From NCBI RefSeq assembly GCF_036250695.1, contig NZ_CP109427.1, positions 744,001 to 808,000 of the forward strand: a DNA stretch of 64,000 nt, read 5' to 3'. The notes under the pieces are model-generated. The model did no database searches. It worked only from the letters and a program-made list of their open reading frames with translations, and had not been told where the DNA came from. Origin of the DNA: Streptomyces sp. NBC_01497 (GTDB taxonomy: Bacteria; Actinomycetota; Actinomycetes; Streptomycetales; Streptomycetaceae). The position numbers were made by a program, and so were the translations under genes. Positions 1-64,000 of the stretch are shown here, piece after piece. The first letter of the stretch is position 1. Each line of letters starts with the position of its first letter.

Positions 1-195
1 CTGTTCGAGACCCGGCAGGGCCGCGTCCAGGCAGGCCTTGTCGTCGCTCGGGGTCTCGGTGTCGACGTAACGGGACAGTTCACCGAGCATGTCGGCGCGG
101 TGCCCGGCGACCCAGGCGGTGATCTCCTCGGGCGCGACGGGCCGGGCGGGGGCCGTGGTGGGGGTGGGGGCCGTGGGGCGGGGTGTGGTGTTCAA
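1..195 (-). CDS. M20-type metallopeptidase, N-terminal part (cut by window edge)
   Basis: The first 65 codons of a leftward gene are visible and stay open to the window edge. After a Pro/Thr-rich start the sequence reads as an alpha-helical segment followed by LSRYVDTETPSDD, which resembles the N-terminus of M20 peptidases (glutamate carboxypeptidase/ArgE type, usual pattern L..L..I.SPS.D). The TTG start overlaps the stop of the upstream ketopantoate-reductase-like gene (TTGA), and the in-frame codon two positions before it is a stop, so this start is forced. It is the last visible gene of a coupled operon. The metal ligands lie outside the window, so the family call rests on a short stretch; a related amidohydrolase is possible. 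Confidence 0.6.
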   Translation of the reverse strand, partial: MNTTPRPTAPTPTTAPARPVAPEEITAWVAGHRADMLGELSRYVDTETPSDDKACLDAALPGLEQ

Positions 196-1241
196 CGGTC
201 ACTTCCGGGTGTGGCGTGGCGGTACAGGTCTTCGAGGTTCTTCTCGTCCATGCGGCGCTCCCCCGACTCGACCTCGGCGAGCATCGTGAGCAGGCGGCTG
301 AGTACCGGTACCGGGGTACCGAGGCGCTCCGCCGTCTCCCGGACGGGCCGGTAATGGTGGTGGACCTCCACCGGACGGTGGCGCACGGCGATGTCGCGCC
401 AGATGCCGCTGCGGTCCTTGGCCTGCCCGGCGAGCCAGCCGACCAGGGTGTCGGTGGCCGCCTCCCGCTCGGCGGGCGGGACGCCGGGGAGATAGGGGGC
501 GGGATCGAACGCGTCGAAGGCCTCAAGGCTCAGTCCGGCCGCCGTCGCGACGCCTTCGACCTCGGCCGCGAGCGCGTACATGAGGGGCCGGTGGGTGTCG
601 ATGATCCGTGCCATCGGGGCGTCCACCAGCGCCGTCGCGGTGAGCATCGCGCCGAAGGCGAGCTTGGACCAGAGGTAGCCCTCGACGTTGCCCGTCGCAC
701 GAGCGGGGCCCCAGGCCCCGAGGTCGCGGACGAGCGTGTGGACGCGCTCGCTCGGTGTGCCGTCGAGTTCGCCGACGACGAGCGCGCCGGCGCCGCCGTC
801 GCGTACGACGCCGGGTGCGACGGCGTCCGCGAACAGGTTGACGAAGGCGCCGACGGTACGGTGCTCGCCGACGCGCCGCGCGATGGTCCGCTCGTTGAGG
901 CCGTTCTGCAGGGACACGACGTAGCCGTCGGCTGCCAGCAGGGGCGCGAGCCAGTCGGCCGCCGTCTCGGTGGCCTGGGCCTTGACGCACAGCAGCACAT
1001 GACGGGGTACGTGGTCCACGGCGTCGGGCGCGCAGGCCAGGACCGGCACGGTCCGCTCACCGTCCGGGCCCTGGAGCGTCAGTCCGTGCTCGCGCAGCGC
1101 CGCCACATGCGCGGGGTCCGTGTCGACGATGTGGACGGTGTGACCGGCCTCGGCCAGGTGGAAGGCGAGGGTCCCGCCGATGGCGCCGCCGCCCACGACG
1201 GTGTAGGTGGCGGGCGCTGTGTTGTCGTCGTCGGCCGTCAC
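192..1241 (-). CDS. ketopantoate reductase-like oxidoreductase (PanE/ApbA family)
   Basis: A 349-residue protein with an N-terminal Rossmann motif (VVGGGAIGGTLA) and the C-terminal helical domain of the PanE/ApbA family, including the LWSKLAFGAM segment that carries the family's catalytic lysine. Canonical PanE reduces 2-dehydropantoate with NADPH. Here the gene sits in a catabolic operon with an SDR, an MHS transporter and a deacetylase-fold hydrolase, so it more likely reduces or oxidises another 2-oxo/2-hydroxy acid. The GTG start overlaps the SDR stop (GTGA) and is preceded by GAGGAGG, so it was chosen over the long upstream extension. Family sure, substrate unknown. Confidence 0.82.
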   Translation of the reverse strand: MTADDDNTAPATYTVVGGGAIGGTLAFHLAEAGHTVHIVDTDPAHVAALREHGLTLQGPDGERTVPVLACAPDAVDHVPRHVLLCVKAQATETAADWLAPLLAADGYVVSLQNGLNERTIARRVGEHRTVGAFVNLFADAVAPGVVRDGGAGALVVGELDGTPSERVHTLVRDLGAWGPARATGNVEGYLWSKLAFGAMLTATALVDAPMARIIDTHRPLMYALAAEVEGVATAAGLSLEAFDAFDPAPYLPGVPPAEREAATDTLVGWLAGQAKDRSGIWRDIAVRHRPVEVHHHYRPVRETAERLGTPVPVLSRLLTMLAEVESGERRMDEKNLEDLYRHATPGSDR

Positions 1242-2089
1242 CGGGTGACCTCCTCGTGGGGCGTTCCGGCCTGGGTGCCCGACAGTTCGGGCCAGTGGCG
1301 CGGGAGTGTGGTGGTACCGGCCGAGGCGCCGCCGTCCAGACGCACGACGGACCCGGTCATCCAGGACGCCTCGGGGCCCGCGACCCACCGCACGGCCCGT
1401 GCGATGTCGTCGGGTTCGCCCGGGCGGCCGAGCGGGTTGACCGAGACCGCCGCCGCGTAGGCGTCGGTGACGGGGTTGACGGCGCTGTCCACGGTGACGA
1501 AACCGGGCGAGACGGCGTTGACACGGATCCCGTGCGGACCGAACTCCACGGCGCACGAGCGCGTCAGCATCTCCAGGGCGGCCTTCGACGCACTGTAGTG
1601 CGCGGCCCCGTAGCGGGCCCTGAGGGCGGCGCCCGAGGTGATGTTGACGATGTTCCCCGCGACGCCCGCCGCGGTCAGGACGCGGGCGAAGGCGGCGCTC
1701 GTGAGCATCGCCGCGCGGACGTTGACGTTCATGACGCGGTCCCAGATGTCCGCCGTCATCTCGGTCAGGGGCGTGGCCGGGTAGATACCGGCGGCGTTGA
1801 CGAGGACGTCGGGCGGACCCGCGAGCTCACTCGCGCGGTCGACGAGTGCGCCCGCGGCCTGCGGATCCGCCAGGTCGGCGGCGAGCGCGCGGGCCGACGC
1901 GCCGGCACCCGCGAGCCGCTCCACCAGGGCGCTGAGGGCGCCGGAGGGCAGGTCGCTCGCGGTGACGGCGCACCCCTCCTGGGCGAACGCGGCACACACG
2001 GCGGCTCCGATGCCACCGGACGCCCCGGTGACGAGGACGTGCCGGCCGGGTGGGCGGGGCGGGCCGGGGGGCACGGTGCGGGGGGTCAT
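1238..2089 (-). CDS. SDR family oxidoreductase
   Basis: A 283-residue classical short-chain dehydrogenase/reductase. It has the TGASGGIG cofactor motif near residue 20, NAAG around residue 100, the catalytic Ser in NITSGAA, the YSASK Tyr-Lys pair and the VSPGFV segment, ending in the usual GSVVRLDGG strand. It should interconvert an alcohol and a ketone with NAD(P). The ATG overlaps the stop of the upstream transporter gene (ATGA) and has AAGGAG seven bases upstream, so translation is coupled. All neighbours point to catabolism of an imported carbon/nitrogen compound; the substrate cannot be read from the sequence. Confidence 0.87.
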   Translation of the reverse strand: MTPRTVPPGPPRPPGRHVLVTGASGGIGAAVCAAFAQEGCAVTASDLPSGALSALVERLAGAGASARALAADLADPQAAGALVDRASELAGPPDVLVNAAGIYPATPLTEMTADIWDRVMNVNVRAAMLTSAAFARVLTAAGVAGNIVNITSGAALRARYGAAHYSASKAALEMLTRSCAVEFGPHGIRVNAVSPGFVTVDSAVNPVTDAYAAAVSVNPLGRPGEPDDIARAVRWVAGPEASWMTGSVVRLDGGASAGTTTLPRHWPELSGTQAGTPHEEVTR

Positions 2090-3438
2090 GCGATCTCCTT
2101 GTTCTTCGTCTCGGGCATGGTGGCGTAGACGATCACACCGACGAGCGCGGCCGCCGCCAGGTAGAGCCACACCATGCCGCGGTGTCCGTGGGAGCTCATC
2201 CAGGTGGTGAGGTAGGGGGCGGTGCCGCCGAACACGGCCACGGCGAGCGCGTACGGCAGGGCGATTCCGGTGGTGCGGACCTCGGGCGGGAACTGCTCCG
2301 CCATGATCACGGCGCAGTTCGCGGAGTAGCCCACCAGCAGCACGATGCCGACGAGTTCGACGCCGAGCAGGGTCCAGAAGCTGTTGTCGAGCACGTGGAA
2401 CAGCGGCCAGGCCAGCACGAGGAAGCCGGCCGCGAACGCGATCATGGTGGGTTTGCGGCCGATCCGGTCGGACAGCATGCCGCCGAAGGGCAGCAGCACG
2501 ACGAACACGGCGAGGGAGAGGGTGTTGGCGAGGAGCGCCCGGTTCAGCGGCATGCCCGTCGTGAGATGGACGTACGAGGGCATGTAGCTGACCCAGATGT
2601 AGTAGATCAGGGTGCCGGCCACGGTCACACCCACCACGCGCAGCGCGGCCCGCGGATGGTTCACCAGCATGGAGCGCAGCGGGTTGGCGCGAGCGCCGCC
2701 GGTGTGTTCCATCCGCCGGAAGGACTCGGTCTCCCGCACGGACACCCGCAGCCACAGTCCGATCAGACCCAGCAGGCCCGCCACGGCGAAGGCGATCCGC
2801 CAGCCCCAGGTGTCGAGCGCGTGCTCGTCGAGGCTGCTGGTGAGGATCGTGCCCATGAGGGACGCGATGAGGGTTCCGGCGCCGACCGAGACCTGCTGCC
2901 AGGAGCCCGCGAGGGCGCGTCGCCCGGGTGCTGCCGACTCGATGAGGAAGGCGGACGAGGTGCCGAACTCACCGCCCGCGGAGAAGCCCTGGACGAGCCG
3001 GGCCGCCACGAGCACGATGGGCGCGCCCACCCCGATGGTGGAGTAGCCGGGACACACCGCGATGACGATCGCGGCCCCCGCCATCATCGAAATGGTCAGG
3101 GTCATGGCCTTCTTGCGGCCCCGCCGGTCCCCGTAGGCACCGAGGATCGCACCGCCGATGGGCCGCATCAGGAAACCGACCGCGAAGACGGCGAGGGTCG
3201 ACAGGACGGCGGCCTCGGGGGCGTGGGACGGGAAGAACGTACCGGCGAAGACGGACGAGAAGGTCGAGTAGACGGCCCAGTCGACCCATTCGACGGTGTT
3301 GCCCACCGCACCGGCCCAGATGGCGCGGCGGCGGTTCGCGGCGGCGTCGTGATCCGCGGTCCCGGAAGGGGCGGGCCCGCCGGACGGTACGGTGCCCGCG
3401 GGCGGTGGCGCGCCCGGGGACGCTGCGTGCTGCGTCAT
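2086..3438 (-). CDS. MFS transporter, metabolite:H+ symporter (MHS) type
   Basis: A 450-residue integral membrane protein with about 12 hydrophobic segments. MHS-type marks are visible: GNTVEWVDWAVY at TM1, the GRRKAM-like loop after TM2-3 (GDRRGRKKAM), QGFSAGGEFG in TM4-5 and SDRIGRKP in the central loop. Family members (KgtP, ProP, ShiA types) import organic acids, amino acids or betaines by proton symport. It lies between the deacetylase-fold hydrolase and the SDR, with stop-start overlap to the latter, and is probably the uptake system of this operon. The about 40-residue Pro/Gly-rich N-terminus is longer than usual. Confidence 0.88.
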   Translation of the reverse strand: MTQHAASPGAPPPAGTVPSGGPAPSGTADHDAAANRRRAIWAGAVGNTVEWVDWAVYSTFSSVFAGTFFPSHAPEAAVLSTLAVFAVGFLMRPIGGAILGAYGDRRGRKKAMTLTISMMAGAAIVIAVCPGYSTIGVGAPIVLVAARLVQGFSAGGEFGTSSAFLIESAAPGRRALAGSWQQVSVGAGTLIASLMGTILTSSLDEHALDTWGWRIAFAVAGLLGLIGLWLRVSVRETESFRRMEHTGGARANPLRSMLVNHPRAALRVVGVTVAGTLIYYIWVSYMPSYVHLTTGMPLNRALLANTLSLAVFVVLLPFGGMLSDRIGRKPTMIAFAAGFLVLAWPLFHVLDNSFWTLLGVELVGIVLLVGYSANCAVIMAEQFPPEVRTTGIALPYALAVAVFGGTAPYLTTWMSSHGHRGMVWLYLAAAALVGVIVYATMPETKNKEIA

Positions 3439-3443
3439 CGTCT

Positions 3444-4430
3444 CTATCCTTCGTGAACGGGTGTGCGCGGGGACGGTGTTGTCGTGCCGGGTGCCTCGGC
3501 GAGACCGGCCTGGCCGGCCACGTACCGCGCGAGGTCCGCGTGGGTGGTGAACCAGACACCGGAGTGCGCGGCGATGTGGTCGAGCAGTTCGGCCAGGACC
3601 AGGAGGCGGGAGCGGTGGCCGATGAAGTGGGGATGCATCGTGAGCTGGAAGACCCCGCCCTCGCGGTACGCCTGGTCGAACTCGTCGCGCCAGATGCCGA
3701 GGACGGAGCGCGGTGGTGTGTACGGGCGCAGTCCCGCGTAGCGTTCCATCATGAAGTAGGGCGCGTCGTCGCGGATCCACTCCACGGGTATCTCCACGAT
3801 GCCGGTGGGTTCGCCGTACGCGAGGAGTTCGTAGGGGTCGTCGTCGGCCATCAGGGACGAGTCGTAGAGGAGTCCCATCTCGCGTGTGATGGACAGGGTG
3901 TGGTCGGAGAAGTCCCAGGACGGCGTACGGATGCCCACCGGCCGTGCGCCGGTGATCTGTTCGAGTGTGTCCGCACTGCGCAGCTGGAGCTCTCGTTCGG
4001 CCTCGGGCGGCACCTGCATGTTGCGTTCGTGGATCCAGCCGTGGATGCCGATCTCATGGCCGCCGGCCGCGTACGCGCGGGCCTCCTCGGGGTGGAGCAG
4101 CGCGGAGACGGCCGGCATGAAGAAGGTGGCGGGGGCGCTGTGCCGGTCCAGCAGCCGCAGGATCTTCGGTGCGGCGACGCGTGAACCGTACTCGCCCTGA
4201 GCGAGCTTGCCCGGACGGATCTCGCCGTCCCGCAGGGCCGGGGTCTCGTGGTCGGAGTCGAAGGAGAGCGCCACCGCGACGCGTGCGCCTCCGGGCCATG
4301 ACTCCGGCACCAGGGACCGGCCGGCGCGCACCCGCTCGACGTGGCCGCGCCAGGTCCCTTCGTCCCACTGCCACGGCTCCCCGGTCGCGCGCGGTGCGTC
4401 GCCATGGGTGCGGGGGGATTCGTCTGCCAT
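3444..4430 (-). CDS. polysaccharide deacetylase-fold hydrolase (PuuE/HpPgdA-like)
   Basis: A 328-residue NodB-homology protein. The metal/catalytic motif SFDSDHET lies near residue 55, the metal-binding H-x3-H pattern in GHEIGIHGWIHE, and a conserved RTPSWDFSDHT segment follows. HPHFIGHRSR near the C-terminus is typical of the cytoplasmic PuuE allantoinase/HpPgdA branch rather than of secreted chitin deacetylases. There is no signal peptide, which also argues for a cytoplasmic amide hydrolase. The ATG has GGAGTT upstream and begins the operon that continues into the transporter five bases after the stop. The substrate is inferred only as an amide or N-acyl compound. Confidence 0.83.
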   Translation of the reverse strand: MADESPRTHGDAPRATGEPWQWDEGTWRGHVERVRAGRSLVPESWPGGARVAVALSFDSDHETPALRDGEIRPGKLAQGEYGSRVAAPKILRLLDRHSAPATFFMPAVSALLHPEEARAYAAGGHEIGIHGWIHERNMQVPPEAERELQLRSADTLEQITGARPVGIRTPSWDFSDHTLSITREMGLLYDSSLMADDDPYELLAYGEPTGIVEIPVEWIRDDAPYFMMERYAGLRPYTPPRSVLGIWRDEFDQAYREGGVFQLTMHPHFIGHRSRLLVLAELLDHIAAHSGVWFTTHADLARYVAGQAGLAEAPGTTTPSPRTPVHEG

Positions 4431-4552
4431 CGTGAACTCCGTTTCGTTCCGCTGTCGTTCCGTCACGCGTGGTGCCGCGCCGACGGTGGTACGCCGGCGG
4501 GGCGCGGGCCGCACCGGGACGGGAAGCGGCGTGCGGGAGCGGGGATGCGGTG

Positions 4553-4648
4553 TGACGGGACTGTCGGTGTGCGGTGCCTGACGGAAGTGTCAGGACTGCT
4601 GGGACTGTCGGTGTGCGGTGGTGTGTGGGGCGCGTGACGGGACTGTCA
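4553..4648. promoter_or_regulatory. triplicated TGAC-N6-GTCR candidate operator
   Basis: Sites at 4553-4566 (TGACGGGACTGTCG), 4579-4592 (TGACGGAAGTGTCA) and 4635-4648 (TGACGGGACTGTCA) share a TGAC/GTCA dyad with a conserved GGRASTG centre. A fourth half-site (GGGACTGTCG) starts at 4601. They lie 123-218 bp upstream of the deacetylase start, where an operon operator would be expected. The neighbouring RpiR-type protein is a plausible but unproven binder. Confidence 0.45.
4557..4620. repeat. 20-bp exact direct repeat
   Basis: GGGACTGTCGGTGTGCGGTG occurs at 4557-4576 and again at 4601-4620, overlapping the candidate operator array. Confidence 0.85.
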
Positions 4649-4971
4649 GGCACTCGTTGTGCGGTGTGCTGGGCGGTTGTGTGACGCTTTCTGGCGGTGC
4701 GGGACAAGAGCTGGGACGAGAGCGGACGGATGTGCGGAGGGACGACGGACAACGAAGGACGAACGGACGAGGGAGGAGGGCAAGCCGGAGTCCGCCGCGT
4801 GGGCCCGCGTCACACCGCACACCGCACCGGAACCGTCGCACCGTCCGGCGCGGCGACAGGAACGGTCCGCGCCCTCCCGGCGACTACGGCACATCGCGTC
4901 GACCCGCACCTCACGACCGCCGTGGCGAGCGATCCGCCCGCCCGTACGACACCGCGCGGCTGCCGTCCGGG

Positions 4972-5784
4972 CTACCCCTCGAAGATGTCCATCTCCCGGC
5001 TGAGTTGCTCGCCGGCCTCCAGCCGCTCGGATCCCAGGTGTCCCACGACACCGAGGGTGAGAGCGAGCCCGAGACTGATCGCCGCCGTCGTCGACGGCAG
5101 GCCCCCGGACGCCTTGCCCGAGACGCGCAACACCAACTCCGCCTCCTTGGCGAGGGAGGGGCTGCCGTCGTCCGTGACCAGCAGGACCGGGACACCTCTC
5201 GCGGCGAACATGCGGCCGATGTCGGCCGTACTTCGCGTGTAGCGGCGGAACGTGAAGGCGATGAGCAGGTCGCCCGGCCCCACGTCCAGCAGCGGCTGGT
5301 AGTCGTGCAGGACGGCCGAGGTCACCCGCCGCACCCCGCCCCGCACCCGCGCGAGCGAGAACGCCAGCGCCGACGCGGACGACTCCGAGGCGCGGCCTCC
5401 GAGCACCCACACGTTGCCGGCCCCCGCGATCATGCGGGACGCGCTGTCGAGGACGTCGTCGGGCAGGTCTCTGAGCTGTTCGAGGTTGCGCATCTCGCGT
5501 TCCCAGATGCGCGCGTATCTCCCTTCGCCGCCGGTGGGCGCGGAGGGTGACGCGAGCACGGCGCGCAGGTCACCGCGTACGGCGTCCTGCAGGTGGGGGT
5601 AGCCGTCGAACCCGAGTCGTTGGGCGAAGCGGGTCACGCTCGCCGCACTGACACCGAGCCGGTCGGCGATCTCCGCCGCCCGCAGGAAGGGCACGTCCTC
5701 GATGTATTCGAGGAGGTGGTCCGCGATCAGACGGTCCGTGCGCGACAGGCCGGAGGAGCGGGTGGCGATGCGTTCGGCCAGCAC
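4972..5784 (-). CDS. MurR/RpiR family transcriptional regulator
   Basis: A 270-residue regulator with an N-terminal RpiR-type helix-turn-helix (AAEIADRLGVSAASVTRF, about residues 35-52) and a C-terminal SIS sugar-phosphate-binding domain (WVLGGRASESSA, LIAFTFRRYTRST, LLVTDDGSPSLA). Such proteins sense phosphosugars or related small ligands. I chose the GTG at 5784 because GGAGGAAAC lies directly before it; a TTG 14 codons upstream lacks a ribosome site. The gene stands between the leftward catabolic operon and a divergent hydroxy-acid oxidase and is the likely regulator of both, which is inference from position. Confidence 0.87.
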   Translation of the reverse strand: MLAERIATRSSGLSRTDRLIADHLLEYIEDVPFLRAAEIADRLGVSAASVTRFAQRLGFDGYPHLQDAVRGDLRAVLASPSAPTGGEGRYARIWEREMRNLEQLRDLPDDVLDSASRMIAGAGNVWVLGGRASESSASALAFSLARVRGGVRRVTSAVLHDYQPLLDVGPGDLLIAFTFRRYTRSTADIGRMFAARGVPVLLVTDDGSPSLAKEAELVLRVSGKASGGLPSTTAAISLGLALTLGVVGHLGSERLEAGEQLSREMDIFEG

Positions 5785-6462
5785 GTTTCCTCCAGGGGGG
5801 TCGGTTGCCGCAGAGTCTCCGGCCAACCCGGAACCTCTGCAATCTTGATTTCAGTTGCCGGAACTCTACAAGCAGTCTTACGCGATGGGAAGGGGTCGCG
5901 ATCGCCACACCGAAATCGCGCAGCACGTGGGTCCTATCGGGAGGCTCATGGCAAATCGGACTGCGGGACGGACAACCGAGGCCGTGGAGGCGAGAGTTGC
6001 CTCGATGCTCCCGCCGAGCCTCCCCCCGCGGCTCGCTCACCCCCGTCGTGCCGGTCCTCCCGCCCCACGCCGCCCGATCCGCCCGGACCGGGTCCACTCC
6101 CGCGAGCCGCGCTGCCACGACGGCCGACTCCGTTGCGAAATGGCCCACTTCGACCTACGCGCCACGGACAACGGAGTGCTTGCGGCCGGCAGGCGGGTGT
6201 TGCTCCGGCCGCACCGCGCCATGGCCGCCCGTGAAACGTTCGTATGACGCCGTCGGAGTACCGGCAACGGACGCACCGCCCCGGAGCGGGCCGGTCCCCC
6301 GTCCCGCGGGGCTCCCCCGTCGGGACGGGCCGCCCCCTCCCCCTTGCCTTCCCGCGCCGAGCCGCGTCTCGGTGTTTGCGCCGCCCGTCCCACGGCGCAT
6401 GCTGGTCGTCCGGGCGCGTCGGCGGACGCGCCCACGACCGGCAGAGGCGGGAAGGGCAGCAC
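5785..6462. other. divergent intergenic region, RpiR gene / hydroxy-acid oxidase gene
   Basis: No gene supported. Two copies of CCGGAAC followed by a TCT-GCA-like tail occur at 5828 and 5858, 30 bp apart (about three helical turns), just upstream of the regulator gene, with a less GC-rich stretch (TTGATTTCAG) between them. This is a plausible autoregulatory site. The right half is plain GC-rich sequence. Confidence 0.45.
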
Positions 6463-7629
6463 ATGTCACAGGCGTTCGGCTCCTACCAGGACGAGATCTA
6501 CCTGCGCGCGCTCGGTGGCGTCCAGCCTGATCACCCCATGGAGTACGGGGAGTTGGAGGAGCGGGCGCGCGCGGCGCTGCCCGAGTCGGTGTGGTCCTAC
6601 GTCGCCGGCGGTGCGGGCGACGAACACACGCAGCGCGCCAACGTCGAAGCGTTCAGGCGGTGGGGGCTCGTACCGCGGATGTTCGTCGGCGCGAAGGAAC
6701 GCGACCTGACCGTCGAGCTCCTCGGGATGCGTCTGGCGTCGCCGCTGTTCATGGCGCCGATCGGGGTGATCGGCCTGTGCGCGCAGGACGGCCACGGCGA
6801 CCTGGCGACGGCGCGGGCCGCCGCGCGTACGGGAGTGCCCATGGTGGCCTCGACCCTCTCCGTCGATCCGATGGAGGACGTGGCCGCCGCGTCCGGGGAC
6901 ACCCCCGGTCTCTTCCAGCTCTACACGCCCACCGACCGGGAACTCGCTGCGCACCTGGTGGAACGTGCCGAGGAGGCGGGGTTCAAGGGCATCGTCGTCA
7001 CACTCGACACCTGGGTGACCGGGTGGCGCCCCCGCGACCTGCGGACGGGCAACTTCCCCCAGCTGCGCGGGCACTGTCTCGCGAACTACTTCGGCGACCC
7101 GGTGTTCAGGGCCGGGCTCGACCGGGCTCCGGAAGAGGACCCGGGGCCCGCGATCCTGCGCTGGACGCAGATCTTCGGCAACCCGCTGACCTGGGACGAC
7201 CTGCCGTGGCTGCGATCACTCACGGACCTGCCCCTGATCGTCAAGGGCCTGTGCCACCCCGAGGACGTGCGCCGGGCCCGGGACGGCGGTGTGGACGGCG
7301 TGTACTGCTCCAACCACGGCGGCCGGCAGGCGAACGGCGGGCTGCCGGCCCTGGACTCGCTGCCGGAGGTCGTGGAGGCGGCGGACGGACTGCCGGTGCT
7401 GTTCGACTCCGGGATCCGCGGCGGCGCCGACATCGTGAAGGCACTGGCACTCGGCGCCAGCGCCGTGGGGGTCGGCAGGCCGTACGCCTACGGCCTGGCG
7501 CTCGGCGGCACGGAGGGCGTGGTGCACGTCCTGCGGACCCTGCTCGCCGAGGCGGACCTGATCATGGCCGTGGACGGCTACCCGTCCCTCGCCGACCTGA
7601 CGCCGCAGGCGCTGCGCCGGGTCGGCTGA
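6463..7629 (+). CDS. FMN-dependent alpha-hydroxy-acid oxidase (lactate 2-monooxygenase-like)
   Basis: A 388-residue (beta/alpha)8 flavoprotein of the LldD/glycolate oxidase/lactate monooxygenase family. Visible family signatures are [12 protein letters not shown] near the N-terminus, the substrate/FMN segment around [22 protein letters not shown], the catalytic-histidine loop SNHGGRQ, and the phosphate-binding [18 protein letters not shown]. The length and the [11 protein letters not shown] segment are closest to the lactate 2-monooxygenase branch. It oxidises an L-2-hydroxy acid to the 2-oxo acid or its decarboxylation product. The ATG follows GGGAAGGGCAGC; upstream in-frame codons are low-complexity. 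It is transcribed away from the RpiR gene. Confidence 0.88.
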
Positions 7630-7699
7630 GGAGCCGCCGCGACTCCGTCACGGACTCCGTCGGTGGTCCCGCCCCCGCGCGCCGGAGGCTGTGAGGCGG

Positions 7700-7755
7700 G
7701 GCGGTCCGCGGCCTGGCGGCTCGGAGCCGGGCGGTCCTCGGCCCGGCGGCTCGGA
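7700..7755. repeat. 26-bp direct repeat
   Basis: A 26-bp unit beginning GGCGGTCC and ending GGCGGCTCGGA occurs at 7700-7725 and 7730-7755 with two mismatches, in the spacer after the hydroxy-acid oxidase gene. No function is evident. Confidence 0.75.
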
Positions 7756-7831
7756 CGTGCCGAGGCAGCCGTGCCCCACGGTTCCGGCGTCCCCCGGGCA
7801 GGACGACCGTCAGGTCCCGTCGCCCGGCTCC

Positions 7832-8605
7832 TCAGCGGGCCGGGCCGGTGCCGGGCTGGAAGGGGCCCACGTGCGACGCGGCGGCCGGCGGCGGGCTCTT
7901 GCTGACCGGCCCACCCGACCAGGCCACCTTGAGGAACGCCTTCTCGTCGGGCGGCGTGATCTCCACGGCCGCGGGAGTGACGGTCGCACCCCCGACGATC
8001 CCCGGGTTCGGGAAGCCGAGCGCGGCCCAGGCACTGTGCCCGGGGGCGAGCCGTACGGCTGCCTTCCGGGCGCCGGCGCGCGCCGGATCGGGAGCGACCC
8101 GCTTGCCCGCGCCGTCGACGAACGCGAACCCCGGAAAGCCCTGGACCGTACAGGTCCGGCCCGAGGTGTTGGTCAGCACCAGCGCGTGGTTCTCCTGCCC
8201 GGCGCCCGGATCATCCGGCCCCACGGACGCCTTCAGGTCCGAGGTGTGGCAGCGTCCGACGCCCGCCGTCGCGGACGCGTCACCGCCGGCGGTGGAGCGC
8301 CCGCCCGGCTGTGTCGTGTGCGGTCCCGACGACGTGGACCGCCGCGCGGACGGCGAGGTCGCGCCGTCCGCGGGGGCGGACGTACTCGCGCCGGTGGCTC
8401 CGCTCGCGGACGGCGAACTGCTCGCACTGTCCGTCGCGGGGCCCGCCGAACCGCTCACGCTGCGCGGGGCCGACGGCGAACCGCTGCCGCACCCTGCCAG
8501 GGCGAGACCGGAGGCCGCCACGAGTGCCACCGCGCCCACCCGGGCGCGGTGCCTGCCCGCGCCCAGTACCGCCGCCGTACGCCGCCGCCTCAGGTTCTCC
8601 GCCAT
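7832..8605 (-). CDS. secreted DUF4232-type lipoprotein
   Basis: A 257-residue protein with an Arg-rich n-region, a hydrophobic stretch and a lipobox (LALAGC), so it should be lipid-anchored outside the membrane. A Ser/Thr/Ala-rich linker (residues about 45-110) precedes a beta-rich domain with CHTSDL, ALVLTNTSGRTCTVQGFPG and WAALGF segments typical of DUF4232, common in Streptomyces and of unknown function. The two Cys residues in that domain could form a disulfide. I chose the ATG before the AENLRRRR signal-peptide start; an upstream ATG at about 8642 is possible. Confidence 0.78.
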   Translation of the reverse strand: MAENLRRRRTAAVLGAGRHRARVGAVALVAASGLALAGCGSGSPSAPRSVSGSAGPATDSASSSPSASGATGASTSAPADGATSPSARRSTSSGPHTTQPGGRSTAGGDASATAGVGRCHTSDLKASVGPDDPGAGQENHALVLTNTSGRTCTVQGFPGFAFVDGAGKRVAPDPARAGARKAAVRLAPGHSAWAALGFPNPGIVGGATVTPAAVEITPPDEKAFLKVAWSGGPVSKSPPPAAASHVGPFQPGTGPAR

Positions 8606-8827
8606 ACCGTGCCACCCGTCCGTCGGAAGGTCCCGTCCCATCGTGCAGGGGCCTCGCGCCGAGCGCATGCCGCGCGCCCGGGGAGGCGGCGGGGCACAAG
8701 GGGGACGGCGGGGGCGAACCGGGCAGCGACCCGGAGCGGCGACACCGTCACCCAGTGATGGACGGCGGGTCACGGTACGCGGGTCACGAGTCTCGCGACA
8801 CGGGACACGCCGTCATCGGCCACGCGG

Positions 8828-10258
8828 TCATGCCGTCACATGCAGGCTCCGCAGGATGCGGTTCGTGCTCGCCCGGCCCTTGTCCGCGCTGCCCGCCTCG
8901 TACCGGATCTGCACGTACACCTCCGGTGGCCTGCCCGCCGACGGCGTGAGCGCCACCTCGTCCAGCGCGCGGCCCGACGTCCCGCAGGACGTCCATGTGC
9001 GCACCGTGCCGCGCCATGCCGCGTCGGAGAACGCGCGGCTGCCCCGGTACGAGCACGAGTGGTGGGTCACGGCGCCGACCTTCGCCGCGAGGTCCTTCGC
9101 CGTCCCGCCGTACGCGCCGACGAAGACCCCGCTCACCGGGCTGTTCAGGTCGTTCCAGTCGTTCACGTCCTGCGCGAGGGTGAGCCCCGGCTGATGGCCG
9201 CCGCTCAGCCCGAGGTCGGCGGGCGACCAGCCGGAGTCCACGACCTGGCGTCCCCAGGACCGCGGCACCGTGACGCTGATCCGGCCGGTGGCGTCGGCGA
9301 CCCGTTCGGTGTCGGGTGTGCTGTCGTGGTGCAGCAGCGCCTCGGCCGCCGCCGTCCCGCCGCCCGCCACCACCACCAGGGCGGCCACGCCGGCCAGGAC
9401 CTTGCCGGCGCGCCCGCGGCGGGCGGGCCGGGCAGGCCGCACCCGGCCGCTTCCGGCGCCGCCGGTCGTGGCGCCGGCCAGCCGGTCGAGTTCGTCCGCG
9501 AACGCGCCGGCCGTGGGCCAGCGCCGCTCCCGGTCGGGCGCCATCGCCCGCAGCACGGCGCGCTGCACGCCCTTCGGCACGTCCGGCCGCACCTTGGCGG
9601 GCGGCAGTACCTTGCCCGGCGGCCCCGGCACGGAACCGGTGACCAGGTGGTAGAGCACCGCACCCAGGCTGTAGACATCCGCGCGGGCGTCGATCCCGTC
9701 GAACGGCTCCGCCTGCTCGGGCGCCATGTATCCGGCCGAGCCCGCGATGACGGTCAGCCCCGACGCCTGCGCGAGGTTCTTGGCGAGGCCCAGGTCCGCG
9801 AGCAGGACCCGCTCCTGTCCCTCGGAGCCGCTCGCCAGCAGGACGTTGGACGGTTTGATGTCGCGGTGCACGATGCCCGCCTCGTGCAGGTCCGCCGCGC
9901 CCCGGGCGGCGCGCGCCGTCAGCGACAGGGACTCCTCGACGGACGGCGCGCCGGCGGTCAGCCGGTCGTCCAGTGTCCCGCGGTCCGCGTACTCCATGAC
10001 GAAGTAAGGCCGCTCATCGGGTAGTTCACCGACGTCGAAGACCTGCACCACGCCTGCGGACGTACCCTTGCGCAACAGGCGGGCCTCCGCGAGGAAGCGT
10101 TCGCGTACATCCATCCGGTACGCCCAGTTCTCTGCCATCACCTTGACGGCGACAGGGGCGTCGAGACGGTCGTCGTGGGCCAGCCACACCACGCCGAAGG
10201 CGCCGGTGCCGAGGCGCCTTTCAATGCGGTAGCGGCCGATCAGCTCTGGTCGGGACAT
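8828..10258 (-). CDS. membrane Ser/Thr protein kinase (PASTA-less Hanks type)
   Basis: A 476-residue bacterial eukaryotic-like kinase. The glycine loop GTGAFG (17-22), Lys39 in VAVKV, HRDIKPSN (131-138), DLG at 155 in place of DFG, and APE (GYMAPEQ) are all present, so it should be active. One transmembrane helix (KVLAGVAALVVVAGGG, near residue 290) separates it from an extracytoplasmic domain of about 170 residues with several cysteines and no PASTA repeats. It starts 43 bp from a divergent ECF sigma gene. The kinase may report an envelope signal; a link to the sigma factor is inferred from arrangement only. Confidence 0.9.
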   Translation of the reverse strand: MSRPELIGRYRIERRLGTGAFGVVWLAHDDRLDAPVAVKVMAENWAYRMDVRERFLAEARLLRKGTSAGVVQVFDVGELPDERPYFVMEYADRGTLDDRLTAGAPSVEESLSLTARAARGAADLHEAGIVHRDIKPSNVLLASGSEGQERVLLADLGLAKNLAQASGLTVIAGSAGYMAPEQAEPFDGIDARADVYSLGAVLYHLVTGSVPGPPGKVLPPAKVRPDVPKGVQRAVLRAMAPDRERRWPTAGAFADELDRLAGATTGGAGSGRVRPARPARRGRAGKVLAGVAALVVVAGGGTAAAEALLHHDSTPDTERVADATGRISVTVPRSWGRQVVDSGWSPADLGLSGGHQPGLTLAQDVNDWNDLNSPVSGVFVGAYGGTAKDLAAKVGAVTHHSCSYRGSRAFSDAAWRGTVRTWTSCGTSGRALDEVALTPSAGRPPEVYVQIRYEAGSADKGRASTNRILRSLHVTA

Positions 10259-10301
10259 GTGGTTATCATGCCCGGGTGACCGAGCGACCCGTGCAGGCCC
10301 C

Positions 10302-10856
10302 GTGACTCATCCGTACGACACAGAGGACCTCGCGGCGCGAGCCGCCGCCGGCGACGAGGCGGCCCTCGACCTCCTGCTGCGGGAGATCGGCCCCGACGTC
10401 GTCCGGCGCTGCGGCCGGTTCCTGCCCTTCCGGGAGGACGCCGAGGAGGCCGCTCAAGACGTCCTGCTGCAGGTCTCCAGGAACATCCGCCGTTTCGAGG
10501 GCCGTAGCAAATTCAGTACCTGGCTCTATACGATCGTTACGAACTGCGCCCGTCAGAAGTACCGCGAGCTCAAGCGGCGGGCGTCGGAACGTCCCCTCAC
10601 GGACCCCGACGCGGGCGGCCCCGACCCGCGCACCACCAGCGTGATCGCGGGCTCCCGGCTCGACCTGCTGGACGCGCTCGAACGGCTGGAACAGGAGAGC
10701 CCGCACCTGGTGGCGCCGCTCGTGTACCGGGACATCTGCCAGATGGACTACGCGGAGATCGCCGAGCGGACCGGTATCCCGGTGGGCACGGTGAAGTCGC
10801 GCCTGCACCACGCGCGCAAGCAGATCCGGCCCTGGCTGCTCGGCGAGCGGCGCTGA
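10302..10856 (+). CDS. ECF-type RNA polymerase sigma factor
   Basis: A 184-residue sigma-70-family protein with region 2 (FREDAEEAAQDVLLQVSRNIRRFEGRSKFSTWLYTIVTN) and region 4 (MDYAEIAERTGIPVGTVKSRLHHARKQI), joined by a Pro/Asp-rich linker, and no region 3. This is ECF architecture. The GTG at 10302 was chosen because the open frame upstream overlaps the divergent kinase promoter and lacks conserved sequence. No anti-sigma gene with a ZAS motif is adjacent, which is uncommon; the divergent membrane kinase may take the sensing role. Confidence 0.87.
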   Translation: MTHPYDTEDLAARAAAGDEAALDLLLREIGPDVVRRCGRFLPFREDAEEAAQDVLLQVSRNIRRFEGRSKFSTWLYTIVTNCARQKYRELKRRASERPLTDPDAGGPDPRTTSVIAGSRLDLLDALERLEQESPHLVAPLVYRDICQMDYAEIAERTGIPVGTVKSRLHHARKQIRPWLLGERR

Positions 10857-11272
10857 GCTGCCGGCTGCGCTGGGGCGCCTCCGGCCTGGAGCGCTCGGGC
10901 GCCGACTGCGCTGGGGCGCCTCCGCAGCGAAGCACTGAGAAACCGGGGCACCGACGTTCCGCTGCCCCGAGGCCCGGACCTGCTGGGGTGCCGAAGCGCT
11001 TGAAGGGGGTGCGGCCCGTCGGCCCGTACGGCCGCGATCACCGCCCGGAACGCGGCGCCGCTCACGGCCCGCCGCCGCTCGTGCACACGCGTCTCCGATC
11101 AGCGCGGCACGGGAGGGCCGGGGCCGGGTTCGCGCGCCCAGCGGGGCGCGCCGGTGACGAAGCGGCACCTGCACCGGCCCGACGGGCCGCGACGGGCATA
11201 TTCCGCAGGTGAGTACCGTTTGAGGTAAGGCCCGGGACGACCCGGAAACCAACCAAGGGGAGACGAGCAGAG
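10857..11272. other. intergenic region with a 19-bp direct repeat
   Basis: No supported gene. CTGCGCTGGGGCGCCTCCG is repeated at 10865-10883 and 10906-10924 just after the sigma factor gene. The last 60 bases should contain the msrA promoter and end in GGGGAGACGAGCAG before the msrA start. Confidence 0.6.
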
Positions 11273-11788
11273 ATGACGCAACCGACCGAGCGCGCAGTCC
11301 TCGCCGGGGGCTGCTTCTGGGGTATGCAGGACCTGGTCCGGCGCCTTCCCGGAGTGATCTCGACCCGCGTGGGCTATTCGGGCGGTGACACCCCGAACGC
11401 GACGTACCGCAACCACGGCACCCACGCCGAGTCGCTGGAGATCGTCTTCGATCCGACGGCGACCTCCTTCCGCGACCTGCTGGAGTTCTTCTTCCAGATC
11501 CACGACCCGAGCACGCTCAACCGCCAGGGCAACGACATGGGCCTGAGCTACCGCTCCGCGATCTACTACACGAGCGACGAGCAGAAGCGCGTCGCAGAGG
11601 AGACCATCGCGGACGTCGACGCGTCCGGCCTGTGGCCGGGCAAGGTCGTCACCGAGGTGGCGCCCGTCGGCGACTTCTGGGAGGCGGAGCCGGAGCACCA
11701 GGACTACCTGGAGCGCTATCCGGAGGGCTACACCTGCCACTTCCCCCGGCCCGACTGGAAGCTCCCCCGCAGGCGGACCACGGTCTGA
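11273..11788 (+). CDS. msrA: peptide-methionine (S)-S-oxide reductase
   Basis: A 171-residue MsrA that reduces methionine-S-sulfoxide in proteins using thioredoxin. The catalytic motif GCFWG contains Cys14, followed by [12 protein letters not shown], the [11 protein letters not shown] strand and [12 protein letters not shown], all standard for the family. The C-terminus ([11 protein letters not shown]) is short and has one further Cys, so recycling cysteines are reduced compared with the E. coli enzyme. A strong GGGGAGA precedes the ATG. The next gene starts 10 bases after the stop and probably forms a two-gene operon. A thioredoxin is encoded elsewhere in the window. Confidence 0.95.
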
Positions 11789-11798
11789 CGGCGCGGGC

Positions 11799-12749
11799 GT
11801 GAGCGACCGAGTGGAACTTGGCAGCTGGCCCACAGCGGTCGAGGCGGCGCCGCGGCTGGCCGCGGCGCTCGGCCTCGGGGCCGACGACCTGTGGATCAAG
11901 CGCGACGACCTGACCGGCCTCGGCGGGGGCGGCAACAAGGTACGCAAGCTGGAGTGGACCGTCGGCGCCGCGCTGGCCGACGGTGCCGACACGCTGGTGA
12001 CGACAGGTGCGCCGCAGAGCAACCACGCCCGGCTGACGGCCGCCGCCGCGGCCCGTACGGGTGTGGCGGCGGTGCTGGTGTTCCCCGGCCGACCGGGCGC
12101 GTCCCGGTCCGGCAACCTCGCGTTGGACGGCCTGTTCAACGCCCGCATCGTGTGGGCCGGGGAGGTCGACGCGGCGGGACTCGACGGGGTCGCGCGTCAG
12201 ACGTGCGAGCGGCTTCGGGCGTCGGGCGCCCGGCCCGCGCTCATCCCGTTCGGCGGGTCGAGCAGGCTCGGGGCGCGGGGGTACGAACGCTGCGGGGAGG
12301 AACTGCGTGCGCAGCTTCCTGGTCCTGTCACGGTGGTGGCCGCCCTCGGCTCCGGCGGGACGATGGCCGGGCTGGTGAGCGCGCTCGGTCCCGACGCGGT
12401 CCTCGGCGTGCACGTCGGCGCGGTGCCCGATCCGCGGGCCGCCGTGGCCGCGCTCACCGACGCGGCCCCGGCCCGCCTGCGCATCCGGACGGACCAGGTC
12501 GGCGAGGGCTACGCGAAGCTGACCGAACCCGTGCGGGACGCGCTGAAGCTGGCGGCGCGCACCGAGGGCATCGTGCTCGATCCGATCTACACGGGGCGGG
12601 CGCTGGCCGGTCTGGTCGCGGCGGTGGGGGACGGTGACATCCGGCCCGGCGAGCGGACCGTCTTCCTGCACAGCGGGGGCCTGCCCGGGTTCTTCGGCCA
12701 CCCGGAAGCACCGGACTTCGCGGAGCGCGCGGCCGACCCGGTCGGCTGA
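11799..12749 (+). CDS. PLP-dependent deaminase, D-cysteine desulfhydrase/ACC deaminase family
   Basis: A 316-residue fold-type II PLP enzyme. The PLP lysine lies in GGNKVRKLEW, and the SNHARLTAAAAA and ALGSGGTMAGL (phosphate-binding) segments match the ACC deaminase/D-cysteine desulfhydrase family. The SNH start of the helix is shared by both subgroups, so exact activity (D-cysteine to pyruvate, H2S and ammonia, or a related beta-elimination) is not settled. The GTG start lies 10 bases after msrA, suggesting cotranscription and a sulfur-amino-acid or redox context. Confidence 0.82.
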   Translation: MSDRVELGSWPTAVEAAPRLAAALGLGADDLWIKRDDLTGLGGGGNKVRKLEWTVGAALADGADTLVTTGAPQSNHARLTAAAAARTGVAAVLVFPGRPGASRSGNLALDGLFNARIVWAGEVDAAGLDGVARQTCERLRASGARPALIPFGGSSRLGARGYERCGEELRAQLPGPVTVVAALGSGGTMAGLVSALGPDAVLGVHVGAVPDPRAAVAALTDAAPARLRIRTDQVGEGYAKLTEPVRDALKLAARTEGIVLDPIYTGRALAGLVAAVGDGDIRPGERTVFLHSGGLPGFFGHPEAPDFAERAADPVG

Positions 12750-13134
12750 CCGGGCAAACCCGCCGCCGGTGCGCGTCGGCCGCCGGGCCCGTGGGCTCCG
12801 GCGGCCGACGCGCGTCGTCGCCGGTCGGTCGGGCCGGCCGGCGCCGTGGAGGGCGTGCCCCGGCGCCTTACCCCACCGACGATGGCGCACGCTGCCGTCG
12901 TACCTGCGTGCCTGCGTACCGCGTACCTGGGTATCTGCGTACCTGCCGGGGGCTCCCCTCGGTGCGGGCGTGCAGGTCGCGCCGGACCCGACCGCCCCGC
13001 TCCACGCGATGATCGAGACGAGGGAAGCGGACGATCCACTTCCCACACAGGGTCGACAGGCGATCTGTTGTGCGAAAATCGGCGCGCGGCCGGCGGCGGG
13101 ACCCGGAGGCCGGATACGGCAACCGGGGAAGTGG
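12750..13134. other. intergenic region upstream of AraC-type gene
   Basis: No gene supported. It contains a six-copy 8-bp tandem array (listed separately) about 190 bp upstream of the AraC-type start. No clear promoter hexamers were identified. Confidence 0.5.
12899..12945. repeat. tandem 8-bp CGTACCTG array
   Basis: Six head-to-tail units start at 12899, 12907, 12915, 12922, 12930 and 12938. Units 1, 4 and 6 are exact CGTACCTG, the others differ by one or two bases and unit 3 is one base short. Because 8 bp is not a codon multiple this is not coding repetition. It could be iterated operator half-sites for the downstream AraC-type protein or a slippage-prone microsatellite. Confidence 0.7.
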
Positions 13135-14112
13135 GTGAGGGGCATACTGCGCGAGTCCGTGTTCCGCAGCGAGGACCTGCCGGTGGAGGACCGCTTCGAC
13201 GCCTGGCGCGAGCGGATGAGCGCCACCCACGCACCCATGCGACTGGAGAGTAACCGCGCGGGCGACTTCCACGCCCGGCAGCGGCTGATCGGCCTCGGGG
13301 CCGTGTCGATGTGGCCGGCGCACTTCGAGCAGTTGGTCTTCCTGCGGACGCCGAAACTGATCCGGCAGTCCGATCCGGAGGTCTACCACCTCTCGCTGCT
13401 GCGGGACGGCGCCGCCGGGGTGTCCTGGGGCCGCGAGGAGAACGTGTACAGCACGGGCGACTTCCATCTCAACGACTCGTCGCGCCCGTACGAGATCTGG
13501 ACTGCGGACGGCTGGATCTCGTCCGTGGGCGTCGAGATCCCCAAGGCGCTGCTGCCCCTGCCCGCGGACACCGTCGACCGGGCGGTCGGCAGGCACCTGA
13601 CGGGCAGGTCCGGTCCTGGCGCGCTGCTGGCGCATTTCCTCACCCAGCTCGCCGCCGACACGAGCTCCTACCGGCTCTCGGACGGGCCGCGGCTCGCCAC
13701 CGTGCTCGTGGACCTGGTCGCGGCGATGCTGGCGCACGCCGTGGAGGAGGAGACGTCTCAGTCGCCCGAGACCCGCACGCGGGTGCTGACGCTGCGGATC
13801 AAGACGTTCATCCGCCAGAACCTGCACGACCCGGAGCTGACGCCGAGTCAGGTGGCGGAGCGGCACCACATCTCGTGCGGCTACCTCCACCGGCTCTTCC
13901 GCGACGAGGGCGAGACGGTGGCCGCGCACATCCGCCATGAGCGGCTGGCGGGCGCGCACCGCGACCTCGCGGACCCGGCGCACGCGGCGACGCCCGTCCA
14001 CGTGATCGCGACACGCTGGGGCTACTCCCGGGCGTCCGAGTTCACTCGTGCCTTCCGTACGGCGTACGGCATCCCGCCCACGGAGCACCGGCTCCACGCG
14101 CGGCGGGCGTGA
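13135..14112 (+). CDS. AraC family transcriptional regulator
   Basis: A 325-residue regulator with an N-terminal AraC-binding-like domain (FDAWRERMSATHAP, then YHLSLLRDG) and a C-terminal double helix-turn-helix (about residues 225-322). Recognition-helix segments are LTPSQVAERHHISCGYLHRLFRDEGE and VIATRWGYSRASEFTRAFRTAYG, ending with the usual PTEHR. The GTG at 13135 follows GGGGAAG and places the protein at family length; the upstream open frame is low complexity. It probably regulates itself or the aldo/keto reductase gene that follows, which is inference. Confidence 0.87.
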   Translation: MRGILRESVFRSEDLPVEDRFDAWRERMSATHAPMRLESNRAGDFHARQRLIGLGAVSMWPAHFEQLVFLRTPKLIRQSDPEVYHLSLLRDGAAGVSWGREENVYSTGDFHLNDSSRPYEIWTADGWISSVGVEIPKALLPLPADTVDRAVGRHLTGRSGPGALLAHFLTQLAADTSSYRLSDGPRLATVLVDLVAAMLAHAVEEETSQSPETRTRVLTLRIKTFIRQNLHDPELTPSQVAERHHISCGYLHRLFRDEGETVAAHIRHERLAGAHRDLADPAHAATPVHVIATRWGYSRASEFTRAFRTAYGIPPTEHRLHARRA

Positions 14113-14284
14113 CCTCGGCGCCGCGTCCCGCGTTCCCGCTCTCCCGCGCGCGAGGGCGTGCCTGGCGCCCCCCGTACGCCAGGCGCGCCCTCGCGTCGGT
14201 ACCGCCTCCCGAGCCGGTCGTGCCCGGGGGCCGGTGGGGCGGCTCCCAGACTGCCCGAGCTTCGGCCGGCTGTCGTTGGCAGCC

Positions 14285-14306
14285 AGTGCCCAACGGTGTT
14301 GGCACT
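14285..14306. promoter_or_regulatory. inverted repeat upstream of aldo/keto reductase gene
   Basis: AGTGCCCAAC (14285-14294), spacer GGT, and GTTGGCACT (14298-14306) form a dyad with one bulged C. A further GTTGGCA half-site lies at 14275-14281. It is 49 bp upstream of the aldo/keto reductase start and is a candidate operator. Confidence 0.5.
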
Positions 14307-14354
14307 GCGTGCACCTCGCCGGTGGCCGACAATGGTGCCCGGAGGTGAGGACCG

Positions 14355-15320
14355 ATGTCCTTCGACAGCGTCGCCGCCTCGGGGGCGACCCGGATGGGAC
14401 TCGGGCTGGCCGCCGTGGGCCGGCCCGCCTACATCACGCTGGGCAGGGACGCGGAACTGCCGGCCGTACGGACGGTCGACGCGATGCGCGAGCGCGCGTT
14501 CGAGGTCCTGGACGCGGCGTACGCGAACGGCGTGCGTTACCTCGACGCGGCACGGTCCTACGGGCGCGCGGAGGACTTCCTGGCCGCCTGGCTGGCGCAC
14601 CGGCCCGACGCCGGGGACGTCACCGTGGGCAGCAAGTGGGGCTACACGTATGTAGGGGACTGGCGTGTCGACGCGGACGTGCACGAGGTCAAGGACCACA
14701 GTGCGCAGGCGTTCGAGCGTCAGCTCGCGCAGACGCGCGCGCTGCTGGGCGCGCGCCTCGACCTGTACCAGGTGCACTCACTCACCCCCGACAGCCCCGT
14801 GCTCACGGATCGCGCGCTCCAGGAGCGCCTCGCCGCCCTGGCGGCCGAGGGGGTGACGGTGGGGCTGTCCAGCAGCGGCCCCGGTCAGGCGGAGGCGATC
14901 ACCGCCGCGCTGGCCCTGGAGGTCGACGGCGTGCCGCTGTTCTCGACGGTGCAGGCCACGTACAACCTGCTGGAGCCGTCGGCGGGTCCGGCGCTCGCGG
15001 AGGCGCACGCCGCGGGCAGGACCGTGATCGTGAAGGAGGCGCTGGCGAACGGCCGTCTGGCGCGCGCCGACGGGCTGCCCGAACTGGCCGCGCTGGCCGA
15101 CGTGTCCGGTGGCACGGCGGACGCGGTGGCGCTCGCCGCTGTCCTGCGGCGCCCCTGGGCGGACGTGGTGCTGTCGGGTGCCGTGACGGCCGCCGACGTC
15201 CTCAGCAATCTGCACGCGGTGAGCATCACCGTGGACGAGGACCGGCTGGACGCCCTGTCGGTCCTCGCGGAACCGGCCCCGGACTACTGGCGGCACCGCG
15301 CGTCCCTGCCCTGGACGTGA
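14355..15320 (+). CDS. aldo/keto reductase
   Basis: A 321-residue AKR-fold protein. It has the catalytic Asp/Tyr region in VRYLDAARSYGRAEDFLA, the Lys in VGSKWGY, and the His in YQVHSLTPDSP, so the tetrad Asp-Tyr-Lys-His is complete. It should reduce aldehydes or ketones with NADPH. The ATG has GGAGGTGAGGACC upstream. The sequence differs from well-known AKRs in the substrate loops, so no substrate is proposed. It follows the AraC-type gene on the same strand with a 242-bp gap that contains an inverted repeat. Confidence 0.86.
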   Translation: MSFDSVAASGATRMGLGLAAVGRPAYITLGRDAELPAVRTVDAMRERAFEVLDAAYANGVRYLDAARSYGRAEDFLAAWLAHRPDAGDVTVGSKWGYTYVGDWRVDADVHEVKDHSAQAFERQLAQTRALLGARLDLYQVHSLTPDSPVLTDRALQERLAALAAEGVTVGLSSSGPGQAEAITAALALEVDGVPLFSTVQATYNLLEPSAGPALAEAHAAGRTVIVKEALANGRLARADGLPELAALADVSGGTADAVALAAVLRRPWADVVLSGAVTAADVLSNLHAVSITVDEDRLDALSVLAEPAPDYWRHRASLPWT

Positions 15321-15385
15321 ACCGCCCGGCGAGCCGCGGGGATCGCTCCCGCCGGACACCCCACGGCCGCGGTGGCGCACCGGCG

Positions 15386-16282
15386 CTACGGTTCCAGGCG
15401 GACGACCTCGCCGATCTCCAGTGCGACATACACGGCTCCGTCCGGGCCGACGGTCAGGCCGTGCGGCTCCGAGGCGGGATCCGGCAGCGGGTACTCCTCG
15501 ATGTGCCCGTCGACCGTGATGGAGCCGACCCGGCCGGTGCCCCACTCGGTGAACCAGCACAGACCCCGGCCCGGGTCAGCGGTGATGGCGTGGGGCCGGC
15601 AGTCCCGGTCCGGCAGCGGGAACTCGTCGATCCGGCCGTCCACGGTGATCCGGCCGACCTGCCCGGCCCCGACCTCCACGAACCACAGCGCGCCGTCGGC
15701 ACCGGCCGTGATCCCGACGGGCGCGGCGTGGTCGGTGGGCAGCGGGTACAGGGTGACATCGCCGCCGAGCCCCACCCGACCGATCGCGTCCGCCTGGTTG
15801 AGGGTGCACCACAACGCGCCGTCCGGGCCCGCCGCGACGGCGGACGGGAACGAGCGCCCCACCGGCAGTTCGTACTCGCTGACGCGGCCGTCCGTGGTGA
15901 TGCGGCCGACGCGGTCGGCGTGCAACTCGGTGAACCACAGCGCCCCGTCGGCCCCTGCCGTGATCCCGTACGGTCCGGCGCCGGGGGTCGGCACGGCGAA
16001 GGACGACATCTCGCCGCCCACGGTGAGACGACCGACACGGTTGTCCTCGGTACGGGTGAACCACAGCGCGCCGTCGGGCCCCGGCGTCAGGATCGTGGGC
16101 CCGCATCCCGGTGCGTCGAGCGGATGGCGGTCGATCCGCCCGTGCGGCCCGAGACGGGCGATGACTCCCGCGTGCACCAAGGTCAGCCACAGCGCACCGT
16201 CCGCTCCGGTGGCCAGGGCGTACGGGCCGGACGCGGCGTCCGACACGGGAATGCGCTCGATCGTGGGTGTTCGGCCTGGCAT
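15386..16282 (-). CDS. vgb: virginiamycin B lyase (streptogramin lyase) homologue
   Basis: A 298-residue seven-bladed beta-propeller with repeats of GPDGALWFT-type blades and RIT..G.I.E(Y/F)PLP edges. Length and blades match Vgb, which linearises type B streptogramins by an elimination that opens the ester bond. Active-site candidates are the His in CRPHAIT and the Glu of CWFTEWG, matching the family's His/Glu pair. The ATG follows GGAGGAAGG. The gene is divergent from an ArsR-MFS efflux pair across a repeat-rich 408-bp spacer, a resistance-like context. Many actinobacterial Vgb homologues lack tested activity. Confidence 0.83.
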   Translation of the reverse strand: MPGRTPTIERIPVSDAASGPYALATGADGALWLTLVHAGVIARLGPHGRIDRHPLDAPGCGPTILTPGPDGALWFTRTEDNRVGRLTVGGEMSSFAVPTPGAGPYGITAGADGALWFTELHADRVGRITTDGRVSEYELPVGRSFPSAVAAGPDGALWCTLNQADAIGRVGLGGDVTLYPLPTDHAAPVGITAGADGALWFVEVGAGQVGRITVDGRIDEFPLPDRDCRPHAITADPGRGLCWFTEWGTGRVGSITVDGHIEEYPLPDPASEPHGLTVGPDGAVYVALEIGEVVRLEP

Positions 16283-16384
16283 GCGGCGTCCTTCCTCCGG
16301 TTTCCCCTGCGGCGCTCGTTCCCCTGTGCCCGCTGTTGATGCGGTGCACAGCGCCCGAAGACTGTGACGTCGCGCCCCACCATT

Positions 16385-16411
16385 CGGCAACGGGATACCG
16401 GCAACGGGATA
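16385..16411. repeat. direct repeat CGGCAACGGGATA x2
   Basis: The 13-mer CGGCAACGGGATA occurs at 16385-16397 and 16399-16411, separated by one base, about 105 bp upstream of the vgb start. Confidence 0.8.
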
Positions 16412-16567
16412 TCCGCCGGCATGGCTCCCCGCCCGGCCGCCACGGCCTGCCGCTCGTGGTGGTCTTCGTGTCCGGCGGGATGCTCAGCCGCTTTCTCGGC
16501 GTCAGCAGGGACCTACGGATGCTCGCACCGGCCGGCCACCACCACGGGCCGGCAGGTCGGGCCGGCC

Positions 16568-16606
16568 GATCGGGACAGTCGATCGGGACAGTCGATCGGG
16601 ACAGTC
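16568..16606. repeat. 13-bp perfect tandem repeat, three copies
   Basis: GATCGGGACAGTC is repeated three times without mismatch (16568, 16581, 16594), immediately upstream of the dyads that precede the arsR-type gene. This may be a variable-number tract. Confidence 0.9.
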
Positions 16607-16616
16607 GAGCCGAGCC

Positions 16617-16675
16617 TCGCGAAGAAGCGTTCGCGAGGGACCGCGAAGGACTCTTTGCGAAGAACTGTTCGCGGT
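16617..16675. promoter_or_regulatory. two GCGAA-N6-TTCGC dyads, candidate ArsR-family operator
   Basis: The first dyad is CTCGCGAA-GAAGCG-TTCGCGAG with perfect 8-base arms. The second is GCGAA-GAACTG-TTCGC, nested in a CCGCGAA/TTCGCGG pair. They end about 20 bp before the arsR-type ATG, a position suited to autorepression and to control of the coupled MFS gene. Confidence 0.6.
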
Positions 16676-16690
16676 TCTAGAGTGGCCGCC

Positions 16691-17389
16691 ATGCCCCGAC
16701 CAGCCGGTACCGGCGATCCCGACGACGGCACCCGCCAGGCTACGAGTCCCGCCACGGCCTCCACGCAGGGCCCCGGCCCGGCGTCGGGACCGGCTCCGGT
16801 CCCCGGGGGCACTGCCGTCCTCGACACCAAGGGGCTGCGCGCGCTCGCCCACCCCCTACGGGTGCAGCTCGTGGGGTTGCTGCGCAAGCACGGCCCCTCC
16901 ACGGCGACCCGGCTCGCGGAGCGGCTCGGCGTGAACTCCGGCACGGCCAGCTACCACCTGCGCCGGCTGGCCGACGCGGGTTTCGTGGCGGAGGACACCG
17001 AGCGGGGCAACGCGCGCGAGCGCTGGTGGCGCTCGCCGCACGAGCAGACGCGTTTCGAGCGCGGGGAATGCGACGGGCGCGAGCCCGAGGCGGCGCCCGC
17101 CTCCCGGCGTTCCGTGGCCGCCGCGTACACCCTGCGCGTCCAGCGGGCGCTCGACGAGGTCGACACGGCCCCGCACCCCTGGCGCGACGCCTTCGACATG
17201 GGCGACTGCACCCTGCGGATCACCGCCACGGAGGCCCTCACCCTCCGTGACGAACTGCGAGCCCTGACGGCACGCTACCGGCGGGACTCCCCCGCGTGCG
17301 GTGCGGACGTGCCCGAAGGCGCCGAGCGGGTCTCGGTGATCACCTACGTCCTGCCCGAGTTGTCCGGCCCCGGCATGGAGGGACTGTGA
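16691..17389 (+). CDS. ArsR-type helix-turn-helix regulator
   Basis: A 232-residue winged-helix protein with a 45-residue Pro/Thr/Gly-rich N-terminal tail. The DNA-binding core reads GLRALAHPLRVQLVGLL, RLAERLGVNSGTASYHLRRLADAGFV and a WWRSP wing, as in ArsR-like regulators of drug exporters. No metal-binding Cys/His pattern is obvious, so the ligand is probably an organic compound. The gene end overlaps the start of the MFS gene (GTGA), and paired dyads sit just upstream, so autoregulated control of the exporter is likely. A GTG three codons upstream is an alternative start. Confidence 0.82.
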   Translation: MPRPAGTGDPDDGTRQATSPATASTQGPGPASGPAPVPGGTAVLDTKGLRALAHPLRVQLVGLLRKHGPSTATRLAERLGVNSGTASYHLRRLADAGFVAEDTERGNARERWWRSPHEQTRFERGECDGREPEAAPASRRSVAAAYTLRVQRALDEVDTAPHPWRDAFDMGDCTLRITATEALTLRDELRALTARYRRDSPACGADVPEGAERVSVITYVLPELSGPGMEGL

Positions 17390-18930
17390 CGCGCCGGGCC
17401 CCGGACGGTGGCGCCGACCCCGACGCGGACGGCATACCGCAGGGCCCGGACACCGCGCCCGACGGAACGCCCGCTCCGGTGCCGGGCCAGGTGGCGGACG
17501 GGAGTCGCGGCGAGGCGGCACGCGAGCCGTCCGGTGCGGCGGCCGACCGAGCGGCCGGGGGAGCCGCAGGCGGTTTCCGTGGGCTACCGCGCAGTCCCCG
17601 GCCACTGATCGGCGTGCTCACGGCGACCCTGGTCTCGCTGACCGGCACCCGTGTATCGGCCATCGCCCTGCCGTGGTTCGTGCTCGCCACCACCGGCAGC
17701 GCGAGCAGGACCGGCCTGGTCGCGTTCTTCGAGATGGCACCGTATGTCCTGGTCAAGGCGTTCACGGGCCCGCTGGTGGACCGGGTCGGACCTCGCGTCG
17801 TCTCGTGGAGCACCGACCTCGTGAGCGCGGCGGCAGCCCTCGTCGTCCCGCTGCTGCACGCGCGCGGGGACCTCGGCCTCCCCCTGCTGCTCGGCCTGGT
17901 CGCGCTGATCGGGGCCGCACGCGGCCCCGGCGACCTGGCCAAGGAGATCATGGTGCCGGAGGCCGCGGACCGGGCCCGCGTGCCACTGGAGCGGGCCACC
18001 GGGATCACCGGAGTGACGGAACGCCTCGCCTCGACCGTCGGACCCGCCGTCGGCGGCGCCGTCGTGGCGCTGTTCGGTCCGCTGACCGCGCTCGTCCTCA
18101 ACGCGGGATGCTTCGCGCTCGGCTCCCTCATCATCGCGGTGGCGCTGCCCAGGGGCATGGGCAGGGCCGTCGAGTACACCGCGCGGGCCGAGGTCCCGGG
18201 GGCGGTCGACGGCACCGGCCAGGCACCGGGCTACTGGCGGCGCTTCGGCGAGGGATTCGCCTTCCTGCGCGGCGAGCCGCTGCTGCTGACCGTCATCGTG
18301 ACGGTCGGCCTCACGAACCTGCTGGACGCCGCGTACAACGGCGTGCTCGTGCCCGTGTGGGCCCGGCAGTCGGGCGGCGGTCCCGCCGTGATCGGCCTGA
18401 CGTCGGCCGTCGGGAGCTGTGCCGCGATCGGTGGCAGTCTGATCGCGGCGGCGATCGCGCCCCGGATGCGCCGCAGACCGGTGTTCTTCGCGGGCTTCCT
18501 GCTGGCGGGGGCACCGAGGTTCCTGGTGCTCGCCCTCGGCTCACCCCTGTGGGGGGTGCTCGCGGTCTTCGCCGTCGCCGGGTTCGGTGCGGGCTTCCTC
18601 AACCCGATCCTCGGCGCGATCTCCTTCGAACGGGTGCCGCGCCGCCTGCTGGGCCGGGTCAACGCGCTCGGCAACGCGACGGCCTGGGCCGGCATCCCCC
18701 TCGGCGGGCTGGCCGCCGGTGCGGCCGTGGCGGCGTTCGGGCTCGCGCCGGTGCTGGTGGCCGGCGGGATCGCGTACTTCCTCACGACCAACCTGGCCGG
18801 GCTGCGGCCGGAATGGCGCGAGATGGACCGGCGGCGCGGGCGGGCGGCGCCCGGTGCGGGGGCGCCGCCCACGCGGGATGCCGCGGTGCCCGCACCGGGC
18901 GCGGCGCAGGAGGCCGGCCGGGCCCCGTAG
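17386..18930 (+). CDS. MFS drug efflux transporter
   Basis: A 514-residue membrane protein whose GTG start overlaps the regulator stop. A hydrophilic 65-residue N-terminal tail precedes about 12 hydrophobic segments. The early segments (SLTGTRVSAIALPWFVL, VKAFTGPLVDRVG) and GLTSAVGSCAAIGG resemble MFS_3-type macrolide/multidrug exporters. It lacks ATPase domains and should be a proton-driven exporter. Location opposite a streptogramin-lyase homologue and behind its own ArsR-type regulator suggests inducible self-protection or drug resistance; the substrate is not known. Confidence 0.85.
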   Translation: MTRRAPDGGADPDADGIPQGPDTAPDGTPAPVPGQVADGSRGEAAREPSGAAADRAAGGAAGGFRGLPRSPRPLIGVLTATLVSLTGTRVSAIALPWFVLATTGSASRTGLVAFFEMAPYVLVKAFTGPLVDRVGPRVVSWSTDLVSAAAALVVPLLHARGDLGLPLLLGLVALIGAARGPGDLAKEIMVPEAADRARVPLERATGITGVTERLASTVGPAVGGAVVALFGPLTALVLNAGCFALGSLIIAVALPRGMGRAVEYTARAEVPGAVDGTGQAPGYWRRFGEGFAFLRGEPLLLTVIVTVGLTNLLDAAYNGVLVPVWARQSGGGPAVIGLTSAVGSCAAIGGSLIAAAIAPRMRRRPVFFAGFLLAGAPRFLVLALGSPLWGVLAVFAVAGFGAGFLNPILGAISFERVPRRLLGRVNALGNATAWAGIPLGGLAAGAAVAAFGLAPVLVAGGIAYFLTTNLAGLRPEWREMDRRRGRAAPGAGAPPTRDAAVPAPGAAQEAGRAP

Positions 18931-18933
18931 GTC

Positions 18934-18949
18934 AGGCGCGCGAACGCCT
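18934..18949. terminator. short hairpin between convergent genes
   Basis: AGGCG and CGCCT form a 5-bp stem with a six-base loop in the 26-bp gap between the MFS and adenine deaminase genes. Weak, but the only structure in this convergent junction. Confidence 0.35.
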
Positions 18950-18956
18950 CACCGTG

Positions 18957-19946
18957 TCAGAACACGTACGCGTCGACCTCGGCGAGGTAGGCCGACCGGA
19001 GGTCCTCGTCGTCGTCGAGGAAGGACGCGAGGAACGAGTTGCGGGCCAGTTCCCGCAGCTGCTCCTCGGTGAGCCTGAGGGCATCGGCCACCGCGCGGAC
19101 GTTGTCCTCGGCGTAGCCCCCGAAGTACGCGGGATCGTCGGAGTTGACGGTCGCCATGAGACCGGCCTCCAGCATGGTCCTGAGCGGATGGTCCGAGAGG
19201 ACGTCCACGGTCCGCAGCCGGACGTTCGACAGCGGGCACACCGTCAGCGGCACCCGGTCGCGCACCAGCCGCGCGACCAGTTCCGGGTCCTCCATGGACC
19301 GCAGCCCGTGGTCGATCCGCTCGACGCCGAGGACGTCGAGTGCCTCCCGTACGTAGGCGGGCGGGCCCTCCTCCCCCGCGTGCGCCACGCGCCGCAGCCC
19401 GAGGCGCGCCGCCTCCTCGTACACCTCGCGGAACTTCGACGGCGGGTGCCCGACCTCCGCCGAGTCGAGGCCGACGCCGGTGATGTGGCGCAGGTACGGG
19501 GCGGCCGCCGCCAGTGTTTCGGACGCGGACTCGGCGGACTCGTCGCGCAGGAAGCACATGATCAGCCGAGTCGTGACGCCGTGGCGCTCCGGCGCGCGGT
19601 CGAGGGCCCGCGCGAGCCCCGCGACGACGGTGCCCATCGGCACACCGCGCGCCCGGTGCGCCTGGGGATCGAAGAAGATCTCCGCGTGCCGGACGCCCTG
19701 CGCCGCCGCGTGTGCCAGGTACGCCTCGGCGAGGTCGGTGAAGTCCTCCTCGGTCCGCAACACGGCCATCAGCTCGTAGTACAGGTCGAGGAAGGACTGC
19801 AGGTCCTTGAAGCGGTACTTGTGCCGCAGTTCCTCGGCGTCGGCGTACGGCAGGACGATGCCGTTGCGCCCGGCGAGCGCGAAGGCGAGCTCCGGCTCCA
19901 GAGTGCCTTCTATGTGGAGATGAAGTTCGGCCTTGGGGAGGGGCAC
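18957..19946 (-). CDS. adenine deaminase (adenosine deaminase-like family)
   Basis: A 329-residue TIM-barrel deaminase. The zinc motif HLHIEGT lies near the N-terminus, with HAEIFFDPQAHRARG, RVAHAGEEG (zinc His and catalytic Glu) and SDDPAYFGGY at the metal Asp. The EIFFDPQ and DDPAYFGGY forms mark the adenine aminohydrolase branch (yeast Aah1-like) rather than classical adenosine deaminase, so the likely reaction is adenine to hypoxanthine. The GTG before PLPKAELHLH was chosen because family members begin there; the ribosome site is weak. It acts in purine salvage and stands alone. Confidence 0.85.
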   Translation of the reverse strand: MPLPKAELHLHIEGTLEPELAFALAGRNGIVLPYADAEELRHKYRFKDLQSFLDLYYELMAVLRTEEDFTDLAEAYLAHAAAQGVRHAEIFFDPQAHRARGVPMGTVVAGLARALDRAPERHGVTTRLIMCFLRDESAESASETLAAAAPYLRHITGVGLDSAEVGHPPSKFREVYEEAARLGLRRVAHAGEEGPPAYVREALDVLGVERIDHGLRSMEDPELVARLVRDRVPLTVCPLSNVRLRTVDVLSDHPLRTMLEAGLMATVNSDDPAYFGGYAEDNVRAVADALRLTEEQLRELARNSFLASFLDDDEDLRSAYLAEVDAYVF

Positions 19947-20261
19947 GGGCCTGCCAGTTCGTACGGGGACAAGGACGACCGATTCTAGACCCGCCCAGGT
20001 CAGGAAGGGTGCGGGGACCGCGTGGGATACGGCACGTCCCCGCCCGCCCCGCCCCCGGCGACCGGGGCCCGCCGGCACGGGGTCCGGCCGGGCGGCGGGC
20101 GGAGTCCGTGCCTCATGGCGCACCGGGCGGGTGGTAGGCGTTCCGGTCCGGGGGCCGATCCGCGCCGGTGCACACCGTGGTCCGGCGCGGGCCGGCTCAC
20201 GACATCAGGACAGGGCGCCCCGCCCCTGTCCTGGCGGCCCCTCGTTCGCGCGCCGCACCGG
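19947..20261. other. intergenic region
   Basis: No gene supported. It serves as upstream region of the adenine deaminase gene and downstream region of the alpha-galactosidase gene. A CCCCGG-CGA-CCGGGG hairpin at 20053-20067 is the only structure noticed. Confidence 0.5.
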
Positions 20262-22031
20262 TCAGCCGAAGGTCCATCGCTGGTTGGCGCCGCCGTTGCA
20301 GCTCCACAGTTCCAAACCGGCGCCGTCGGGGTTCGTGGTGCCGGTGACATCGAGGCAGAGACCGGACTGGACGCCGGTGACGGTGCCGTCGCTGTTCTTG
20401 TTCCACTGCTGGTTGGCGCCGCCGTTGCAGTCGTAGATCTCGACGGGCGTGCCGGCCGCGGTCCGGTTGTCGTACGCGTCGAAGCACTTGCCCTCCAGAA
20501 CCAGGGCTTTGGACGACGTGGTGTACGTGACGTTCTGGTTGGGGCCGCCATTGCAGCCCCATACCGCCAGTTGCACCGTGTTGTAGGTGGTGCCCTGCGG
20601 CGAGTCGACGCACCGGCCGGAGAGTTCGCTGGTCATCGGCGCGCCGATGGTGCCGTGTCCGGCGGCCGGGGTGACCTTCAGCAGCCGGGAGCCGTGCGTG
20701 GGCACCGACGCGGTGAAGGAGCCGCTGGAGGAGCCGAGGTCGGTGTGGCTCCACAGGTCGCGGACGGTGGCGTTGCCGGTGAAGCCGAGGTCGGACCAGT
20801 TCGCGGTGACGTTGGCGGTGGAGCCGCCCAGGTTGAACAGGCCGACGGTGTACGTCCCGTCCCCGTTGTAGGCCCACCAGGTCTGCTGCTGCGCACCCTG
20901 GTTCACGGGGTGGGCGGGGCGCCCGGCGCGGTCGACGCCCAGGACCTCGTCGTTGGTGAGCAGGGACAGGTCGCTCTGGTCCATGTGGGTCAGGTCGGTG
21001 CCGAGGACCAGGGGGGCCGCCGAGATGGACCACAGGGTCAGCTGGGTGCGGCGTTCGTCGAGGGTCAGCCCGTCGCTGGAGCCGTTGCCGACCTCAATGG
21101 AGTCCGGGTCGCCCCAGCCGCCGGGGCTGTCGTAGCGGACCCAGGCCGGCAGGTCGTTGAAGCGCTGGGAGACGTTGTTCCAGTTGGTCAGGGTGCTGCA
21201 GTAGCACTCGACGTCGCCGTCGACGCGCCAGCCGTTGGATGACTGCTTCCAGACGGCACCGTTGTTGACGTCGAGCGAGTTGGAGAGCTGGAAGTGGATG
21301 GTGCGGCCGGACTGGTTGAGCGCCTGCGACCAGTGCTGGACGTCGGCGGTGTCGTCCGGGCCGACGCCGTCCATCTTGAGGTAGTCCACGCCGTAGGAGG
21401 CGAGCAGGTCGGCCCAGGAGTTGACGAACGCCTGCGCTGCGGCGGGGTTCTTGTTGTAGTCGATGAAGTACATCGACCCGTCGCCGAAGTTGTAGTTCTT
21501 CTCGTAGTGCGTGGTGTCGGAGACGATGTCGCGGGCGTGGTACGACGTGCCCTGGATCGGGGTGTTCTGGTTGTACGCCGCCACCGGGATGCCTGGCGTC
21601 AGGTACATGCCGAATTTTTCACCCTTGCCGTGCACGTAGTCCCCGACGGCTTTCATGCCGCTCGGGAATCTTCCGGTATCGACCACCCAGCGCCCGTAGG
21701 CGTCGACGTTCGTTCTCGGGTCGAGGTAGAAGAAGTCGTCGATGTTGAGGTACGTGAACCCGTGGCCGACCAGTCCGGTGGAGGCCATCGCGGCAGCCTG
21801 CGCCTCGATGTTCGCCTCCGTCGGGTTGTTCCTGATGTAACTCCAACTGCTCCAGCCCGCCTGGGGGGTGGCGGCCGCCCCGTTCCCCTCGGCGTGCGCG
21901 GCGGGCGCGGTCGCGACGTCCGTCCCGTACAGGAAGGAGCCCAGCAGCGCGGCCGCGCCGAGCAGGCTCACCCACCCCCTGCGCCGGCGTCCGCTCGTCC
22001 TGCGTGACTGTTGGCGCGTTAAAGAGTTCAT
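20262..22031 (-). CDS. secreted GH27 alpha-galactosidase with C-terminal ricin-type lectin domain
   Basis: A 589-residue secreted enzyme. An Arg-rich n-region, hydrophobic core and AHA cleavage site (about residue 47) form the signal peptide. The GH27 domain includes GWSSWSYI, YLNIDDFFY and the nucleophile Asp221 in DYLKMDG; Asp273 in WRVDGDVE is the expected acid/base. A C-terminal beta domain and a CBM13/ricin-B domain with QxW repeats (ANQQW, ANQRW) follow, suited to galactose-containing polysaccharides. Leu4 is encoded by TTA (22020-22022), so translation should depend on the bldA leucyl-tRNA in Streptomyces. AAGGAG lies 10 bases before the ATG. Confidence 0.92.
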   Translation of the reverse strand: MNSLTRQQSRRTSGRRRRGWVSLLGAAALLGSFLYGTDVATAPAAHAEGNGAAATPQAGWSSWSYIRNNPTEANIEAQAAAMASTGLVGHGFTYLNIDDFFYLDPRTNVDAYGRWVVDTGRFPSGMKAVGDYVHGKGEKFGMYLTPGIPVAAYNQNTPIQGTSYHARDIVSDTTHYEKNYNFGDGSMYFIDYNKNPAAAQAFVNSWADLLASYGVDYLKMDGVGPDDTADVQHWSQALNQSGRTIHFQLSNSLDVNNGAVWKQSSNGWRVDGDVECYCSTLTNWNNVSQRFNDLPAWVRYDSPGGWGDPDSIEVGNGSSDGLTLDERRTQLTLWSISAAPLVLGTDLTHMDQSDLSLLTNDEVLGVDRAGRPAHPVNQGAQQQTWWAYNGDGTYTVGLFNLGGSTANVTANWSDLGFTGNATVRDLWSHTDLGSSSGSFTASVPTHGSRLLKVTPAAGHGTIGAPMTSELSGRCVDSPQGTTYNTVQLAVWGCNGGPNQNVTYTTSSKALVLEGKCFDAYDNRTAAGTPVEIYDCNGGANQQWNKNSDGTVTGVQSGLCLDVTGTTNPDGAGLELWSCNGGANQRWTFG

Positions 22032-22549
22032 GGCGATGCGACTCCTTGCACGTCCGTGAGAGGGCGGGTACCAGGCGGGCGGGTACCAGGCCCACCCGCT
22101 ACCCGTGAGCGTCCGTGTCGCATGGTGATGGGCTTTGAGTGAACACGTCAATGGAAACGACAAGATCGAAAGTATTCGAACACGGACCGAGGGCCTGAAC
22201 AGGCGCTTCACAGGAGGGGGACGTGCGGCCCGAGTAGGGGTACTCCTCCCGATCCCGTTGTCGCTCGGCGTCTCGGCGTCTCGGTGCGCCCGGCCGTCGG
22301 ACTCCGGCGCCGCGGCGGACGCGGTCCGCGACGCCCCCCGGGTGCGCGCGATGCGACGGCGTCCGGAACCGGTGGCGCGGGGCGGCCGGCCACGCGCGCC
22401 CGGCGTGCCGGGGCGCCCAGCCCCCGCTCGTCGTCGCGCGGGCCGTGTTGGGCATACTGTCGGCTGATCGCTTGATCGTCGCACGGTGACTCTCCCGGGA
22501 CCGGCCGGGGAGCGGCGGTCTCCGCAAAGGCGGGGAGTGGGGGATTGTC
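22032..22549. other. divergent intergenic region
   Basis: No gene supported. It separates the alpha-galactosidase gene from the YdjI-like gene. An AT-richer patch near 22130-22200 contains a TCGAA-AGTA-TTCGA dyad (listed separately) and probably the galactosidase promoter. Confidence 0.5.
22166..22179. promoter_or_regulatory. TCGAA-N4-TTCGA dyad upstream of alpha-galactosidase gene
   Basis: A perfect 5-base inverted repeat around AGTA lies 135 bp upstream of the galactosidase start in a locally AT-rich patch. Similar CGAA/TTCG palindromes have been noted before streptomycete polysaccharide hydrolase genes; that parallel is from memory and only suggestive. Confidence 0.4.
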
Positions 22550-23692
22550 GTGGGGCTGATGGACCGCATCCGCGGTGAATTCATCGACATCGTCGAGTGG
22601 ACCGACGACAGCCGGGACACCATCGTGTGGCGCTTTCCGCGCCACGGCAACGAGATCAAGATGGGCGCCCGGCTCGTGGTGCGCGAGTCCCAGGTGGCCG
22701 TCTTCGTCAACGAGGGCCGGCTGGCCGACGTCCACCAGCCCGGCACGTACACCCTCACGACCCAGAACATGCCGGTCCTGTCCACGCTGAAGGGCTGGAA
22801 GCACGGCTTCGAGTCGCCGTTCAAGGCCGAGGTCTACTTCGTCACCACCCGGCAGTTCACCGACTTCAAGTGGGGCACGCAGAACCCGGTGATCCTGCGG
22901 GACGCCGAATTCGGCATGGTCCGGGTCCGTGCTTTCGGCACCTTCGCCGCCCAGGTGGTGGACGCCGCCGCGCTGCTGCGCGAACTGGTCGGCACCGACC
23001 CGCAGTTCCGCACCGAGGAGGTCGGCGAGCACCTACGGCAGCTGACCGTCTCCAAGCTGGGCTCCGCGCTGGGGTCGTCCGGTGTGCCGCTGCTGGACCT
23101 CGCCGCCCGGCAGGACGGCATCGGGCAGCAGCTGGCCAAAGCGCTGACCCTGGAGCTGTCCTCCACCGGTATCGCCATCCCCCGGTTCTCCATCGAGAAC
23201 ATCAGTGTCCCGCCGGAGATCGAGGCGGCGATCGACACCCGCTCCCGCATGACGATCACCGGCAACCTGGACGACTACGCCAAGCTCCGGGCTGCCGACG
23301 CGATCCCGATCGCCGCCGCCAATCCCGGAACCGGTGGCGACGCTCTCGGGCTGGGCGTGGGCATGGCGCTGGGTCAGCGAATCGTGCAGAGCACGTCCGG
23401 TGCGGCGGCTCCCTCGGCCCCGGTGACGCAGCCCCCCGCGCAGCCCGCTTCCACTCCCGCCGACGTCCCGCCGCCGCTGCCCACCACGCCGCGCTGGTTC
23501 CTCGCGGTCGGCGGACAGCAGCAGGGCCCCTACGACGAGAGCGCGCTGGCCGGGCAGGTGGCGGCCGGCAATCTGACCCGCGGCACGCTGGTCTGGCGCA
23601 GCGGGCAGGCCGCCTGGCAGAGCGCGGACCAGGTCCCGGAGCTGGCGCCGCTGCTCGCCGACGTCCCGCCGCCGCTGCCCCCGCAGGGCTGA
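22550..23692 (+). CDS. YdjI-like SPFH-domain protein with C-terminal GYF_2 domain
   Basis: A 380-residue protein. Residues 1-260 resemble the virion-core/YdjI branch of SPFH proteins (DSRDTIVWRFP, GARLVVRESQVAVFVNEG, ISVPPEIEAAIDTRSRM). After a Pro/Ala linker comes a GYF_2-type domain (RWFLAVGGQQQGPY through LVWRSGQAAWQSA), which binds proline-rich peptides; the linker and tail contain DVPPPLP twice. There is no transmembrane helix. In Bacillus, YdjI works with membrane protein YdjG to recruit PspA. A YdjG-like gene follows 50 bp downstream. The GTG start has GGGGGA upstream. Confidence 0.83.
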   Translation: MGLMDRIRGEFIDIVEWTDDSRDTIVWRFPRHGNEIKMGARLVVRESQVAVFVNEGRLADVHQPGTYTLTTQNMPVLSTLKGWKHGFESPFKAEVYFVTTRQFTDFKWGTQNPVILRDAEFGMVRVRAFGTFAAQVVDAAALLRELVGTDPQFRTEEVGEHLRQLTVSKLGSALGSSGVPLLDLAARQDGIGQQLAKALTLELSSTGIAIPRFSIENISVPPEIEAAIDTRSRMTITGNLDDYAKLRAADAIPIAAANPGTGGDALGLGVGMALGQRIVQSTSGAAAPSAPVTQPPAQPASTPADVPPPLPTTPRWFLAVGGQQQGPYDESALAGQVAAGNLTRGTLVWRSGQAAWQSADQVPELAPLLADVPPPLPPQG

Positions 23693-23742
23693 GATCCGCT
23701 ACCCGGAATCTCCCGGCACCCCAGGCCACATGGAGAAGTGAG

Positions 23743-24825
23743 TTGACGAATCAGGACGTCGCGCCGGCGCCCGACCGGGCGTTCAGTTGCGAGGCGTGCG
23801 GCGGGGTCAGCGAGTACGCCCCCGGGACGTACGCGCTGCGCTGCCCGTACTGCAGGCACGAGCAGGACATCACGCCGATACCGCGGCAGGTGAGCGAGCA
23901 CCCGATCGAGGAGCTGGCCGCGCTGCCCCGCAGGGCATCCGCGCCGGACCGGGTGAAGGTGTACACGTGCCCCGGCTGCCACGCGGTGACCGAGAGCGAC
24001 ACGCTCAGTGACAGGTGCCAGTTCTGCGCCACTCCCCTGGTCGCGGACGCCTCCGGCACCGAACGCGTGGTGCCCGAGGCGGTACTGCCCTTCGGGGTGG
24101 GCCGCGAGCAGGCCCGTGACGCGTTGGCCGCGTGGGCCAGGTCCCGCTGGTTCGCACCCGACGAGCTCAAGAGCGTCACCGAGGCGGAGACCTTCCGGGG
24201 CAGCTACCTGCCGCACTGGACGTACGATGCGCAGACCACCACCCGGTACTCCGGCGAACGCGGCGAGCACTACTGGGTCGAGGAAGAGGACTCCGAGGGC
24301 AACACCCGGCAGGTGCGGCACACCCGCTGGCACCACACGTCCGGCACGGTCGACCGGTTCTTCGACGACGTGCTGGTGCCCGGCAGCAGCCAGGTGCCGG
24401 TGGAGGAACTGGACAAGCTGGCCCCCTGGCCGCTGGAGGAGACGCTTCCCTACCAGGAGGAGTACCTGGCGGGCTTCCGAACCGTCCGCTACGACATCGA
24501 GCCGGAGGCCGGCCTGGAGTCGGCGAAGGCGCGCATGGCGCCGGTGATCCGCACCGACTGCAAACGGGACATCGGCGGCGACGAGCAGCGGGTGCACTCG
24601 ACGTCCACCTCCTACGGCGGCCTCACCTACAAGCTGGTGCTGCTGCCCGTCTGGTTCCTGACCTACCTTCACGCCGGCAAGGCGTGGCCGGTGATGGTCA
24701 ACGCCCGCACCGGCGAGGTCATCGGCGAGCGGCCGTACAGCGCGCTGAAGATCACCCTGGCCTCGGTGGGCGGCGCGCTGCTGATCGCCCTGGTGGTGCT
24801 GCTCGTGATGATGCTGCGCAACTGA
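23743..24825 (+). CDS. YdjG-like zinc-ribbon membrane protein
   Basis: A 360-residue protein with two zinc ribbons in tandem (CEACGG..CPYC, then CPGCH..CQFC) in the first 100 residues, a long middle region of alternating aromatic and charged residues, and a C-terminal transmembrane helix (LASVGGALLIALVVLLVMML). This matches YdjG/primosomal-protein-N'-like annotations of Streptomyces. It should recruit partners to the membrane, with the SPFH gene just upstream as direct partner. The TTG start, forced by GGAGAAG four bases upstream, may keep expression low. Confidence 0.8.
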   Translation: MTNQDVAPAPDRAFSCEACGGVSEYAPGTYALRCPYCRHEQDITPIPRQVSEHPIEELAALPRRASAPDRVKVYTCPGCHAVTESDTLSDRCQFCATPLVADASGTERVVPEAVLPFGVGREQARDALAAWARSRWFAPDELKSVTEAETFRGSYLPHWTYDAQTTTRYSGERGEHYWVEEEDSEGNTRQVRHTRWHHTSGTVDRFFDDVLVPGSSQVPVEELDKLAPWPLEETLPYQEEYLAGFRTVRYDIEPEAGLESAKARMAPVIRTDCKRDIGGDEQRVHSTSTSYGGLTYKLVLLPVWFLTYLHAGKAWPVMVNARTGEVIGERPYSALKITLASVGGALLIALVVLLVMMLRN

Positions 24826-24890
24826 GGACACCGTCCCGTGCGGGGCCCGCGCCGGGTCAGGGGCCCGGCCGCGCCTCCCCCTCCACGACG

Positions 24891-24918
24891 GGCGCTCCCC
24901 GCTGGGCCGCGGGGCGCC
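24891..24918. terminator. hairpin between convergent genes
   Basis: GGCG..CCCCGC and GCGGGG-CGCC pair as a 6 + 4 bp stem with a two-base bulge and six-base loop, in the 190-bp gap between the YdjG-like and flavin reductase genes. No T-run, as usual in this genome type. Confidence 0.5.
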
Positions 24919-25015
24919 GGACGTACCCGAGCACCTGTGGCACGGGCGGCGCGCGGGCGCGCACCGCTCGTGCCAGGCAATGCGCGCCTTCGCCGTTCGT
25001 CCCTGTCCCCTGGGT

Positions 25016-26446
25016 CTATCCCCGGTACGCCTCCAGCAGGCGCAGCCAGATCTCGCTGATCGTGGGGTAGGCGGGGACGGCGTGCCACAGGCGGTCGATC
25101 GGGACCTCGCCCGCCACGGCGATGCTCGCCGAGTGCAGCATCTCCCCCGCTCCCGGGCCGACGAAGGTGACTCCCACCAGCACCTCGCGGTCAAGGTCGA
25201 CGATCATGCGGGCGCGCCCGGTGTAGCCGTCGGCGTACAGCGCGGCGCCCGAGACGGCGCCCATGTCCTGGTCCACGGCCCGTACCCGCAGGCCGGCCTC
25301 CTCGGCCTGGGCGAGGGTGAGGCCGACGGACCCGATCTCCGGGTCGGTGAAGACGACCTGCGTCATCGCGGAGCGGTCGGCGGTCGCGACGTGCATGCCC
25401 CAGCGGTCGGTCTCCAGCAGCGGCACGCCCTGGGCCCGCGCGGCGATGACGGCGCCCGCGATCCGCGCCTGGTACTTGCCCTGGTGGGTGAGGAGGGCCC
25501 GGTGGTTGATGTCGCCCACCGCGTAGAGCCAGTCGTGGCCCTCGACGCGCAGGGTGTCGTCGACCTCCAGCCAGGCGCCGGGCTTCAGGCCGATCGTCTC
25601 CAGGCCGAGGTCGTCGCTGCTCGGGCGGCGGCCCGTGGCGAAGAGGATCTCGTCGGCCTCCACCCGCTCCCCGGACTCCAGGACCACCGTGACGGGGCCC
25701 GCGCCGCCCGTACGCTCGACGGAGGCGGCCGCCGAGTTCGTCCGCACGACCGCGCCGGCCTCGGTCAGCGCGTCGGCCACCAGTTCGCCCGCGAACGGCT
25801 CCATACCCGGCAGCGGCCTGCCGCCCCGGATGAGCAGCGTCACCTGGGAGCCGAGCGCCTGGTAGGCGGTGGCCATCTCGCAGCCGACGACGCCCGCGCC
25901 GACGATCACGAGGCGGTCCGGCACGGTCTGGGAACTGGTCGCCTCGCGGCTCGTCCAGGGCCTGGCCTCCACGGCGCCCGGCAGACGGGGCACGAGCGCC
26001 TTGGTGCCCGTGCACACGGCCACGGCGTGGCGCGCGGTGAGGACGACCTCCTCGCCCTCCGGGGTGGTCACGGACACCCGCTTGGGCCCGGCGAGCCTGC
26101 CGTGGCCCCGGTACAGCACCGTGCCGGTGCTGTCGACCCAGCGGACCTGGCCGTCGTCCTTCCAGTGCGCGGTGAAATCGTCACGGTTGGCGAACACCGC
26201 GGGCACATCCAGAGGGCCCTGGACCGCTGCCCGCAGCCCTGGCACCTTGCGCGCGTCGGCGCGCGCGATCACGGGCCGCAGCAGTGCCTTGCTCGGCATG
26301 CACGCCCAGTACGAGCACTCGCCGCCCACCAGCTCGCTCTCCACGATCGCGGCGCTCAGACCGGCGGCACGCGCCCGGTCCGCCACGTTCTCCCCGACCG
26401 GCCCGGCACCCACGACGACGACGTCGTACTCCATTGCTTGCGTCAT
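25016..26446 (-). CDS. pyridine nucleotide-disulfide oxidoreductase
   Basis: A 476-residue FAD-dependent reductase. It has the FAD motif VVVGAGPVGEN, the redox disulfide Cys44-x4-Cys49 (GGECSYWACMPSKAL), a second Rossmann motif (IVGAGVVGCEMA), the FAD-binding DINH segment and the C-terminal HAVPAYPTISE with the catalytic His-Glu. It belongs with lipoamide dehydrogenase, mercuric reductase and mycothione reductase-like enzymes; the substrate disulfide is not clear. No lipoyl system is nearby. It is divergent from thioredoxin across 130 bp. A second ATG four codons downstream (26434) is an alternative start; neither has a good ribosome site. Confidence 0.88.
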   Translation of the reverse strand: MTQAMEYDVVVVGAGPVGENVADRARAAGLSAAIVESELVGGECSYWACMPSKALLRPVIARADARKVPGLRAAVQGPLDVPAVFANRDDFTAHWKDDGQVRWVDSTGTVLYRGHGRLAGPKRVSVTTPEGEEVVLTARHAVAVCTGTKALVPRLPGAVEARPWTSREATSSQTVPDRLVIVGAGVVGCEMATAYQALGSQVTLLIRGGRPLPGMEPFAGELVADALTEAGAVVRTNSAAASVERTGGAGPVTVVLESGERVEADEILFATGRRPSSDDLGLETIGLKPGAWLEVDDTLRVEGHDWLYAVGDINHRALLTHQGKYQARIAGAVIAARAQGVPLLETDRWGMHVATADRSAMTQVVFTDPEIGSVGLTLAQAEEAGLRVRAVDQDMGAVSGAALYADGYTGRARMIVDLDREVLVGVTFVGPGAGEMLHSASIAVAGEVPIDRLWHAVPAYPTISEIWLRLLEAYRG

Positions 26447-26576
26447 GCGCACAGTCTGCTTGGGTCCGGTCCGCATGGCCAGGCGATCACCGGGAAGGGG
26501 CGGCAGGAATACGCCCACGGTGCACGCCGTTGTGCGAGACGGCTGCACTGGACAAACAGGAAGAGGTAGTCAGGCC

Positions 26577-26969
26577 ATGGCCACGATGGAACTCACGAAG
26601 GAAAACTTCGACCAGACCGTGTCGGACAACGGCTTCCTTCTCATCGACTTCTGGGCTTCCTGGTGCGGTCCGTGCCGCCAGTTCGCGCCGGTCTACGAGA
26701 AGGCGTCGGAGCGTCACGAGGACCTGGTCTTCGCCAAGGTCGACACGGAGGCCCAGCAGGAACTCGCCGCCGCTTTCGACATCCGCTCGATCCCGACCCT
26801 GATGATCGTCCGGGACAACGTGGCGGTCTTCGCCCAGCCGGGCGCCCTCCCCGAGACGGCCCTGGAGGACGTGATCGGCCAGGCCAGGGCGCTGGACATG
26901 GACGAGGTCCGCAAGTCCATCGCCGAGGCGGAGGCCAAGGAGGCCACCGCCCCGGATGCCGCCGAGTAG
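26577..26969 (+). CDS. trxA: thioredoxin
   Basis: A 130-residue thioredoxin with the active site WASWCGPC (Cys30, Cys33) and the cis-Pro segment SIPTLMIV. It reduces protein disulfides and supports enzymes such as MsrA and ribonucleotide reductase. A C-terminal extension of about 20 residues rich in Glu/Ala (EAEAKEATAPDAAE) is longer than in E. coli TrxA. It is divergent from the flavin disulfide reductase gene and may be co-regulated with it, although it is normally reduced by a separate TrxB. Confidence 0.93.
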   Translation: MATMELTKENFDQTVSDNGFLLIDFWASWCGPCRQFAPVYEKASERHEDLVFAKVDTEAQQELAAAFDIRSIPTLMIVRDNVAVFAQPGALPETALEDVIGQARALDMDEVRKSIAEAEAKEATAPDAAE

Positions 26970-27053
26970 GCGGTCGGCGGCACGAGAACAGCACACCGCG
27001 ACGACCCGGCACTCGCCCCGGCCCGCCCCTTGAGGGGGGTGGCCGTCCGTACC

Positions 27054-27072
27054 CGGTCCCCGACGGGGACCG
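27054..27072. terminator. bidirectional terminator hairpin
   Basis: CGGTCCCC, loop GAC, GGGGACCG: a perfect 8-bp stem between the convergent thioredoxin and aldehyde dehydrogenase genes. A second weak hairpin (CCCCT-TG-AGGGG) lies at 27026-27037. Confidence 0.65.
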
Positions 27073-27075
27073 TGG

Positions 27076-28512
27076 TCAGAAGGGATGAGTGGCCGGGTCC
27101 TCGCGTACCGTCGTCCAGCGCAGGTCGGTGAAGGCGTCCAGGTTGCTCTCGCCCCCGAAGCGCGCGCCGGTACCGGATGCCGCGACGCCCCCGAAGGGTG
27201 CCGCGGCCTCGTCGTTCACGGTCTGGTCGTTGATGTGCGCGATCCCCGTCGGGACGCGCTCGGCCAAGGCGAGCCCGCGGGCGGTGTCCCGCGTGACGAT
27301 GCCGAGGGACAGCCCGTACGCGGAGTCGGCGGCGAGCGCGGCGGCCTCGTCCAGGGTCCTGAAGGCGCGCACCGGGGCGACGGGGCCGAACACCTCCTCC
27401 GCGTAGGCGGGGGTGTCGTCGGTCGCGTCCGCGATGACGGTGGGCCGGTAGAACAGCCCGTCGTACGTGCCGCCCGCGACGATCCGCGCGCCGCCCGCGG
27501 CGCTGCCGGAGACGAGTGCGTGGATCTTGTCGCGCTGACCGGCGTCGATCACGGGCCCGAGATGGACCTGCTCGCGGTACGGGTCGCCGACGGCGAGCGC
27601 GTCGGCGCGGGCCGCGAGGGCCTCGACGTAGGCGTCGTGGAGCGACGCGTGCACGAGGTGGCGGCCCGTGGTCATGCAGATCTGGCCCTGGTGGAAGTAG
27701 GAGCCCCACGTGCCCTGGGCCACGGCCGCGTCGATGTCGGCGTCCTCCAGCACCACCAGCGCGGAGTTGCCGCCGAGTTCCAGGTGCGCCCGCTTGAGCA
27801 GGCGGCCGGCGCTCTCCCCCACGGCGCGCCCCGCGGCGGTGGAACCGGTGAACGACAGGACGGGCACGGTCGGCTCCGCCACCAGCGCCCGTCCGGTCGC
27901 GGCACCCCCCGGCAGGACGTGCAGCAGGTGTTCCGGCAGTCCGGCCTCGGCGAGGACGGCGGCGAGCGAGAGGCCCCCGGACACGGCGGTGCGCGGGTCC
28001 GGTTTGAGCAGCACGGCGTTGCCGAGTGCGAGCGCCGGCGCGACGGACCGGATCGACAGGATCAGCGGTGCGTTGAAGGGCGCGATGACGCCGACGGTGC
28101 CCACGGGCACCCGCCGTGTGTAGGACAGGCGCGGTTCCTCGCTCGTGAGGACCTGGCCGGCGGGCCGGGTGGCGAGGGAGGCGGCCTCGTAGCATTCCTG
28201 GGCGGCGACGTGCAGTTCGAAGTCGGCCTTGCCGGGGACCGAACCGGTCTCCCTTATCAGCCACGCGCGCAGTTCGTCGGCGTGCGCGCCGAACAGGTCG
28301 CCGGCCCGGCGCAGCACCGCCGCTCTGCGGAAGGCGGGGGTCGCGGCCCAGCCGTGCCGGGCCTGCGCCGCGGACCGCGCGGCGGTGCCCACGTCGTCCG
28401 GCGCCGCGAGTGTGAGGGTGGCCAGCGTCTCGCCGGTGGCGGGTTCCACGACCGGTGACGCGCCACCGGTCAGGGCCACGGGCTGCCAGGTCTTCGGGTC
28501 GAGGAGTACCAC
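27076..28512 (-). CDS. aromatic aldehyde dehydrogenase (benzaldehyde/vanillin DH type)
   Basis: A 478-residue NAD(P)-dependent aldehyde dehydrogenase. Visible are the VIAPFNAPL segment, SFTGSTAAGR cofactor loop, HLELGGNSA with the general-base Glu, the catalytic Cys in HQGQICMTT and EEVFGPV. Sequence style (HQGQICMTTGRHLVH) is that of benzaldehyde/vanillin dehydrogenases. With pobA and pcaF upstream it fits oxidation of 4-hydroxybenzaldehyde-type compounds to 4-hydroxybenzoate. The GTG start has GGGAGAG upstream and lies 64 bp after pobA. Confidence 0.88.
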   Translation of the reverse strand: MVLLDPKTWQPVALTGGASPVVEPATGETLATLTLAAPDDVGTAARSAAQARHGWAATPAFRRAAVLRRAGDLFGAHADELRAWLIRETGSVPGKADFELHVAAQECYEAASLATRPAGQVLTSEEPRLSYTRRVPVGTVGVIAPFNAPLILSIRSVAPALALGNAVLLKPDPRTAVSGGLSLAAVLAEAGLPEHLLHVLPGGAATGRALVAEPTVPVLSFTGSTAAGRAVGESAGRLLKRAHLELGGNSALVVLEDADIDAAVAQGTWGSYFHQGQICMTTGRHLVHASLHDAYVEALAARADALAVGDPYREQVHLGPVIDAGQRDKIHALVSGSAAGGARIVAGGTYDGLFYRPTVIADATDDTPAYAEEVFGPVAPVRAFRTLDEAAALAADSAYGLSLGIVTRDTARGLALAERVPTGIAHINDQTVNDEAAAPFGGVAASGTGARFGGESNLDAFTDLRWTTVREDPATHPF

Positions 28513-28576
28513 GGCGCTCTCCCAGGAGTGTCATTGCGGCGGTTCGGCGGTCCCTGCCCCGAGCGGGCCGGAGTGG

Positions 28577-29755
28577 TCATTCCAGCGGAAGGCCCGTGTA
28601 CTGGGCGGCGAGTTCGGCGGCCGCGTCACGCGACGTGGCGATGCGCTCCAGCCTGGTCAGTTCGATACGCCGGTCGAAGTCGCTCTCGCCGGGCGGGACA
28701 TGGAGCATCGTGGTCATGTCGTAGGAGAAGCGGGTGGCCTGCCAGACGCGGCGCAGTGCGGCACGGGGGTACGCGTCGAGCAGGGCGGTGGATCCGGTGC
28801 GGTGCAGCGCTTCGAAGGCCCTGCCGAGCAGCCGGACGTCGAAGACCGCGAGGTTGAGGCCCTTCGCGCCGGTGGGCGGCACGATGTGTGCGGCGTCGCC
28901 CGCGAGCAACAGCCGCCCGTGGCGCATGGGTTCGCAGACGAAGCTGCGCATGGGCGTGAGCGTCTTGCTGGTGACCGGCCCCCGTCGCAGCGTCCAGTCG
29001 GGATCGGAGCCGGCCGCGAAGCGTGCGTCCAGCTCGTCCCAGATCCGCTCGTCGGGCCAGTCGGCCGGGTCGGTGCCGTTCGGGACCTGGAGGTAGAGCC
29101 GGGACACGGTGGGCGAGCGCATGCTGAGCAGCGCGAAGCCCGTCGCGCCGCGCGCGTAGACGAGTTCGTCGCTGGAGGGCGCGACGTCGGCGAGGATGCC
29201 CAGCCAGGAGAACGGATAGTCGCGCTCGTACGTGGTGCGCAGCGCGGCCGGGACGGCGGAGCGCGCCACGCCGTGGAAGCCGTCGCAGCCGACGATCCAG
29301 TCGCACTCCAGGGTGGCCTCCCGGCCCTCGTGGCGGTAACGCACGCGAGGGCTCCCGCCGTCGGCGCCCTCGACGGCGACCGCCTCGGCTCCGAAGAACA
29401 GCGGTGGTCCTTCGGCGAGTTGCAGGGCGACGAGGTCCTTGACGATCTCGGTCTGCGCGTAGACCGTGACCGTACGCCCGGTCAGCGCGCGGAAGTCGAC
29501 GCGGTGGGACGTGCCGTCGAAACGCAGCTCGATGCCGTGGTGTTCGAGTCCTTCGGCGTCGAGGCGCGAGCCCGCGCCGACAGCGCGCAGCGCCTCGACG
29601 GTGCCCGCTTCGAGCATGCCGGCGCGCTGGCGCGCCTCGATGTAGGCCCGGTCGCGGTTCTCCAGGACGACGCAGTCGATGCCCGCGAGGTGCAACTGCC
29701 GGGCGAGCAGCAGTCCCGCGGGGCCCGCGCCGATGATCCCTACGGTGGTCCGCAT
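28577..29755 (-). CDS. pobA: 4-hydroxybenzoate 3-monooxygenase
   Basis: A 392-residue flavoprotein of PobA length. It carries GIIGAGPAGLLLARQL at the N-terminus, the DG fingerprint WIVGCDGFHGVAR, and GDAAHIVPPTGAKGLNLA, with FSWLGILAD and RHGRLLLAGD typical of p-hydroxybenzoate hydroxylase. It converts 4-hydroxybenzoate to protocatechuate with NAD(P)H and O2. The start lies 20 bp after the pcaF stop and before the aldehyde dehydrogenase gene, giving an aldehyde to acid to catechol order of enzymes, though the order of genes is reversed. Confidence 0.93.
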   Translation of the reverse strand: MRTTVGIIGAGPAGLLLARQLHLAGIDCVVLENRDRAYIEARQRAGMLEAGTVEALRAVGAGSRLDAEGLEHHGIELRFDGTSHRVDFRALTGRTVTVYAQTEIVKDLVALQLAEGPPLFFGAEAVAVEGADGGSPRVRYRHEGREATLECDWIVGCDGFHGVARSAVPAALRTTYERDYPFSWLGILADVAPSSDELVYARGATGFALLSMRSPTVSRLYLQVPNGTDPADWPDERIWDELDARFAAGSDPDWTLRRGPVTSKTLTPMRSFVCEPMRHGRLLLAGDAAHIVPPTGAKGLNLAVFDVRLLGRAFEALHRTGSTALLDAYPRAALRRVWQATRFSYDMTTMLHVPPGESDFDRRIELTRLERIATSRDAAAELAAQYTGLPLE

Positions 29756-29775
29756 GTCGTGGGGACGCTGTCCGT

Positions 29776-30966
29776 TCAGCGTTCGAGGACGAGGGCGAGG
29801 CCCTGCCCGACGCCGATGCACAGAGCCGCGAGACCGGTGCCGGAGCCCGCCGCGGCGAGCTGGTGGGCGACGGATCCCGCGATGCGGGCGCCGGACGCGC
29901 CGAGCGGGTGGCCGATGGCGATGGCGCCGCCGCGCGGATTGACGACGGACGGGTCGAGTTCGGGCCATTCGGCGAGACAGCCGAGCGACTGGGCGGCGAA
30001 CGCCTCGTTCAGCTCGAAGGTGGTGAGGTCCGCGAAGGTCCTGCCGGCCTTCTTCAGGGCGCGCTGTACGGCCTCGACGGGGCCGAGTCCGAAAAGGTTG
30101 GGCTCGATGCCGGTGACGGCGGACGTCCTGATCCTGGCGAGCGGTTCGCGGCCGCACGCGCGCAGTCCGTCCTCGTCGACGAGGAGCAGCGCGGCGGCCC
30201 CGTCGTTGAGCGGCGAGGAGTTGCCCGCGGTGACCCGGCCGGTCCCGTCGGTGCGGAAGGAGGGCTTCAGCTTGGCGAGTGCCTCCATCGACGTGCTGTC
30301 GCGGATGGACTCGTCCCGGACGAGGTCGATGCCGGGGTAGGGCACGACCTCGTCGTCGTGGAGTCCGGCGGCCCACGCCGCGGCGGCCTTGCGGTGGCTG
30401 CCCAGTGCGAAGGCGTCCTGCTGCTCGCGCGTGATGCCGTGCTTGTCGGCGATCTGCTCGGCGCTCTCCCCGAGGGGGACGGTCCATTCCGCGGGCAGCC
30501 GCGGGTTGGTCATCCGCCAGCCGAGCGTGGTCGACCAGAGCTGCTGGTGGCCGGCCGGGAAGCCGCGCTCCGGCTTCTGCACCACCCAGGGCGCGCGGGT
30601 CATCGACTCCACGCCGCCCGCGAGGATCACGGAGGCGTCGCCGAGGGCCACGGCGCGGGCGGCCTGGATGACGGCTTCGAGGCCGGAGCCGCAGAGCCGG
30701 TTGACGGTCACGCCGGGCACGGAGACGGGCAGGCCGGCCAGCAGTGCGGCCATGCGGGCCACGTTCCTGTTGTCCTCGCCCGCGCCGTTGGCGTCGCCGA
30801 GGACGACGTCGTCGATCCGGGCCGGGTCGAGGGCGGGGGTGCGGTCCACCAGGGACTTCAGCACGTGAGCGGCCAGGTCGTCGGGGCGTACCGGGGCGAG
30901 GGCGCCCCCGAACCTGCCGATGGGGGTACGGACGGCGTCGACGACGTAGACATCGCGCAGGCTCAT
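29776..30966 (-). CDS. pcaF: beta-ketoadipyl-CoA thiolase-like acetyltransferase
   Basis: A 396-residue thiolase. Active-site Cys lies in VNRLCGSGLEA, the His in GGAIAIGHPLGASGA and the second Cys in ALCIGVGQGLAL. The GEDNRNVARMAALLAGLP stretch is characteristic of PcaF/PaaJ beta-ketoadipyl-CoA thiolases rather than general PhaA. In context with pobA it should do the last step of the protocatechuate branch, giving succinyl-CoA and acetyl-CoA. No pcaGHBCDIJ genes are in the window, so the ring-cleavage part is encoded elsewhere. It is the first gene of the operon. Confidence 0.85.
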   Translation of the reverse strand: MSLRDVYVVDAVRTPIGRFGGALAPVRPDDLAAHVLKSLVDRTPALDPARIDDVVLGDANGAGEDNRNVARMAALLAGLPVSVPGVTVNRLCGSGLEAVIQAARAVALGDASVILAGGVESMTRAPWVVQKPERGFPAGHQQLWSTTLGWRMTNPRLPAEWTVPLGESAEQIADKHGITREQQDAFALGSHRKAAAAWAAGLHDDEVVPYPGIDLVRDESIRDSTSMEALAKLKPSFRTDGTGRVTAGNSSPLNDGAAALLLVDEDGLRACGREPLARIRTSAVTGIEPNLFGLGPVEAVQRALKKAGRTFADLTTFELNEAFAAQSLGCLAEWPELDPSVVNPRGGAIAIGHPLGASGARIAGSVAHQLAAAGSGTGLAALCIGVGQGLALVLER

Positions 30967-31073
30967 GGCTCTCGTCTCTCTCCCGCGACCGGGGGCGGTG
31001 CGGCGGTGGCTCGGTGCGGGCGGCCCGCCCGACGGCCGGGTCGCCGTGGTCACGCCGGGTCTGTGCGCTCTGC

Positions 31074-31085
31074 GAACACTCGTTC
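31074..31085. promoter_or_regulatory. GAAC-ACTC-GTTC dyad in pcaF promoter region
   Basis: A four-base inverted repeat in the 222-bp divergent gap, about 110 bp upstream of the pcaF start. It resembles short IclR-family half-sites, but the arms are brief. Confidence 0.3.
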
Positions 31086-31188
31086 ACTCGTGCCCGTCGA
31101 GTCTCTGCCTCGCGCCGTGCGGTGTCAACGTCCCGCGAGGGGTGACCTGGTGGACGGGCCCCGGCCACGGGGCCCTACGGTCGTTGCC

Positions 31189-31653
31189 ATGACGCCCTAC
31201 TCCGACGTACACGACCACGCCGACAGCGACGTGCCGGGCCGCACCGGCCCGGCGGCCACGACCGAGGCGGACCCCCACCAGGTGGGACAGGTCCGCACCG
31301 AGTACTCCCCCGCGCACGACGGGGACCCCGACCCGGGCGAAATCGTGTGGACCTGGGTGCCGTTCGAGGAGAACGACGGACGCGGCAAGGACCGCCCCGT
31401 CCTGGTCGTGGCACGCGAGGCCGGCGGCACGCTGCTCGCCGTGCAGCTGACCAGCAAGCGGCACAGCGACGACCCCGGCTGGGTGGCGATCGGCCAGGGC
31501 CCCTGGGACCGCGAGGAACGCGACTCGTGGGTGGCGCTGGAGCGGGTGATGCGGCTGCACGAGGAGGGCATGCGGCGCGAGGCGTGCGCCCTGGACCGGG
31601 GCCGGTTCAACCTGGTGGTGAACCGGTTGCGGGAGCGCTACGGCTGGAGCTGA
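31189..31653 (+). CDS. PemK/MazF-like protein
   Basis: A 154-residue protein. After a 48-residue acidic N-terminal tail the core reads GEIVWTWVPFEENDGRGKDRPVLVV and LLAVQLTSKRHSD, the SH3-like barrel of the PemK/MazF family, whose members are mRNA interferases. No antitoxin gene (short AbrB/MetJ-like or RHH protein) is adjacent on either side, so it may be an orphan or a domesticated member. The start is the first ATG after the divergent promoter region; upstream frames are shadow sequence. Confidence 0.72.
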   Translation: MTPYSDVHDHADSDVPGRTGPAATTEADPHQVGQVRTEYSPAHDGDPDPGEIVWTWVPFEENDGRGKDRPVLVVAREAGGTLLAVQLTSKRHSDDPGWVAIGQGPWDREERDSWVALERVMRLHEEGMRREACALDRGRFNLVVNRLRERYGWS

Positions 31654-31721
31654 CGGGACGCGGCCGCCAGGCCCCGGTACGGCGTGCGGGACCCGCAGGG
31701 CGACGCCGCCCGGACGCGCCG

Positions 31722-31759
31722 GCGGCGCCGGTCCCCGCGCCTGCGGGGACCGGCGCCGC
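31722..31759. terminator. strong bidirectional terminator hairpin
   Basis: GGCGCCGGTCCCCGC pairs perfectly with GCGGGGACCGGCGCC around a GCCT loop; two more base pairs extend the stem to 17 bp. It sits in the convergent gap between the PemK-like gene and egtD. Confidence 0.85.
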
Positions 31760-31769
31760 GCGCGGCGGG

Positions 31770-32741
31770 TCAGACGGCCGTCGCCAGCGAGAGCGCGAAG
31801 CGGCCCTCCGTGTCCGTCCACCAGCGGGAGGGCGCGAACCCGGCCGCGGTGACCTCGGCGTCGACCCCCTCCCTGCGGAACTTCGCGGAGATCTCCGTCC
31901 GCATGTCCTCGCCCCGTGCGAAGTGCACGACGAGATCGAGCTCGGGCACCTTGACGGTGAGGCCGCGCCGGGCCCTCAGCCGCATCTCGACCCACTCGTT
32001 CTCGCGGTCCCAGAGCGCCACATGGTCGAAGTCACTCAGCTCGAAGTCGGCGCCGAGCTCGCGGTCGACCACGGTCAGGACGTTCTTGTTGAACGCGGCC
32101 GTCACTCCGGACGCGTCGTCGTAGGCCCGCACCAGCACGCCCTCGTCCTTGACGAGGTCCGTGCCGAGCAGCAGCGAGTCACCCGGCGCCAGCAGCGCCC
32201 GTACCGAGGAGAGGAAGGCCGCGCGCTCGGGCGGCAGCAGGTTCCCGATCGTCCCGCCGAGGAACGCCACCAGCCGCGGGCCCTCGGTCGGCGGCAGGGC
32301 CACGCTCCGGGTGAAGTCCGCGATGAGCGCGTGCACCCGCAGTTCGGGGCGCTCGGCGAGCAGTGCCTCCGCGGCGCCGGTCAGGGCGCTCTCGCTCACG
32401 TCGACCGCCACGTAGTCGCGCAGCCCGGTCGCGGCGGTGAGCGCGTCGAGCAGGTGCCGGGTCTTCTCCGAGGACCCGGAGCCCAGTTCGACGAGGGTGC
32501 GGGCGCCGGTGGCCTCGGCGATGTCGGGGGCGCGGGTGAGCAGGATCTCGCGTTCCGCGCGGGTCGGGTAGTACTCGGGGAGCCGGGTGATCTCCTCGAA
32601 CAGGTCGCTGCCGCGCGCGTCGTAGAACCACTTGGGCGGCAGCGACTTGGGGTCGGCGGTGAGGCCCTGGAGCACGTCGGCGCGCAGCGCGGCGCCGGTG
32701 GCGTCCTCGGGCAGGGTGCGGGTCACGGTGTAAGGGCTCAC
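31770..32741 (-). CDS. egtD: L-histidine N(alpha)-methyltransferase
   Basis: A 323-residue SAM-dependent methyltransferase of the EgtD family, making hercynine (trimethylhistidine) from histidine. KWFYDARGSDLFEEIT near the N-terminus, the SAM motif LVELGSGSSEKTR and FLGGTIGNL are typical. It is the last gene of egtABCD; its GTG start overlaps the egtC stop (GTGA). Note that the pathway order is EgtD (hercynine), EgtA (gamma-glutamylcysteine), EgtB, EgtC, then a C-S lyase EgtE not present here. Confidence 0.95.
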   Translation of the reverse strand: MSPYTVTRTLPEDATGAALRADVLQGLTADPKSLPPKWFYDARGSDLFEEITRLPEYYPTRAEREILLTRAPDIAEATGARTLVELGSGSSEKTRHLLDALTAATGLRDYVAVDVSESALTGAAEALLAERPELRVHALIADFTRSVALPPTEGPRLVAFLGGTIGNLLPPERAAFLSSVRALLAPGDSLLLGTDLVKDEGVLVRAYDDASGVTAAFNKNVLTVVDRELGADFELSDFDHVALWDRENEWVEMRLRARRGLTVKVPELDLVVHFARGEDMRTEISAKFRREGVDAEVTAAGFAPSRWWTDTEGRFALSLATAV

Positions 32742-33493
32742 GAGGGTGGCTCCTTGAGGGGGGAGAGCGTCACGTCGGCGCGGGTCGCCACGAGCAGCGT
32801 GCGGTCGGGGACCTCGCACCAGCGGGGGTCGTCGTCGTACGGCTCCGAGGCCACGACCACGCGGCGGCCGGGGTCGTGGAGGTGCCAGAGGGTGTCGCCC
32901 CAGGCGGTGGCGGCGATGGCGGCGCCGTCGGTCAGCAGCAGGTTGAGCCGGGAGGCGGGTGCGGCGCCGGCCACGTCGTGGACGGTGTCGGCGAGCGCCT
33001 GGCCGAGCGTGTCGCCGGCCCGCAGCCGGTGCAGGAGCAGGGCCCAGACCAGTGCGGAATCGTTTCTGGCCTCCAGCGCGAGCAGCTCCTCGACGGGCAG
33101 CGCGGCGGCGAGCGCCGCGACACTGCCGGGCCAGCCGGACACCGCGCCGTTGTGGCTGAACAGCCAGGGCCCCGCGGCGAACGGCGCCGCCGCCGCCTCG
33201 CCGTCCGCGCCGGGCACCGTGGCGTCCCGTACGGCGGCGAGCAGCGCGCCCGTGCGCACCACGCGGGCCAGGTCCGCGAAACCGAGGTCCGCCCAGATCG
33301 GCCCGGCGCGCCGGTAGCGCGCGGGCACCGGATCGTCCTGCGCGTACCAGCCGACGCCGAAACCGTCGGCGTTGACCGTGCCGTGGAGCTGCCGCCGGGG
33401 AGCCCAGGACTGCTCGTACAAGGCGTGCGGCGGCTCGACGAGCACCTCGCCGAGCGGAGCCGGCGGCCCGAGGCAGGCGAGATGGCGGCACAT
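32738..33493 (-). CDS. egtC: gamma-glutamyl-hercynylcysteine sulfoxide hydrolase
   Basis: A 251-residue class II glutamine-amidotransferase-fold hydrolase. MCRHLACLG places the nucleophile Cys at residue 2, exposed after Met removal; NADGFGVGWY and FSHNGAVSG are conserved in the fold. In ergothioneine synthesis it removes the gamma-glutamyl group from the EgtB product. Its start overlaps the egtB stop by one base (TGATG), and its end overlaps egtD. Confidence 0.93.
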   Translation of the reverse strand: MCRHLACLGPPAPLGEVLVEPPHALYEQSWAPRRQLHGTVNADGFGVGWYAQDDPVPARYRRAGPIWADLGFADLARVVRTGALLAAVRDATVPGADGEAAAAPFAAGPWLFSHNGAVSGWPGSVAALAAALPVEELLALEARNDSALVWALLLHRLRAGDTLGQALADTVHDVAGAAPASRLNLLLTDGAAIAATAWGDTLWHLHDPGRRVVVASEPYDDDPRWCEVPDRTLLVATRADVTLSPLKEPPS

Positions 33494-34920
33494 CAGGCGT
33501 CCCGCGCGGTGCGGAAGCCGGAGAAGATCTGCCGGCGCACCGGCAGGTCCCAGTTGCGGAACGTCCCCCGGCAGGCGACCTCGTCGACCGCGAAGGACCC
33601 GCCCCGCAGGATCTTGTGGTCACCGCCGAAGAACACCTGCGAGTACTCCGGGTACGGGAAGACCGTGAAGCCCGGGTAGGGCAGGAAGTCGCTCGACGTC
33701 CACTCCCATACGTCGCCGATGAGCTGCCGGACGCCGAGCGGGGACGCACCGGCCGGGTAGCTGCCCACGCGGGCCGGCTTGAGGTGGCGCTGACCGAGGT
33801 TGGCGTGCTCGGGTGTCGGGTCGGCGTCGCCCCACGGGTAGCGGCGGGACTCCCCCGTCGCCGGGTCGTGGCGGGCTGCCTTCTCCCATTCCTCCTCGGT
33901 GGGCAGGCGCCGGCCCGCCCAGCGGGCGTACGCGTCGGCCTCGTACCAGCTCACGTGCAGCACCGGCTCGTCGTCCCGGACGGGCTCCAGTGTGCCGAAG
34001 CCGCGGCGCAGCCACTGGCCGCTGTCGTGGCGCCAGAACAGCGGGGCGCCGATGCCGTGTTCGCGGATCTGCGCCCAGCCCTCGGGCGCCCACCACCGCT
34101 CGTCGGTGTACCCGCCGTCCTCGATGAAGGCCCGGTAGGCGCCATTGGTGACGGGCACGGTGTCGATGTGGAAGGCAGGCACCAGGCGCTGGTGGGCGGG
34201 GCGCTCGTTGTCCAGGGCCCAGGGCTCCGTGGAGGTGCCCATGGTGAAGGGCCCTGCGGGCACGAACACCTCCGTGGGCAGCGCCGCCACGTCCGCCGCG
34301 CCCGGCGCGGGCGGCTCCGGCGCGTGCAGCACGGCCGGACCCTTGCGCAGCTGATGGGTGATCAGCATGGTCTCGTCGTGCTGCTGCTCGTGCTGGGCGA
34401 TCATCCCGTAGGCGAACCCCGAGTGCAGCAGCGGCGCGCCCTCGTGCAGCGGGGTGCGCTCGATGACGTCGAGGACCCGGTCACGGATGTCGGCGGCGTA
34501 GGCGCGCGCCTCGGCGGGCGGCAGCAGCGGCAGCGTGGGCCGCTCGGAGCGCGGGTGCTCGAAGGCGTCGTAGATCAAGTCGATGTCGGGACGTACGGCG
34601 TCCCGGCCGCCGACGTTGCGCAGCAGCCACTGCTCCTCCTGGTTGCCGATGTGGGCGAGATCCCACACGAGCGGCGACATCAGGGGCGAGTGCTGGGCGG
34701 TGAGGTCGTCCTCGTCGACGCAGGACGTCAGCAGGGCGGTGCGGGCGCGCGCCCGGGTCAGTGTCCGGACGGCGTGGACGCGAAGAGCCTCGGCGTCCTG
34801 GCCGGGTATCAGCAGTGTGGCCGGGGGCGTCTCGCTTCCCCCGGGCGTGGTGCCCGTGACCGCGGACGAAGAGGTGCTCGCGGCGGAGTCGTTCGGGGTC
34901 TCGGCGGAGCGCTCGGTCAT
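33493..34920 (-). CDS. egtB: hercynine oxygenase
   Basis: A 475-residue two-domain enzyme: an N-terminal DinB-type helical domain and a C-terminal formylglycine-generating-enzyme-like domain (FTMGTSTEPWALDNERPAHQ, RLPTEEEWEKAAR, GDVWEWTSSDF). The three-His iron site is visible as DLAHIGNQEE and QHEQQHDET. It joins gamma-glutamylcysteine to hercynine with O2. A low-complexity N-terminal tail of about 35 residues is longer than usual. The ATG overlaps the egtA stop. Confidence 0.95.
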   Translation of the reverse strand: MTERSAETPNDSAASTSSSAVTGTTPGGSETPPATLLIPGQDAEALRVHAVRTLTRARARTALLTSCVDEDDLTAQHSPLMSPLVWDLAHIGNQEEQWLLRNVGGRDAVRPDIDLIYDAFEHPRSERPTLPLLPPAEARAYAADIRDRVLDVIERTPLHEGAPLLHSGFAYGMIAQHEQQHDETMLITHQLRKGPAVLHAPEPPAPGAADVAALPTEVFVPAGPFTMGTSTEPWALDNERPAHQRLVPAFHIDTVPVTNGAYRAFIEDGGYTDERWWAPEGWAQIREHGIGAPLFWRHDSGQWLRRGFGTLEPVRDDEPVLHVSWYEADAYARWAGRRLPTEEEWEKAARHDPATGESRRYPWGDADPTPEHANLGQRHLKPARVGSYPAGASPLGVRQLIGDVWEWTSSDFLPYPGFTVFPYPEYSQVFFGGDHKILRGGSFAVDEVACRGTFRNWDLPVRRQIFSGFRTARDA

Positions 34921-36191
34921 GGCGTCGGGTCCTTCTCGGGTTCGGATGTGCTCACGTCGTCGGCGGGACATCGGCCCCGCAGGACGTAACGCTCGGCGAA
35001 GTCGGCGACGGCGTCCTGGACGGACCGGTCGGCGCCGATGCGCGGCAGGGCCTCCAGGGCCGTCTCGAAGCAGGTGGCGGCCGTCGCCCGCAGTTCCGGG
35101 TCGGCCATGCCGTGGCGGGCGGCGTTCAGCCACAGGAGGTTGCCGGGGGCGGGCAGCGGCCCGGCCGTCTCGGCGAGGGGCTTGACCGCGCGGTACACGG
35201 TCTCGGCGGCCGCGGGATCGTCGAACAGCGCGGTCGTCACGGCGAGCGGCACGATCCACCCGTTCTCGCCGGGCTGGGCGTCGATCATGCGCAGTTCCAG
35301 GTGGCCGCGCGGCCTGACCGGCGGGAAGAGCGTGGTCAGGTGGTATTCGAGGTCGGTGCGATCGGGCGGGCGGGGCAGCCCGCGTCTGATCCACTCCCGG
35401 AAGGTGAGCCCGTCCTGTACCGCCCAGGGCCCCTCGTCGGTGCGGACGCACATCACGGGCGCGTCGAGCGCGTACGCCGTCCATGCCTCGCGCGGGTCCC
35501 GGTCGATGTCCGGCGCGCCGGTACGGGCGGGGTCGAGTTTCGTCCACACGGCCTGGCGGGTGGAGCGCCAGCCGGTGGCGCGGCCGCGGCGCATCGGCGA
35601 GTTCGCGAACGCGGCGACGAGGACGGCGCCCAGCAGGTGCGCGAGCTGCCAGCGGCGGCCGTGGCCGAGTGGCCCCGGCTCCTCGTGGCCCGCGTCGAGG
35701 CAGACCTGCACGGACGCCGTGGTGCGCATCATCGTGCGTCCCGTACCGCCGTACCGGTCGAAGTACGCCTCCATCGCGTCGTAACGGGGGGCGTGCAGCA
35801 TGCGCTCGGGGTGGTGCCAGGGGTCCTGGCCGTACCCGGCGAGAGTGAGATCGGCGGCGCGGAGCTGTGTGCGGACCGCTTCCAGATCCGCGGTGACGGT
35901 GGTGACGCATTCCGTCAGCGACGCGGCGGGCTGTGAGCTGAGTTCCAGCTGGCCGCCGGGTTCGAACGTGAGGGCCGACGTGAGCGGCAGGGACCGTATC
36001 GCGTCGTAGGCGGACGTACGACGTTCGGCCGATAGGGGTTGTTCAGGGTGGTGACGATCGTGAACGAGCCATTCCAGTTCTACCCCCACCGTGCGGGGCG
36101 GTCCTGTCTTGAAGCAGATGCCGTCGAGCAGCGCCTCTGCTTGTTCCTCGGTGAGCGCACTGCGCCCATCTGCGGTGTTGTCGGATGGCAT
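34917..36191 (-). CDS. egtA: glutamate-cysteine ligase
   Basis: A 424-residue GCS2-type ligase forming gamma-glutamylcysteine for ergothioneine. VGVELEWLVHD, FEPGGQLELSSQP and the MMRTTASVQV segment are characteristic of actinobacterial EgtA. It starts the operon; AGGAGGAACCGGCC precedes the ATG. Mycothiol, not glutathione, is the main thiol of actinomycetes, so the product probably feeds EgtB only. Confidence 0.93.
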   Translation of the reverse strand: MPSDNTADGRSALTEEQAEALLDGICFKTGPPRTVGVELEWLVHDRHHPEQPLSAERRTSAYDAIRSLPLTSALTFEPGGQLELSSQPAASLTECVTTVTADLEAVRTQLRAADLTLAGYGQDPWHHPERMLHAPRYDAMEAYFDRYGGTGRTMMRTTASVQVCLDAGHEEPGPLGHGRRWQLAHLLGAVLVAAFANSPMRRGRATGWRSTRQAVWTKLDPARTGAPDIDRDPREAWTAYALDAPVMCVRTDEGPWAVQDGLTFREWIRRGLPRPPDRTDLEYHLTTLFPPVRPRGHLELRMIDAQPGENGWIVPLAVTTALFDDPAAAETVYRAVKPLAETAGPLPAPGNLLWLNAARHGMADPELRATAATCFETALEALPRIGADRSVQDAVADFAERYVLRGRCPADDVSTSEPEKDPTP

Positions 36192-36315
36192 GGCCGGTTC
36201 CTCCTGTCGAGGCCGTGGCGGCGCGGGCCCCGGGTCGGGCCGAAGCGCTCCGGTCCAACCTAAAGCCACTCGTTTCCGCTCGCACAAGGGTGCCCGTGCC
36301 GTGGTCAGGAAAACG

Positions 36316-37431
36316 TCAGAAAATCGACGGCCGGGACCCGTTCCCCCCGGCTCGCCCACGGCTCCTCTGACGGCCGCGGCGCGGCCCCGGGACCAGGCCG
36401 GGAGCGGGATCGGCCGCCTCGGCCGGCCCCGCCGGCCCGCGCCCGGACGGGGTCTGCCCGTTGCCGGCCGGCACGAGCCCGGGAGCGGACGGTGAGACAG
36501 GCGTCCCGGCAGGCGGGACGGGCGCCTCGACAAGCGGGTGGCGCGCGCCGACCGTCGGCAGAACCGTCGACGCGGACTGTGCGTGCGCGACCGCGGACCG
36601 CACCCCGCGGTGCGCCTCCTGCCGTCCGGTGCCGTACACCGCATGCCACGCGGCGGCGGCCAGGTCCCGGCGGTCCGTGAAGGCGCCGGCGGGGATCTCC
36701 GGCAGGACGGTGATCTCCGCGGTGATCCCGCCGGCGGCGGCCACCCGCCACAGCGAGGCGGGCAGTGTGTCCTCGCCGACGAACGCGGCGGCCCCGGTGA
36801 GGCTCCCGTCCGCCGCCCGGTAGGAGATCCGTACGGGCCGGACGGCGGTGCCGGCGTCCAGCGCCGCCTGGAAGACCGCCGAGGTGAACCGCCCGCCCGC
36901 ACGGCCGCACCAGGTGCACGCCTCGGGGAAGACCACCACCCGGGAGCCGGCGCCGAGCGCGTGGGCCAGCGTCCGCACCGTGCCGGGCAGGGCCCGCAGC
37001 CGCTCGCGCTCGACGAACAGGGTGCCGCCACCGGCGGCCACCCGTCCGAGCACCGGCCATCCGCGTATCTCGCTCTTGGCCAGGTTCCGGCCCGGAAGGA
37101 CCGTCGCGACCAGCGGGATGTCGAGCCACGAGATGTGGTTGGCCACGACGAGCACACCGCCCTCGTGCGATCCGGCGGGCGCATCGCCCGGGCCGTGCAC
37201 CCGCACCCGTACCCCGAACCCGCGCAGGAGCGCGCGCGCCCAGCGCCGGCTGATCCGGTCCCGGTGCACCGCCCCGAGCAGGGCGGTCACCGGGGCGAGG
37301 ACCACACCGGCGACGAGCAGGCCGGCGCCGCTCAGCAGCCGGCCGGCCGCGACCGGCGCCGCGACCGCGGGCCCCCGGTGGACGGCGCACCCGGCAGGAG
37401 TGCAGGGCGCCCTCGGCAGCCAGCCGCTCAT
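36316..37431 (-). CDS. olsA: lyso-ornithine lipid O-acyltransferase-like PlsC protein
   Basis: A 371-residue membrane-associated acyltransferase. The NHISWLDI motif supplies the catalytic H-x4-D, followed by RGWPVLGRVAAGGGTLFVERE and VFPEACTWCG (the substrate-binding PEG-like block). A hydrophobic helix (LLSGAGLLVAGVVLAPVTALLG) anchors the N-terminus. The last 100 residues are Pro/Gly-rich low complexity. Start overlaps the stop of the upstream GNAT gene (ATGA). The pair matches OlsB-OlsA of ornithine lipid synthesis, which replaces phospholipids under phosphate limitation. Confidence 0.82.
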   Translation of the reverse strand: MSGWLPRAPCTPAGCAVHRGPAVAAPVAAGRLLSGAGLLVAGVVLAPVTALLGAVHRDRISRRWARALLRGFGVRVRVHGPGDAPAGSHEGGVLVVANHISWLDIPLVATVLPGRNLAKSEIRGWPVLGRVAAGGGTLFVERERLRALPGTVRTLAHALGAGSRVVVFPEACTWCGRAGGRFTSAVFQAALDAGTAVRPVRISYRAADGSLTGAAAFVGEDTLPASLWRVAAAGGITAEITVLPEIPAGAFTDRRDLAAAAWHAVYGTGRQEAHRGVRSAVAHAQSASTVLPTVGARHPLVEAPVPPAGTPVSPSAPGLVPAGNGQTPSGRGPAGPAEAADPAPGLVPGPRRGRQRSRGRAGGNGSRPSIF

Positions 37432-38282
37432 GACGCGGGGGCGAGCGAGAGGAAATGACGCAGGTAGCGGTCGTTGACCCGGTCCATCGAGAGGAGCACG
37501 CAGAGGTCGGCGACGCCGAAGTCAGGGTCGTGCGCGGGGGCGCCGCAGACCCAGGCGCCGAGCCGCAGGTAGCCGCGCAGCAGAGCGGGCAGTTCGGCCC
37601 GGGAGGCGGCCTCGGCGTCCGGGCCCGGGTGCCAGGGCCGCAGCGGGCTGACGCGGTACTCCTCGGGGGCGAGGTGCTTGTCCCTTACGGTGCGCCAGGC
37701 CGACGCGGCGAGGGCACCGCCGTCGCCGAGCGGCACCGAGCAGCAGCCGGTGAGGTAGCGGTGGCCCGTCGTCGCCATGTAGCGGGCCAGGCCCGCCCAG
37801 ATGAGGCTGATGACGGCCCCGGTGCGGTGGTCCGGGTGCACGCAGGAGCGGCCGACCTCGACCAGCTCCGTGCGCAGGGGCGCGAACGCGGTCAGGTCGA
37901 ACTCCCCGTCGGAGTAGAGCCGCCCGGCGGCGCGGGCCCGCTCGGGCGGCAGCAGCCGGTAGGTCCCGACGACCTCGCCCGTCGTCTCGTCGCGGACCAG
38001 CAGGTGGTCGCAGTGCGCGTCGAAGCGGTCACCGTCGAGGCCGGGCTCCGGGCCGTCGAGCACGGCGCCGAGTTCACCCGCGAAGACGCGGTGGCGCAGC
38101 TTCTGGGCGGCGCGGACGCCGTCCTCGTCGCGGGCGAGCGACACGCGGTAGCGGCCCCCGGCGGCGGGCCGCGCCCCGAGCGGCGGCACGGCGGCGGAGC
38201 GGGAAGCGTCACGGGGTGCGGGGGGCGGGGGCACCGCGGCCGGGTCAGCGGCGGTACGGGGGGCGGGGACGACGGCGGACAT
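37428..38282 (-). CDS. olsB: ornithine N-acyltransferase-like GNAT protein
   Basis: A 284-residue GNAT-fold protein of the OlsB/hemolysin-type family. After a 45-residue Pro/Ala tail come RVSLARDEDGVRAAQKLRHRVFAGELG, HLLVRDETTGEVVGTYRLL and VEVGRSCVHPDHRTG, all typical of ornithine-acyl-ACP N-acyltransferases. It should transfer a 3-hydroxyacyl group to ornithine, with the downstream PlsC-like enzyme adding the second chain. GGAGACAGCC precedes the ATG. The call depends on both neighbours; a diverged GNAT role is possible. Confidence 0.8.
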   Translation of the reverse strand: MSAVVPAPRTAADPAAVPPPPAPRDASRSAAVPPLGARPAAGGRYRVSLARDEDGVRAAQKLRHRVFAGELGAVLDGPEPGLDGDRFDAHCDHLLVRDETTGEVVGTYRLLPPERARAAGRLYSDGEFDLTAFAPLRTELVEVGRSCVHPDHRTGAVISLIWAGLARYMATTGHRYLTGCCSVPLGDGGALAASAWRTVRDKHLAPEEYRVSPLRPWHPGPDAEAASRAELPALLRGYLRLGAWVCGAPAHDPDFGVADLCVLLSMDRVNDRYLRHFLSLAPAS

Positions 38283-39260
38283 GGCTGTCTCCAGTACCGG
38301 TAGGGAGCACGGCGGCCGGGGTCTCGCACGAGCGTGCGGGCTCGGCACCTTGTTTCTTCCGTCACCGGCTGGATTCGACGTGACTGCCCGGAGGAGGGGG
38401 CATGTGAGCCGTCTGAATGAACGGGTCACGCGGCTCGGCCGTCCCGGGAACGGCTGAGTGAGGGCCGCACCGGGCCGTCTCGGCGGAAGCCGCGTCACGC
38501 CCGGAACCACCCCGGACGCCGTTCGCCCCCCGGACCCGCGTCCGTTTCCGGCAGCGCCGGTCCGCGCCGGGACACCCCCACCTCGGCACCGTCCGGGAAA
38601 CCGGTTCGCAGCCACGTCCGCCCGGCCCCGGCGGATCATCGCCGCACGGCGATTCGCGAGGCCTGCCCCGGTGGCTTCGTCCGTCCGGACCTCGGACGGC
38701 TGGATTGCCGGTGGTGGGCTCTCCTGTGTTCCCGTACAGCTGCGGCGAACGGACCTGTATCGCCGCGCAACCGCCCCGGTCCGCGTTTCCCTTCACCCGG
38801 GTGGCTCGTTGGGCCGGACGAATGATCTCCGGCGGCTGAGGGGTCGCGGGTACGGCAGGACGGGGAGCCGGAAGCCCTGATCGAAGTCCGGGCACTGCAC
38901 GACGACATGGAGAGGGTGCGGAACACGTCCGGAGCAAGTGGACCCGGTCTCGCTTCGCTGCTGACGTTCTTCGAGGTGGGGACTCGGTTCCCGGAGGCGG
39001 CCGAGGACGTGCCGGCCGCCGCGGTGCATGACGTGGCCCAGCAGGTGAGGGTGTCGGCCGAGGCGTGGGCGGACTACGACGGGCAGAGCAAGGCGAGGCA
39101 GGCGCAGCCCCGGCGTGAGCGCCGAGGCTGCGAGGCCTATCGCACCGGACCGCAGGGGACGGGGCACGACGAAGCCTCCGGCACGGGCGGCTGCCGTGGA
39201 AGAAGGGGCAGCGCCTGCGGCTCGCTCACCCAGGTCAGGCCGCGGCAGCGGAAGTCTCTT
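38283..39260. other. long intergenic region with a decayed transposase fragment
   Basis: No intact gene. The left part (38283-38820) includes the olsB promoter region and otherwise low-information sequence. A plus-strand remnant of a Tn3-type transposase occupies about 38826-39100 (listed separately). The last 150 bases precede the LysR stop and hold nothing recognisable. Confidence 0.6.
38826..39108 (+). pseudogene. remnant of Tn3-family transposase N-terminal domain (DUF4158)
   Basis: A plus-strand frame reads ALIEVRALHDDMERVR, then FFEVGTRFPEAAEDVP and VHDVAQQVRVSAEAWADYD. This pattern is that of the DUF4158 domain at the start of Tn3-family transposases (..LKFFE..GRFP....VP...V.FVA.QV.V....YDW.G...). 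Similarity fades near DGQSKARQ, where a W-to-stop/frameshift-like change seems to occur, and the catalytic part is absent. It lies between olsB and a LysR/EamA pair and suggests past insertion. Family match from memory, not tested. Confidence 0.5.
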
Positions 39261-40184
39261 TTACGTCGCACGTGTGCCGATGTCACGGCTTCGGACCGTT
39301 GCGGCCGCACGGTGCAGTTCCGTGAGCACTGTCCGTACGGCTCGTCGTGCCGCCCGTTCGGGGCGGTGGAGCACGTCGACGTGGCGTCGTGGCTGCACAC
39401 CGCTGAGGGGCCTGAGGGTCAGTGCGGGGTGCGGACGGGTGGTCCAGCGGGGCATCAGGGCCAGGCCGCCTCCCGCCGCCACGGCTTCGGCGGCCACGGT
39501 GAACTCGTTGATGCGATGGACGACGTTGAGCGGCCGGTTCGCCGCGGTGGCGATGGCATCGATGGTGGCCATCAGCGGGAAGCCGTCATGCACCGTGATC
39601 CAGGGTTGATCCGCGACGTCTTGCGGGGTGAGGCGTCGTTTGGCGGCCAGGGGGTGGTCGCCGGGCAGTGCGACGTCGAGAGGTTCGCGCAGCAGCGTGC
39701 TCGCGATGACCGTGCCCGGCCACGGTGGTGCCTGGCCGAGGTGGTGGGCGAGCACGAGGTCGTAGTCCTGGGTGAGCCGCGGGAACTGGTCCTGCGCGAC
39801 ATCCTCGTCGGCGAGCGCGAGCTGCGGGCGTCCGGGGCCCGCCTGCTGGAGCAGCAGGGGGAAGAACGCGGCGGCCGCGCTGTGGAATGCGGCTACCGAC
39901 ACACCTGCGTCCGGCTGCTCGACGAACTCCTCGATGGTGTTCCGTGCTCTGGCCAGTGCGGTCTCCACCTCGATCGCCGCACCGGCCAGGGCTTGCCCGG
40001 CATCGGTGAGCACCAACCGCCGTCCGTCACGTTCGGTGAGTGGGACCGGAATCGAGCGTTGCAGCAGCCGTAGCTGTTGGGAGACCGCCGAGGGTGTCAT
40101 CAAGAGCGCCTCGGCTGTCGCGGTGACGCTTCCCAGCTCGCCGAGCTCCCGCAAGATCTGCAGCTGCCGTTCGTTCACGCGCAT
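39261..40184 (-). CDS. LysR family transcriptional regulator
   Basis: A 307-residue LTTR with an N-terminal winged helix (LQILRELGELGSVTATAEALLMTPSAVSQQLRLLQ) and a substrate-binding domain with DYDLVLAHH and GGLALMPRW segments. The ATG is 32 bp from the divergent EamA-type transporter gene, the classic LTTR layout in which the regulator controls the neighbour. A CTTCAG-N5-CTGAAG dyad in the gap is the likely site. The ribosome site is weak. Confidence 0.88.
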   Translation of the reverse strand: MRVNERQLQILRELGELGSVTATAEALLMTPSAVSQQLRLLQRSIPVPLTERDGRRLVLTDAGQALAGAAIEVETALARARNTIEEFVEQPDAGVSVAAFHSAAAAFFPLLLQQAGPGRPQLALADEDVAQDQFPRLTQDYDLVLAHHLGQAPPWPGTVIASTLLREPLDVALPGDHPLAAKRRLTPQDVADQPWITVHDGFPLMATIDAIATAANRPLNVVHRINEFTVAAEAVAAGGGLALMPRWTTRPHPALTLRPLSGVQPRRHVDVLHRPERAARRAVRTVLTELHRAAATVRSRDIGTRAT

Positions 40185-40196
40185 AGTGTAGTGGTT

Positions 40197-40213
40197 CTTC
40201 AGGGTTTCTGAAG
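40197..40213. promoter_or_regulatory. CTTCAG-N5-CTGAAG dyad overlapping eamA-type ribosome site
   Basis: A perfect 6-base inverted repeat with spacer GGTTT fills the short gap between the LysR and EamA genes and ends in the GAAGGAG of the latter. Binding would affect both starts. Confidence 0.5.
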
Positions 40214-40216
40214 GAG

Positions 40217-41185
40217 ATGGCTCTTGGCTTCAGTTTCGAGGCCCTGCAGTGTGGGTGCGTGTTCTACGCCCGCCGCACTGACGCAGTGCTTCTCCTTGTC
40301 GCCATCGTCTGGGGCTCCAGCTATCTGGCCGCCAAGACGGCCACCCATGCCCTGCCCGTCCTCGTAGTGCTGTTCGTGCGGTACGCGGTCTCCGCGATCG
40401 CCTGCTTCGCCCTCGTCGCCGCTCGCCGCAGGAATGGGCGATTCACGCGGGACGAGGTTCAGGTCGGGGCGTTGCTGGGGGTCACGCAGGCGGCCGTCCT
40501 GGTGCTGGAGACGTACGGCGTCGCGCACACCAGCGCAGCCAACGCCGGCCTGATCATCAGCCTCACCATCGTGCTCACCCCACTGCTGGACCGTACGGCG
40601 GGCAGGAGCCGGCTGCCCCTGCGCTTCTTCGCCGCCACGGGCGTGTGCCTGCTGGCCGTCACCGTGCTCATGTTCGGCAGCGGCTTCCACCGCCCGCGGA
40701 GCGGTGACCTGTTGATACTCGCCGCCGCGGTGGTGCGCGCAGGGCACGTCGTACTCGTCGGGCGACTGACGAAGGGCCGTATCGTGCGGCCCCTCCAGCT
40801 CACGGCCGTCCAGACCGTTGTCGGCTCGGCGCTGTTCGTCGTACCCGCCGCGAGAGGCCTGTCGACACTGACCCAGGCCGATGCCCCGGTCTGGGGCCGG
40901 CTCGTTTATCTCGCCCTGCTCTGCAGTGTGTTCGCCTTCCTCGCCCAGACCTGGGCGGTGCAGAACAGCTCGGCGAGCCGGGCCAGTCTCCTGCTGGGCA
41001 CCGAACCGGTCTGGGCCGTCGCAGCCGGCATCGGCCTTGGCGGCGAGAAGTTCACCGCCTTCGCCGGCCTCGGGGCGGCGCTCATGGTCACAGGAACGTA
41101 CTGGGGGCAGCACATCGAGGGTGCCGACCGCACCACCGACAACGACAAGCCTGCAAGCCGGACAACGGCGGCTACCGGCGTCTGA
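40217..41185 (+). CDS. EamA/DMT family exporter
   Basis: A 322-residue membrane protein with two EamA repeats and about ten helices: AVLLLVAIVWGSSYLAAK, YGVAHTSAANAGLIISLTIVLTPLL, SSASRASLLLGTEPVWAV. DMT exporters of this branch move amino acids or other metabolites outward. GGAG directly abuts the ATG, so a later in-frame GTG near 40245-40250 might be the true start. Paired with the divergent LysR gene. A soluble Asp/Thr-rich tail ends the protein. Confidence 0.88.
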   Translation: MALGFSFEALQCGCVFYARRTDAVLLLVAIVWGSSYLAAKTATHALPVLVVLFVRYAVSAIACFALVAARRRNGRFTRDEVQVGALLGVTQAAVLVLETYGVAHTSAANAGLIISLTIVLTPLLDRTAGRSRLPLRFFAATGVCLLAVTVLMFGSGFHRPRSGDLLILAAAVVRAGHVVLVGRLTKGRIVRPLQLTAVQTVVGSALFVVPAARGLSTLTQADAPVWGRLVYLALLCSVFAFLAQTWAVQNSSASRASLLLGTEPVWAVAAGIGLGGEKFTAFAGLGAALMVTGTYWGQHIEGADRTTDNDKPASRTTAATGV

Positions 41186-41203
41186 TCGGACTGCTCGACA
41201 GCG

Positions 41204-41235
41204 GCGCCCGCCCACCGGATTCGGCGGACGGGCGC
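41204..41235. terminator. hairpin between convergent genes
   Basis: GCGCCCG (41204-41210) pairs with CGGGCGC (41229-41235), and the enclosed CCCACCGG/CGGCGGA can pair further. It lies between the EamA and DHA2 transporter ends. Confidence 0.6.
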
Positions 41236-41286
41236 ATGCATGTGACCGGGCGGTCGCCGGCCCTCGGGCCGGGAGTGCTCGGGCGG

Positions 41287-43119
41287 TCAGTCCTTGCCGC
41301 CCTTGCTGGTGCCCGCGGCCTCGCCGCTCACCGACCCGCCTTCCGGGACGACGAGTTCGGTCATGGCGAGTCCCGCCTCGCCGGAGACGGCGGCCAGTTC
41401 CTCGCCCAGCGGCTCCGGGGTGACCACCTGGTGCTTGCTGCCGAGCTTGCCGGTGAGCAGGGACGAGACCACCGCGACGGCGCAGGCGGCGATCGCGAAC
41501 CAGAACGCGACGACGAGACCGGAGTGGAACGGTCCCGAGATCAGGTTCGGGAAGAACTCCTTGTTGGTGACGGAGGCACCGTGGTCCGGCAGCTTCGCCA
41601 ACTCGGGGCCCAGCAGCTGCTGGAACGGGTTGTAGCCGAGGAATGCGGCGAACAACACGGCGATCGGCGGGAGTTGGGAGACCCCCGCGGCGACGTTCTC
41701 GGGCACGCCCTGGTGGATGAGGCCCGAGTGCATCGCGGTGGGCAGGGTGTGCGAGAGGCCCGTGATCATCAGGCTGAAGAAGATGCCGATGGACAGGACG
41801 GACGCCGAGTTCATGAAGGTCGCGTTCATGCCGGCGCCGACACCGCGGGCGTCGGCCGGCAGCGAGTTCATGATCTCGGCCCGGTTGGGCGAGGCGAAGA
41901 GGCCGGACCCGAGGCCGTTGACGAACAACAGGACCGCGAAGAGCGCGTAGTTGAAGTTGGTGGGCAGGAGCATCAGCGCGACGAAGCCGCCGCCGGTGAC
42001 CACCGCGCCGCCGACGGTGAACATCCGGGCGCCGACCCGGTCGGAGAGCCAGCCGGAGAGCGGAGCGGACAGCAGGAAGCCGATGGTCAGCGGGATCATG
42101 TAGATACCGGCCCACAGCGGCGTCTTCTCGAAGCTGTAGCCGTGCAGCGGCAGCCAGATGCCCTGGAGCCACATGATGAGCATGAACTGCAGGCCACCGC
42201 GGCCGAGCGCCATCATCAGACTGCCGATGTTGCCGGCCGTGAACGCCCTCAGTCGGAACAGCGACAGGCGGAACAGGGGCTGATCGACGGTGCGTTCGAT
42301 CCACACAAAGATGCCCAAGACAACTACACCGCCGACGAGAGCCGCGATGACCATCGGGTTGCCCCAGCCCATCGTGGACTTGCCGTAGGGCTGGATGCCG
42401 TACGTGATGCCCACGAGCACGGCGATCAGGCCGACACCGAAGGTGATGTTGCCCCACCAGTCCATCTTGGCGTGCACCCGGACACCGGTGTCGTGCAGCT
42501 TGATGTAGGCCCAGATGGTGCCGAAGATGCCGAAGGGCACGGACACCAGGAAGATCAGCTTCCAGTCGACGGGTGCCAGCACGCCGCCGAGGATGAGGCC
42601 GATGAAGGAACCCGCGATGGCGGCGATGGAGTTGATGCCGAGCGCCGTGCCCCGCTGGTGCACGGGGAACGCGTCGGTGAGGATCGCCGTCGAGTTGGCG
42701 AACAGCAGCGCGCCGCCGATGCCTTGGACGATGCGCCAGCCGATCAGCCAGAGGGCTCCCGCGCTGCCGTCGAAGTACGTCAGCGAGAGCGCTATGGAAC
42801 ACACGGTGAAGACGGCGAAGCCCATGTTGTACATGCGGACCCGGCCGAACATGTCGCCCAGCCTGCCGAAGGTCACCACGAGGACCGCCGTGACCACCAT
42901 GAAGCCCATCAGCATCCACAGCAGGTAGCTGGTGTTGCCGGGGTCGAGCGGATTCAGGTCGATCCCGCGGAAGATGTCAGGCAGCGCGATCAGCACGATC
43001 GACTGATTGATCATCACCATCAGCACACCGAGGGTGGTGTTCGAGAGCGCGATCCATTTGTAGTTCTCGCCGGGACCGGTCCGCGATGGTTCCGCTGCGG
43101 TTGTTCGGCTCATGCCCAC
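41287..43119 (-). CDS. 14-TM DHA2-type MFS drug exporter
   Basis: A 610-residue DHA2 transporter. About 14 hydrophobic segments, the antiporter motif region GWRIVQGIGGALLFANSTAILTDAFP, GRLGDMFGRVRMYNMG after TM2 and SDRVGARM in the middle are all present. A 60-residue acidic/Gly tail is cytoplasmic. These proteins export cationic or amphiphilic drugs. Start uncertain between GTG 43119 and ATG 43113; both follow AAGGAGTAAAGG. The upstream region has two dyads and a possible leader ORF, so regulated expression is likely. Confidence 0.85.
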   Translation of the reverse strand: MGMSRTTAAEPSRTGPGENYKWIALSNTTLGVLMVMINQSIVLIALPDIFRGIDLNPLDPGNTSYLLWMLMGFMVVTAVLVVTFGRLGDMFGRVRMYNMGFAVFTVCSIALSLTYFDGSAGALWLIGWRIVQGIGGALLFANSTAILTDAFPVHQRGTALGINSIAAIAGSFIGLILGGVLAPVDWKLIFLVSVPFGIFGTIWAYIKLHDTGVRVHAKMDWWGNITFGVGLIAVLVGITYGIQPYGKSTMGWGNPMVIAALVGGVVVLGIFVWIERTVDQPLFRLSLFRLRAFTAGNIGSLMMALGRGGLQFMLIMWLQGIWLPLHGYSFEKTPLWAGIYMIPLTIGFLLSAPLSGWLSDRVGARMFTVGGAVVTGGGFVALMLLPTNFNYALFAVLLFVNGLGSGLFASPNRAEIMNSLPADARGVGAGMNATFMNSASVLSIGIFFSLMITGLSHTLPTAMHSGLIHQGVPENVAAGVSQLPPIAVLFAAFLGYNPFQQLLGPELAKLPDHGASVTNKEFFPNLISGPFHSGLVVAFWFAIAACAVAVVSSLLTGKLGSKHQVVTPEPLGEELAAVSGEAGLAMTELVVPEGGSVSGEAAGTSKGGKD

Positions 43120-43492
43120 AATGCCTTTACTCCTTCACGTACGCGCACCACCCCGCGGCGCGCGCGGGAAGCAGAACGTTGGTAGATGCAAGTAATCTAT
43201 CTCCTCCATATGACTTACATATGTCCTGCGGATAGCACCGGCGGGACCACACCGACCCCGCCCGCCACGCATTCCCCAACCATCCGGGACGGAGCGCCCC
43301 AAACAGCAGGTGAGGGACGTCAAGGACAGTGACGCAGATCACCTTTAGCTTGTGAAACACATGTGAGAGCACGGAAGCGCGGGCGGGGCGCGCATCCCTC
43401 GCGGCGGGATTCCCCGCCGGACCGCCGTGCCCGGATGCGCCCCCGCGCGGGTCTTCAGGAAGTCTGGACGTCAATGCTGTGTTGACGTGTGT
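43120..43492. other. divergent intergenic region with AT-rich dyads
   Basis: A locally AT-rich stretch at 43180-43225 holds two dyads: TAGAT-N7-ATCTA (43183-43199) and CATATG-ACTTA-CATATG (43207-43223). A 24-codon ORF on the minus strand (43135-43209, starting MEEIDYLHLP) lies just upstream of the exporter start. The right half feeds the luciferase-like gene. Confidence 0.55.
43183..43223. promoter_or_regulatory. paired dyads, candidate operator for the DHA2 exporter
   Basis: TAGAT-GCAAGTA-ATCTA and CATATG-ACTTA-CATATG, both 17 bp long, with centres 24 bp apart, 64-104 bp upstream of the exporter start. The size and symmetry suit MarR- or PadR-type repressors; none is encoded adjacent. Confidence 0.5.
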
Positions 43493-44524
43493 ATGAGCAG
43501 TGAAGCCGCGGTCCCGCCCTCAGCCCCGCCCTCGGTACCGTTCTCCGTCCTCGACCGTTCCCGTACGCGGGAGGGGCAGGACACGGGGCAGGCGCTGCGG
43601 GACACCGTGGACTTCGCGCGGCAGGCCGAGGCGTTCGGCTACCACCGGTTCTGGGTTTCCGAGCACCACAGCGTGCCGGGCGTCGCCGGTTCCGCGCCGA
43701 CGGTCCTCGCCGCGGCGGTGGCCGCCGCGACCTCCACGATCCGCGTCGGTACGGGCGGAGTGATGCTGCCGAACCACCGGCCGATGATCGTGGCGGAGCA
43801 GTTCGGTGTCCTGGAGTCCCTCTTCCCCGGCCGCATCGACATGGGCCTCGGGCGGTCCGTCGGCTTCACCGACGGCATCCGCAGGGCGCTCGGCCAGGGC
43901 AAGGAGGCGGCCGACGGCTTCCCGGCGCAACTTCAGGAACTCCTCGGCTGGCTGACCGGTGAGCAGAGCGACTACCCGCAGGTGCACGCGCGCCCCGCCG
44001 AGGGTCTGCGCGTTCCGGCGTTCGTCCTCGCCACCGGCCGGGGCGCGGGCATCGCGGCGCGGGCCGGTCTGCCGCTGGTGATCGCGTCGGTACGCGGCGA
44101 GGACGCGATGCTGCGGGCCGTCGACGCCTACCGCGCGGACTTCCGGCCCTCGGCCTGGGGCGCCGGGCCCCGGCTCATCCTCTCGGGCACGGTCGCGATC
44201 GCCGCCACCACCGAACAGGCGCGGCGCATCCTCGTCCCCGAGGCGTGGTCGAGCGCGTACTCCCGTACCCGCGGCGAGTTCCCCCCGCTGCGGCCGGCCG
44301 AGGCGGTGGACGTCGGCGCCATGACCGCCCGTCAGCGGACCCTGTTCGAGGAGGCCATGAGCGGACACCTGTACGGCACCGCGGAGGAGGTCGGCCCCGC
44401 GCTCGACGGGCTGCTGAAACGCAGCGGCGCGGACGAGTTCCTCGTCACCACCAGTACGTACGACCGGGCCGCGCTGTCCGACTCGTACCGGCGGCTCGCG
44501 GAACTGAGAGGCCTGAAGGGCTGA
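43493..44524 (+). CDS. luciferase-like FMN-dependent monooxygenase
   Basis: A 343-residue LLM-class flavin-dependent oxidoreductase. VPFSVLDRS near the start, the WVSEHHSVPGVAGSAP block, IRVGTGGVMLPNHRP and GRIDMGLGRSVGF are typical of the alkanal-monooxygenase-like group common in actinobacteria. It uses FMNH2 supplied by a separate reductase. The ATG lacks a good ribosome site; GTG two codons upstream is possible. Substrate unknown. It is divergent from the DHA2 exporter. Confidence 0.86.
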   Translation: MSSEAAVPPSAPPSVPFSVLDRSRTREGQDTGQALRDTVDFARQAEAFGYHRFWVSEHHSVPGVAGSAPTVLAAAVAAATSTIRVGTGGVMLPNHRPMIVAEQFGVLESLFPGRIDMGLGRSVGFTDGIRRALGQGKEAADGFPAQLQELLGWLTGEQSDYPQVHARPAEGLRVPAFVLATGRGAGIAARAGLPLVIASVRGEDAMLRAVDAYRADFRPSAWGAGPRLILSGTVAIAATTEQARRILVPEAWSSAYSRTRGEFPPLRPAEAVDVGAMTARQRTLFEEAMSGHLYGTAEEVGPALDGLLKRSGADEFLVTTSTYDRAALSDSYRRLAELRGLKG

Positions 44525-44568
44525 CCGCTCCGGCCGACCGGGGCCGGGCCCGCGGCGGGTCCTGGCAC

Positions 44569-44610
44569 ACCCGGGCCCCCGGACGCGTCGTACGTCCCGG
44601 GGGCCCGGGT
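44569..44610. terminator. strong bidirectional terminator hairpin
   Basis: ACCCGGGCCCCCGG (44569-44582) pairs without mismatch with CCGGGGGCCCGGGT (44597-44610), loop 14 bases, between the convergent luciferase-like and lipoprotein genes. Confidence 0.85.
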
Positions 44611-44651
44611 CCTGCTGCGGTCAGCGCGCGGACCGTCCGCGGCGGCGTGCG

Positions 44652-45365
44652 TCAGTACTGGACGCCGCCGGAACTGCTGCTGCTCGAACTGCCGCTCGGG
44701 CTGCCGCTGCTCTTCGGCGCCTTCGCCAGGACGGGCTTGCCCTGCGCGTCGACCACGTACCACTTGGCGCCGAAGGCGTTGAGGCCCTGGCCGTTGGCCT
44801 GGCCCGCCTTCGTGTCCTCCACGAAGTAGTACAGCGGGTGCTTGTTGTAGGTGGCCTGCAGTGTGCCGTCGCTGCGCTTGGTGGTGCCCAGCAGGTCGGA
44901 ACGGACCGCGCCGGCGCTCGACGTCGGGGACGCGGACACCGACACCGAGGCGCTCGGCGAGGCGGAACCGCTGGCGGACACGCTCGCCGACGGGGACGCG
45001 CTGGAGGTGGCGGCCTTCGGCGTCGCCGTGACGATGGCCGGCGGCCACTGCTTGGCGCAGGCGCCCGTGCAGGTCGACTTGTCGGTGGTGTCCTTGGCGA
45101 ACACGTAGAGCGTGTGGCCCTTGCTGTCGACCAGCACCTCGCCGAGACCCGGCACGTTGCTCGTCATGATCTTCGACGCGCCGTCCTTCATGCCGGGCAT
45201 GCCGGACGACGCCGAGGCGGTCGCCTGCTCGGCCGCCGCCTTGACGTTGGCGCCCGTGTCCTCCTTCTGGTGCGAGGACGACCCGCTGTTCGAACAGGCC
45301 GTCGCCGTCGTCGCGAAGAGAGCTGCCGCCACCACGGCGGCCGCCCTCACAGCGGTGTTCTTCAT
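44652..45365 (-). CDS. secreted repeat lipoprotein (PF03640 type)
   Basis: A 237-residue lipoprotein. The signal peptide ends in a lipobox-like ATTATAC-S. Two copies of the secreted-repeat domain follow: one with LGEVLVDSKGHTLYVFAKDTTDKSTCTGACAKQWPP, one with LGTTKRSDGTLQATYNKHPLYYFVEDTKAGQANGQG and FGAKWYVVD, joined by a Ser/Ala-rich linker. The second copy lacks the Cys pair. Function is not known; related proteins are placed near respiratory genes, as here next to the sdh cluster. Start ATG chosen before MKNTAVRA; a frame extension upstream is low quality. Confidence 0.82.
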   Translation of the reverse strand: MKNTAVRAAAVVAAALFATTATACSNSGSSSHQKEDTGANVKAAAEQATASASSGMPGMKDGASKIMTSNVPGLGEVLVDSKGHTLYVFAKDTTDKSTCTGACAKQWPPAIVTATPKAATSSASPSASVSASGSASPSASVSVSASPTSSAGAVRSDLLGTTKRSDGTLQATYNKHPLYYFVEDTKAGQANGQGLNAFGAKWYVVDAQGKPVLAKAPKSSGSPSGSSSSSSSGGVQY

Positions 45366-45925
45366 CCGGACTCCTTCGGAAGCCGCCGGGTAGGCGGGCA
45401 CGGCTCACCCGAGTGGGGCCGCATGACCTCCAGTGGATGTCATGATCGCGCGAGGAGCGAAGCGAACAGGGCCGTCCGGTGCACCGAACCGCCCGATAGG
45501 AGGCATCGGGGAGCAGGCGGGAGCCCCCTTCGGTGCCGTTCGGGCTCCGGCCGCCGCGCTGCTCCGAACGGGGGACGGAGCAGCTCCGGCGCCCGGCCGG
45601 GAGGTGGTTGCTCCGCCGGCTGCTCGGGCCGGCCGGCGCGGGCGCCCGGCCGCGGACGGGCTCGCGGCGCGGGCCCCGGGCCCGGTAGGGACACCCTGCC
45701 CGCTGCGGACTCCCGGAACGCGCGCCGGCCCGTACGGACGCCCGGCGCCCGGGCCGGTACCCGATCCCGTACGCCGGCCGGTGCCGATTGACCGGCGCGA
45801 CGGGTCAGGCCGGGCCGCGCACCACGGGCGCGGCCCGGCCTGCCGGGCGGGACCCGTCGGCGGTCCGGGCCCCGCCTCCGCGGACGGCTTTCCCCGATGC
45901 CCGGCCCCCGTCGTGGCTGTCCCTC
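45366..45925. other. intergenic region downstream of sdhB
   Basis: No gene supported. It contains the promoter region of the lipoprotein gene with a 23-bp near-palindrome (listed separately). The remainder is very GC-rich with many possible small hairpins, none clearly a terminator for sdhB. Confidence 0.55.
45422..45444. promoter_or_regulatory. 23-bp near-perfect palindrome upstream of lipoprotein gene
   Basis: The sequence has arms CATGAC and GTCATG and inner TCCA/TGGA, giving the pattern CATGAC-n-TCCA-n-TGGA-n-GTCATG; only the three n positions break symmetry. It is centred 68 bp upstream of the lipoprotein ATG, a strong candidate for a dimeric repressor site. Confidence 0.65.
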
Positions 45926-46668
45926 TCAGCGGGTGGCCTTGCGGTTCGCCCGCAGCCACTCCCTGTTCATCGAGGTGATGGACATCAGCGGGATGCCCTT
46001 CGGGCAAGCGGTCGCGCACTCCCCCGTCAGCGTGCAGCCGCCGAAGCCCTCGTCGTCCATCTGCGTCACCATGTCGAGGACCCGCGACTCCCGCTCGGGG
46101 GCGCCCTGCGGCAGCACGTTCAGATGGTTGATCTTGGCGGAGGTGAACAACATCGCCGACCCGTTAGGGCACGCCGCCACACAGGCACCGCAGCCGATGC
46201 ACTCGGCGTGCTCGAAGGCGAAGTCCGCGTCGGGCTTGGGTACGGGCGTGGAGTGGGCCTCGGGGGCCGCTCCGGTCGGCACGGTGATGTACCCGCCGGA
46301 GCCGATGATCCGGTCGAACGCGGAGCGGTCCACGACGAGGTCCTTGACCACGGGGAACGCCCCCGCGCGCCAGGGCTCGACGTCGATCGTGTCGCCGTCC
46401 TTGAAGTGCCTCATGTGCAGCTGGCAGGTGGTGGTGCGCTCGGGGCCGTGGGCGTCGCCGTTGATGACGACACCGCAGGCGCCGCAGATGCCCTCACGGC
46501 AGTCGTGGTCGAACGCGACGGGCTGGTCGCCCTCCAGGATCAGCTTCTCGTTGAGGGAGTCGAGCATCTCCAGGAACGACATGTCCTCGGTGATGCCGTC
46601 GATCTCGTAGGTGACCATGTTGCCGTCGGCGTCGGCGTTCGCCTGCCGCCAGACGCGCAGGGTGAGCC

Positions 46669-46672
<4 letters not shown>
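45926..46672 (-). CDS. sdhB: succinate dehydrogenase/fumarate reductase iron-sulfur subunit
   Basis: A 248-residue subunit with the [2Fe-2S] motif [10 protein letters not shown] plus a later Cys (TTTCQLHM), and C-terminal ligands for [4Fe-4S] and [3Fe-4S] clusters ([28 protein letters not shown]). It passes electrons from the flavoprotein to the quinone. Start overlaps the sdhA stop (ATGA). It belongs to the sdhCAB operon in b-type layout, with a single membrane subunit. Confidence 0.95.
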
Positions 46673-48618
<1,946 letters not shown>

Positions 48619-48619
48619 G

Positions 48620-49324
48620 TCAGCTCACCAGTCCGGTCATGACGGCGACGGGTACGGCGATGAATCCGGCGGTCAGCAGGAGCGCCAGCACGTTCGCCAC
48701 GGTCTTGAAGGCACGGTCGCGGGTGGCACTGCCCGCGCCGAGGGTCTGCGCGGCGCTCCAGAAGCCGTGCTGGATGTGCAGGCCGAGGGCGAGCATCGCG
48801 ACGATGTAGATGACGTCGTTCCACCACTCGTTGAAGGCGGCGACGACGTTGGCGTAGGGGTGCCCCGGCACGAAGCCCGGCTGCACGGTGCCGGTGGTCA
48901 GGTCGAGGATGTGCCAGACGATGAACAGGCCGAGGATCACCCCGCCCCAGCGCATGGTGCGGGTGGCGTAGCTGGTGCGGGCCTTCTTGTGCACGTACTT
49001 GGTGGGGCGGGCGGCGATGTCGCGGCGGCTGAGCTGGTACGCGCTGACGGCGTGCGCGACGACGGCGACGACCAGGACCACCCGGATGATCCACAGGAGC
49101 CATGAGTAGTGGAAGAACGGCTCGCCGATGACACGGAGCCAGTGTGCGTAGTCGTCGAAGGTGGTGGGCCCGAAGAAGATCTTCAGGTTCCCGTACATGT
49201 GGACCACGAGGTAGCCGAGCATCAGCAGACCGCTGACGGCCATCACCGTTTTCTTGCCGATCGTGGAGTCCCAGACCGATTGGGGCAGGGACGGCCGTTT
49301 GTCAGTCCGCGAAGCCAGAGCCAT
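48620..49324 (-). CDS. sdhC: succinate dehydrogenase cytochrome b subunit, type B
   Basis: A 234-residue membrane subunit with five hydrophobic helices and conserved heme-ligand His residues ([52 protein letters not shown]). One large subunit carrying two hemes is the type B arrangement of menaquinone-linked enzymes. It begins the operon; the divergent LysR gene starts 83 bp away. Confidence 0.92.
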
Positions 49325-49365
49325 GGCGCTGACGTTAGATCCGGTGGGCCCCAGAGGTCCAAGAC

Positions 49366-49398
49366 ATGGATTGGCTCATATCCATAGCCTGTACCTAT
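49366..49398. promoter_or_regulatory. LysR-type boxes in the sdhC/LysR gap
   Basis: ATGGAT-N8-ATCCAT (49366-49385) abuts ATAG-N7-CTAT (49384-49398), the latter containing an exact T-N11-A box. ATAG-N7-CTAT is the OxyR-type half of LTTR sites. Both lie between the divergent starts. Confidence 0.6.
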
Positions 49399-49407
49399 CA
49401 TGACATC

Positions 49408-50310
49408 GTGCAGTTCCATCAGCTTCACTACTTCGTCGCGGTCGCCGAGACCCGCCACTTCACGCGAGCCGCCGAGCACGTGCACGTCTCGCAGCCCTCG
49501 CTGTCCCAGCAGATCCGGGCGCTGGAGAACGAACTGGGCGCCGCGCTGTTCAGCCGGGCCCGCGGCAATGTCGCGCTCACCGAGGCCGGGGAGTCGCTGC
49601 TGCCACTGGCCCGGCGGATCCTCGCGGACGCGGAGACCGCGCGGCACGAGGTGCAGGAACTCGTGCAGCTGCGCCGGGGCCGGATCCGGCTGGGCGCCAC
49701 CCCGAGCGTGTGCACGGGCCTGCTGCCCGATGTGCTGCGCGCCTTCCACGACCTGCACCCGGGGATCGAGCTGCGGATCGAGGAGAGCGGTTCGCGCGAC
49801 CTGGTGCGGGAGCTGGCGCGGGGGGCGGTCGACCTGGCTCTGGTGGTACTGCCCCTGCCGACCCCCTCCCCCGCGCTCACCACGGTGGAGCTGCTGCAGG
49901 AGGACCTGGTGGTGGTGTCGTCGGCGGCCGGGCCCGCACCCCGCCGGCCGGTCAGGATCTCCGATCTGCAGGGCGAGCCGCTCGTGATGTTCCGGCACGG
50001 CTACGACCTGCGGGAGCTGACGGTCGGGGCCTGCCACGCGGCGGGGTTCGAGCCGTCGTTCACCGTGGAGGGCGGCGAGATGGACGCCGTGCTCGGCTTC
50101 GTCCGGGCGGGACTCGGCGTCGCGGTCGTACCGAGCATGGTCGCGGAGCGCGCGGGCCGCGACCTGCGGGTGACGGAGCTCGCCCCACCGGGACTGCGGC
50201 GGACGATCGCGCTGGCGCACCGCAGCGACGTGCCGCCGCCGCGCGCCGCGCGCGAGCTGCAACGGCTGCTGCTCGCGACCAGGACGGGCCCCGCCGCCGG
50301 CGCGCCCTGA
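49408..50310 (+). CDS. LysR family transcriptional regulator
   Basis: A 300-residue LTTR with HYFVAVAETRHFTRAAEHVHVSQPSLSQQIRALENELG at the N-terminus and an effector domain (TPSVCTGLLPDVLRAFHDLHPGIELRI, GLGVAVVPSM). The GTG at 49408 starts the conserved VQFHQLHYF; an ATG 14 codons upstream would overlap the operator. It is divergent from sdhCAB and probably controls it. It lacks the spaced redox-active cysteine pair of OxyR. Confidence 0.9.
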   Translation: MQFHQLHYFVAVAETRHFTRAAEHVHVSQPSLSQQIRALENELGAALFSRARGNVALTEAGESLLPLARRILADAETARHEVQELVQLRRGRIRLGATPSVCTGLLPDVLRAFHDLHPGIELRIEESGSRDLVRELARGAVDLALVVLPLPTPSPALTTVELLQEDLVVVSSAAGPAPRRPVRISDLQGEPLVMFRHGYDLRELTVGACHAAGFEPSFTVEGGEMDAVLGFVRAGLGVAVVPSMVAERAGRDLRVTELAPPGLRRTIALAHRSDVPPPRAARELQRLLLATRTGPAAGAP

Positions 50311-50616
50311 TCCGACGGGAAACGCCGGCCCCCTGACCGTTGCGGCCCCCGGGCCGGGCACGAGCCGGGTCCCCGAACGCCCGACGCCCCGCGGCGGGGG
50401 CGCTCCCTTGCCGCCTTGCCGGGTGCCTCGGCCGCCCCGGCCTTGCGAGGTTGCGCGCGGTACCGCCGCGGGCATCCTCCCGCCGGTGGCTGCCCCCTCC
50501 CGTACGCGGGTCTCCTCGGGGGCCACCGGGCCCACCGGGCGGACGGCCCCGCCACCGGACGCGCGGCGCCCGACCGGCCGGCGCCTCCTGGCGGGCCGCC
50601 GCGGGGGGATCCGGGC
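50311..50616. other. convergent intergenic region
   Basis: No gene supported. A CGCCCC-loop-GGGGCG hairpin (50385-50402) could end both transcripts; the rest is GC-rich spacer. This is the probable left border of the RiPP-associated gene set. Confidence 0.5.
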
Positions 50617-51180
50617 TCAGCCCGAGGTCTCCAGCAGGCGCCGCAGCTCGTCGGCCATCCGCAGGGCCGCCGTGCGCCCCGCACCGTCGAGTTCGGTGTC
50701 GGCCGGCCGGCTGCGGTCGACGACCACCCGCAGCGCCACCGCCGCGTGCCGCGCGAACAGGGCCAGCAGGTCCAGTTCGTCGAGGCTGGAGCGCGACTGC
50801 GGCGCCGGATCCAGCACCTCCAGCACTCCGAGCAGCCGCTCGCCGTGGGTGAGCGGCGCGGCCATCAGGGCGTCGGGCACGTACCGGGTGGACTCGGCGA
50901 AGTCGCGGGCGAAGGAGGTGTTGTGGGAGAGGTCGTCCACGACCATCGGCTCGCCCGAGGCGACCACCCAGCCCGCTATGCCGCCGTCCGCCGGGAACCG
51001 CCGTCCCACGAGAGAACTCTCGCCGCGCCCCGAGACCGCCTGGAAGACCAGTTCGTGCCGGTCCTCGTCGAGGAGGAAGACCGAACTGGCCTGCGCCCCG
51101 AAAATGGCCCGCGCCGTATCGACCACGGATCGCATCAGCTCCTGGGAGAGCGGATCGGTCGCTGTGTTGCTGTCTGTCAC
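50617..51180 (-). CDS. GAF domain protein
   Basis: A 187-residue soluble protein consisting of one GAF domain (SSVFLLDEDRHELVFQAVSG, GIAGWVVASGEPMVV, LMAAPLTHGERLLGVLEV) and a helical tail. GAF domains bind small ligands or sense redox state; no output domain is present. Its GTG overlaps the subtilase stop (GTGA), so the two are translated together. It may sense a signal for the peptidase or partner with the cyclase-like regulator upstream, both inferred. Confidence 0.82.
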   Translation of the reverse strand: MTDSNTATDPLSQELMRSVVDTARAIFGAQASSVFLLDEDRHELVFQAVSGRGESSLVGRRFPADGGIAGWVVASGEPMVVDDLSHNTSFARDFAESTRYVPDALMAAPLTHGERLLGVLEVLDPAPQSRSSLDELDLLALFARHAAVALRVVVDRSRPADTELDGAGRTAALRMADELRRLLETSG

Positions 51181-52019
51181 GAGGCACCCCTGACACCGAT
51201 GTGTACGTTGGCGGCGGAAAGGTAGAGAGCGTTCTTGAGCTGGAAAGTCGTCATCCGGCGGTGCTTGGAGAGGATCCGCGCGCTCAGCCCGGCGATGTAC
51301 GGGGTCGCGAAACTGTTGCCCGTCGTACGGATGGATGTGCCGCCGAGCCAGGCGACCCGCACGTTCTGGCCCGGGGCGAAGAACTCCACCGGGGGCCGCG
51401 GGTTGTACAGGTGCAGATCCGGGTCCTCCTCCTGGTGGCTGCCCACCGAGATCACCGAGGCGAAGCGCCACGGATAGCTCTCCACCGGCGTGTTGTGCGC
51501 GGAGGCGACGATCACCGAGCGGCGGAAGTACGCCTCGTCGGCGAGCGTGCGCAGTTCCTCGGCGAACCGCACGCGCGTGGTGGACAGGCTGAGGTTGATG
51601 ACATCGAAACCCTGTTCGATCGCGAACCGCAGTCCCGCGAGCAGCACGTCACCCGTGCCGCCGAAGCCCTTGCCGAGCACCTGCACGCTGTACAGCTCGC
51701 ACTCCGGCGCCGCCCTGCGGATGATGCCCGCGCAGGCCGTGCCGTGCCCGCAGCTGTCGGAGGGCTCGCTCGCCGACACGGTGAGCTCCGCTCCGTCCTT
51801 GCGCACGACCCACGCCCCGTCGACCGGGCCGACCAGGGGATGGCCGTCCTCCACGCCGGAGTCCACGACGCACACCCGTACGCCCCGCCCGCGCGCGCCG
51901 TCCCACTGCCAGGACGGCGCGGGCCGCTCCCCGTCCGCGGCCACGATCACGTCCTGCAGGCTCTTGCCGCGCAGGCTCCAGGTGAGCCCTGCGCGCGGCA
52001 CCGTCCCCGCGCTGTCCAT
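51177..52019 (-). CDS. cytoplasmic S8 (subtilase) peptidase
   Basis: A 280-residue subtilisin-fold protease with a complete triad: Asp53 in VCVVDSGV, His92 in CGHGTACAG, Ser236 in GNSFATPYIAG; Asn176 in ASAHNTP supplies the oxyanion hole. There is no signal peptide, propeptide or transmembrane segment, so it should act inside the cell. That fits RiPP leader removal, as for several subtilase-type leader peptidases, and it lies 173 bp after the cyclase gene on the same strand as the radical SAM operon. It may instead be an ordinary regulatory protease. Confidence 0.85.
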   Translation of the reverse strand: MDSAGTVPRAGLTWSLRGKSLQDVIVAADGERPAPSWQWDGARGRGVRVCVVDSGVEDGHPLVGPVDGAWVVRKDGAELTVSASEPSDSCGHGTACAGIIRRAAPECELYSVQVLGKGFGGTGDVLLAGLRFAIEQGFDVINLSLSTTRVRFAEELRTLADEAYFRRSVIVASAHNTPVESYPWRFASVISVGSHQEEDPDLHLYNPRPPVEFFAPGQNVRVAWLGGTSIRTTGNSFATPYIAGLSARILSKHRRMTTFQLKNALYLSAANVHIGVRGAS

Positions 52020-52192
52020 CCGACCTTCTTTCCAGGGCCCTACCGGCGCCGGCCGGCGGGCGATTCGAATCCTCGGAGCGGGGCCGCGAAACGCCCCCGT
52101 CCCCGTGCGCCGCGGTGTCGCCGCGGGCGGCGGTCAAGCCCGTCCGGGACCGGCCGGCACCCCCGCGGTCCCGGTCCTCGCCAGGGGCGCGG

Positions 52193-55100
52193 TCAGCCAG
52201 GTTTCGCGTGCTGAAGCGGCGGACTCCCGGCTTCCAGGGCCGCGTGCATCTCCGCGGCCCGCCGGGCACCCGGCAGATGCCCCTTGGCGGTGAAGCACCG
52301 CTGCGCCCGCAGGGCCGCCTCGCCGGCCCCCGCACGCCGCCCCGAGCTCCGCAGCACCTCGGCCTGGTCCAGCAGCGCGACGGCCCGCACGACGGTGGAG
52401 TCGGTACGCGCGGCGGTGAGCACCGCGCGGTCGGCCAGGGCGGTGGCTTCGCCGGGCTCGCCCCGGGCCGCCGCGATCCTGGCCAGCAGGCCGTCGAGGT
52501 CCGCGGCCTCGGAAGGGGCCGGGGTGGTGGGCGCGGAGCCGGACACCGGTCGATCCGGCGGGGGCAGTCGCAGGGCGGCCTCCTCGAACCGGCCCTCGTC
52601 CACGAGCAGCCGTGCCGTGTCCCTCGCGACCGCCCCGAGCAGCCCTTCGGCCTTGAGCCGGCGCCCCGAGTCCGCCGCCTCCTCCAGCAGGGCCAGGGCC
52701 CGGCCCGTGTCGCCCGCCAGCGCCGCGACGGCCGCGGAGAACAGCGGAAGCACCACGGCGCCCTCGGCGTAGCCGAGTTCGCCGGCCAGCCGCCGGGCGT
52801 CGGCCAGCGCGGTGTCCGCCTCCTCCCAGTGCTCCTGGAGTGCGAGCAGCACCGCGAGGGGGCAACTCAGCGTCAGCCGGGCCGTGGGCCGCCGCTCCCC
52901 GTGCTCCCGCAGCAGCAGCCGGGCGCGCGAGACCGCGTCGGGGACCGGCTCGGGCCCCCGCCACAGCGAGATCCCGATCGCGCCGAGTGCCAGCGCCCGT
53001 TCGGGCTCGGCCCCTGATCGCGTGGCGTGTTCCAGGGCCCGCGTGAGCAGGACGTCGGCCGCGCCGTGCCTGCCGTGCAGTTGCCTGTCCTGGGCGATGC
53101 GGATGCACGCCCTCGCCTGTCCCAGGTCGTCCCCGGCCCGTTCGAACACCGGCAGGGTCCGCGACGCGGCGCTCCCGGCGCTGCTCCCGTCCGGCGCGGC
53201 GGAGGCCGCCGCGAGTTCGAGGAGGGCGTGCGCGGCCTCCACCCGGCTCCCCGCGTCCGCCGCGGTGGGGCCCCCGCCGGTCCCGCCCCCGGACGCCGAG
53301 CGCACCGGTGACGGGGTGGGCCCGCCCGGCACGGGAGGGGTCGCCGCCAGGACCGCGAGGAGGAGGGAGCGCCCCTCGTCCACCTGGCCTGTCGCCAGTC
53401 GTACGCCACCGAGGCGGCGCGCCGCGGCGACCCACTCGTCATCGGTCGGTGAGGTCAGCTCGACCGCGCGGCCGAGCAGGACCCCGGCCCAGGAAAGGTC
53501 GGACCTGGCAAGGGCCTGTGATCCGCCGCGGATCAGCAACCGGGCCGCACCGAGCCGGAGTTCGTGGGTCCGCGCGTCCAGCAGGCCCAGTTCCGCCCGG
53601 TAACGGTAGGCGTGCTCCAGGTGGCCCGCCACCATCGCGTCGGCCTCGGCCGGCCCCGCTCCCCGGACTGGTGGGGCCTCGGACAGCCGCGCCTCGGCCA
53701 GTCGGGCGGCCCGCTCGTGCCGTTCGGCGCGGGCCCGCTTGGCCATGGACTGGTAGGTGACCTCGTGGACCAGCCCACTGCTGAAGCGCAGCCCCGGCGT
53801 TCCCGGCGCCTGCCGCTCCGTCACCCGGACGAGCCGGTGCCGCCGCAGGCGGGCGAGTGCGCTGTCGATCGGCCCGCGACTCCCGCCGGAGCCCTGCCCC
53901 GCGGGAGTGTGGAGCGCGCCGCCGGGGGCGCCTTCACGGTCCTCCGCCGCGAGCGCGGCGACGTCGTCCGCTCCGAACTCGCGTCCCACCACCGATGCCA
54001 GGTCCAGTACGGCCCGCTCGGCTCGTCCGAGCCCGCCGATCCTCGCCCCCAGCAGGGCCTGCAGGCTGGTCGGCAGGGCGCCCGCCCCGTCGAGGCGGTA
54101 GCCGGACTCCGGCTGCCCGAGTGCGGTGAGCAGCTGCTCCAGGTAGAACGGATTGCCGCCGGCTGCCTCCAGGACGTGTACCGACACGGCGGACCCCAGC
54201 CCGTCCGCGCCGCCGTCCGCCCCGATGCCCGTGCCGCCCGTGCCCGTGCCGGCCCCGGTCAGCGCCCCGGCGAGCGCCTCCGCCTCCGCCGGAGTCAGGC
54301 CGGGCAGGGTCAGCGCCGACGGCCGCAGGCGTCCCTGCCCCCAGCCGGGACGCCGATCGTGCAGGTCAGGGCGCGCCATGCAGACGAACAGGACAGCCTG
54401 GGAGGTCAGTTCGCCGGCCAGCGTCTCCAACACGTCGAGCAGGAGTTCGCTCGCCCACTGGCAGTCGTCCACGACCAGCACCACCGGCCGCCTGCGGGCC
54501 ACTACCGTGAGCAGACCGACAACGGCCGCGCAGGTGTCGTCCAGCGACGGGTTCGGCGTGCCGTCCTCCAGCAGTCCCGCCGCGAGCACGTCCAGCGACC
54601 TGGCCGCCTCGGTCCGGTCCGCGGTGGCCCCGGCCTCGGCGGGCCCCGGGTCGTGGTCCGCCGTCAGCTCCCCGCACACCGACGACAGCAACTGCCGGAG
54701 CGCGTCGGCGAGCGGCGCCAGGCTGCCGTGTTCCCCGTACGGGCGGCAGCGGCCCGAGCCCTGGGCGAACGAGTCCCCGTCCGCCTTGTGCCATTCGTGA
54801 ATGAGCCGTGTCTTGCCCATCCCGGCCTCGCCGTAGAGGGTCAGCAGGTTCGCCCCCCGCCTGACGGGGACCACGGTGGACATGAACGCCTCGCGAAGCC
54901 AGGCGAGTTCGGCGGTCCGCCCGACGAAGGGGACATCGAATCGGCGGCCCGCCGCCGGGTCCGCCTCGACGACGCCCAGCAGCCGGTGGGCCGTGACGGG
55001 CTCCTCCTTGCCCTTCAGCCCCAGCGGGCCGACGGATTCGGTGCGGACCGCGGCGCCCGCGGCGCGCCGCGTCTCGGGACCTATCAGCACTTCACCCGTG

Positions 55101-55624
55101 GCGGATGCCTGTTCGAGCCGCGCGGCGATGTTGACCGTCTCGCCGGACACCAGGGCCTGCCGGGTCGACACGTCCGTACTCGTCACGGCGGGGCCGGTGT
55201 TGACACCGATCCGGACGCCGAGGCGGATGCCGAGCGAGGGGTGCAGTTCCCTCTCGTTGAGCCGCTCCACCGCGTCGAGCATGGCCAGGGCCGCGGCGCT
55301 CGCCCGCGCCGCGTCGTCCTCGTGCGTGACCGGGACGCCGAACACGGCCATCACCGCGTCGCCGATGAACTTCTCGACGGTGCCGCCGAACTCCTCCAGG
55401 CACTCCCGCATCAGGTCGAAGTACCGGAGCACCACCGTGCGCAGCGTCTCCGGATCGAGGACGCCGGACAGTGCCGTCGATCCCACCAGGTCGCAGAAGA
55501 CCACGGTCACGACCTTGCGCTCCTCCACCGGCGCGACCGCGGACTCCACGGGGACCGCGGAGCCGCAGGCCGGGCAGAAGCGCGCGTTCGGCGGCAGTTC
55601 TCCGTCGCAGGGTGCGCACCGCAT
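52193..55624 (-). CDS. class III cyclase-AAA ATPase-TPR regulator
   Basis: An 1143-residue protein. A zinc ribbon (Cys3, Cys6, Cys17, Cys20) leads into a class III adenylate/guanylate-cyclase domain (metal Asp45 in VVFCDLVGST, Asp89 in KFIGDAVMAVFG), an AAA/NB-ARC-like ATPase (GEAGMGKT near residue 270, VLVVDDCQWA) and a long helical/TPR-like C-terminal half. Such fusions are usually signalling or transcription regulators without a DNA-binding domain. It begins 35 bp after the 76-residue peptide gene with its own AAAGGAC site, so it may be the last gene of the radical SAM operon. Nucleotide product not known. Confidence 0.85.
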   Translation of the reverse strand: MRCAPCDGELPPNARFCPACGSAVPVESAVAPVEERKVVTVVFCDLVGSTALSGVLDPETLRTVVLRYFDLMRECLEEFGGTVEKFIGDAVMAVFGVPVTHEDDAARASAAALAMLDAVERLNERELHPSLGIRLGVRIGVNTGPAVTSTDVSTRQALVSGETVNIAARLEQASATGEVLIGPETRRAAGAAVRTESVGPLGLKGKEEPVTAHRLLGVVEADPAAGRRFDVPFVGRTAELAWLREAFMSTVVPVRRGANLLTLYGEAGMGKTRLIHEWHKADGDSFAQGSGRCRPYGEHGSLAPLADALRQLLSSVCGELTADHDPGPAEAGATADRTEAARSLDVLAAGLLEDGTPNPSLDDTCAAVVGLLTVVARRRPVVLVVDDCQWASELLLDVLETLAGELTSQAVLFVCMARPDLHDRRPGWGQGRLRPSALTLPGLTPAEAEALAGALTGAGTGTGGTGIGADGGADGLGSAVSVHVLEAAGGNPFYLEQLLTALGQPESGYRLDGAGALPTSLQALLGARIGGLGRAERAVLDLASVVGREFGADDVAALAAEDREGAPGGALHTPAGQGSGGSRGPIDSALARLRRHRLVRVTERQAPGTPGLRFSSGLVHEVTYQSMAKRARAERHERAARLAEARLSEAPPVRGAGPAEADAMVAGHLEHAYRYRAELGLLDARTHELRLGAARLLIRGGSQALARSDLSWAGVLLGRAVELTSPTDDEWVAAARRLGGVRLATGQVDEGRSLLLAVLAATPPVPGGPTPSPVRSASGGGTGGGPTAADAGSRVEAAHALLELAAASAAPDGSSAGSAASRTLPVFERAGDDLGQARACIRIAQDRQLHGRHGAADVLLTRALEHATRSGAEPERALALGAIGISLWRGPEPVPDAVSRARLLLREHGERRPTARLTLSCPLAVLLALQEHWEEADTALADARRLAGELGYAEGAVVLPLFSAAVAALAGDTGRALALLEEAADSGRRLKAEGLLGAVARDTARLLVDEGRFEEAALRLPPPDRPVSGSAPTTPAPSEAADLDGLLARIAAARGEPGEATALADRAVLTAARTDSTVVRAVALLDQAEVLRSSGRRAGAGEAALRAQRCFTAKGHLPGARRAAEMHAALEAGSPPLQHAKPG

Positions 55625-55659
55625 GGCTTTGTCCTTTCCCCGGAACGCCCGGAGAGGTC

Positions 55660-55890
55660 TCAGAAGAGCGCCCCGCCGGCGATCTCGCTGTGCGCTTGCA
55701 CTTCGGGGCCGACCTCGTCGAGGCGTGCCTTGATGTCGAGGACCAGCTCCAACTCCTGCGAGCTCAACTCGCCCAGCACCTGGCGCTGTTCGTCGGTGAG
55801 GCCGTCGACGCCGAAGCCGTGCGACGCCAGGATGTCCAGTGTCTGTTCGCCGCGGGAGTCACCGGCGGCCCGTGTCGTGTTCTCGCTCAT
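55660..55890 (-). CDS. putative RiPP precursor peptide, EVQAH/GGALF type
   Basis: A 76-residue acidic peptide. Residues 30-60 form a likely helical leader (LTDEQRQVLGELSSQELELVLDIKARL); the end is GPEVQAHSEIAGGALF, with EVQAH at 63-67 and a GG pair at 72-73. It has no Cys, so it is not a lanthionine substrate. The ATG overlaps the HDO stop (ATGA) and is preceded by GGAGGG. Size, composition and coupling to an HDO and a radical SAM enzyme argue for a substrate peptide. The EV(E/Q)AH box recurs in the five lanthipeptide precursors. I do not recognise a described family. Confidence 0.7.
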   Translation of the reverse strand: MSENTTRAAGDSRGEQTLDILASHGFGVDGLTDEQRQVLGELSSQELELVLDIKARLDEVGPEVQAHSEIAGGALF

Positions 55891-56618
55891 GACGTACTGG
55901 TCCCTCCTCTTGCAGGGTTCTCGTCCACGCAGGCCGCGCGGTCGATTCGGGCGAACAGGTCCAGCAGGCCGGACACGGTGTGCAGGGCGCTCGTGGTGAG
56001 CGCGTTCACCAGCACCGGGCCGATCGGCAGGGTGTCGACGAGGGCGAACAGGTCCGCCGTGTGGTCCGTGTCCAGCTCGGCGTGCTCGCGCACGGTGCGC
56101 AGCGCGGCCCGGGGGACCCCGGCCGCCTCGGCGATCCGCTCCGCCAGCCAGGGCGCGGGCGCGCAGCTCTCCAGCACGGCGATGTATCCGAGCAGCGCGA
56201 CCGGGTGGTGGTGCTCGATCCAGTAGTACTGGGTCCCCACGAACCGGGCTACCTCGGGCGGCGGTTGCCGCGCGCGCACCGCCGCCGGGTCCCCGCCGAG
56301 CGCCGCGATGTCGCCGAGCAGCCACTCGTCGTGACCGCGCTCCTCCTCGACGTGCTCACGCAGGTAGGCGGCGAGCGGCGCCCCCACCGCGTCGGTGGCG
56401 CCGAGCGCGGTGGAGCGCTCCGCGGCCCGTTCCATCAGCGGTACCGAGGCCCGGATCACCGCGTGCATCACCGGCAGGTACACCGCGTACCGCCTGCCGA
56501 GTCCGTCCGGCCGCCACAGCCACCCGGTCGCGGCCCGCACCGCCGGCTCGGTCAGGGCGAGGCGGGCCCGCAGCGCCGTCCCGGCCGTCACCGGCGCACG
56601 GGTGCCCGGGGTGCTCAT
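55887..56618 (-). CDS. heme-oxygenase-fold diiron oxidase (HDO)-like protein
   Basis: A 243-residue all-helical protein of the iron-containing redox enzyme/TenA-PqqC-like superfamily. Candidate metal ligands occur in the expected order: Glu92/93 with His96 (EEERGHDE), Glu135/His136-138 (WIEHHHPVALLGY), and His179, Asp183, His186 (EHAELDTDH). This six-ligand layout is that of diiron HDOs, which catalyse oxygen-dependent desaturation, N-oxygenation or C-C cleavage. It overlaps the radical SAM gene at its start and the peptide gene at its end, so the three are one translational unit. Its reaction is inferred to be on the peptide. Confidence 0.78.
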   Translation of the reverse strand: MSTPGTRAPVTAGTALRARLALTEPAVRAATGWLWRPDGLGRRYAVYLPVMHAVIRASVPLMERAAERSTALGATDAVGAPLAAYLREHVEEERGHDEWLLGDIAALGGDPAAVRARQPPPEVARFVGTQYYWIEHHHPVALLGYIAVLESCAPAPWLAERIAEAAGVPRAALRTVREHAELDTDHTADLFALVDTLPIGPVLVNALTTSALHTVSGLLDLFARIDRAACVDENPARGGTSTS

Positions 56619-57712
56619 CGCGGCGGCCCGGGGAGAGCGACCAGATCCGCGTACGGCGCGCAACCGTGCCGACGCACGAGCGCGACCGGGCCCGCCTCGG
56701 TCTGCGCCCTGGCCGCCTGTCCGTCGAGCAGCTCACCGAGCGGTCCCGACGCGAACGAGGCTGCGGCGTCGAGGACTTCGGGATGATCGCCGAGAGTGCG
56801 GCAGCCCGCGCAGTACCCGGGCGGGGCGGCTCCTTCCGGGGCGGTGGCGAACCGGGCCCTGAGGTGGGCGGGGCCCACGGTCCTGATCATGCGCAGCGCC
56901 GGCGAGGAGAGCGCCCGCGCGCGCACCGACGACCAGGTGTCCCGGGTCACATGACCGAGCGTCAGGTGTTCCGGCGACGGCCTGCGGTCCACCACGTGCT
57001 GGTTGCAGCACGCCAGGACCGTGCCGTCGGCCGCCACGACGGGCCAGGCCGCCATGGAGCACGGCAGTGCGCGCCACGGGTCCGGGTCGACGGCGCGCGC
57101 GGTGGCCCAGGACGCCGCGCGGCCCACCTGACGCAGGGAGTTGACGAGCATCGGCACCCGGTCGTCGAAGGTGCGCCGGATGTCGGAGGTGACGTCGGCC
57201 AGGTAGGGGTCGTCGGGCCCGGATCCGACGAGGTGGAAGCTGACGGCCCCGCCCGCGTCCTGCACCCCTCGGATCAGCCGGAACACGGCACGGCGGCTGA
57301 TCTCCCGCTCGTGGAAGGCGTCCAGGCTGACCGAGAAGTGGTCGACTGCGGCGATCGCGCGGGCGATCCGTGGCGGGAGGCCCACGCGCCGCCCGCCGTC
57401 GTCCCGCACGGCGAAGTAGGCCCCGGTCAAAAGGACGCTCCGGGTCGCCACCGCCCGTGCCGTATCGGCCAGTTCGGTCACCAGGTCCGGCCGCAGCAGC
57501 GGTTCGCCGCCGGTCATCATCAGCACCTCGGGGCGGTTCTCCGCGCTGAACGAGTCGACGAAGCGCACGAGTTGTCGCGCGTCCGGCTCTCCTGCCGCCA
57601 TGGTGGCCGCGGTCGAGCAGTGCGCGCAGTGCAGCGGGCAGCGTCCGGTGACGGTGAGCAGCAGCCCCGCGCCGGGTACCGGACGGAGCGTCATCAGCTC
57701 GGCGAGTTCCAT
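56615..57712 (-). CDS. radical SAM protein with SPASM/twitch-like C-terminus
   Basis: A 365-residue radical SAM enzyme. The [4Fe-4S] motif is Cys25-x3-Cys29-x2-Cys32 (CPLHCAHC) and GGEP lies at 68-71. Further cysteines at 218, 235, 236, 301 and 304 (CSMAAWPV, LACCNQ, YCAGC) suggest at least one auxiliary cluster, as in SPASM or twitch peptide-modifying enzymes. It is the first gene of the radical SAM-HDO-peptide unit. Peptide cross-linking, epimerisation or oxidation cannot be told apart from sequence. GGAGG sites precede the ATG. Confidence 0.85.
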   Translation of the reverse strand: MELAELMTLRPVPGAGLLLTVTGRCPLHCAHCSTAATMAAGEPDARQLVRFVDSFSAENRPEVLMMTGGEPLLRPDLVTELADTARAVATRSVLLTGAYFAVRDDGGRRVGLPPRIARAIAAVDHFSVSLDAFHEREISRRAVFRLIRGVQDAGGAVSFHLVGSGPDDPYLADVTSDIRRTFDDRVPMLVNSLRQVGRAASWATARAVDPDPWRALPCSMAAWPVVAADGTVLACCNQHVVDRRPSPEHLTLGHVTRDTWSSVRARALSSPALRMIRTVGPAHLRARFATAPEGAAPPGYCAGCRTLGDHPEVLDAAASFASGPLGELLDGQAARAQTEAGPVALVRRHGCAPYADLVALPGPPR

Positions 57713-57748
57713 CGCGTGCTCCCTCCTGGTCCTCCACAGTCTTGGCTC

Positions 57749-57781
57749 GTGCGGTTCGGCACGGGGAGAGGAGCGGTTCGG
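57749..57781 (-). promoter_or_regulatory. repeated GCGGTTCGG in radical SAM operon promoter
   Basis: GCGGTTCGG occurs at 57751-57759 and 57773-57781, exactly 22 bp (two helical turns) apart, 39-69 bp upstream of the radical SAM start. Read leftward it gives CCGAACCGC twice, and the block GTTCCGAACCG-CTCC is close to GTTCCGAATCCGCCGCTCC before the first lanthipeptide precursor. A SARP site is a reasonable guess. Confidence 0.5.
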
Positions 57782-57823
57782 AACTGGTAAATCCGCAGGC
57801 GGGTGCAGTCCTGGCGGGAACTC

Positions 57824-59767
57824 TCAGGCCGTGGCGCGCACCGCGGGGGCCGGCTGCCCGACCGCACACTGACGCGCGTACACCCGGCTCAGGCACGGCA
57901 GTTCGTACTGGGCCGCGTGCGCGGTGACCTCGCTGTCGGGAGCGAGCAGCGCGCCCGCGTCCAGGAGCGCCTCCAGCTTCCGTAACGCGTCATCCTGGGC
58001 GCAGTTGAGTACGGCCGCGGCCTGCCGCAGGCTGAAGCCACCGGCCGGCAGGCCCCCGAGCAGGCAGAGAGACGCCCGATCGGCCGCGGACAGGTCGTGC
58101 CAGCCACTCGCCAGCCTCGATCGCACATCCATGTCGCCGGCCACCAGTTCGTCCAGGACGATCCGGCCGTCGGCCAGCCGTTCCGCGTATTCGGCGAGCG
58201 GCAGATGCCGTCGTACGGCGAGTTTGAGTCCGCTCACCCGTACCGCGAGCGGGAGGCCGCCCGTGGCGCGGGTGATGCGCTCAGCGGCCTCGGGGCAGTT
58301 GTCGAGACGGTCCCGCCCCACGATGGCACGCAGCAGGGCCAGGCTCTCGGCGGTGGCGAACGGCCCGGTCTCCTGGCGATGCGCGGAGACCAGCCCCACC
58401 AGCCGGGTGCGCGCCGTGACCAGTACGGCGCTGGCGCCGCGGTCCGGCACCAGCGGGCGGATGCCCGCCTCTTCCCTCGCGTCGTCCAGGACGAGCAGCA
58501 CCTTGCGCGGCCCGAGCCAGGCCCGCCACGCGGCAGCGGCCTCGTCGAGGTCGCCGGACGCGGCGAGGGCCCCGGCCGCCGGGCCGCCCCAGGGGCCGCC
58601 CCCGTCGTCCGCCTCCCCCGCGCCGGCGCCGGCGCCGGCGCCGGACAGGCCCGTGCGCCGCGTGAGTTCGGCGAGCACCGACGCACCGGACCTGGGGCGC
58701 CCGGCTTCGTCGCGCATCCGGATCAGGACCCGGCCGTCGGGGAAGCGGTCGCCGAGCCGGTGGGCCGTGTGCACGGCAAGCGCGGTCTTGCCCGAGCCCA
58801 CGGGTCCGCTGACGACGGCGAGCCGGCCCTCGCCCGGCCCCGTGCCCTCGGCGCCGGACTCCAAGAAGGCCGTCAGCGCGCGCCGTTGCTCTCCCCGTCC
58901 GGTGAAGTCCGGGAGGTCCTGCGGCAGCAGGGTGCCGAGCGTGCCGTCGGACCATCGGCCTCCCGCGCCGCGACGGGCCGCGAACGGCCCCCCGACGTCG
59001 CGCGGACCGCCGTCCAGCATCGACCGGTACAGCGTTTCGAGCGCGGGGCTCGGCTGCAGCCCGTACTCGGCCGCGAGGAGCCGTCGCAGTCCCTCGTACC
59101 CGGCGAGTGCCTCGGTCTGCCGCCCCTGGGCGAACAGCGCGTTCATCTGAGCTGCCCGCAACCGCTCCCGCTCCGGGTGCCGTTCGACCAGCTCCCCGAC
59201 GGTGTCGGCCACTTCATTGGTGTGGCCGAGCCGGAGTTCGGCCTCGGCCCAGTCCTCGTAGACCCGCAGAACACGGTCGTCGAGGCGTTCCGCCTCCATC
59301 CGGACCGCGGGAGAGAAGCGCAGGTCGTGCAGGGACAGGCCGCGGCGCAGGCCCAGCGCTTCCCGCAGCAGGCGGGAGGCGGCGCCGATCGCGCCCTGGG
59401 CCACGGCTTCACGGGCCGCCCGGGACAGCGACCGCAGGCGCTCGGCGTCCAGTTCCCCGGGCTCCACCCGCAGGCGGTACCCGCCCGTCCCGTGCGCCAG
59501 CCGGTCGCACCCACCGCCCGCCGCCAGGACCTTGCGGAGCGCGGACACGTAGACCTGGATGTTCTTGCGCGCGGTACGCGGCGGGTCGCTCTCCCACAGC
59601 GTGTCGATCAGCAGGTCCGAGGAGACGGGGGTGTTGGGGCGGCACAGCAGCATCGCCAGGACCAGCCGCTGTTTGAGCGGTCCGAGGGGCAGCGGTCCGT
59701 CCGCGGTGTCCGCCGAGAGGGGGCCCAGGACGGTGAACTTCAGGTGATCGTGCGGTGATTCAGCCAT
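57824..59767 (-). CDS. SARP/AfsR-type cluster regulator (large SARP with NB-ARC domain)
   Basis: A 647-residue regulator. An OmpR-type winged helix (residues about 10-100: PLKQRLVLAMLLCRPNTPVSSDLLIDTLWESDPP), a BTAD (about 105-250) and an NB-ARC ATPase (GPVGSGKTALAV; LLVLDDAREE) are visible, followed by a helical region. SARPs activate antibiotic and RiPP clusters by binding heptamers at 11-bp spacing. A TTA codon for Leu595 (57983-57985) makes translation bldA-dependent in Streptomyces. The gene lies between the two arms of the peptide cluster and has an expected target site before the precursor genes. Confidence 0.9.
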   Translation of the reverse strand: MAESPHDHLKFTVLGPLSADTADGPLPLGPLKQRLVLAMLLCRPNTPVSSDLLIDTLWESDPPRTARKNIQVYVSALRKVLAAGGGCDRLAHGTGGYRLRVEPGELDAERLRSLSRAAREAVAQGAIGAASRLLREALGLRRGLSLHDLRFSPAVRMEAERLDDRVLRVYEDWAEAELRLGHTNEVADTVGELVERHPERERLRAAQMNALFAQGRQTEALAGYEGLRRLLAAEYGLQPSPALETLYRSMLDGGPRDVGGPFAARRGAGGRWSDGTLGTLLPQDLPDFTGRGEQRRALTAFLESGAEGTGPGEGRLAVVSGPVGSGKTALAVHTAHRLGDRFPDGRVLIRMRDEAGRPRSGASVLAELTRRTGLSGAGAGAGAGEADDGGGPWGGPAAGALAASGDLDEAAAAWRAWLGPRKVLLVLDDAREEAGIRPLVPDRGASAVLVTARTRLVGLVSAHRQETGPFATAESLALLRAIVGRDRLDNCPEAAERITRATGGLPLAVRVSGLKLAVRRHLPLAEYAERLADGRIVLDELVAGDMDVRSRLASGWHDLSAADRASLCLLGGLPAGGFSLRQAAAVLNCAQDDALRKLEALLDAGALLAPDSEVTAHAAQYELPCLSRVYARQCAVGQPAPAVRATA

Positions 59768-59928
59768 GTCGGTATGTCACCTTTCCCACTGCCGGACCCC
59801 GACGCGACGGAGCAGCTGAGATGAATGGCGCTCGGCGAATGACTTATATCAGACGAGACGCGACGCGGGAACGCCTCAACGGATCGGCGTCCGGGTCGAG
59901 TTGGGGAAACCCCCCGCTGGCTGCGGTG

Positions 59929-59981
59929 ATACCGACCGCATACCGCGCGCAGACCGGTTCCGAATCCGCCGCTCCTAGCTT
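59929..59981 (+). promoter_or_regulatory. SARP-type operator and promoter of the precursor operon
   Basis: Four heptamers sit exactly 11 bp apart: ATACCGA (59929), ATACCGC (59940), AGACCGG (59951) and a weaker GAATCCG (59962). Seven bases after the last one comes TAGCTT (59976-59981), a plausible -10. Heptamers with 4-bp spacers ending 7-8 bp before the -10 are the standard SARP arrangement. The first precursor starts 51 bp further on. Spacing is read directly; SARP binding is inference. Confidence 0.7.
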
Positions 59982-60032
59982 CTGTGGTGTTCGCAGCCCC
60001 ACTCGTGGATCCACTGATCGAAGGAGAAGACC

Positions 60033-60203
60033 ATGGCTGACGCCGTCGAGCCCACCACCGAGGACAACGAGGCCGGCAACGAGGTCGAGGCGCACGCCGC
60101 GACCCCGCTGGAGCTGCAGGAGATGGGCCTGAGCCAGCCCGACAAGGGTACCGACGGCCTCGTCGCCGGCAACAGCTCGGTCAGCGCCGCCGTCTGCGCC
60201 TGA
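60033..60203 (+). CDS. class III lanthipeptide precursor 1
   Basis: A 56-residue precursor: acidic leader with EVEAH (17-21) and PLELQEMG (25-32), where LxLQ fits the recognition motif of class III leaders; the C-terminal core ends GNSSVSAAVCA. Ser-x2-Ser-x3-Cys in the core is the labionin/methyllabionin pattern. GAAGGAGAAGACC precedes the ATG. It is the copy nearest the SARP-type promoter and is followed by a strong hairpin, so it may be the most abundant transcript. Confidence 0.85.
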   Translation: MADAVEPTTEDNEAGNEVEAHAATPLELQEMGLSQPDKGTDGLVAGNSSVSAAVCA

Positions 60204-60224
60204 GCCGACAGCTTGTGACGTGCC

Positions 60225-60265
60225 CGCCGCCGGTGGTGCCGCCCCGTGGCGCACCACCGGCGGCG
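60225..60265 (+). terminator. 15-bp hairpin after first precursor gene (attenuator or processing site)
   Basis: CGCCGCCGGTGGTGC (60225-60239) and GCACCACCGGCGGCG (60251-60265) pair perfectly with an 11-base loop, 21 bases after the stop. In lanthipeptide operons such hairpins limit read-through from precursor to enzyme genes. A degenerate copy of the same sequence (GCACCACCGGCGG) occurs after precursor 4 near 61300. Confidence 0.75.
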
Positions 60266-60386
60266 CGCCGCTCCCCGGACACCTCCCGCGCCATGGGCCC
60301 GGGAGGGGAGCACGGACGCTCCGCTCGGCTGGAACCGGGTGGGCATCATCAGCTCCTTTTTCCCCTCTCACCCGCAGGAGACGGAC

Positions 60387-60575
60387 ATGACCGATCCGGC
60401 GAAGCCCACCGACCCCGACAGCACTCCCGATGTCGCCTCATCCGGGGAGGAGTTCGAGGTCCAGGCGCACGCCGCGGCCCCTCTCGGCCTCCAGGAGCTG
60501 GACGTCAGGGGCCCCGACCAGGACTCCCTCCTGGTGGTGACCAGCAGCGCGACCAGTGTCGCCATGTGCTCGTGA
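60387..60575 (+). CDS. class III lanthipeptide precursor 2
   Basis: A 62-residue paralogue: EVQAH in the leader, then PLGLQELD, and a core ending SSATSVAMCS. The core holds Ser-x2-Ser-x3-Cys. It shares SLLV(V/A)TS with precursor 3 and the EEFEV start of the conserved region with precursor 5. GCAGGAGACGGAC precedes the ATG. The 183-bp gap before it is longer than needed and may carry its own promoter. Confidence 0.83.
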   Translation: MTDPAKPTDPDSTPDVASSGEEFEVQAHAAAPLGLQELDVRGPDQDSLLVVTSSATSVAMCS

Positions 60576-60709
60576 GCCACCGGAACGGCTCCGGCCCACG
60601 CGCGCGAAGTGACCGCCGCTCGCTCGCGCCGTCAGTGATCATGTGCCGCGCGCGGGCCGGAGTCCGATCCCACCCCGGTGCCTTCCTGCGGGGTTCGGGG
60701 TTCTCGTCC

Positions 60710-60730
60710 GACCCGTGACCCGTGACCCGA
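60710..60730. repeat. tandem heptamers upstream of precursor 3
   Basis: GACCCGT, GACCCGT, GACCCGA follow one another directly; a second doublet GGGGTTC GGGGTTC lies at 60690-60703. Both are in the spacer before precursor 3. Confidence 0.75.
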
Positions 60731-60748
60731 CGAACCCAGGAGCACTCC

Positions 60749-60913
60749 ATGGCGGACTCGACCGAAGCCACCACCGAGGACATCGAGCCCGGCCAGGAGG
60801 TCGAGGCGCACTCCGCGAAGCCCCTCGGCCTCCAGGAAATGGGCGTCCGGGCCCCCGGCCAGGACTCCCTCCTCGTGGCGACCAGCACGACCAGCGTCAT
60901 CTCGTGCGAATGA
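60749..60913 (+). CDS. class III lanthipeptide precursor 3
   Basis: A 54-residue paralogue with EVEAH, PLGLQEMG and a core ending TSTTSVISCE, again Ser-x2-Ser-x3-Cys. It is the shortest copy and the only one with a charged last residue. Leader start (MADSTEATTED) resembles precursor 1, whereas core resembles precursor 2, which suggests mosaic exchange among copies. CCAGGAG precedes the ATG. Confidence 0.83.
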   Translation: MADSTEATTEDIEPGQEVEAHSAKPLGLQEMGVRAPGQDSLLVATSTTSVISCE

Positions 60914-61083
60914 CCCGGCGGGATCGACGGCGCCCGCCCGGCCGGCGGCGGGGGTCGCGGCACACCGCCGCAACCGGCACCGATCCCGATCGCCGTCCGT
61001 GTGCCGACCGGCACCCGGCCCGCCATGCCGGGCCATCGCGGCGCCCAGCTCGCCCACCGCACCCACCGCGGAAGGAGAAGGCC

Positions 61084-61254
61084 GTGGCTAACTCCGTCGA
61101 CGCCGGCGAGGCCGACGAATCCCACGAGGACGGCAACGAGGTCGAGGCGCACGCCGCGACCCCCGTCGAACTCCAGGAAATGGGCGTACGCGACCCCCGC
61201 AATGGGGCCGACGGTGTCATCGGTTCCAGCATCGTCAGCCTCGCGGCCTGCTGA
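61084..61254 (+). CDS. class III lanthipeptide precursor 4 (GTG start)
   Basis: A 56-residue paralogue most like precursor 1 (EVEAHAATP, ELQEMGVRDP), with core GSSIVSLAAC holding Ser-x2-Ser-x3-Cys and ending at the Cys. The GTG start is preceded by GGAAGGAGAAGGCC and aligns with the ATG of precursor 1. No ATG is available in frame nearby. Confidence 0.82.
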   Translation: MANSVDAGEADESHEDGNEVEAHAATPVELQEMGVRDPRNGADGVIGSSIVSLAAC

Positions 61255-61364
61255 GCCGATCAGGACCGGCCCGCATCCGCCCGTGGCACCGCCCGGGCGC
61301 ACCACCGGCGGCCCGCCGCCTCCCTGCGCACCCACCTCCCTCCCACCCCGACCGAAGGACGGAC

Positions 61365-61547
61365 ATGAGCGATCCCACGAAGCCCGACGACACGGATGCC
61401 ACAAGCGAACTGACGGAGAGTGAGGACGAGTTCGAGGTCGAGGCGCACTCGGCTGCGCCGCTCGGCCTCCAGGAACTGGGCATCAAGAGCCCCGAGCCGG
61501 AGAATCCCGTGGTCGGCGTGAGTCTGAGCAGCATGATCCTCTGCTAG
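61365..61547 (+). CDS. class III lanthipeptide precursor 5
   Basis: A 60-residue paralogue with EDEFEVEAH, PLGLQELG and a core ending VSLSSMILC (Ser-x2-Ser-x3-Cys, no residue after Cys). It starts like precursor 2 (MSDPTKPDDTD versus MTDPAKPTDPD), marking these two as a subgroup. The 110-bp spacer before it is the shortest of the array; the synthetase gene follows 179 bp downstream. Confidence 0.83.
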   Translation: MSDPTKPDDTDATSELTESEDEFEVEAHSAAPLGLQELGIKSPEPENPVVGVSLSSMILC

Positions 61548-61726
61548 CGATCCCGGCGAGCAGTCCCTCTGCCTGCCTGTGGCGACGCGCGCCCGACCGG
61601 CCGCCCCGGCCCGGCCCTTCCTCTGAGCGTGGAGGAGAGGGGCGACCCCGCCGGGGAGCACCTGCCGACCCGCTGACACGCGCCCTGCCACCCGTAGTCG
61701 CACTCGAACCCACCGTGGAGAGGTCC

Positions 61727-64000
61727 ATGATCCCGTTCCCGTTCGTCGTCGCGGACAAAGAGTTCTACGCACCGTTGGAAACAGCCCGCGACCGCGGCGA
61801 GGTCTACCGGCCCGGCCACGTGCCGGACGGCTGGAGCGAGACCGGGTCCGGCGTCTGGACCATGTGGCACCGGGGCAGGCAACTGCGCGGTGTCGAGGAC
61901 GGATGGAAGGTGCACGTGTCGGCGCGGCCCGGCCGCCTGCCGCACGTCCTCGACACCGTCGCGGCCGTCTGCTTCGAGCAGGACGTCGCGTTCAAGCACC
62001 TGTCATGCCACTTGTTCTACTGGTGGACGCACCACAAGCAGGCGGCCCGTGCACAGAACGGCAAGTTCATCGCCGCCTACCCGACGAGTGTCACCGCCGC
62101 CCGCGACCTGATGGAGCGGCTGCGCGAGGCACTCGCCGACGAGGACGGCCCGTACATCCTCACCGACCGGCGCTACCGCGACTCGCGCACCGTGCACTAC
62201 CGGTACGGGGCCTTCGCGCCGCGCGAGCGGGTCAACGCCGACGGCACCCACACCCTGCTGGTGCGGGGCGCGGGCGGCGCTCTGGAGGAGGACCGGCGCG
62301 GTGTGTCCTTCCACCTCCCGGCCGGCGTGTCCGATCCCTTCGCCGAGAGGCGCCCGGCCGCCGAGGAGGCCCCGCCGGGCACTGCGGCCCAGTCCGCGCC
62401 GATCTCCTTCCACGGCTTCGAGTTCGAGGAGGCGCTGCAGTTCACCAACGGCGGCGGCGCGTACGTGGGCCGCGAGACGTCGACCGGACGACGGGTCTTC
62501 ATCAAGGAGGCCCGCGCCTACGCGGGTGTGTCCGAGGGCGTCGCCTGCGCACCGGACACACTGCGCACCGAACACGCGACGCTGGTGGCGCTGCACGAGG
62601 CCGCGCCGGGTCTGGGGCCCGAGCCGCTCGCCTACTTCCGCGAGTGGGAACACGACTTCCTCGTCACCGAGTTCATCGAGGGCAGCACGCTCTCCCGCTG
62701 GATGGTCGCCCACCAGACCATGCTCGGAACGGGCCGCGAACCCCACGAGTTCAGGGAGTACCACGCACGGTGCGAGAAGGTACTCGGCCGGATCGAGGCC
62801 GCCTTGGAGCGCCTGCACACCGCGGGCTACGCCTTCGTGGACGTCAGCCCCGGCAACGTACTCGTCTCCGAGGACGACGGTGTCCGCCTGATCGATTTCG
62901 AGGGCGCCCAGCTGATCGGCACCAAGGAGTTCAGGACCATCGGCACCCCGGGCTACATGCCTCCCCCGGAACTCGCCGGGGACGACCCGCTCGTCCACGA
63001 CGCGTACGGTTTCGCCGGTCTCGCGCTGCTGCTGGTCGGCCCCTTCCACCAGGTGGCGCAGCGCAACCCCGACACGCTCGCGCACCTGCACGGCGAGCTC
63101 GTCGAACGTGCCCCGCTGCCGGACTCGTTGTGGCGCACCGCCACCCGGTTCCACCAGCCGAGGCCCGCACCGGAGGGGGTCGCACCGATCCCGACCCCGC
63201 AGGAGGTCGCCGCCGACCCGCTGCGCCACCTCGCCGAGTTGCGCGACCGGACCGCCGACGCCCTCGTCGCCATGGCCGACCCGGACCACCCCGACCGGGT
63301 GTTCCCCACCATCGCCGAGGGCTACCACACCAACACCCTGTGCCTGGCGTACGGCACGGCGGGGGTCGTGCACGCTCTGGGCCGCGCGGGCCGCCCGCTG
63401 CCGCCGGGAGTGCTGGAGCGGCTGCGCGGCGACGCGCTGCGCGCCGTGGACAAACTGCCGCCGGGTCTCTACGCGGGCACGGCGGGCATCGCCGAAGTGC
63501 TCGCCGGACGCGGCCTGCTGGAGGAGGCGGGCGACCTGCTCGCGGCCGCCGACCGGCATCCCCTCATCACGTCGGGCGCGTCCGTGACGCTCTTCGGCGG
63601 CACCTGCGGCGTCGCGCTGGCCCACCTGGGCATGTACGGCCGCACCCGGGACGAGCGGCACGTGGACCGGGCCCTGGAACTGGCGGCGGCCCTGCCCGAG
63701 GACGCCGACCTCACGCCGCACGTCGGCGCCGACGACGCCACCGGCCTGCTCCACGGCCGCACCGGCATCGCCCTGCTGCTCCAGCAGCTCGCCGCGGTGA
63801 CGGGCTCCACGCACCACCTGGACCGGGGGGTCCGCCTGCTGCACGCCGAGCTCGACCGCGCCACCGACCCCCGTCCCGACTCCCCCGGCCTCGCCTTCCC
63901 GATCTCCACCACGGACACCCGCAGCCTGCCCTACCTCTACTGCGGCTCGGCCTCGGTCGCGCACGCGGTCTCCCGCTACGTGCTGTGCGTGCAGGACGAC
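61727..64000 (+). CDS. class III lanthipeptide synthetase LanKC (cut by window edge)
   Basis: 758 codons are open to the window edge. An N-terminal lyase domain (FYAPLETARD, DGWKVHVSA, GPYILTDRRYRDSR, VHYRYG) matches class III LanKC/RamC. A kinase domain follows, with a Gly-rich loop (GGGAYVG near 240), Lys in VFIKEA, VDVSPGNVLV (about 370) and IDFEGA (about 389). A LanC-like domain begins near 500 (GTAGVVHAL, LYAGTAGIAEVL, LLHGRTGIALLL). YLYCGSASV stands where zinc-type cyclases have WCYG, so the zinc site is probably absent, as in class III. GTGGAGAGG precedes the ATG. It should phosphorylate, dehydrate and cyclise the five upstream precursors. Confidence 0.92.
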   Translation, partial: MIPFPFVVADKEFYAPLETARDRGEVYRPGHVPDGWSETGSGVWTMWHRGRQLRGVEDGWKVHVSARPGRLPHVLDTVAAVCFEQDVAFKHLSCHLFYWWTHHKQAARAQNGKFIAAYPTSVTAARDLMERLREALADEDGPYILTDRRYRDSRTVHYRYGAFAPRERVNADGTHTLLVRGAGGALEEDRRGVSFHLPAGVSDPFAERRPAAEEAPPGTAAQSAPISFHGFEFEEALQFTNGGGAYVGRETSTGRRVFIKEARAYAGVSEGVACAPDTLRTEHATLVALHEAAPGLGPEPLAYFREWEHDFLVTEFIEGSTLSRWMVAHQTMLGTGREPHEFREYHARCEKVLGRIEAALERLHTAGYAFVDVSPGNVLVSEDDGVRLIDFEGAQLIGTKEFRTIGTPGYMPPPELAGDDPLVHDAYGFAGLALLLVGPFHQVAQRNPDTLAHLHGELVERAPLPDSLWRTATRFHQPRPAPEGVAPIPTPQEVAADPLRHLAELRDRTADALVAMADPDHPDRVFPTIAEGYHTNTLCLAYGTAGVVHALGRAGRPLPPGVLERLRGDALRAVDKLPPGLYAGTAGIAEVLAGRGLLEEAGDLLAAADRHPLITSGASVTLFGGTCGVALAHLGMYGRTRDERHVDRALELAAALPEDADLTPHVGADDATGLLHGRTGIALLLQQLAAVTGSTHHLDRGVRLLHAELDRATDPRPDSPGLAFPISTTDTRSLPYLYCGSASVAHAVSRYVLCVQDD

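Follow-up and report, generated by a model that had tools for sequence, protein, structure and literature searches.

Three elements of the locus considered here are already known from described systems: the leader-peptide family, a heme-oxygenase-like diiron oxidase (HDO) in a RiPP cluster (VarO), and radical SAM (rSAM) epimerases. According to the accessible part of PMC13185094, the mangotoxin HDO MboA desaturates the C-terminal residue of Leu-Ala-Arg; its ligands are given there as Glu86, His89, Asp90, Glu143, His172, Asp176, and His181, and the C-terminal carboxylate of the substrate binds Fe1. VarO is encoded by an HDO gene in the RiPP cluster for thiovarsolin and, in the accessible portion of its description, is proposed to introduce a double bond into the side chain of an Arg residue; the accessible part of PMC8120280 likewise places a heme-oxygenase-like gene in Sinorhizobium TfuA clusters. 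For the epipeptide epimerase EpeE, Cys223 is the proposed hydrogen donor in epimerization (accessible part of PMC8326336), and in PQQ synthesis the heme-oxygenase fold is reported to act in a metal-independent manner (accessible part of PMC13108848).

Here we consider a locus in which an rSAM enzyme, an HDO, and a short peptide are encoded side by side. The relevant features lie as follows in the window, by which we mean the whole 64-kb stretch of DNA analyzed:

56615..57712, minus strand: radical SAM (rSAM) enzyme, 365 aa, with CxxxCxxC (C25, C29, C32) and C218, C235, C236, C301, and C304
55887..56618, minus strand: heme-oxygenase-like diiron oxidase (HDO), 243 aa, with predicted ligands E93/H96/(D97)/E150/H179/D183/H186
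55660..55890, minus strand: putative precursor peptide, 76 aa, consisting of a leader domain and the tail EVQAH-SEIAGGALF
52193..55624, minus strand: class III nucleotide cyclase/AAA protein (by Pfam), 1143 aa, a putative receptor-effector
51177..52019, minus strand: subtilisin-family S8 protease, 280 aa, a putative leader peptidase (PF00082, 87.1 bits)
50617..51180, minus strand: GAF-domain protein, 187 aa, found with the cassette (PF01590, 66.3 bits)
57824..59767, minus strand: SARP-family regulator (BTAD and NB-ARC), 647 aa, a neighbor (PF03704, 106.2 bits)
60033..61547, plus strand: five putative class III lanthipeptide precursors (60033, 60387, 60749, 61084, 61365), carrying EV[EQ]AH
61715..64000, plus strand: class III lanthionine synthetase LanKC, extending past the window end (NF038151, 621 bits, cut-off 575)
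64374 (window coordinates): MFS transporter after LanKC (MFS_1, 67.2 bits, cut-off 33.4)

An earlier note on this DNA had described the rSAM, HDO, and peptide genes as joined by stop–start overlaps, and both junctions are indeed ATGA overlaps on the minus strand. All three genes are present, but as a set of three the locus was understated: the same-strand run goes on with the cyclase/AAA, S8 protease, and GAF genes, giving six same-strand genes (rSAM, HDO, peptide, cyclase/AAA, subtilisin, GAF; hereafter the cassette), in which the cyclase/AAA gene begins 35 bp beyond the peptide gene. No exporter gene lies within the six genes, and no RNA families were found at gathering thresholds at positions 48000-64000. 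To the left of the six-gene set are a LysR gene and, as judged by eye, an apparent succinate-dehydrogenase operon.

Across 295 Streptomyces genomes, the HDO was found in 44 (approximately 15%) and the NF045560 leader domain exceeded its cut-off in 53. All 44 HDO genomes fall within the 53 leader-domain genomes (hypergeometric 7e-44, ignoring relatedness; since the genomes are related, this and the other co-occurrence p-value given below are too small). The counts from these searches rest on a capped number of scored candidates in each genome, and a gene reported as not found is to be read as something short of proven absence. Among GTDB contigs, rSAM and HDO adjoin the peptide in 16 of 16 peptide relatives, with cyclase, subtilisin, and GAF alongside in 15; the exception, L014, is a contig that ends just past the peptide, and in L012 the rSAM, HDO, and subtilisin matches are broken across frames. 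The fetched loci of the 53 genomes contain 64 peptides according to a leader-only model (its training set being these same loci, truncated at the motif), and 45 of these have an HDO within 8 kb. Of these 45 HDO-linked peptides, 44 have an rSAM, 44 a cyclase, 43 a subtilisin, and 43 a GAF gene with them; the missing genes are confined to two loci at contig ends (L071 and L090). In 47 of 49 loci the peptide and cyclase genes are adjacent, with a median gap of 87 bp (range -25 to 465); in L112 and L114, the other two, they are divergent. Several contigs occur in both genome collections (L007/L092, L004/L105, L009/L063, L013/L065, L016/L094).

We do not use gene-distance correlation as proof that the six genes form a unit. 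Among rSAM, HDO, cyclase, subtilisin, and GAF, the pairwise distances show correlations of 0.91-0.98 (47 loci), but the SARP outside the cassette correlates equally well (0.94-0.96; 35 loci), which deprives the measure of any value as evidence for a six-gene unit. No plasmid copies of the 76-aa peptide were found at E <= 0.01. Six places below the NF045560 cut-off (G039, G071, G134, G167, G199, G227) lie in 180-191-aa frames, and tblastn at their loci (L061, L100-L104) found no cassette gene; for two HDO matches (L131 and L132; E 4e-7), no cassette partner was found on their contigs.

The peptide is, as had been noted, short and Cys-free with an EVQAH..GGALF end: it comprises 76 aa, contains no Cys, terminates in EVQAHSEIAGGALF, and belongs to NCBIfam NF045560 (68.1 bits, cut-off 30). 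That membership qualifies the suggestion of an undescribed RiPP class. The unit of rSAM, HDO, leader, cyclase, subtilisin, and GAF was not found in searches of the open-access literature, but the leader itself is catalogued by NCBI as the 'aroma-sacti cluster domain'. Alignment of the C-terminus across relatives, which the earlier note had proposed as a check, reveals strong conservation. In the main type, represented by 48 distinct DNAs (picked by the motif EV.AH...AG[GA]ALF, for which a leader-based selection is the fairer test), the tail EVxAHxxxAG[GA]ALF is nearly fixed, with eight forms in total and synonymous variation in its codons. The amino acids at -15 to -13, -11, -10, -6, -5, -3, -2, and -1 (P, E, V, A, H, A, G, A, L, F) are invariant across the 48 DNAs, and each of these positions except Phe -1 uses two to four codons.

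By the leader-only model, all 45 peptides with an HDO within 8 kb end in F (39) or W (6), while 18 of the 19 peptides lacking an HDO within that distance end in L (9), N (4), C (4), or E (1). The remaining, F-ending peptide (G177) was considered as an orphan, a reading ruled out by an HDO approximately 22 kb away on the same contig. The nine leader-bearing genomes in which no HDO was found have no aromatic tails at all. At several loci (L051, L052, L053, L054, L059, L060, L116) the rSAM query matches two adjoining genes, and the tails there include GGVVW, GGVLF, and GGYLW; the second rSAM-matching gene of L051, the one locus examined for this, reaches 35.3 bits in Pfam. Conservation of the peptide–rSAM–HDO unit, and of the C-terminus with it, makes a RiPP-type pathway the reading that we favor. 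The locus has the sequence hallmarks of such a pathway, namely a ribosomal precursor, a conserved leader, and linked modifying enzymes that would yield a modified peptide, and we consider RiPP-type modification of the tail probable.

The HDO matches Pfam Haem_oxygenas_2 (PF14518; 50.4 bits, cut-off 28.9), and its structural model (pLDDT 94.1) matches 3dde, UndA, and CADD. The residues behind the six-ligand, diiron-type reading of the earlier note are conserved among relatives: all 52 sequences compared (duplicate contigs included) have E93, D97, E150, H179, D183, and H186, and 51 of them have H96. Three His and three carboxylate ligands within a heme-oxygenase fold characterize the HDO superfamily, and E93, H96, E150, H179, D183, and H186 are predicted to supply them here. 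The ligands correspond to those of MboA, in which the substrate carboxylate binds Fe1, and by this analogy the enzyme would, rather likely, act on the terminal aromatic residue with its free carboxylate.

The rSAM enzyme is recognized by Pfam (Radical_SAM, PF04055; 50.3 bits, cut-off 29.5), with a SPASM match of 15.4 bits that stays below its cut-off of 21.5. The auxiliary-cluster cysteines pointed out earlier are conserved, C218, C235, C301, and C304 in 49 of 49 sequences and C236 in 48 of 49. The nearest solved fold to its AlphaFold2 model (pLDDT 91.5) is EpeE (E 2.2e-12, TMq 0.66), followed by DesII (6.4e-9) and SkfB (4.5e-8), and in a profile search EpeE again comes first (1.7e-11) and PqqE second (1.5e-6). 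In the profile alignment EpeE Cys223 aligns with C236 of the rSAM (EpeE numbering as deduced from mutant chains), and EpeE Asp210 aligns with A222, so the Asp is not kept. Scores for the 25 NCBIfam rSAM models listed all stay far short of the respective cut-offs: the best match, NirJ (32.6 bits), is far under, and the scores are 27.6 bits for the EpeE family TIGR04078 (cut-off 300) and 30.7 bits for PqqE (cut-off 381). A single-sequence PDB search (phmmer) puts PqqE first (3.3e-5) and 8wm2 after it (0.001), with EpeE absent at E <= 0.01. Weighing EpeE's lead in fold and profile against the missed cut-offs, the single-sequence result, and the loss of Asp210, we treat EpeE-like action as a lead, not as family membership; that the rSAM is an epimerase is conceivable, at somewhat less than an even chance.

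The same comparisons bear on the possibility of a small cofactor of the PQQ or mycofactocin type, in which the invariant tail would be excised and oxidized to a redox cofactor. The earlier note had drawn the parallel with PQQ synthesis, and part of it stands: PqqE leads the single-sequence search and is second by profile, the C-terminal aromatic is invariant, and an rSAM, an oxidase, and a protease are found together. However, the rSAM scores far under the PqqE cut-off and has EpeE as its nearest fold, no dehydrogenase client was recognized by eye among shared neighbor families, and the distribution is sporadic (44 of 295 genomes); the peptide, as the note itself had remarked, is unlike PqqA, showing no PqqA family match. 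On the PqqE score and the EpeE fold and profile we rejected a PQQ-like cofactor as the main reading, and we consider it very unlikely.

In RRNPP-like signaling, a subtilisin-type protease releases a C-terminal peptide to which a TPR receptor binds. A comparison with such systems would be tentative: the cyclase protein, the protease, and the tail are co-encoded, and the TPR_12 match of the cyclase/AAA protein stands at 20.2 bits in the window (cut-off 30.1), against 39.4 bits in Sinorhizobium fredii; a zinc-ribbon match is also weak. The protein is otherwise clearly recognized (PF00211, 84.2 bits; PF13191, 75 bits), and residues D45, K85, D89, N165, R169, G270, and K271, which we take to be catalytic, are invariant in 50 of 50 sequences. 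In the S8 protease, D53, H92, N176, and S236 are invariant in 49 of 49 sequences (duplicate contigs included), leaving the triad intact; its scores fall below the cut-offs of both the QhpE model NF049966 (99 bits, cut-off 165) and the mycosin model (106.5 bits, cut-off 278.75), and a crude hydropathy scan found no signal peptide. A signal role acting through the cyclase, whose part as receptor is suggested by adjacency, is a tentative proposal that we hold a little short of even. The cyclase, subtilisin, and GAF proteins could alternatively be the sensor-effectors of a defense or conflict module triggered by the peptide, given that the cyclase domain matches Pycsar cyclase models (best 1.4e-17) and the protease a subtilase model (1.2e-18). 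These matches look like general class III cyclase and subtilase similarity, however, and the HDO, peptide, and GAF protein have no PADLOC match at E <= 0.01; we regard a defense function as extremely unlikely.

A motif of the peptide recurs in the neighboring lanthipeptide cluster. In a six-frame scan of the window, strict EV[EQR]AH occurs six times, in the five precursors and in the 76-aa peptide. The lanthipeptide precursors were assigned by position beside LanKC, with no family model reaching its cut-off for four of them (NCBIfam, Pfam) or for the fifth (61084; Pfam alone). A precursor model, biased in that it was built from cassette-neighboring precursors, has matches in 23 of 295 genomes, each of which is also one of the 44 with the HDO (hypergeometric 2e-22, relatedness ignored); the match in G155 is partial (24 of 52 positions), and the precursor shares a contig with the cassette in 22 of the 23, lying on a separate short contig in G028. 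A common protease or recognition factor would be a plausible reason. Both the shared EV[EQ]AH motif and the restriction of the model to HDO genomes (23 of 23, one partial) would also fit a scheme in which the rSAM and HDO have the lanthipeptide precursors, or a free metabolite, as their substrates, the 76-aa peptide being merely a partner or adaptor. Against this, no such precursor was found in 21 of the 44 HDO genomes, and whether an HDO is present goes along with which residue ends the members of the 76-aa peptide family; we hold the adaptor scheme to be decidedly improbable.

Returning to modification of the 76-aa peptide itself, what the analysis shows is the order and co-occurrence of the genes, their conservation, the ligand and catalytic residues, and the folds predicted; beyond this, we infer the substrate, each reaction, the cut site, and the signaling as follows, our confidence in each part being a judgement as opposed to a computed value. 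The leader domain would present the tail (EVQAH-SEIAGGALF in the window genome). The rSAM would alter a tail residue, most likely through C-alpha hydrogen abstraction and epimerization, as EpeE does, and the HDO would bind the free C-terminal carboxylate and oxidize (desaturate or decarboxylate) the terminal Phe or Trp, in the manner of MboA and UndA on their respective substrates. The co-encoded intracellular subtilisin would cut at or near EVxAH, giving a peptide of approximately 9-11 residues, which the cyclase/AAA protein (with the GAF protein) would sense to make a cyclic nucleotide; this, in turn, would switch on the SARP and neighboring clusters such as the lanthipeptide one. As the parts of this mechanism are separable, we lean only slightly toward the joint statement that the cassette is of RiPP type and produces a single, nearly invariant short peptide that may be a signal. 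An ordinary secreted, antibiotic-like RiPP would share the tail modification by rSAM and HDO but leave the cyclase, protease, and GAF protein to regulate or process. Proteins that by eye resemble MFS transporters form a family encoded close to the cassette in 34 of 49 loci (the window is not one of the 34; a rough count from crude GC3 gene calls), an MFS gene follows LanKC in the window's genome, and StsA-related sactipeptides have the same leader domain. The tail, on the other hand, is near-constant (8 forms among 48 motif-chosen DNAs), unlike many antibiotic cores, and the transporter sits outside the six-gene unit; a secreted RiPP thus appears unlikely to us.

Relatives of the leader are found with other tails and partners. 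Sactipeptide-type precursors share the leader, with CACG tails in L048 and L096-L099 and ..VVC or ..VLC tails in L049, L050, L066, and L095. The L096 peptide reaches 131.6 bits for NF045559 (cut-off 75) and 60.1 for NF045560; identification of these relatives as StsA itself was rejected, L096 fitting NF045559 and scoring 14.9 bits for NF045558 (cut-off 42). At L048 an StsB-family maturase (NF045574, 885 bits) shares the locus with a cyclase, a subtilisin, and a GAF protein. For the 76-aa peptide, membership among the StsA-related sactipeptides was likewise set aside (NF045559, 19.6 bits, cut-off 75; no Cys). In the nine genomes with sactipeptide-type leaders no HDO was found. These HDO-less genomes keep the cyclase, together with subtilisin and GAF except in L066 and L095, which are at contig ends, and in 9 of 9 a leader peptide ending DLKLL precedes the cyclase, the CACG-tailed peptides lying >8 kb from it. 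An HTH-fusion reading of the DLKLL peptides was rejected, as the ORFs ran through an upstream frame and an ATG adjoins the leader. The peptide–rSAM–HDO unit put forward in the earlier note is conserved, with the reservation that one leader peptide adjoins the cyclase in 9 of 9 HDO-less genomes; homologues without rSAM and HDO, which the note had counted against its proposal, do occur in these nine genomes, but belong to other subclasses with different tails.

Outside the genus, peptide and HDO lie beside a divergent cyclase in L112 and L114; in L113 the cyclase end, peptide, and HDO are in line; L129 has an HDO, a divergent cyclase, and a weaker peptide (E 0.0024, own model); and in L130, where part of the peptide region is masked, an HDO and a cyclase are seen. 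A search of these short contigs (L112, L113, L114, L129, L130) found no rSAM. In L115 the peptide is at a contig end, and neither HDO nor cyclase is there. In S. fredii (L133), an HDO 43.8% identical over 80% lies near YcaO, TfuA, and a 928-aa protein whose cyclase and TPR domains both exceed their cut-offs; a small peptide there is weakly leader-like (E 1.3e-4), ends in Leu, and has no NCBIfam match, and no rSAM relative was found. Peptide similarity is weak in L129 and S. fredii, neither of which yields an NF045560 match. HDO-adjacent tails outside the genus have Val (L112, L113, L114, L129) or Leu (S. fredii) as their last residue, which means that the aromatic end does not hold generally. 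Since the cyclase is present in sactipeptide-type, HDO-only, and YcaO/TfuA variants, it is the constant element and the chemistry is swapped: the cyclase is a partner in every variant, though not beside each peptide.

A broader and more speculative reading, which we consider possible but doubtful, is that a stereochemically altered, C-terminally oxidized short peptide would be sensed by a TPR/AAA cyclase, and that leader and cyclase (with subtilisin and GAF in Streptomyces) may form a reusable chassis controlling neighboring clusters, for example those for class III lanthipeptides. The chemistries mounted on this chassis would be rSAM with HDO, sactisynthase, HDO alone, YcaO/TfuA with HDO, and perhaps none for the DLKLL peptides. 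Should the modified peptide indeed be a signal read by the cyclase, the pathway would stand out as unusual among those for bacterial peptides. The cassette couples two oxidative enzyme families to one peptide, yields a prediction of the substrate site of an HDO (a free C-terminal aromatic), and offers a tractable case for asking whether modified ribosomal peptides serve Streptomyces as signals that nucleotide cyclases read out. As approximately 15% of the sampled Streptomyces genomes carry the cassette, the product should be findable in many strains.

Compared with the closest described systems, the window HDO has the ligand set and spacing of MboA except for the last spacing (3 here, 5 in MboA), but the MboA substrate is built by ATP-grasp ligases, and the accessible part of its description names neither an rSAM nor a cyclase with it. 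VarO works beside YcaO/TfuA, again with no rSAM or cyclase named in the accessible part of its source. EpeE (YydG) is the closest solved fold and profile to the window rSAM and has the Cys223 equivalent, whereas the rSAM falls below the TIGR04078 cut-off and has Asp210 replaced; we know of no HDO partner in the EpeE pathway. PQQ biosynthesis (PqqE/PqqC) also combines an rSAM with a heme-oxygenase-fold protein, but the fold is metal-independent there (according to the accessible part of the source), the window rSAM misses the PqqE cut-off, and the peptide has no PqqA-family match. The StsA-related sactipeptides (NF045559), with their StsB maturases, have the same leader domain as the 76-aa peptide, which differs in being paired with another rSAM and an HDO. 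The S. fredii locus is alike in its HDO, cyclase/TPR protein, and small peptide, and has YcaO/TfuA in place of the rSAM.

In all nine genomes that carry the leader domain and in which no HDO was found (loci L048, L049, L050, L066 and L095-L099), a leader peptide ending in DLKLL directly precedes the cyclase gene; this peptide is possibly an unmodified signal peptide. One of these loci, L049, which is of the sactipeptide type, has a further gene following the GAF gene:

L049:10917-11948, plus strand, ATP-grasp peptide maturase-like gene (TIGR04187, 87.7 bits, under the cut-off of 350)

For genome G177, no leader peptide was found adjoining the cassette (L116/L117). The sole leader peptide of this genome over the 30-bit cut-off has the tail SIGGLLF and is encoded on the contig of the cassette, at a distance of about 22 kb.

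Two further gene families occur near the cassette. The first, of about 500 aa, is common to L006, L013, L074-L078, L080 and L081; its L074 member, the single one inspected at full length, looks by eye like a second radical SAM enzyme with C-terminal cysteines. The second, glycosyltransferase-like, is present in 14 loci, overlapping in part with those of the first.

Beside the cassette in the window itself lies another gene set, ordered precursors, LanKC and then, outside the window, an MFS transporter:

window 60033-64000, plus strand, putative class III lanthipeptide cluster (five distinct precursors, LanKC)

Each of the five putative precursors contains EV[EQ]AH a short distance upstream of an LQ motif.

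A Sinorhizobium fredii plasmid carries a set that is possibly a thioamide variant of the cassette:

L133, about 2460-8640, HDO, weakly leader-like peptide, YcaO, TfuA and cyclase/TPR protein
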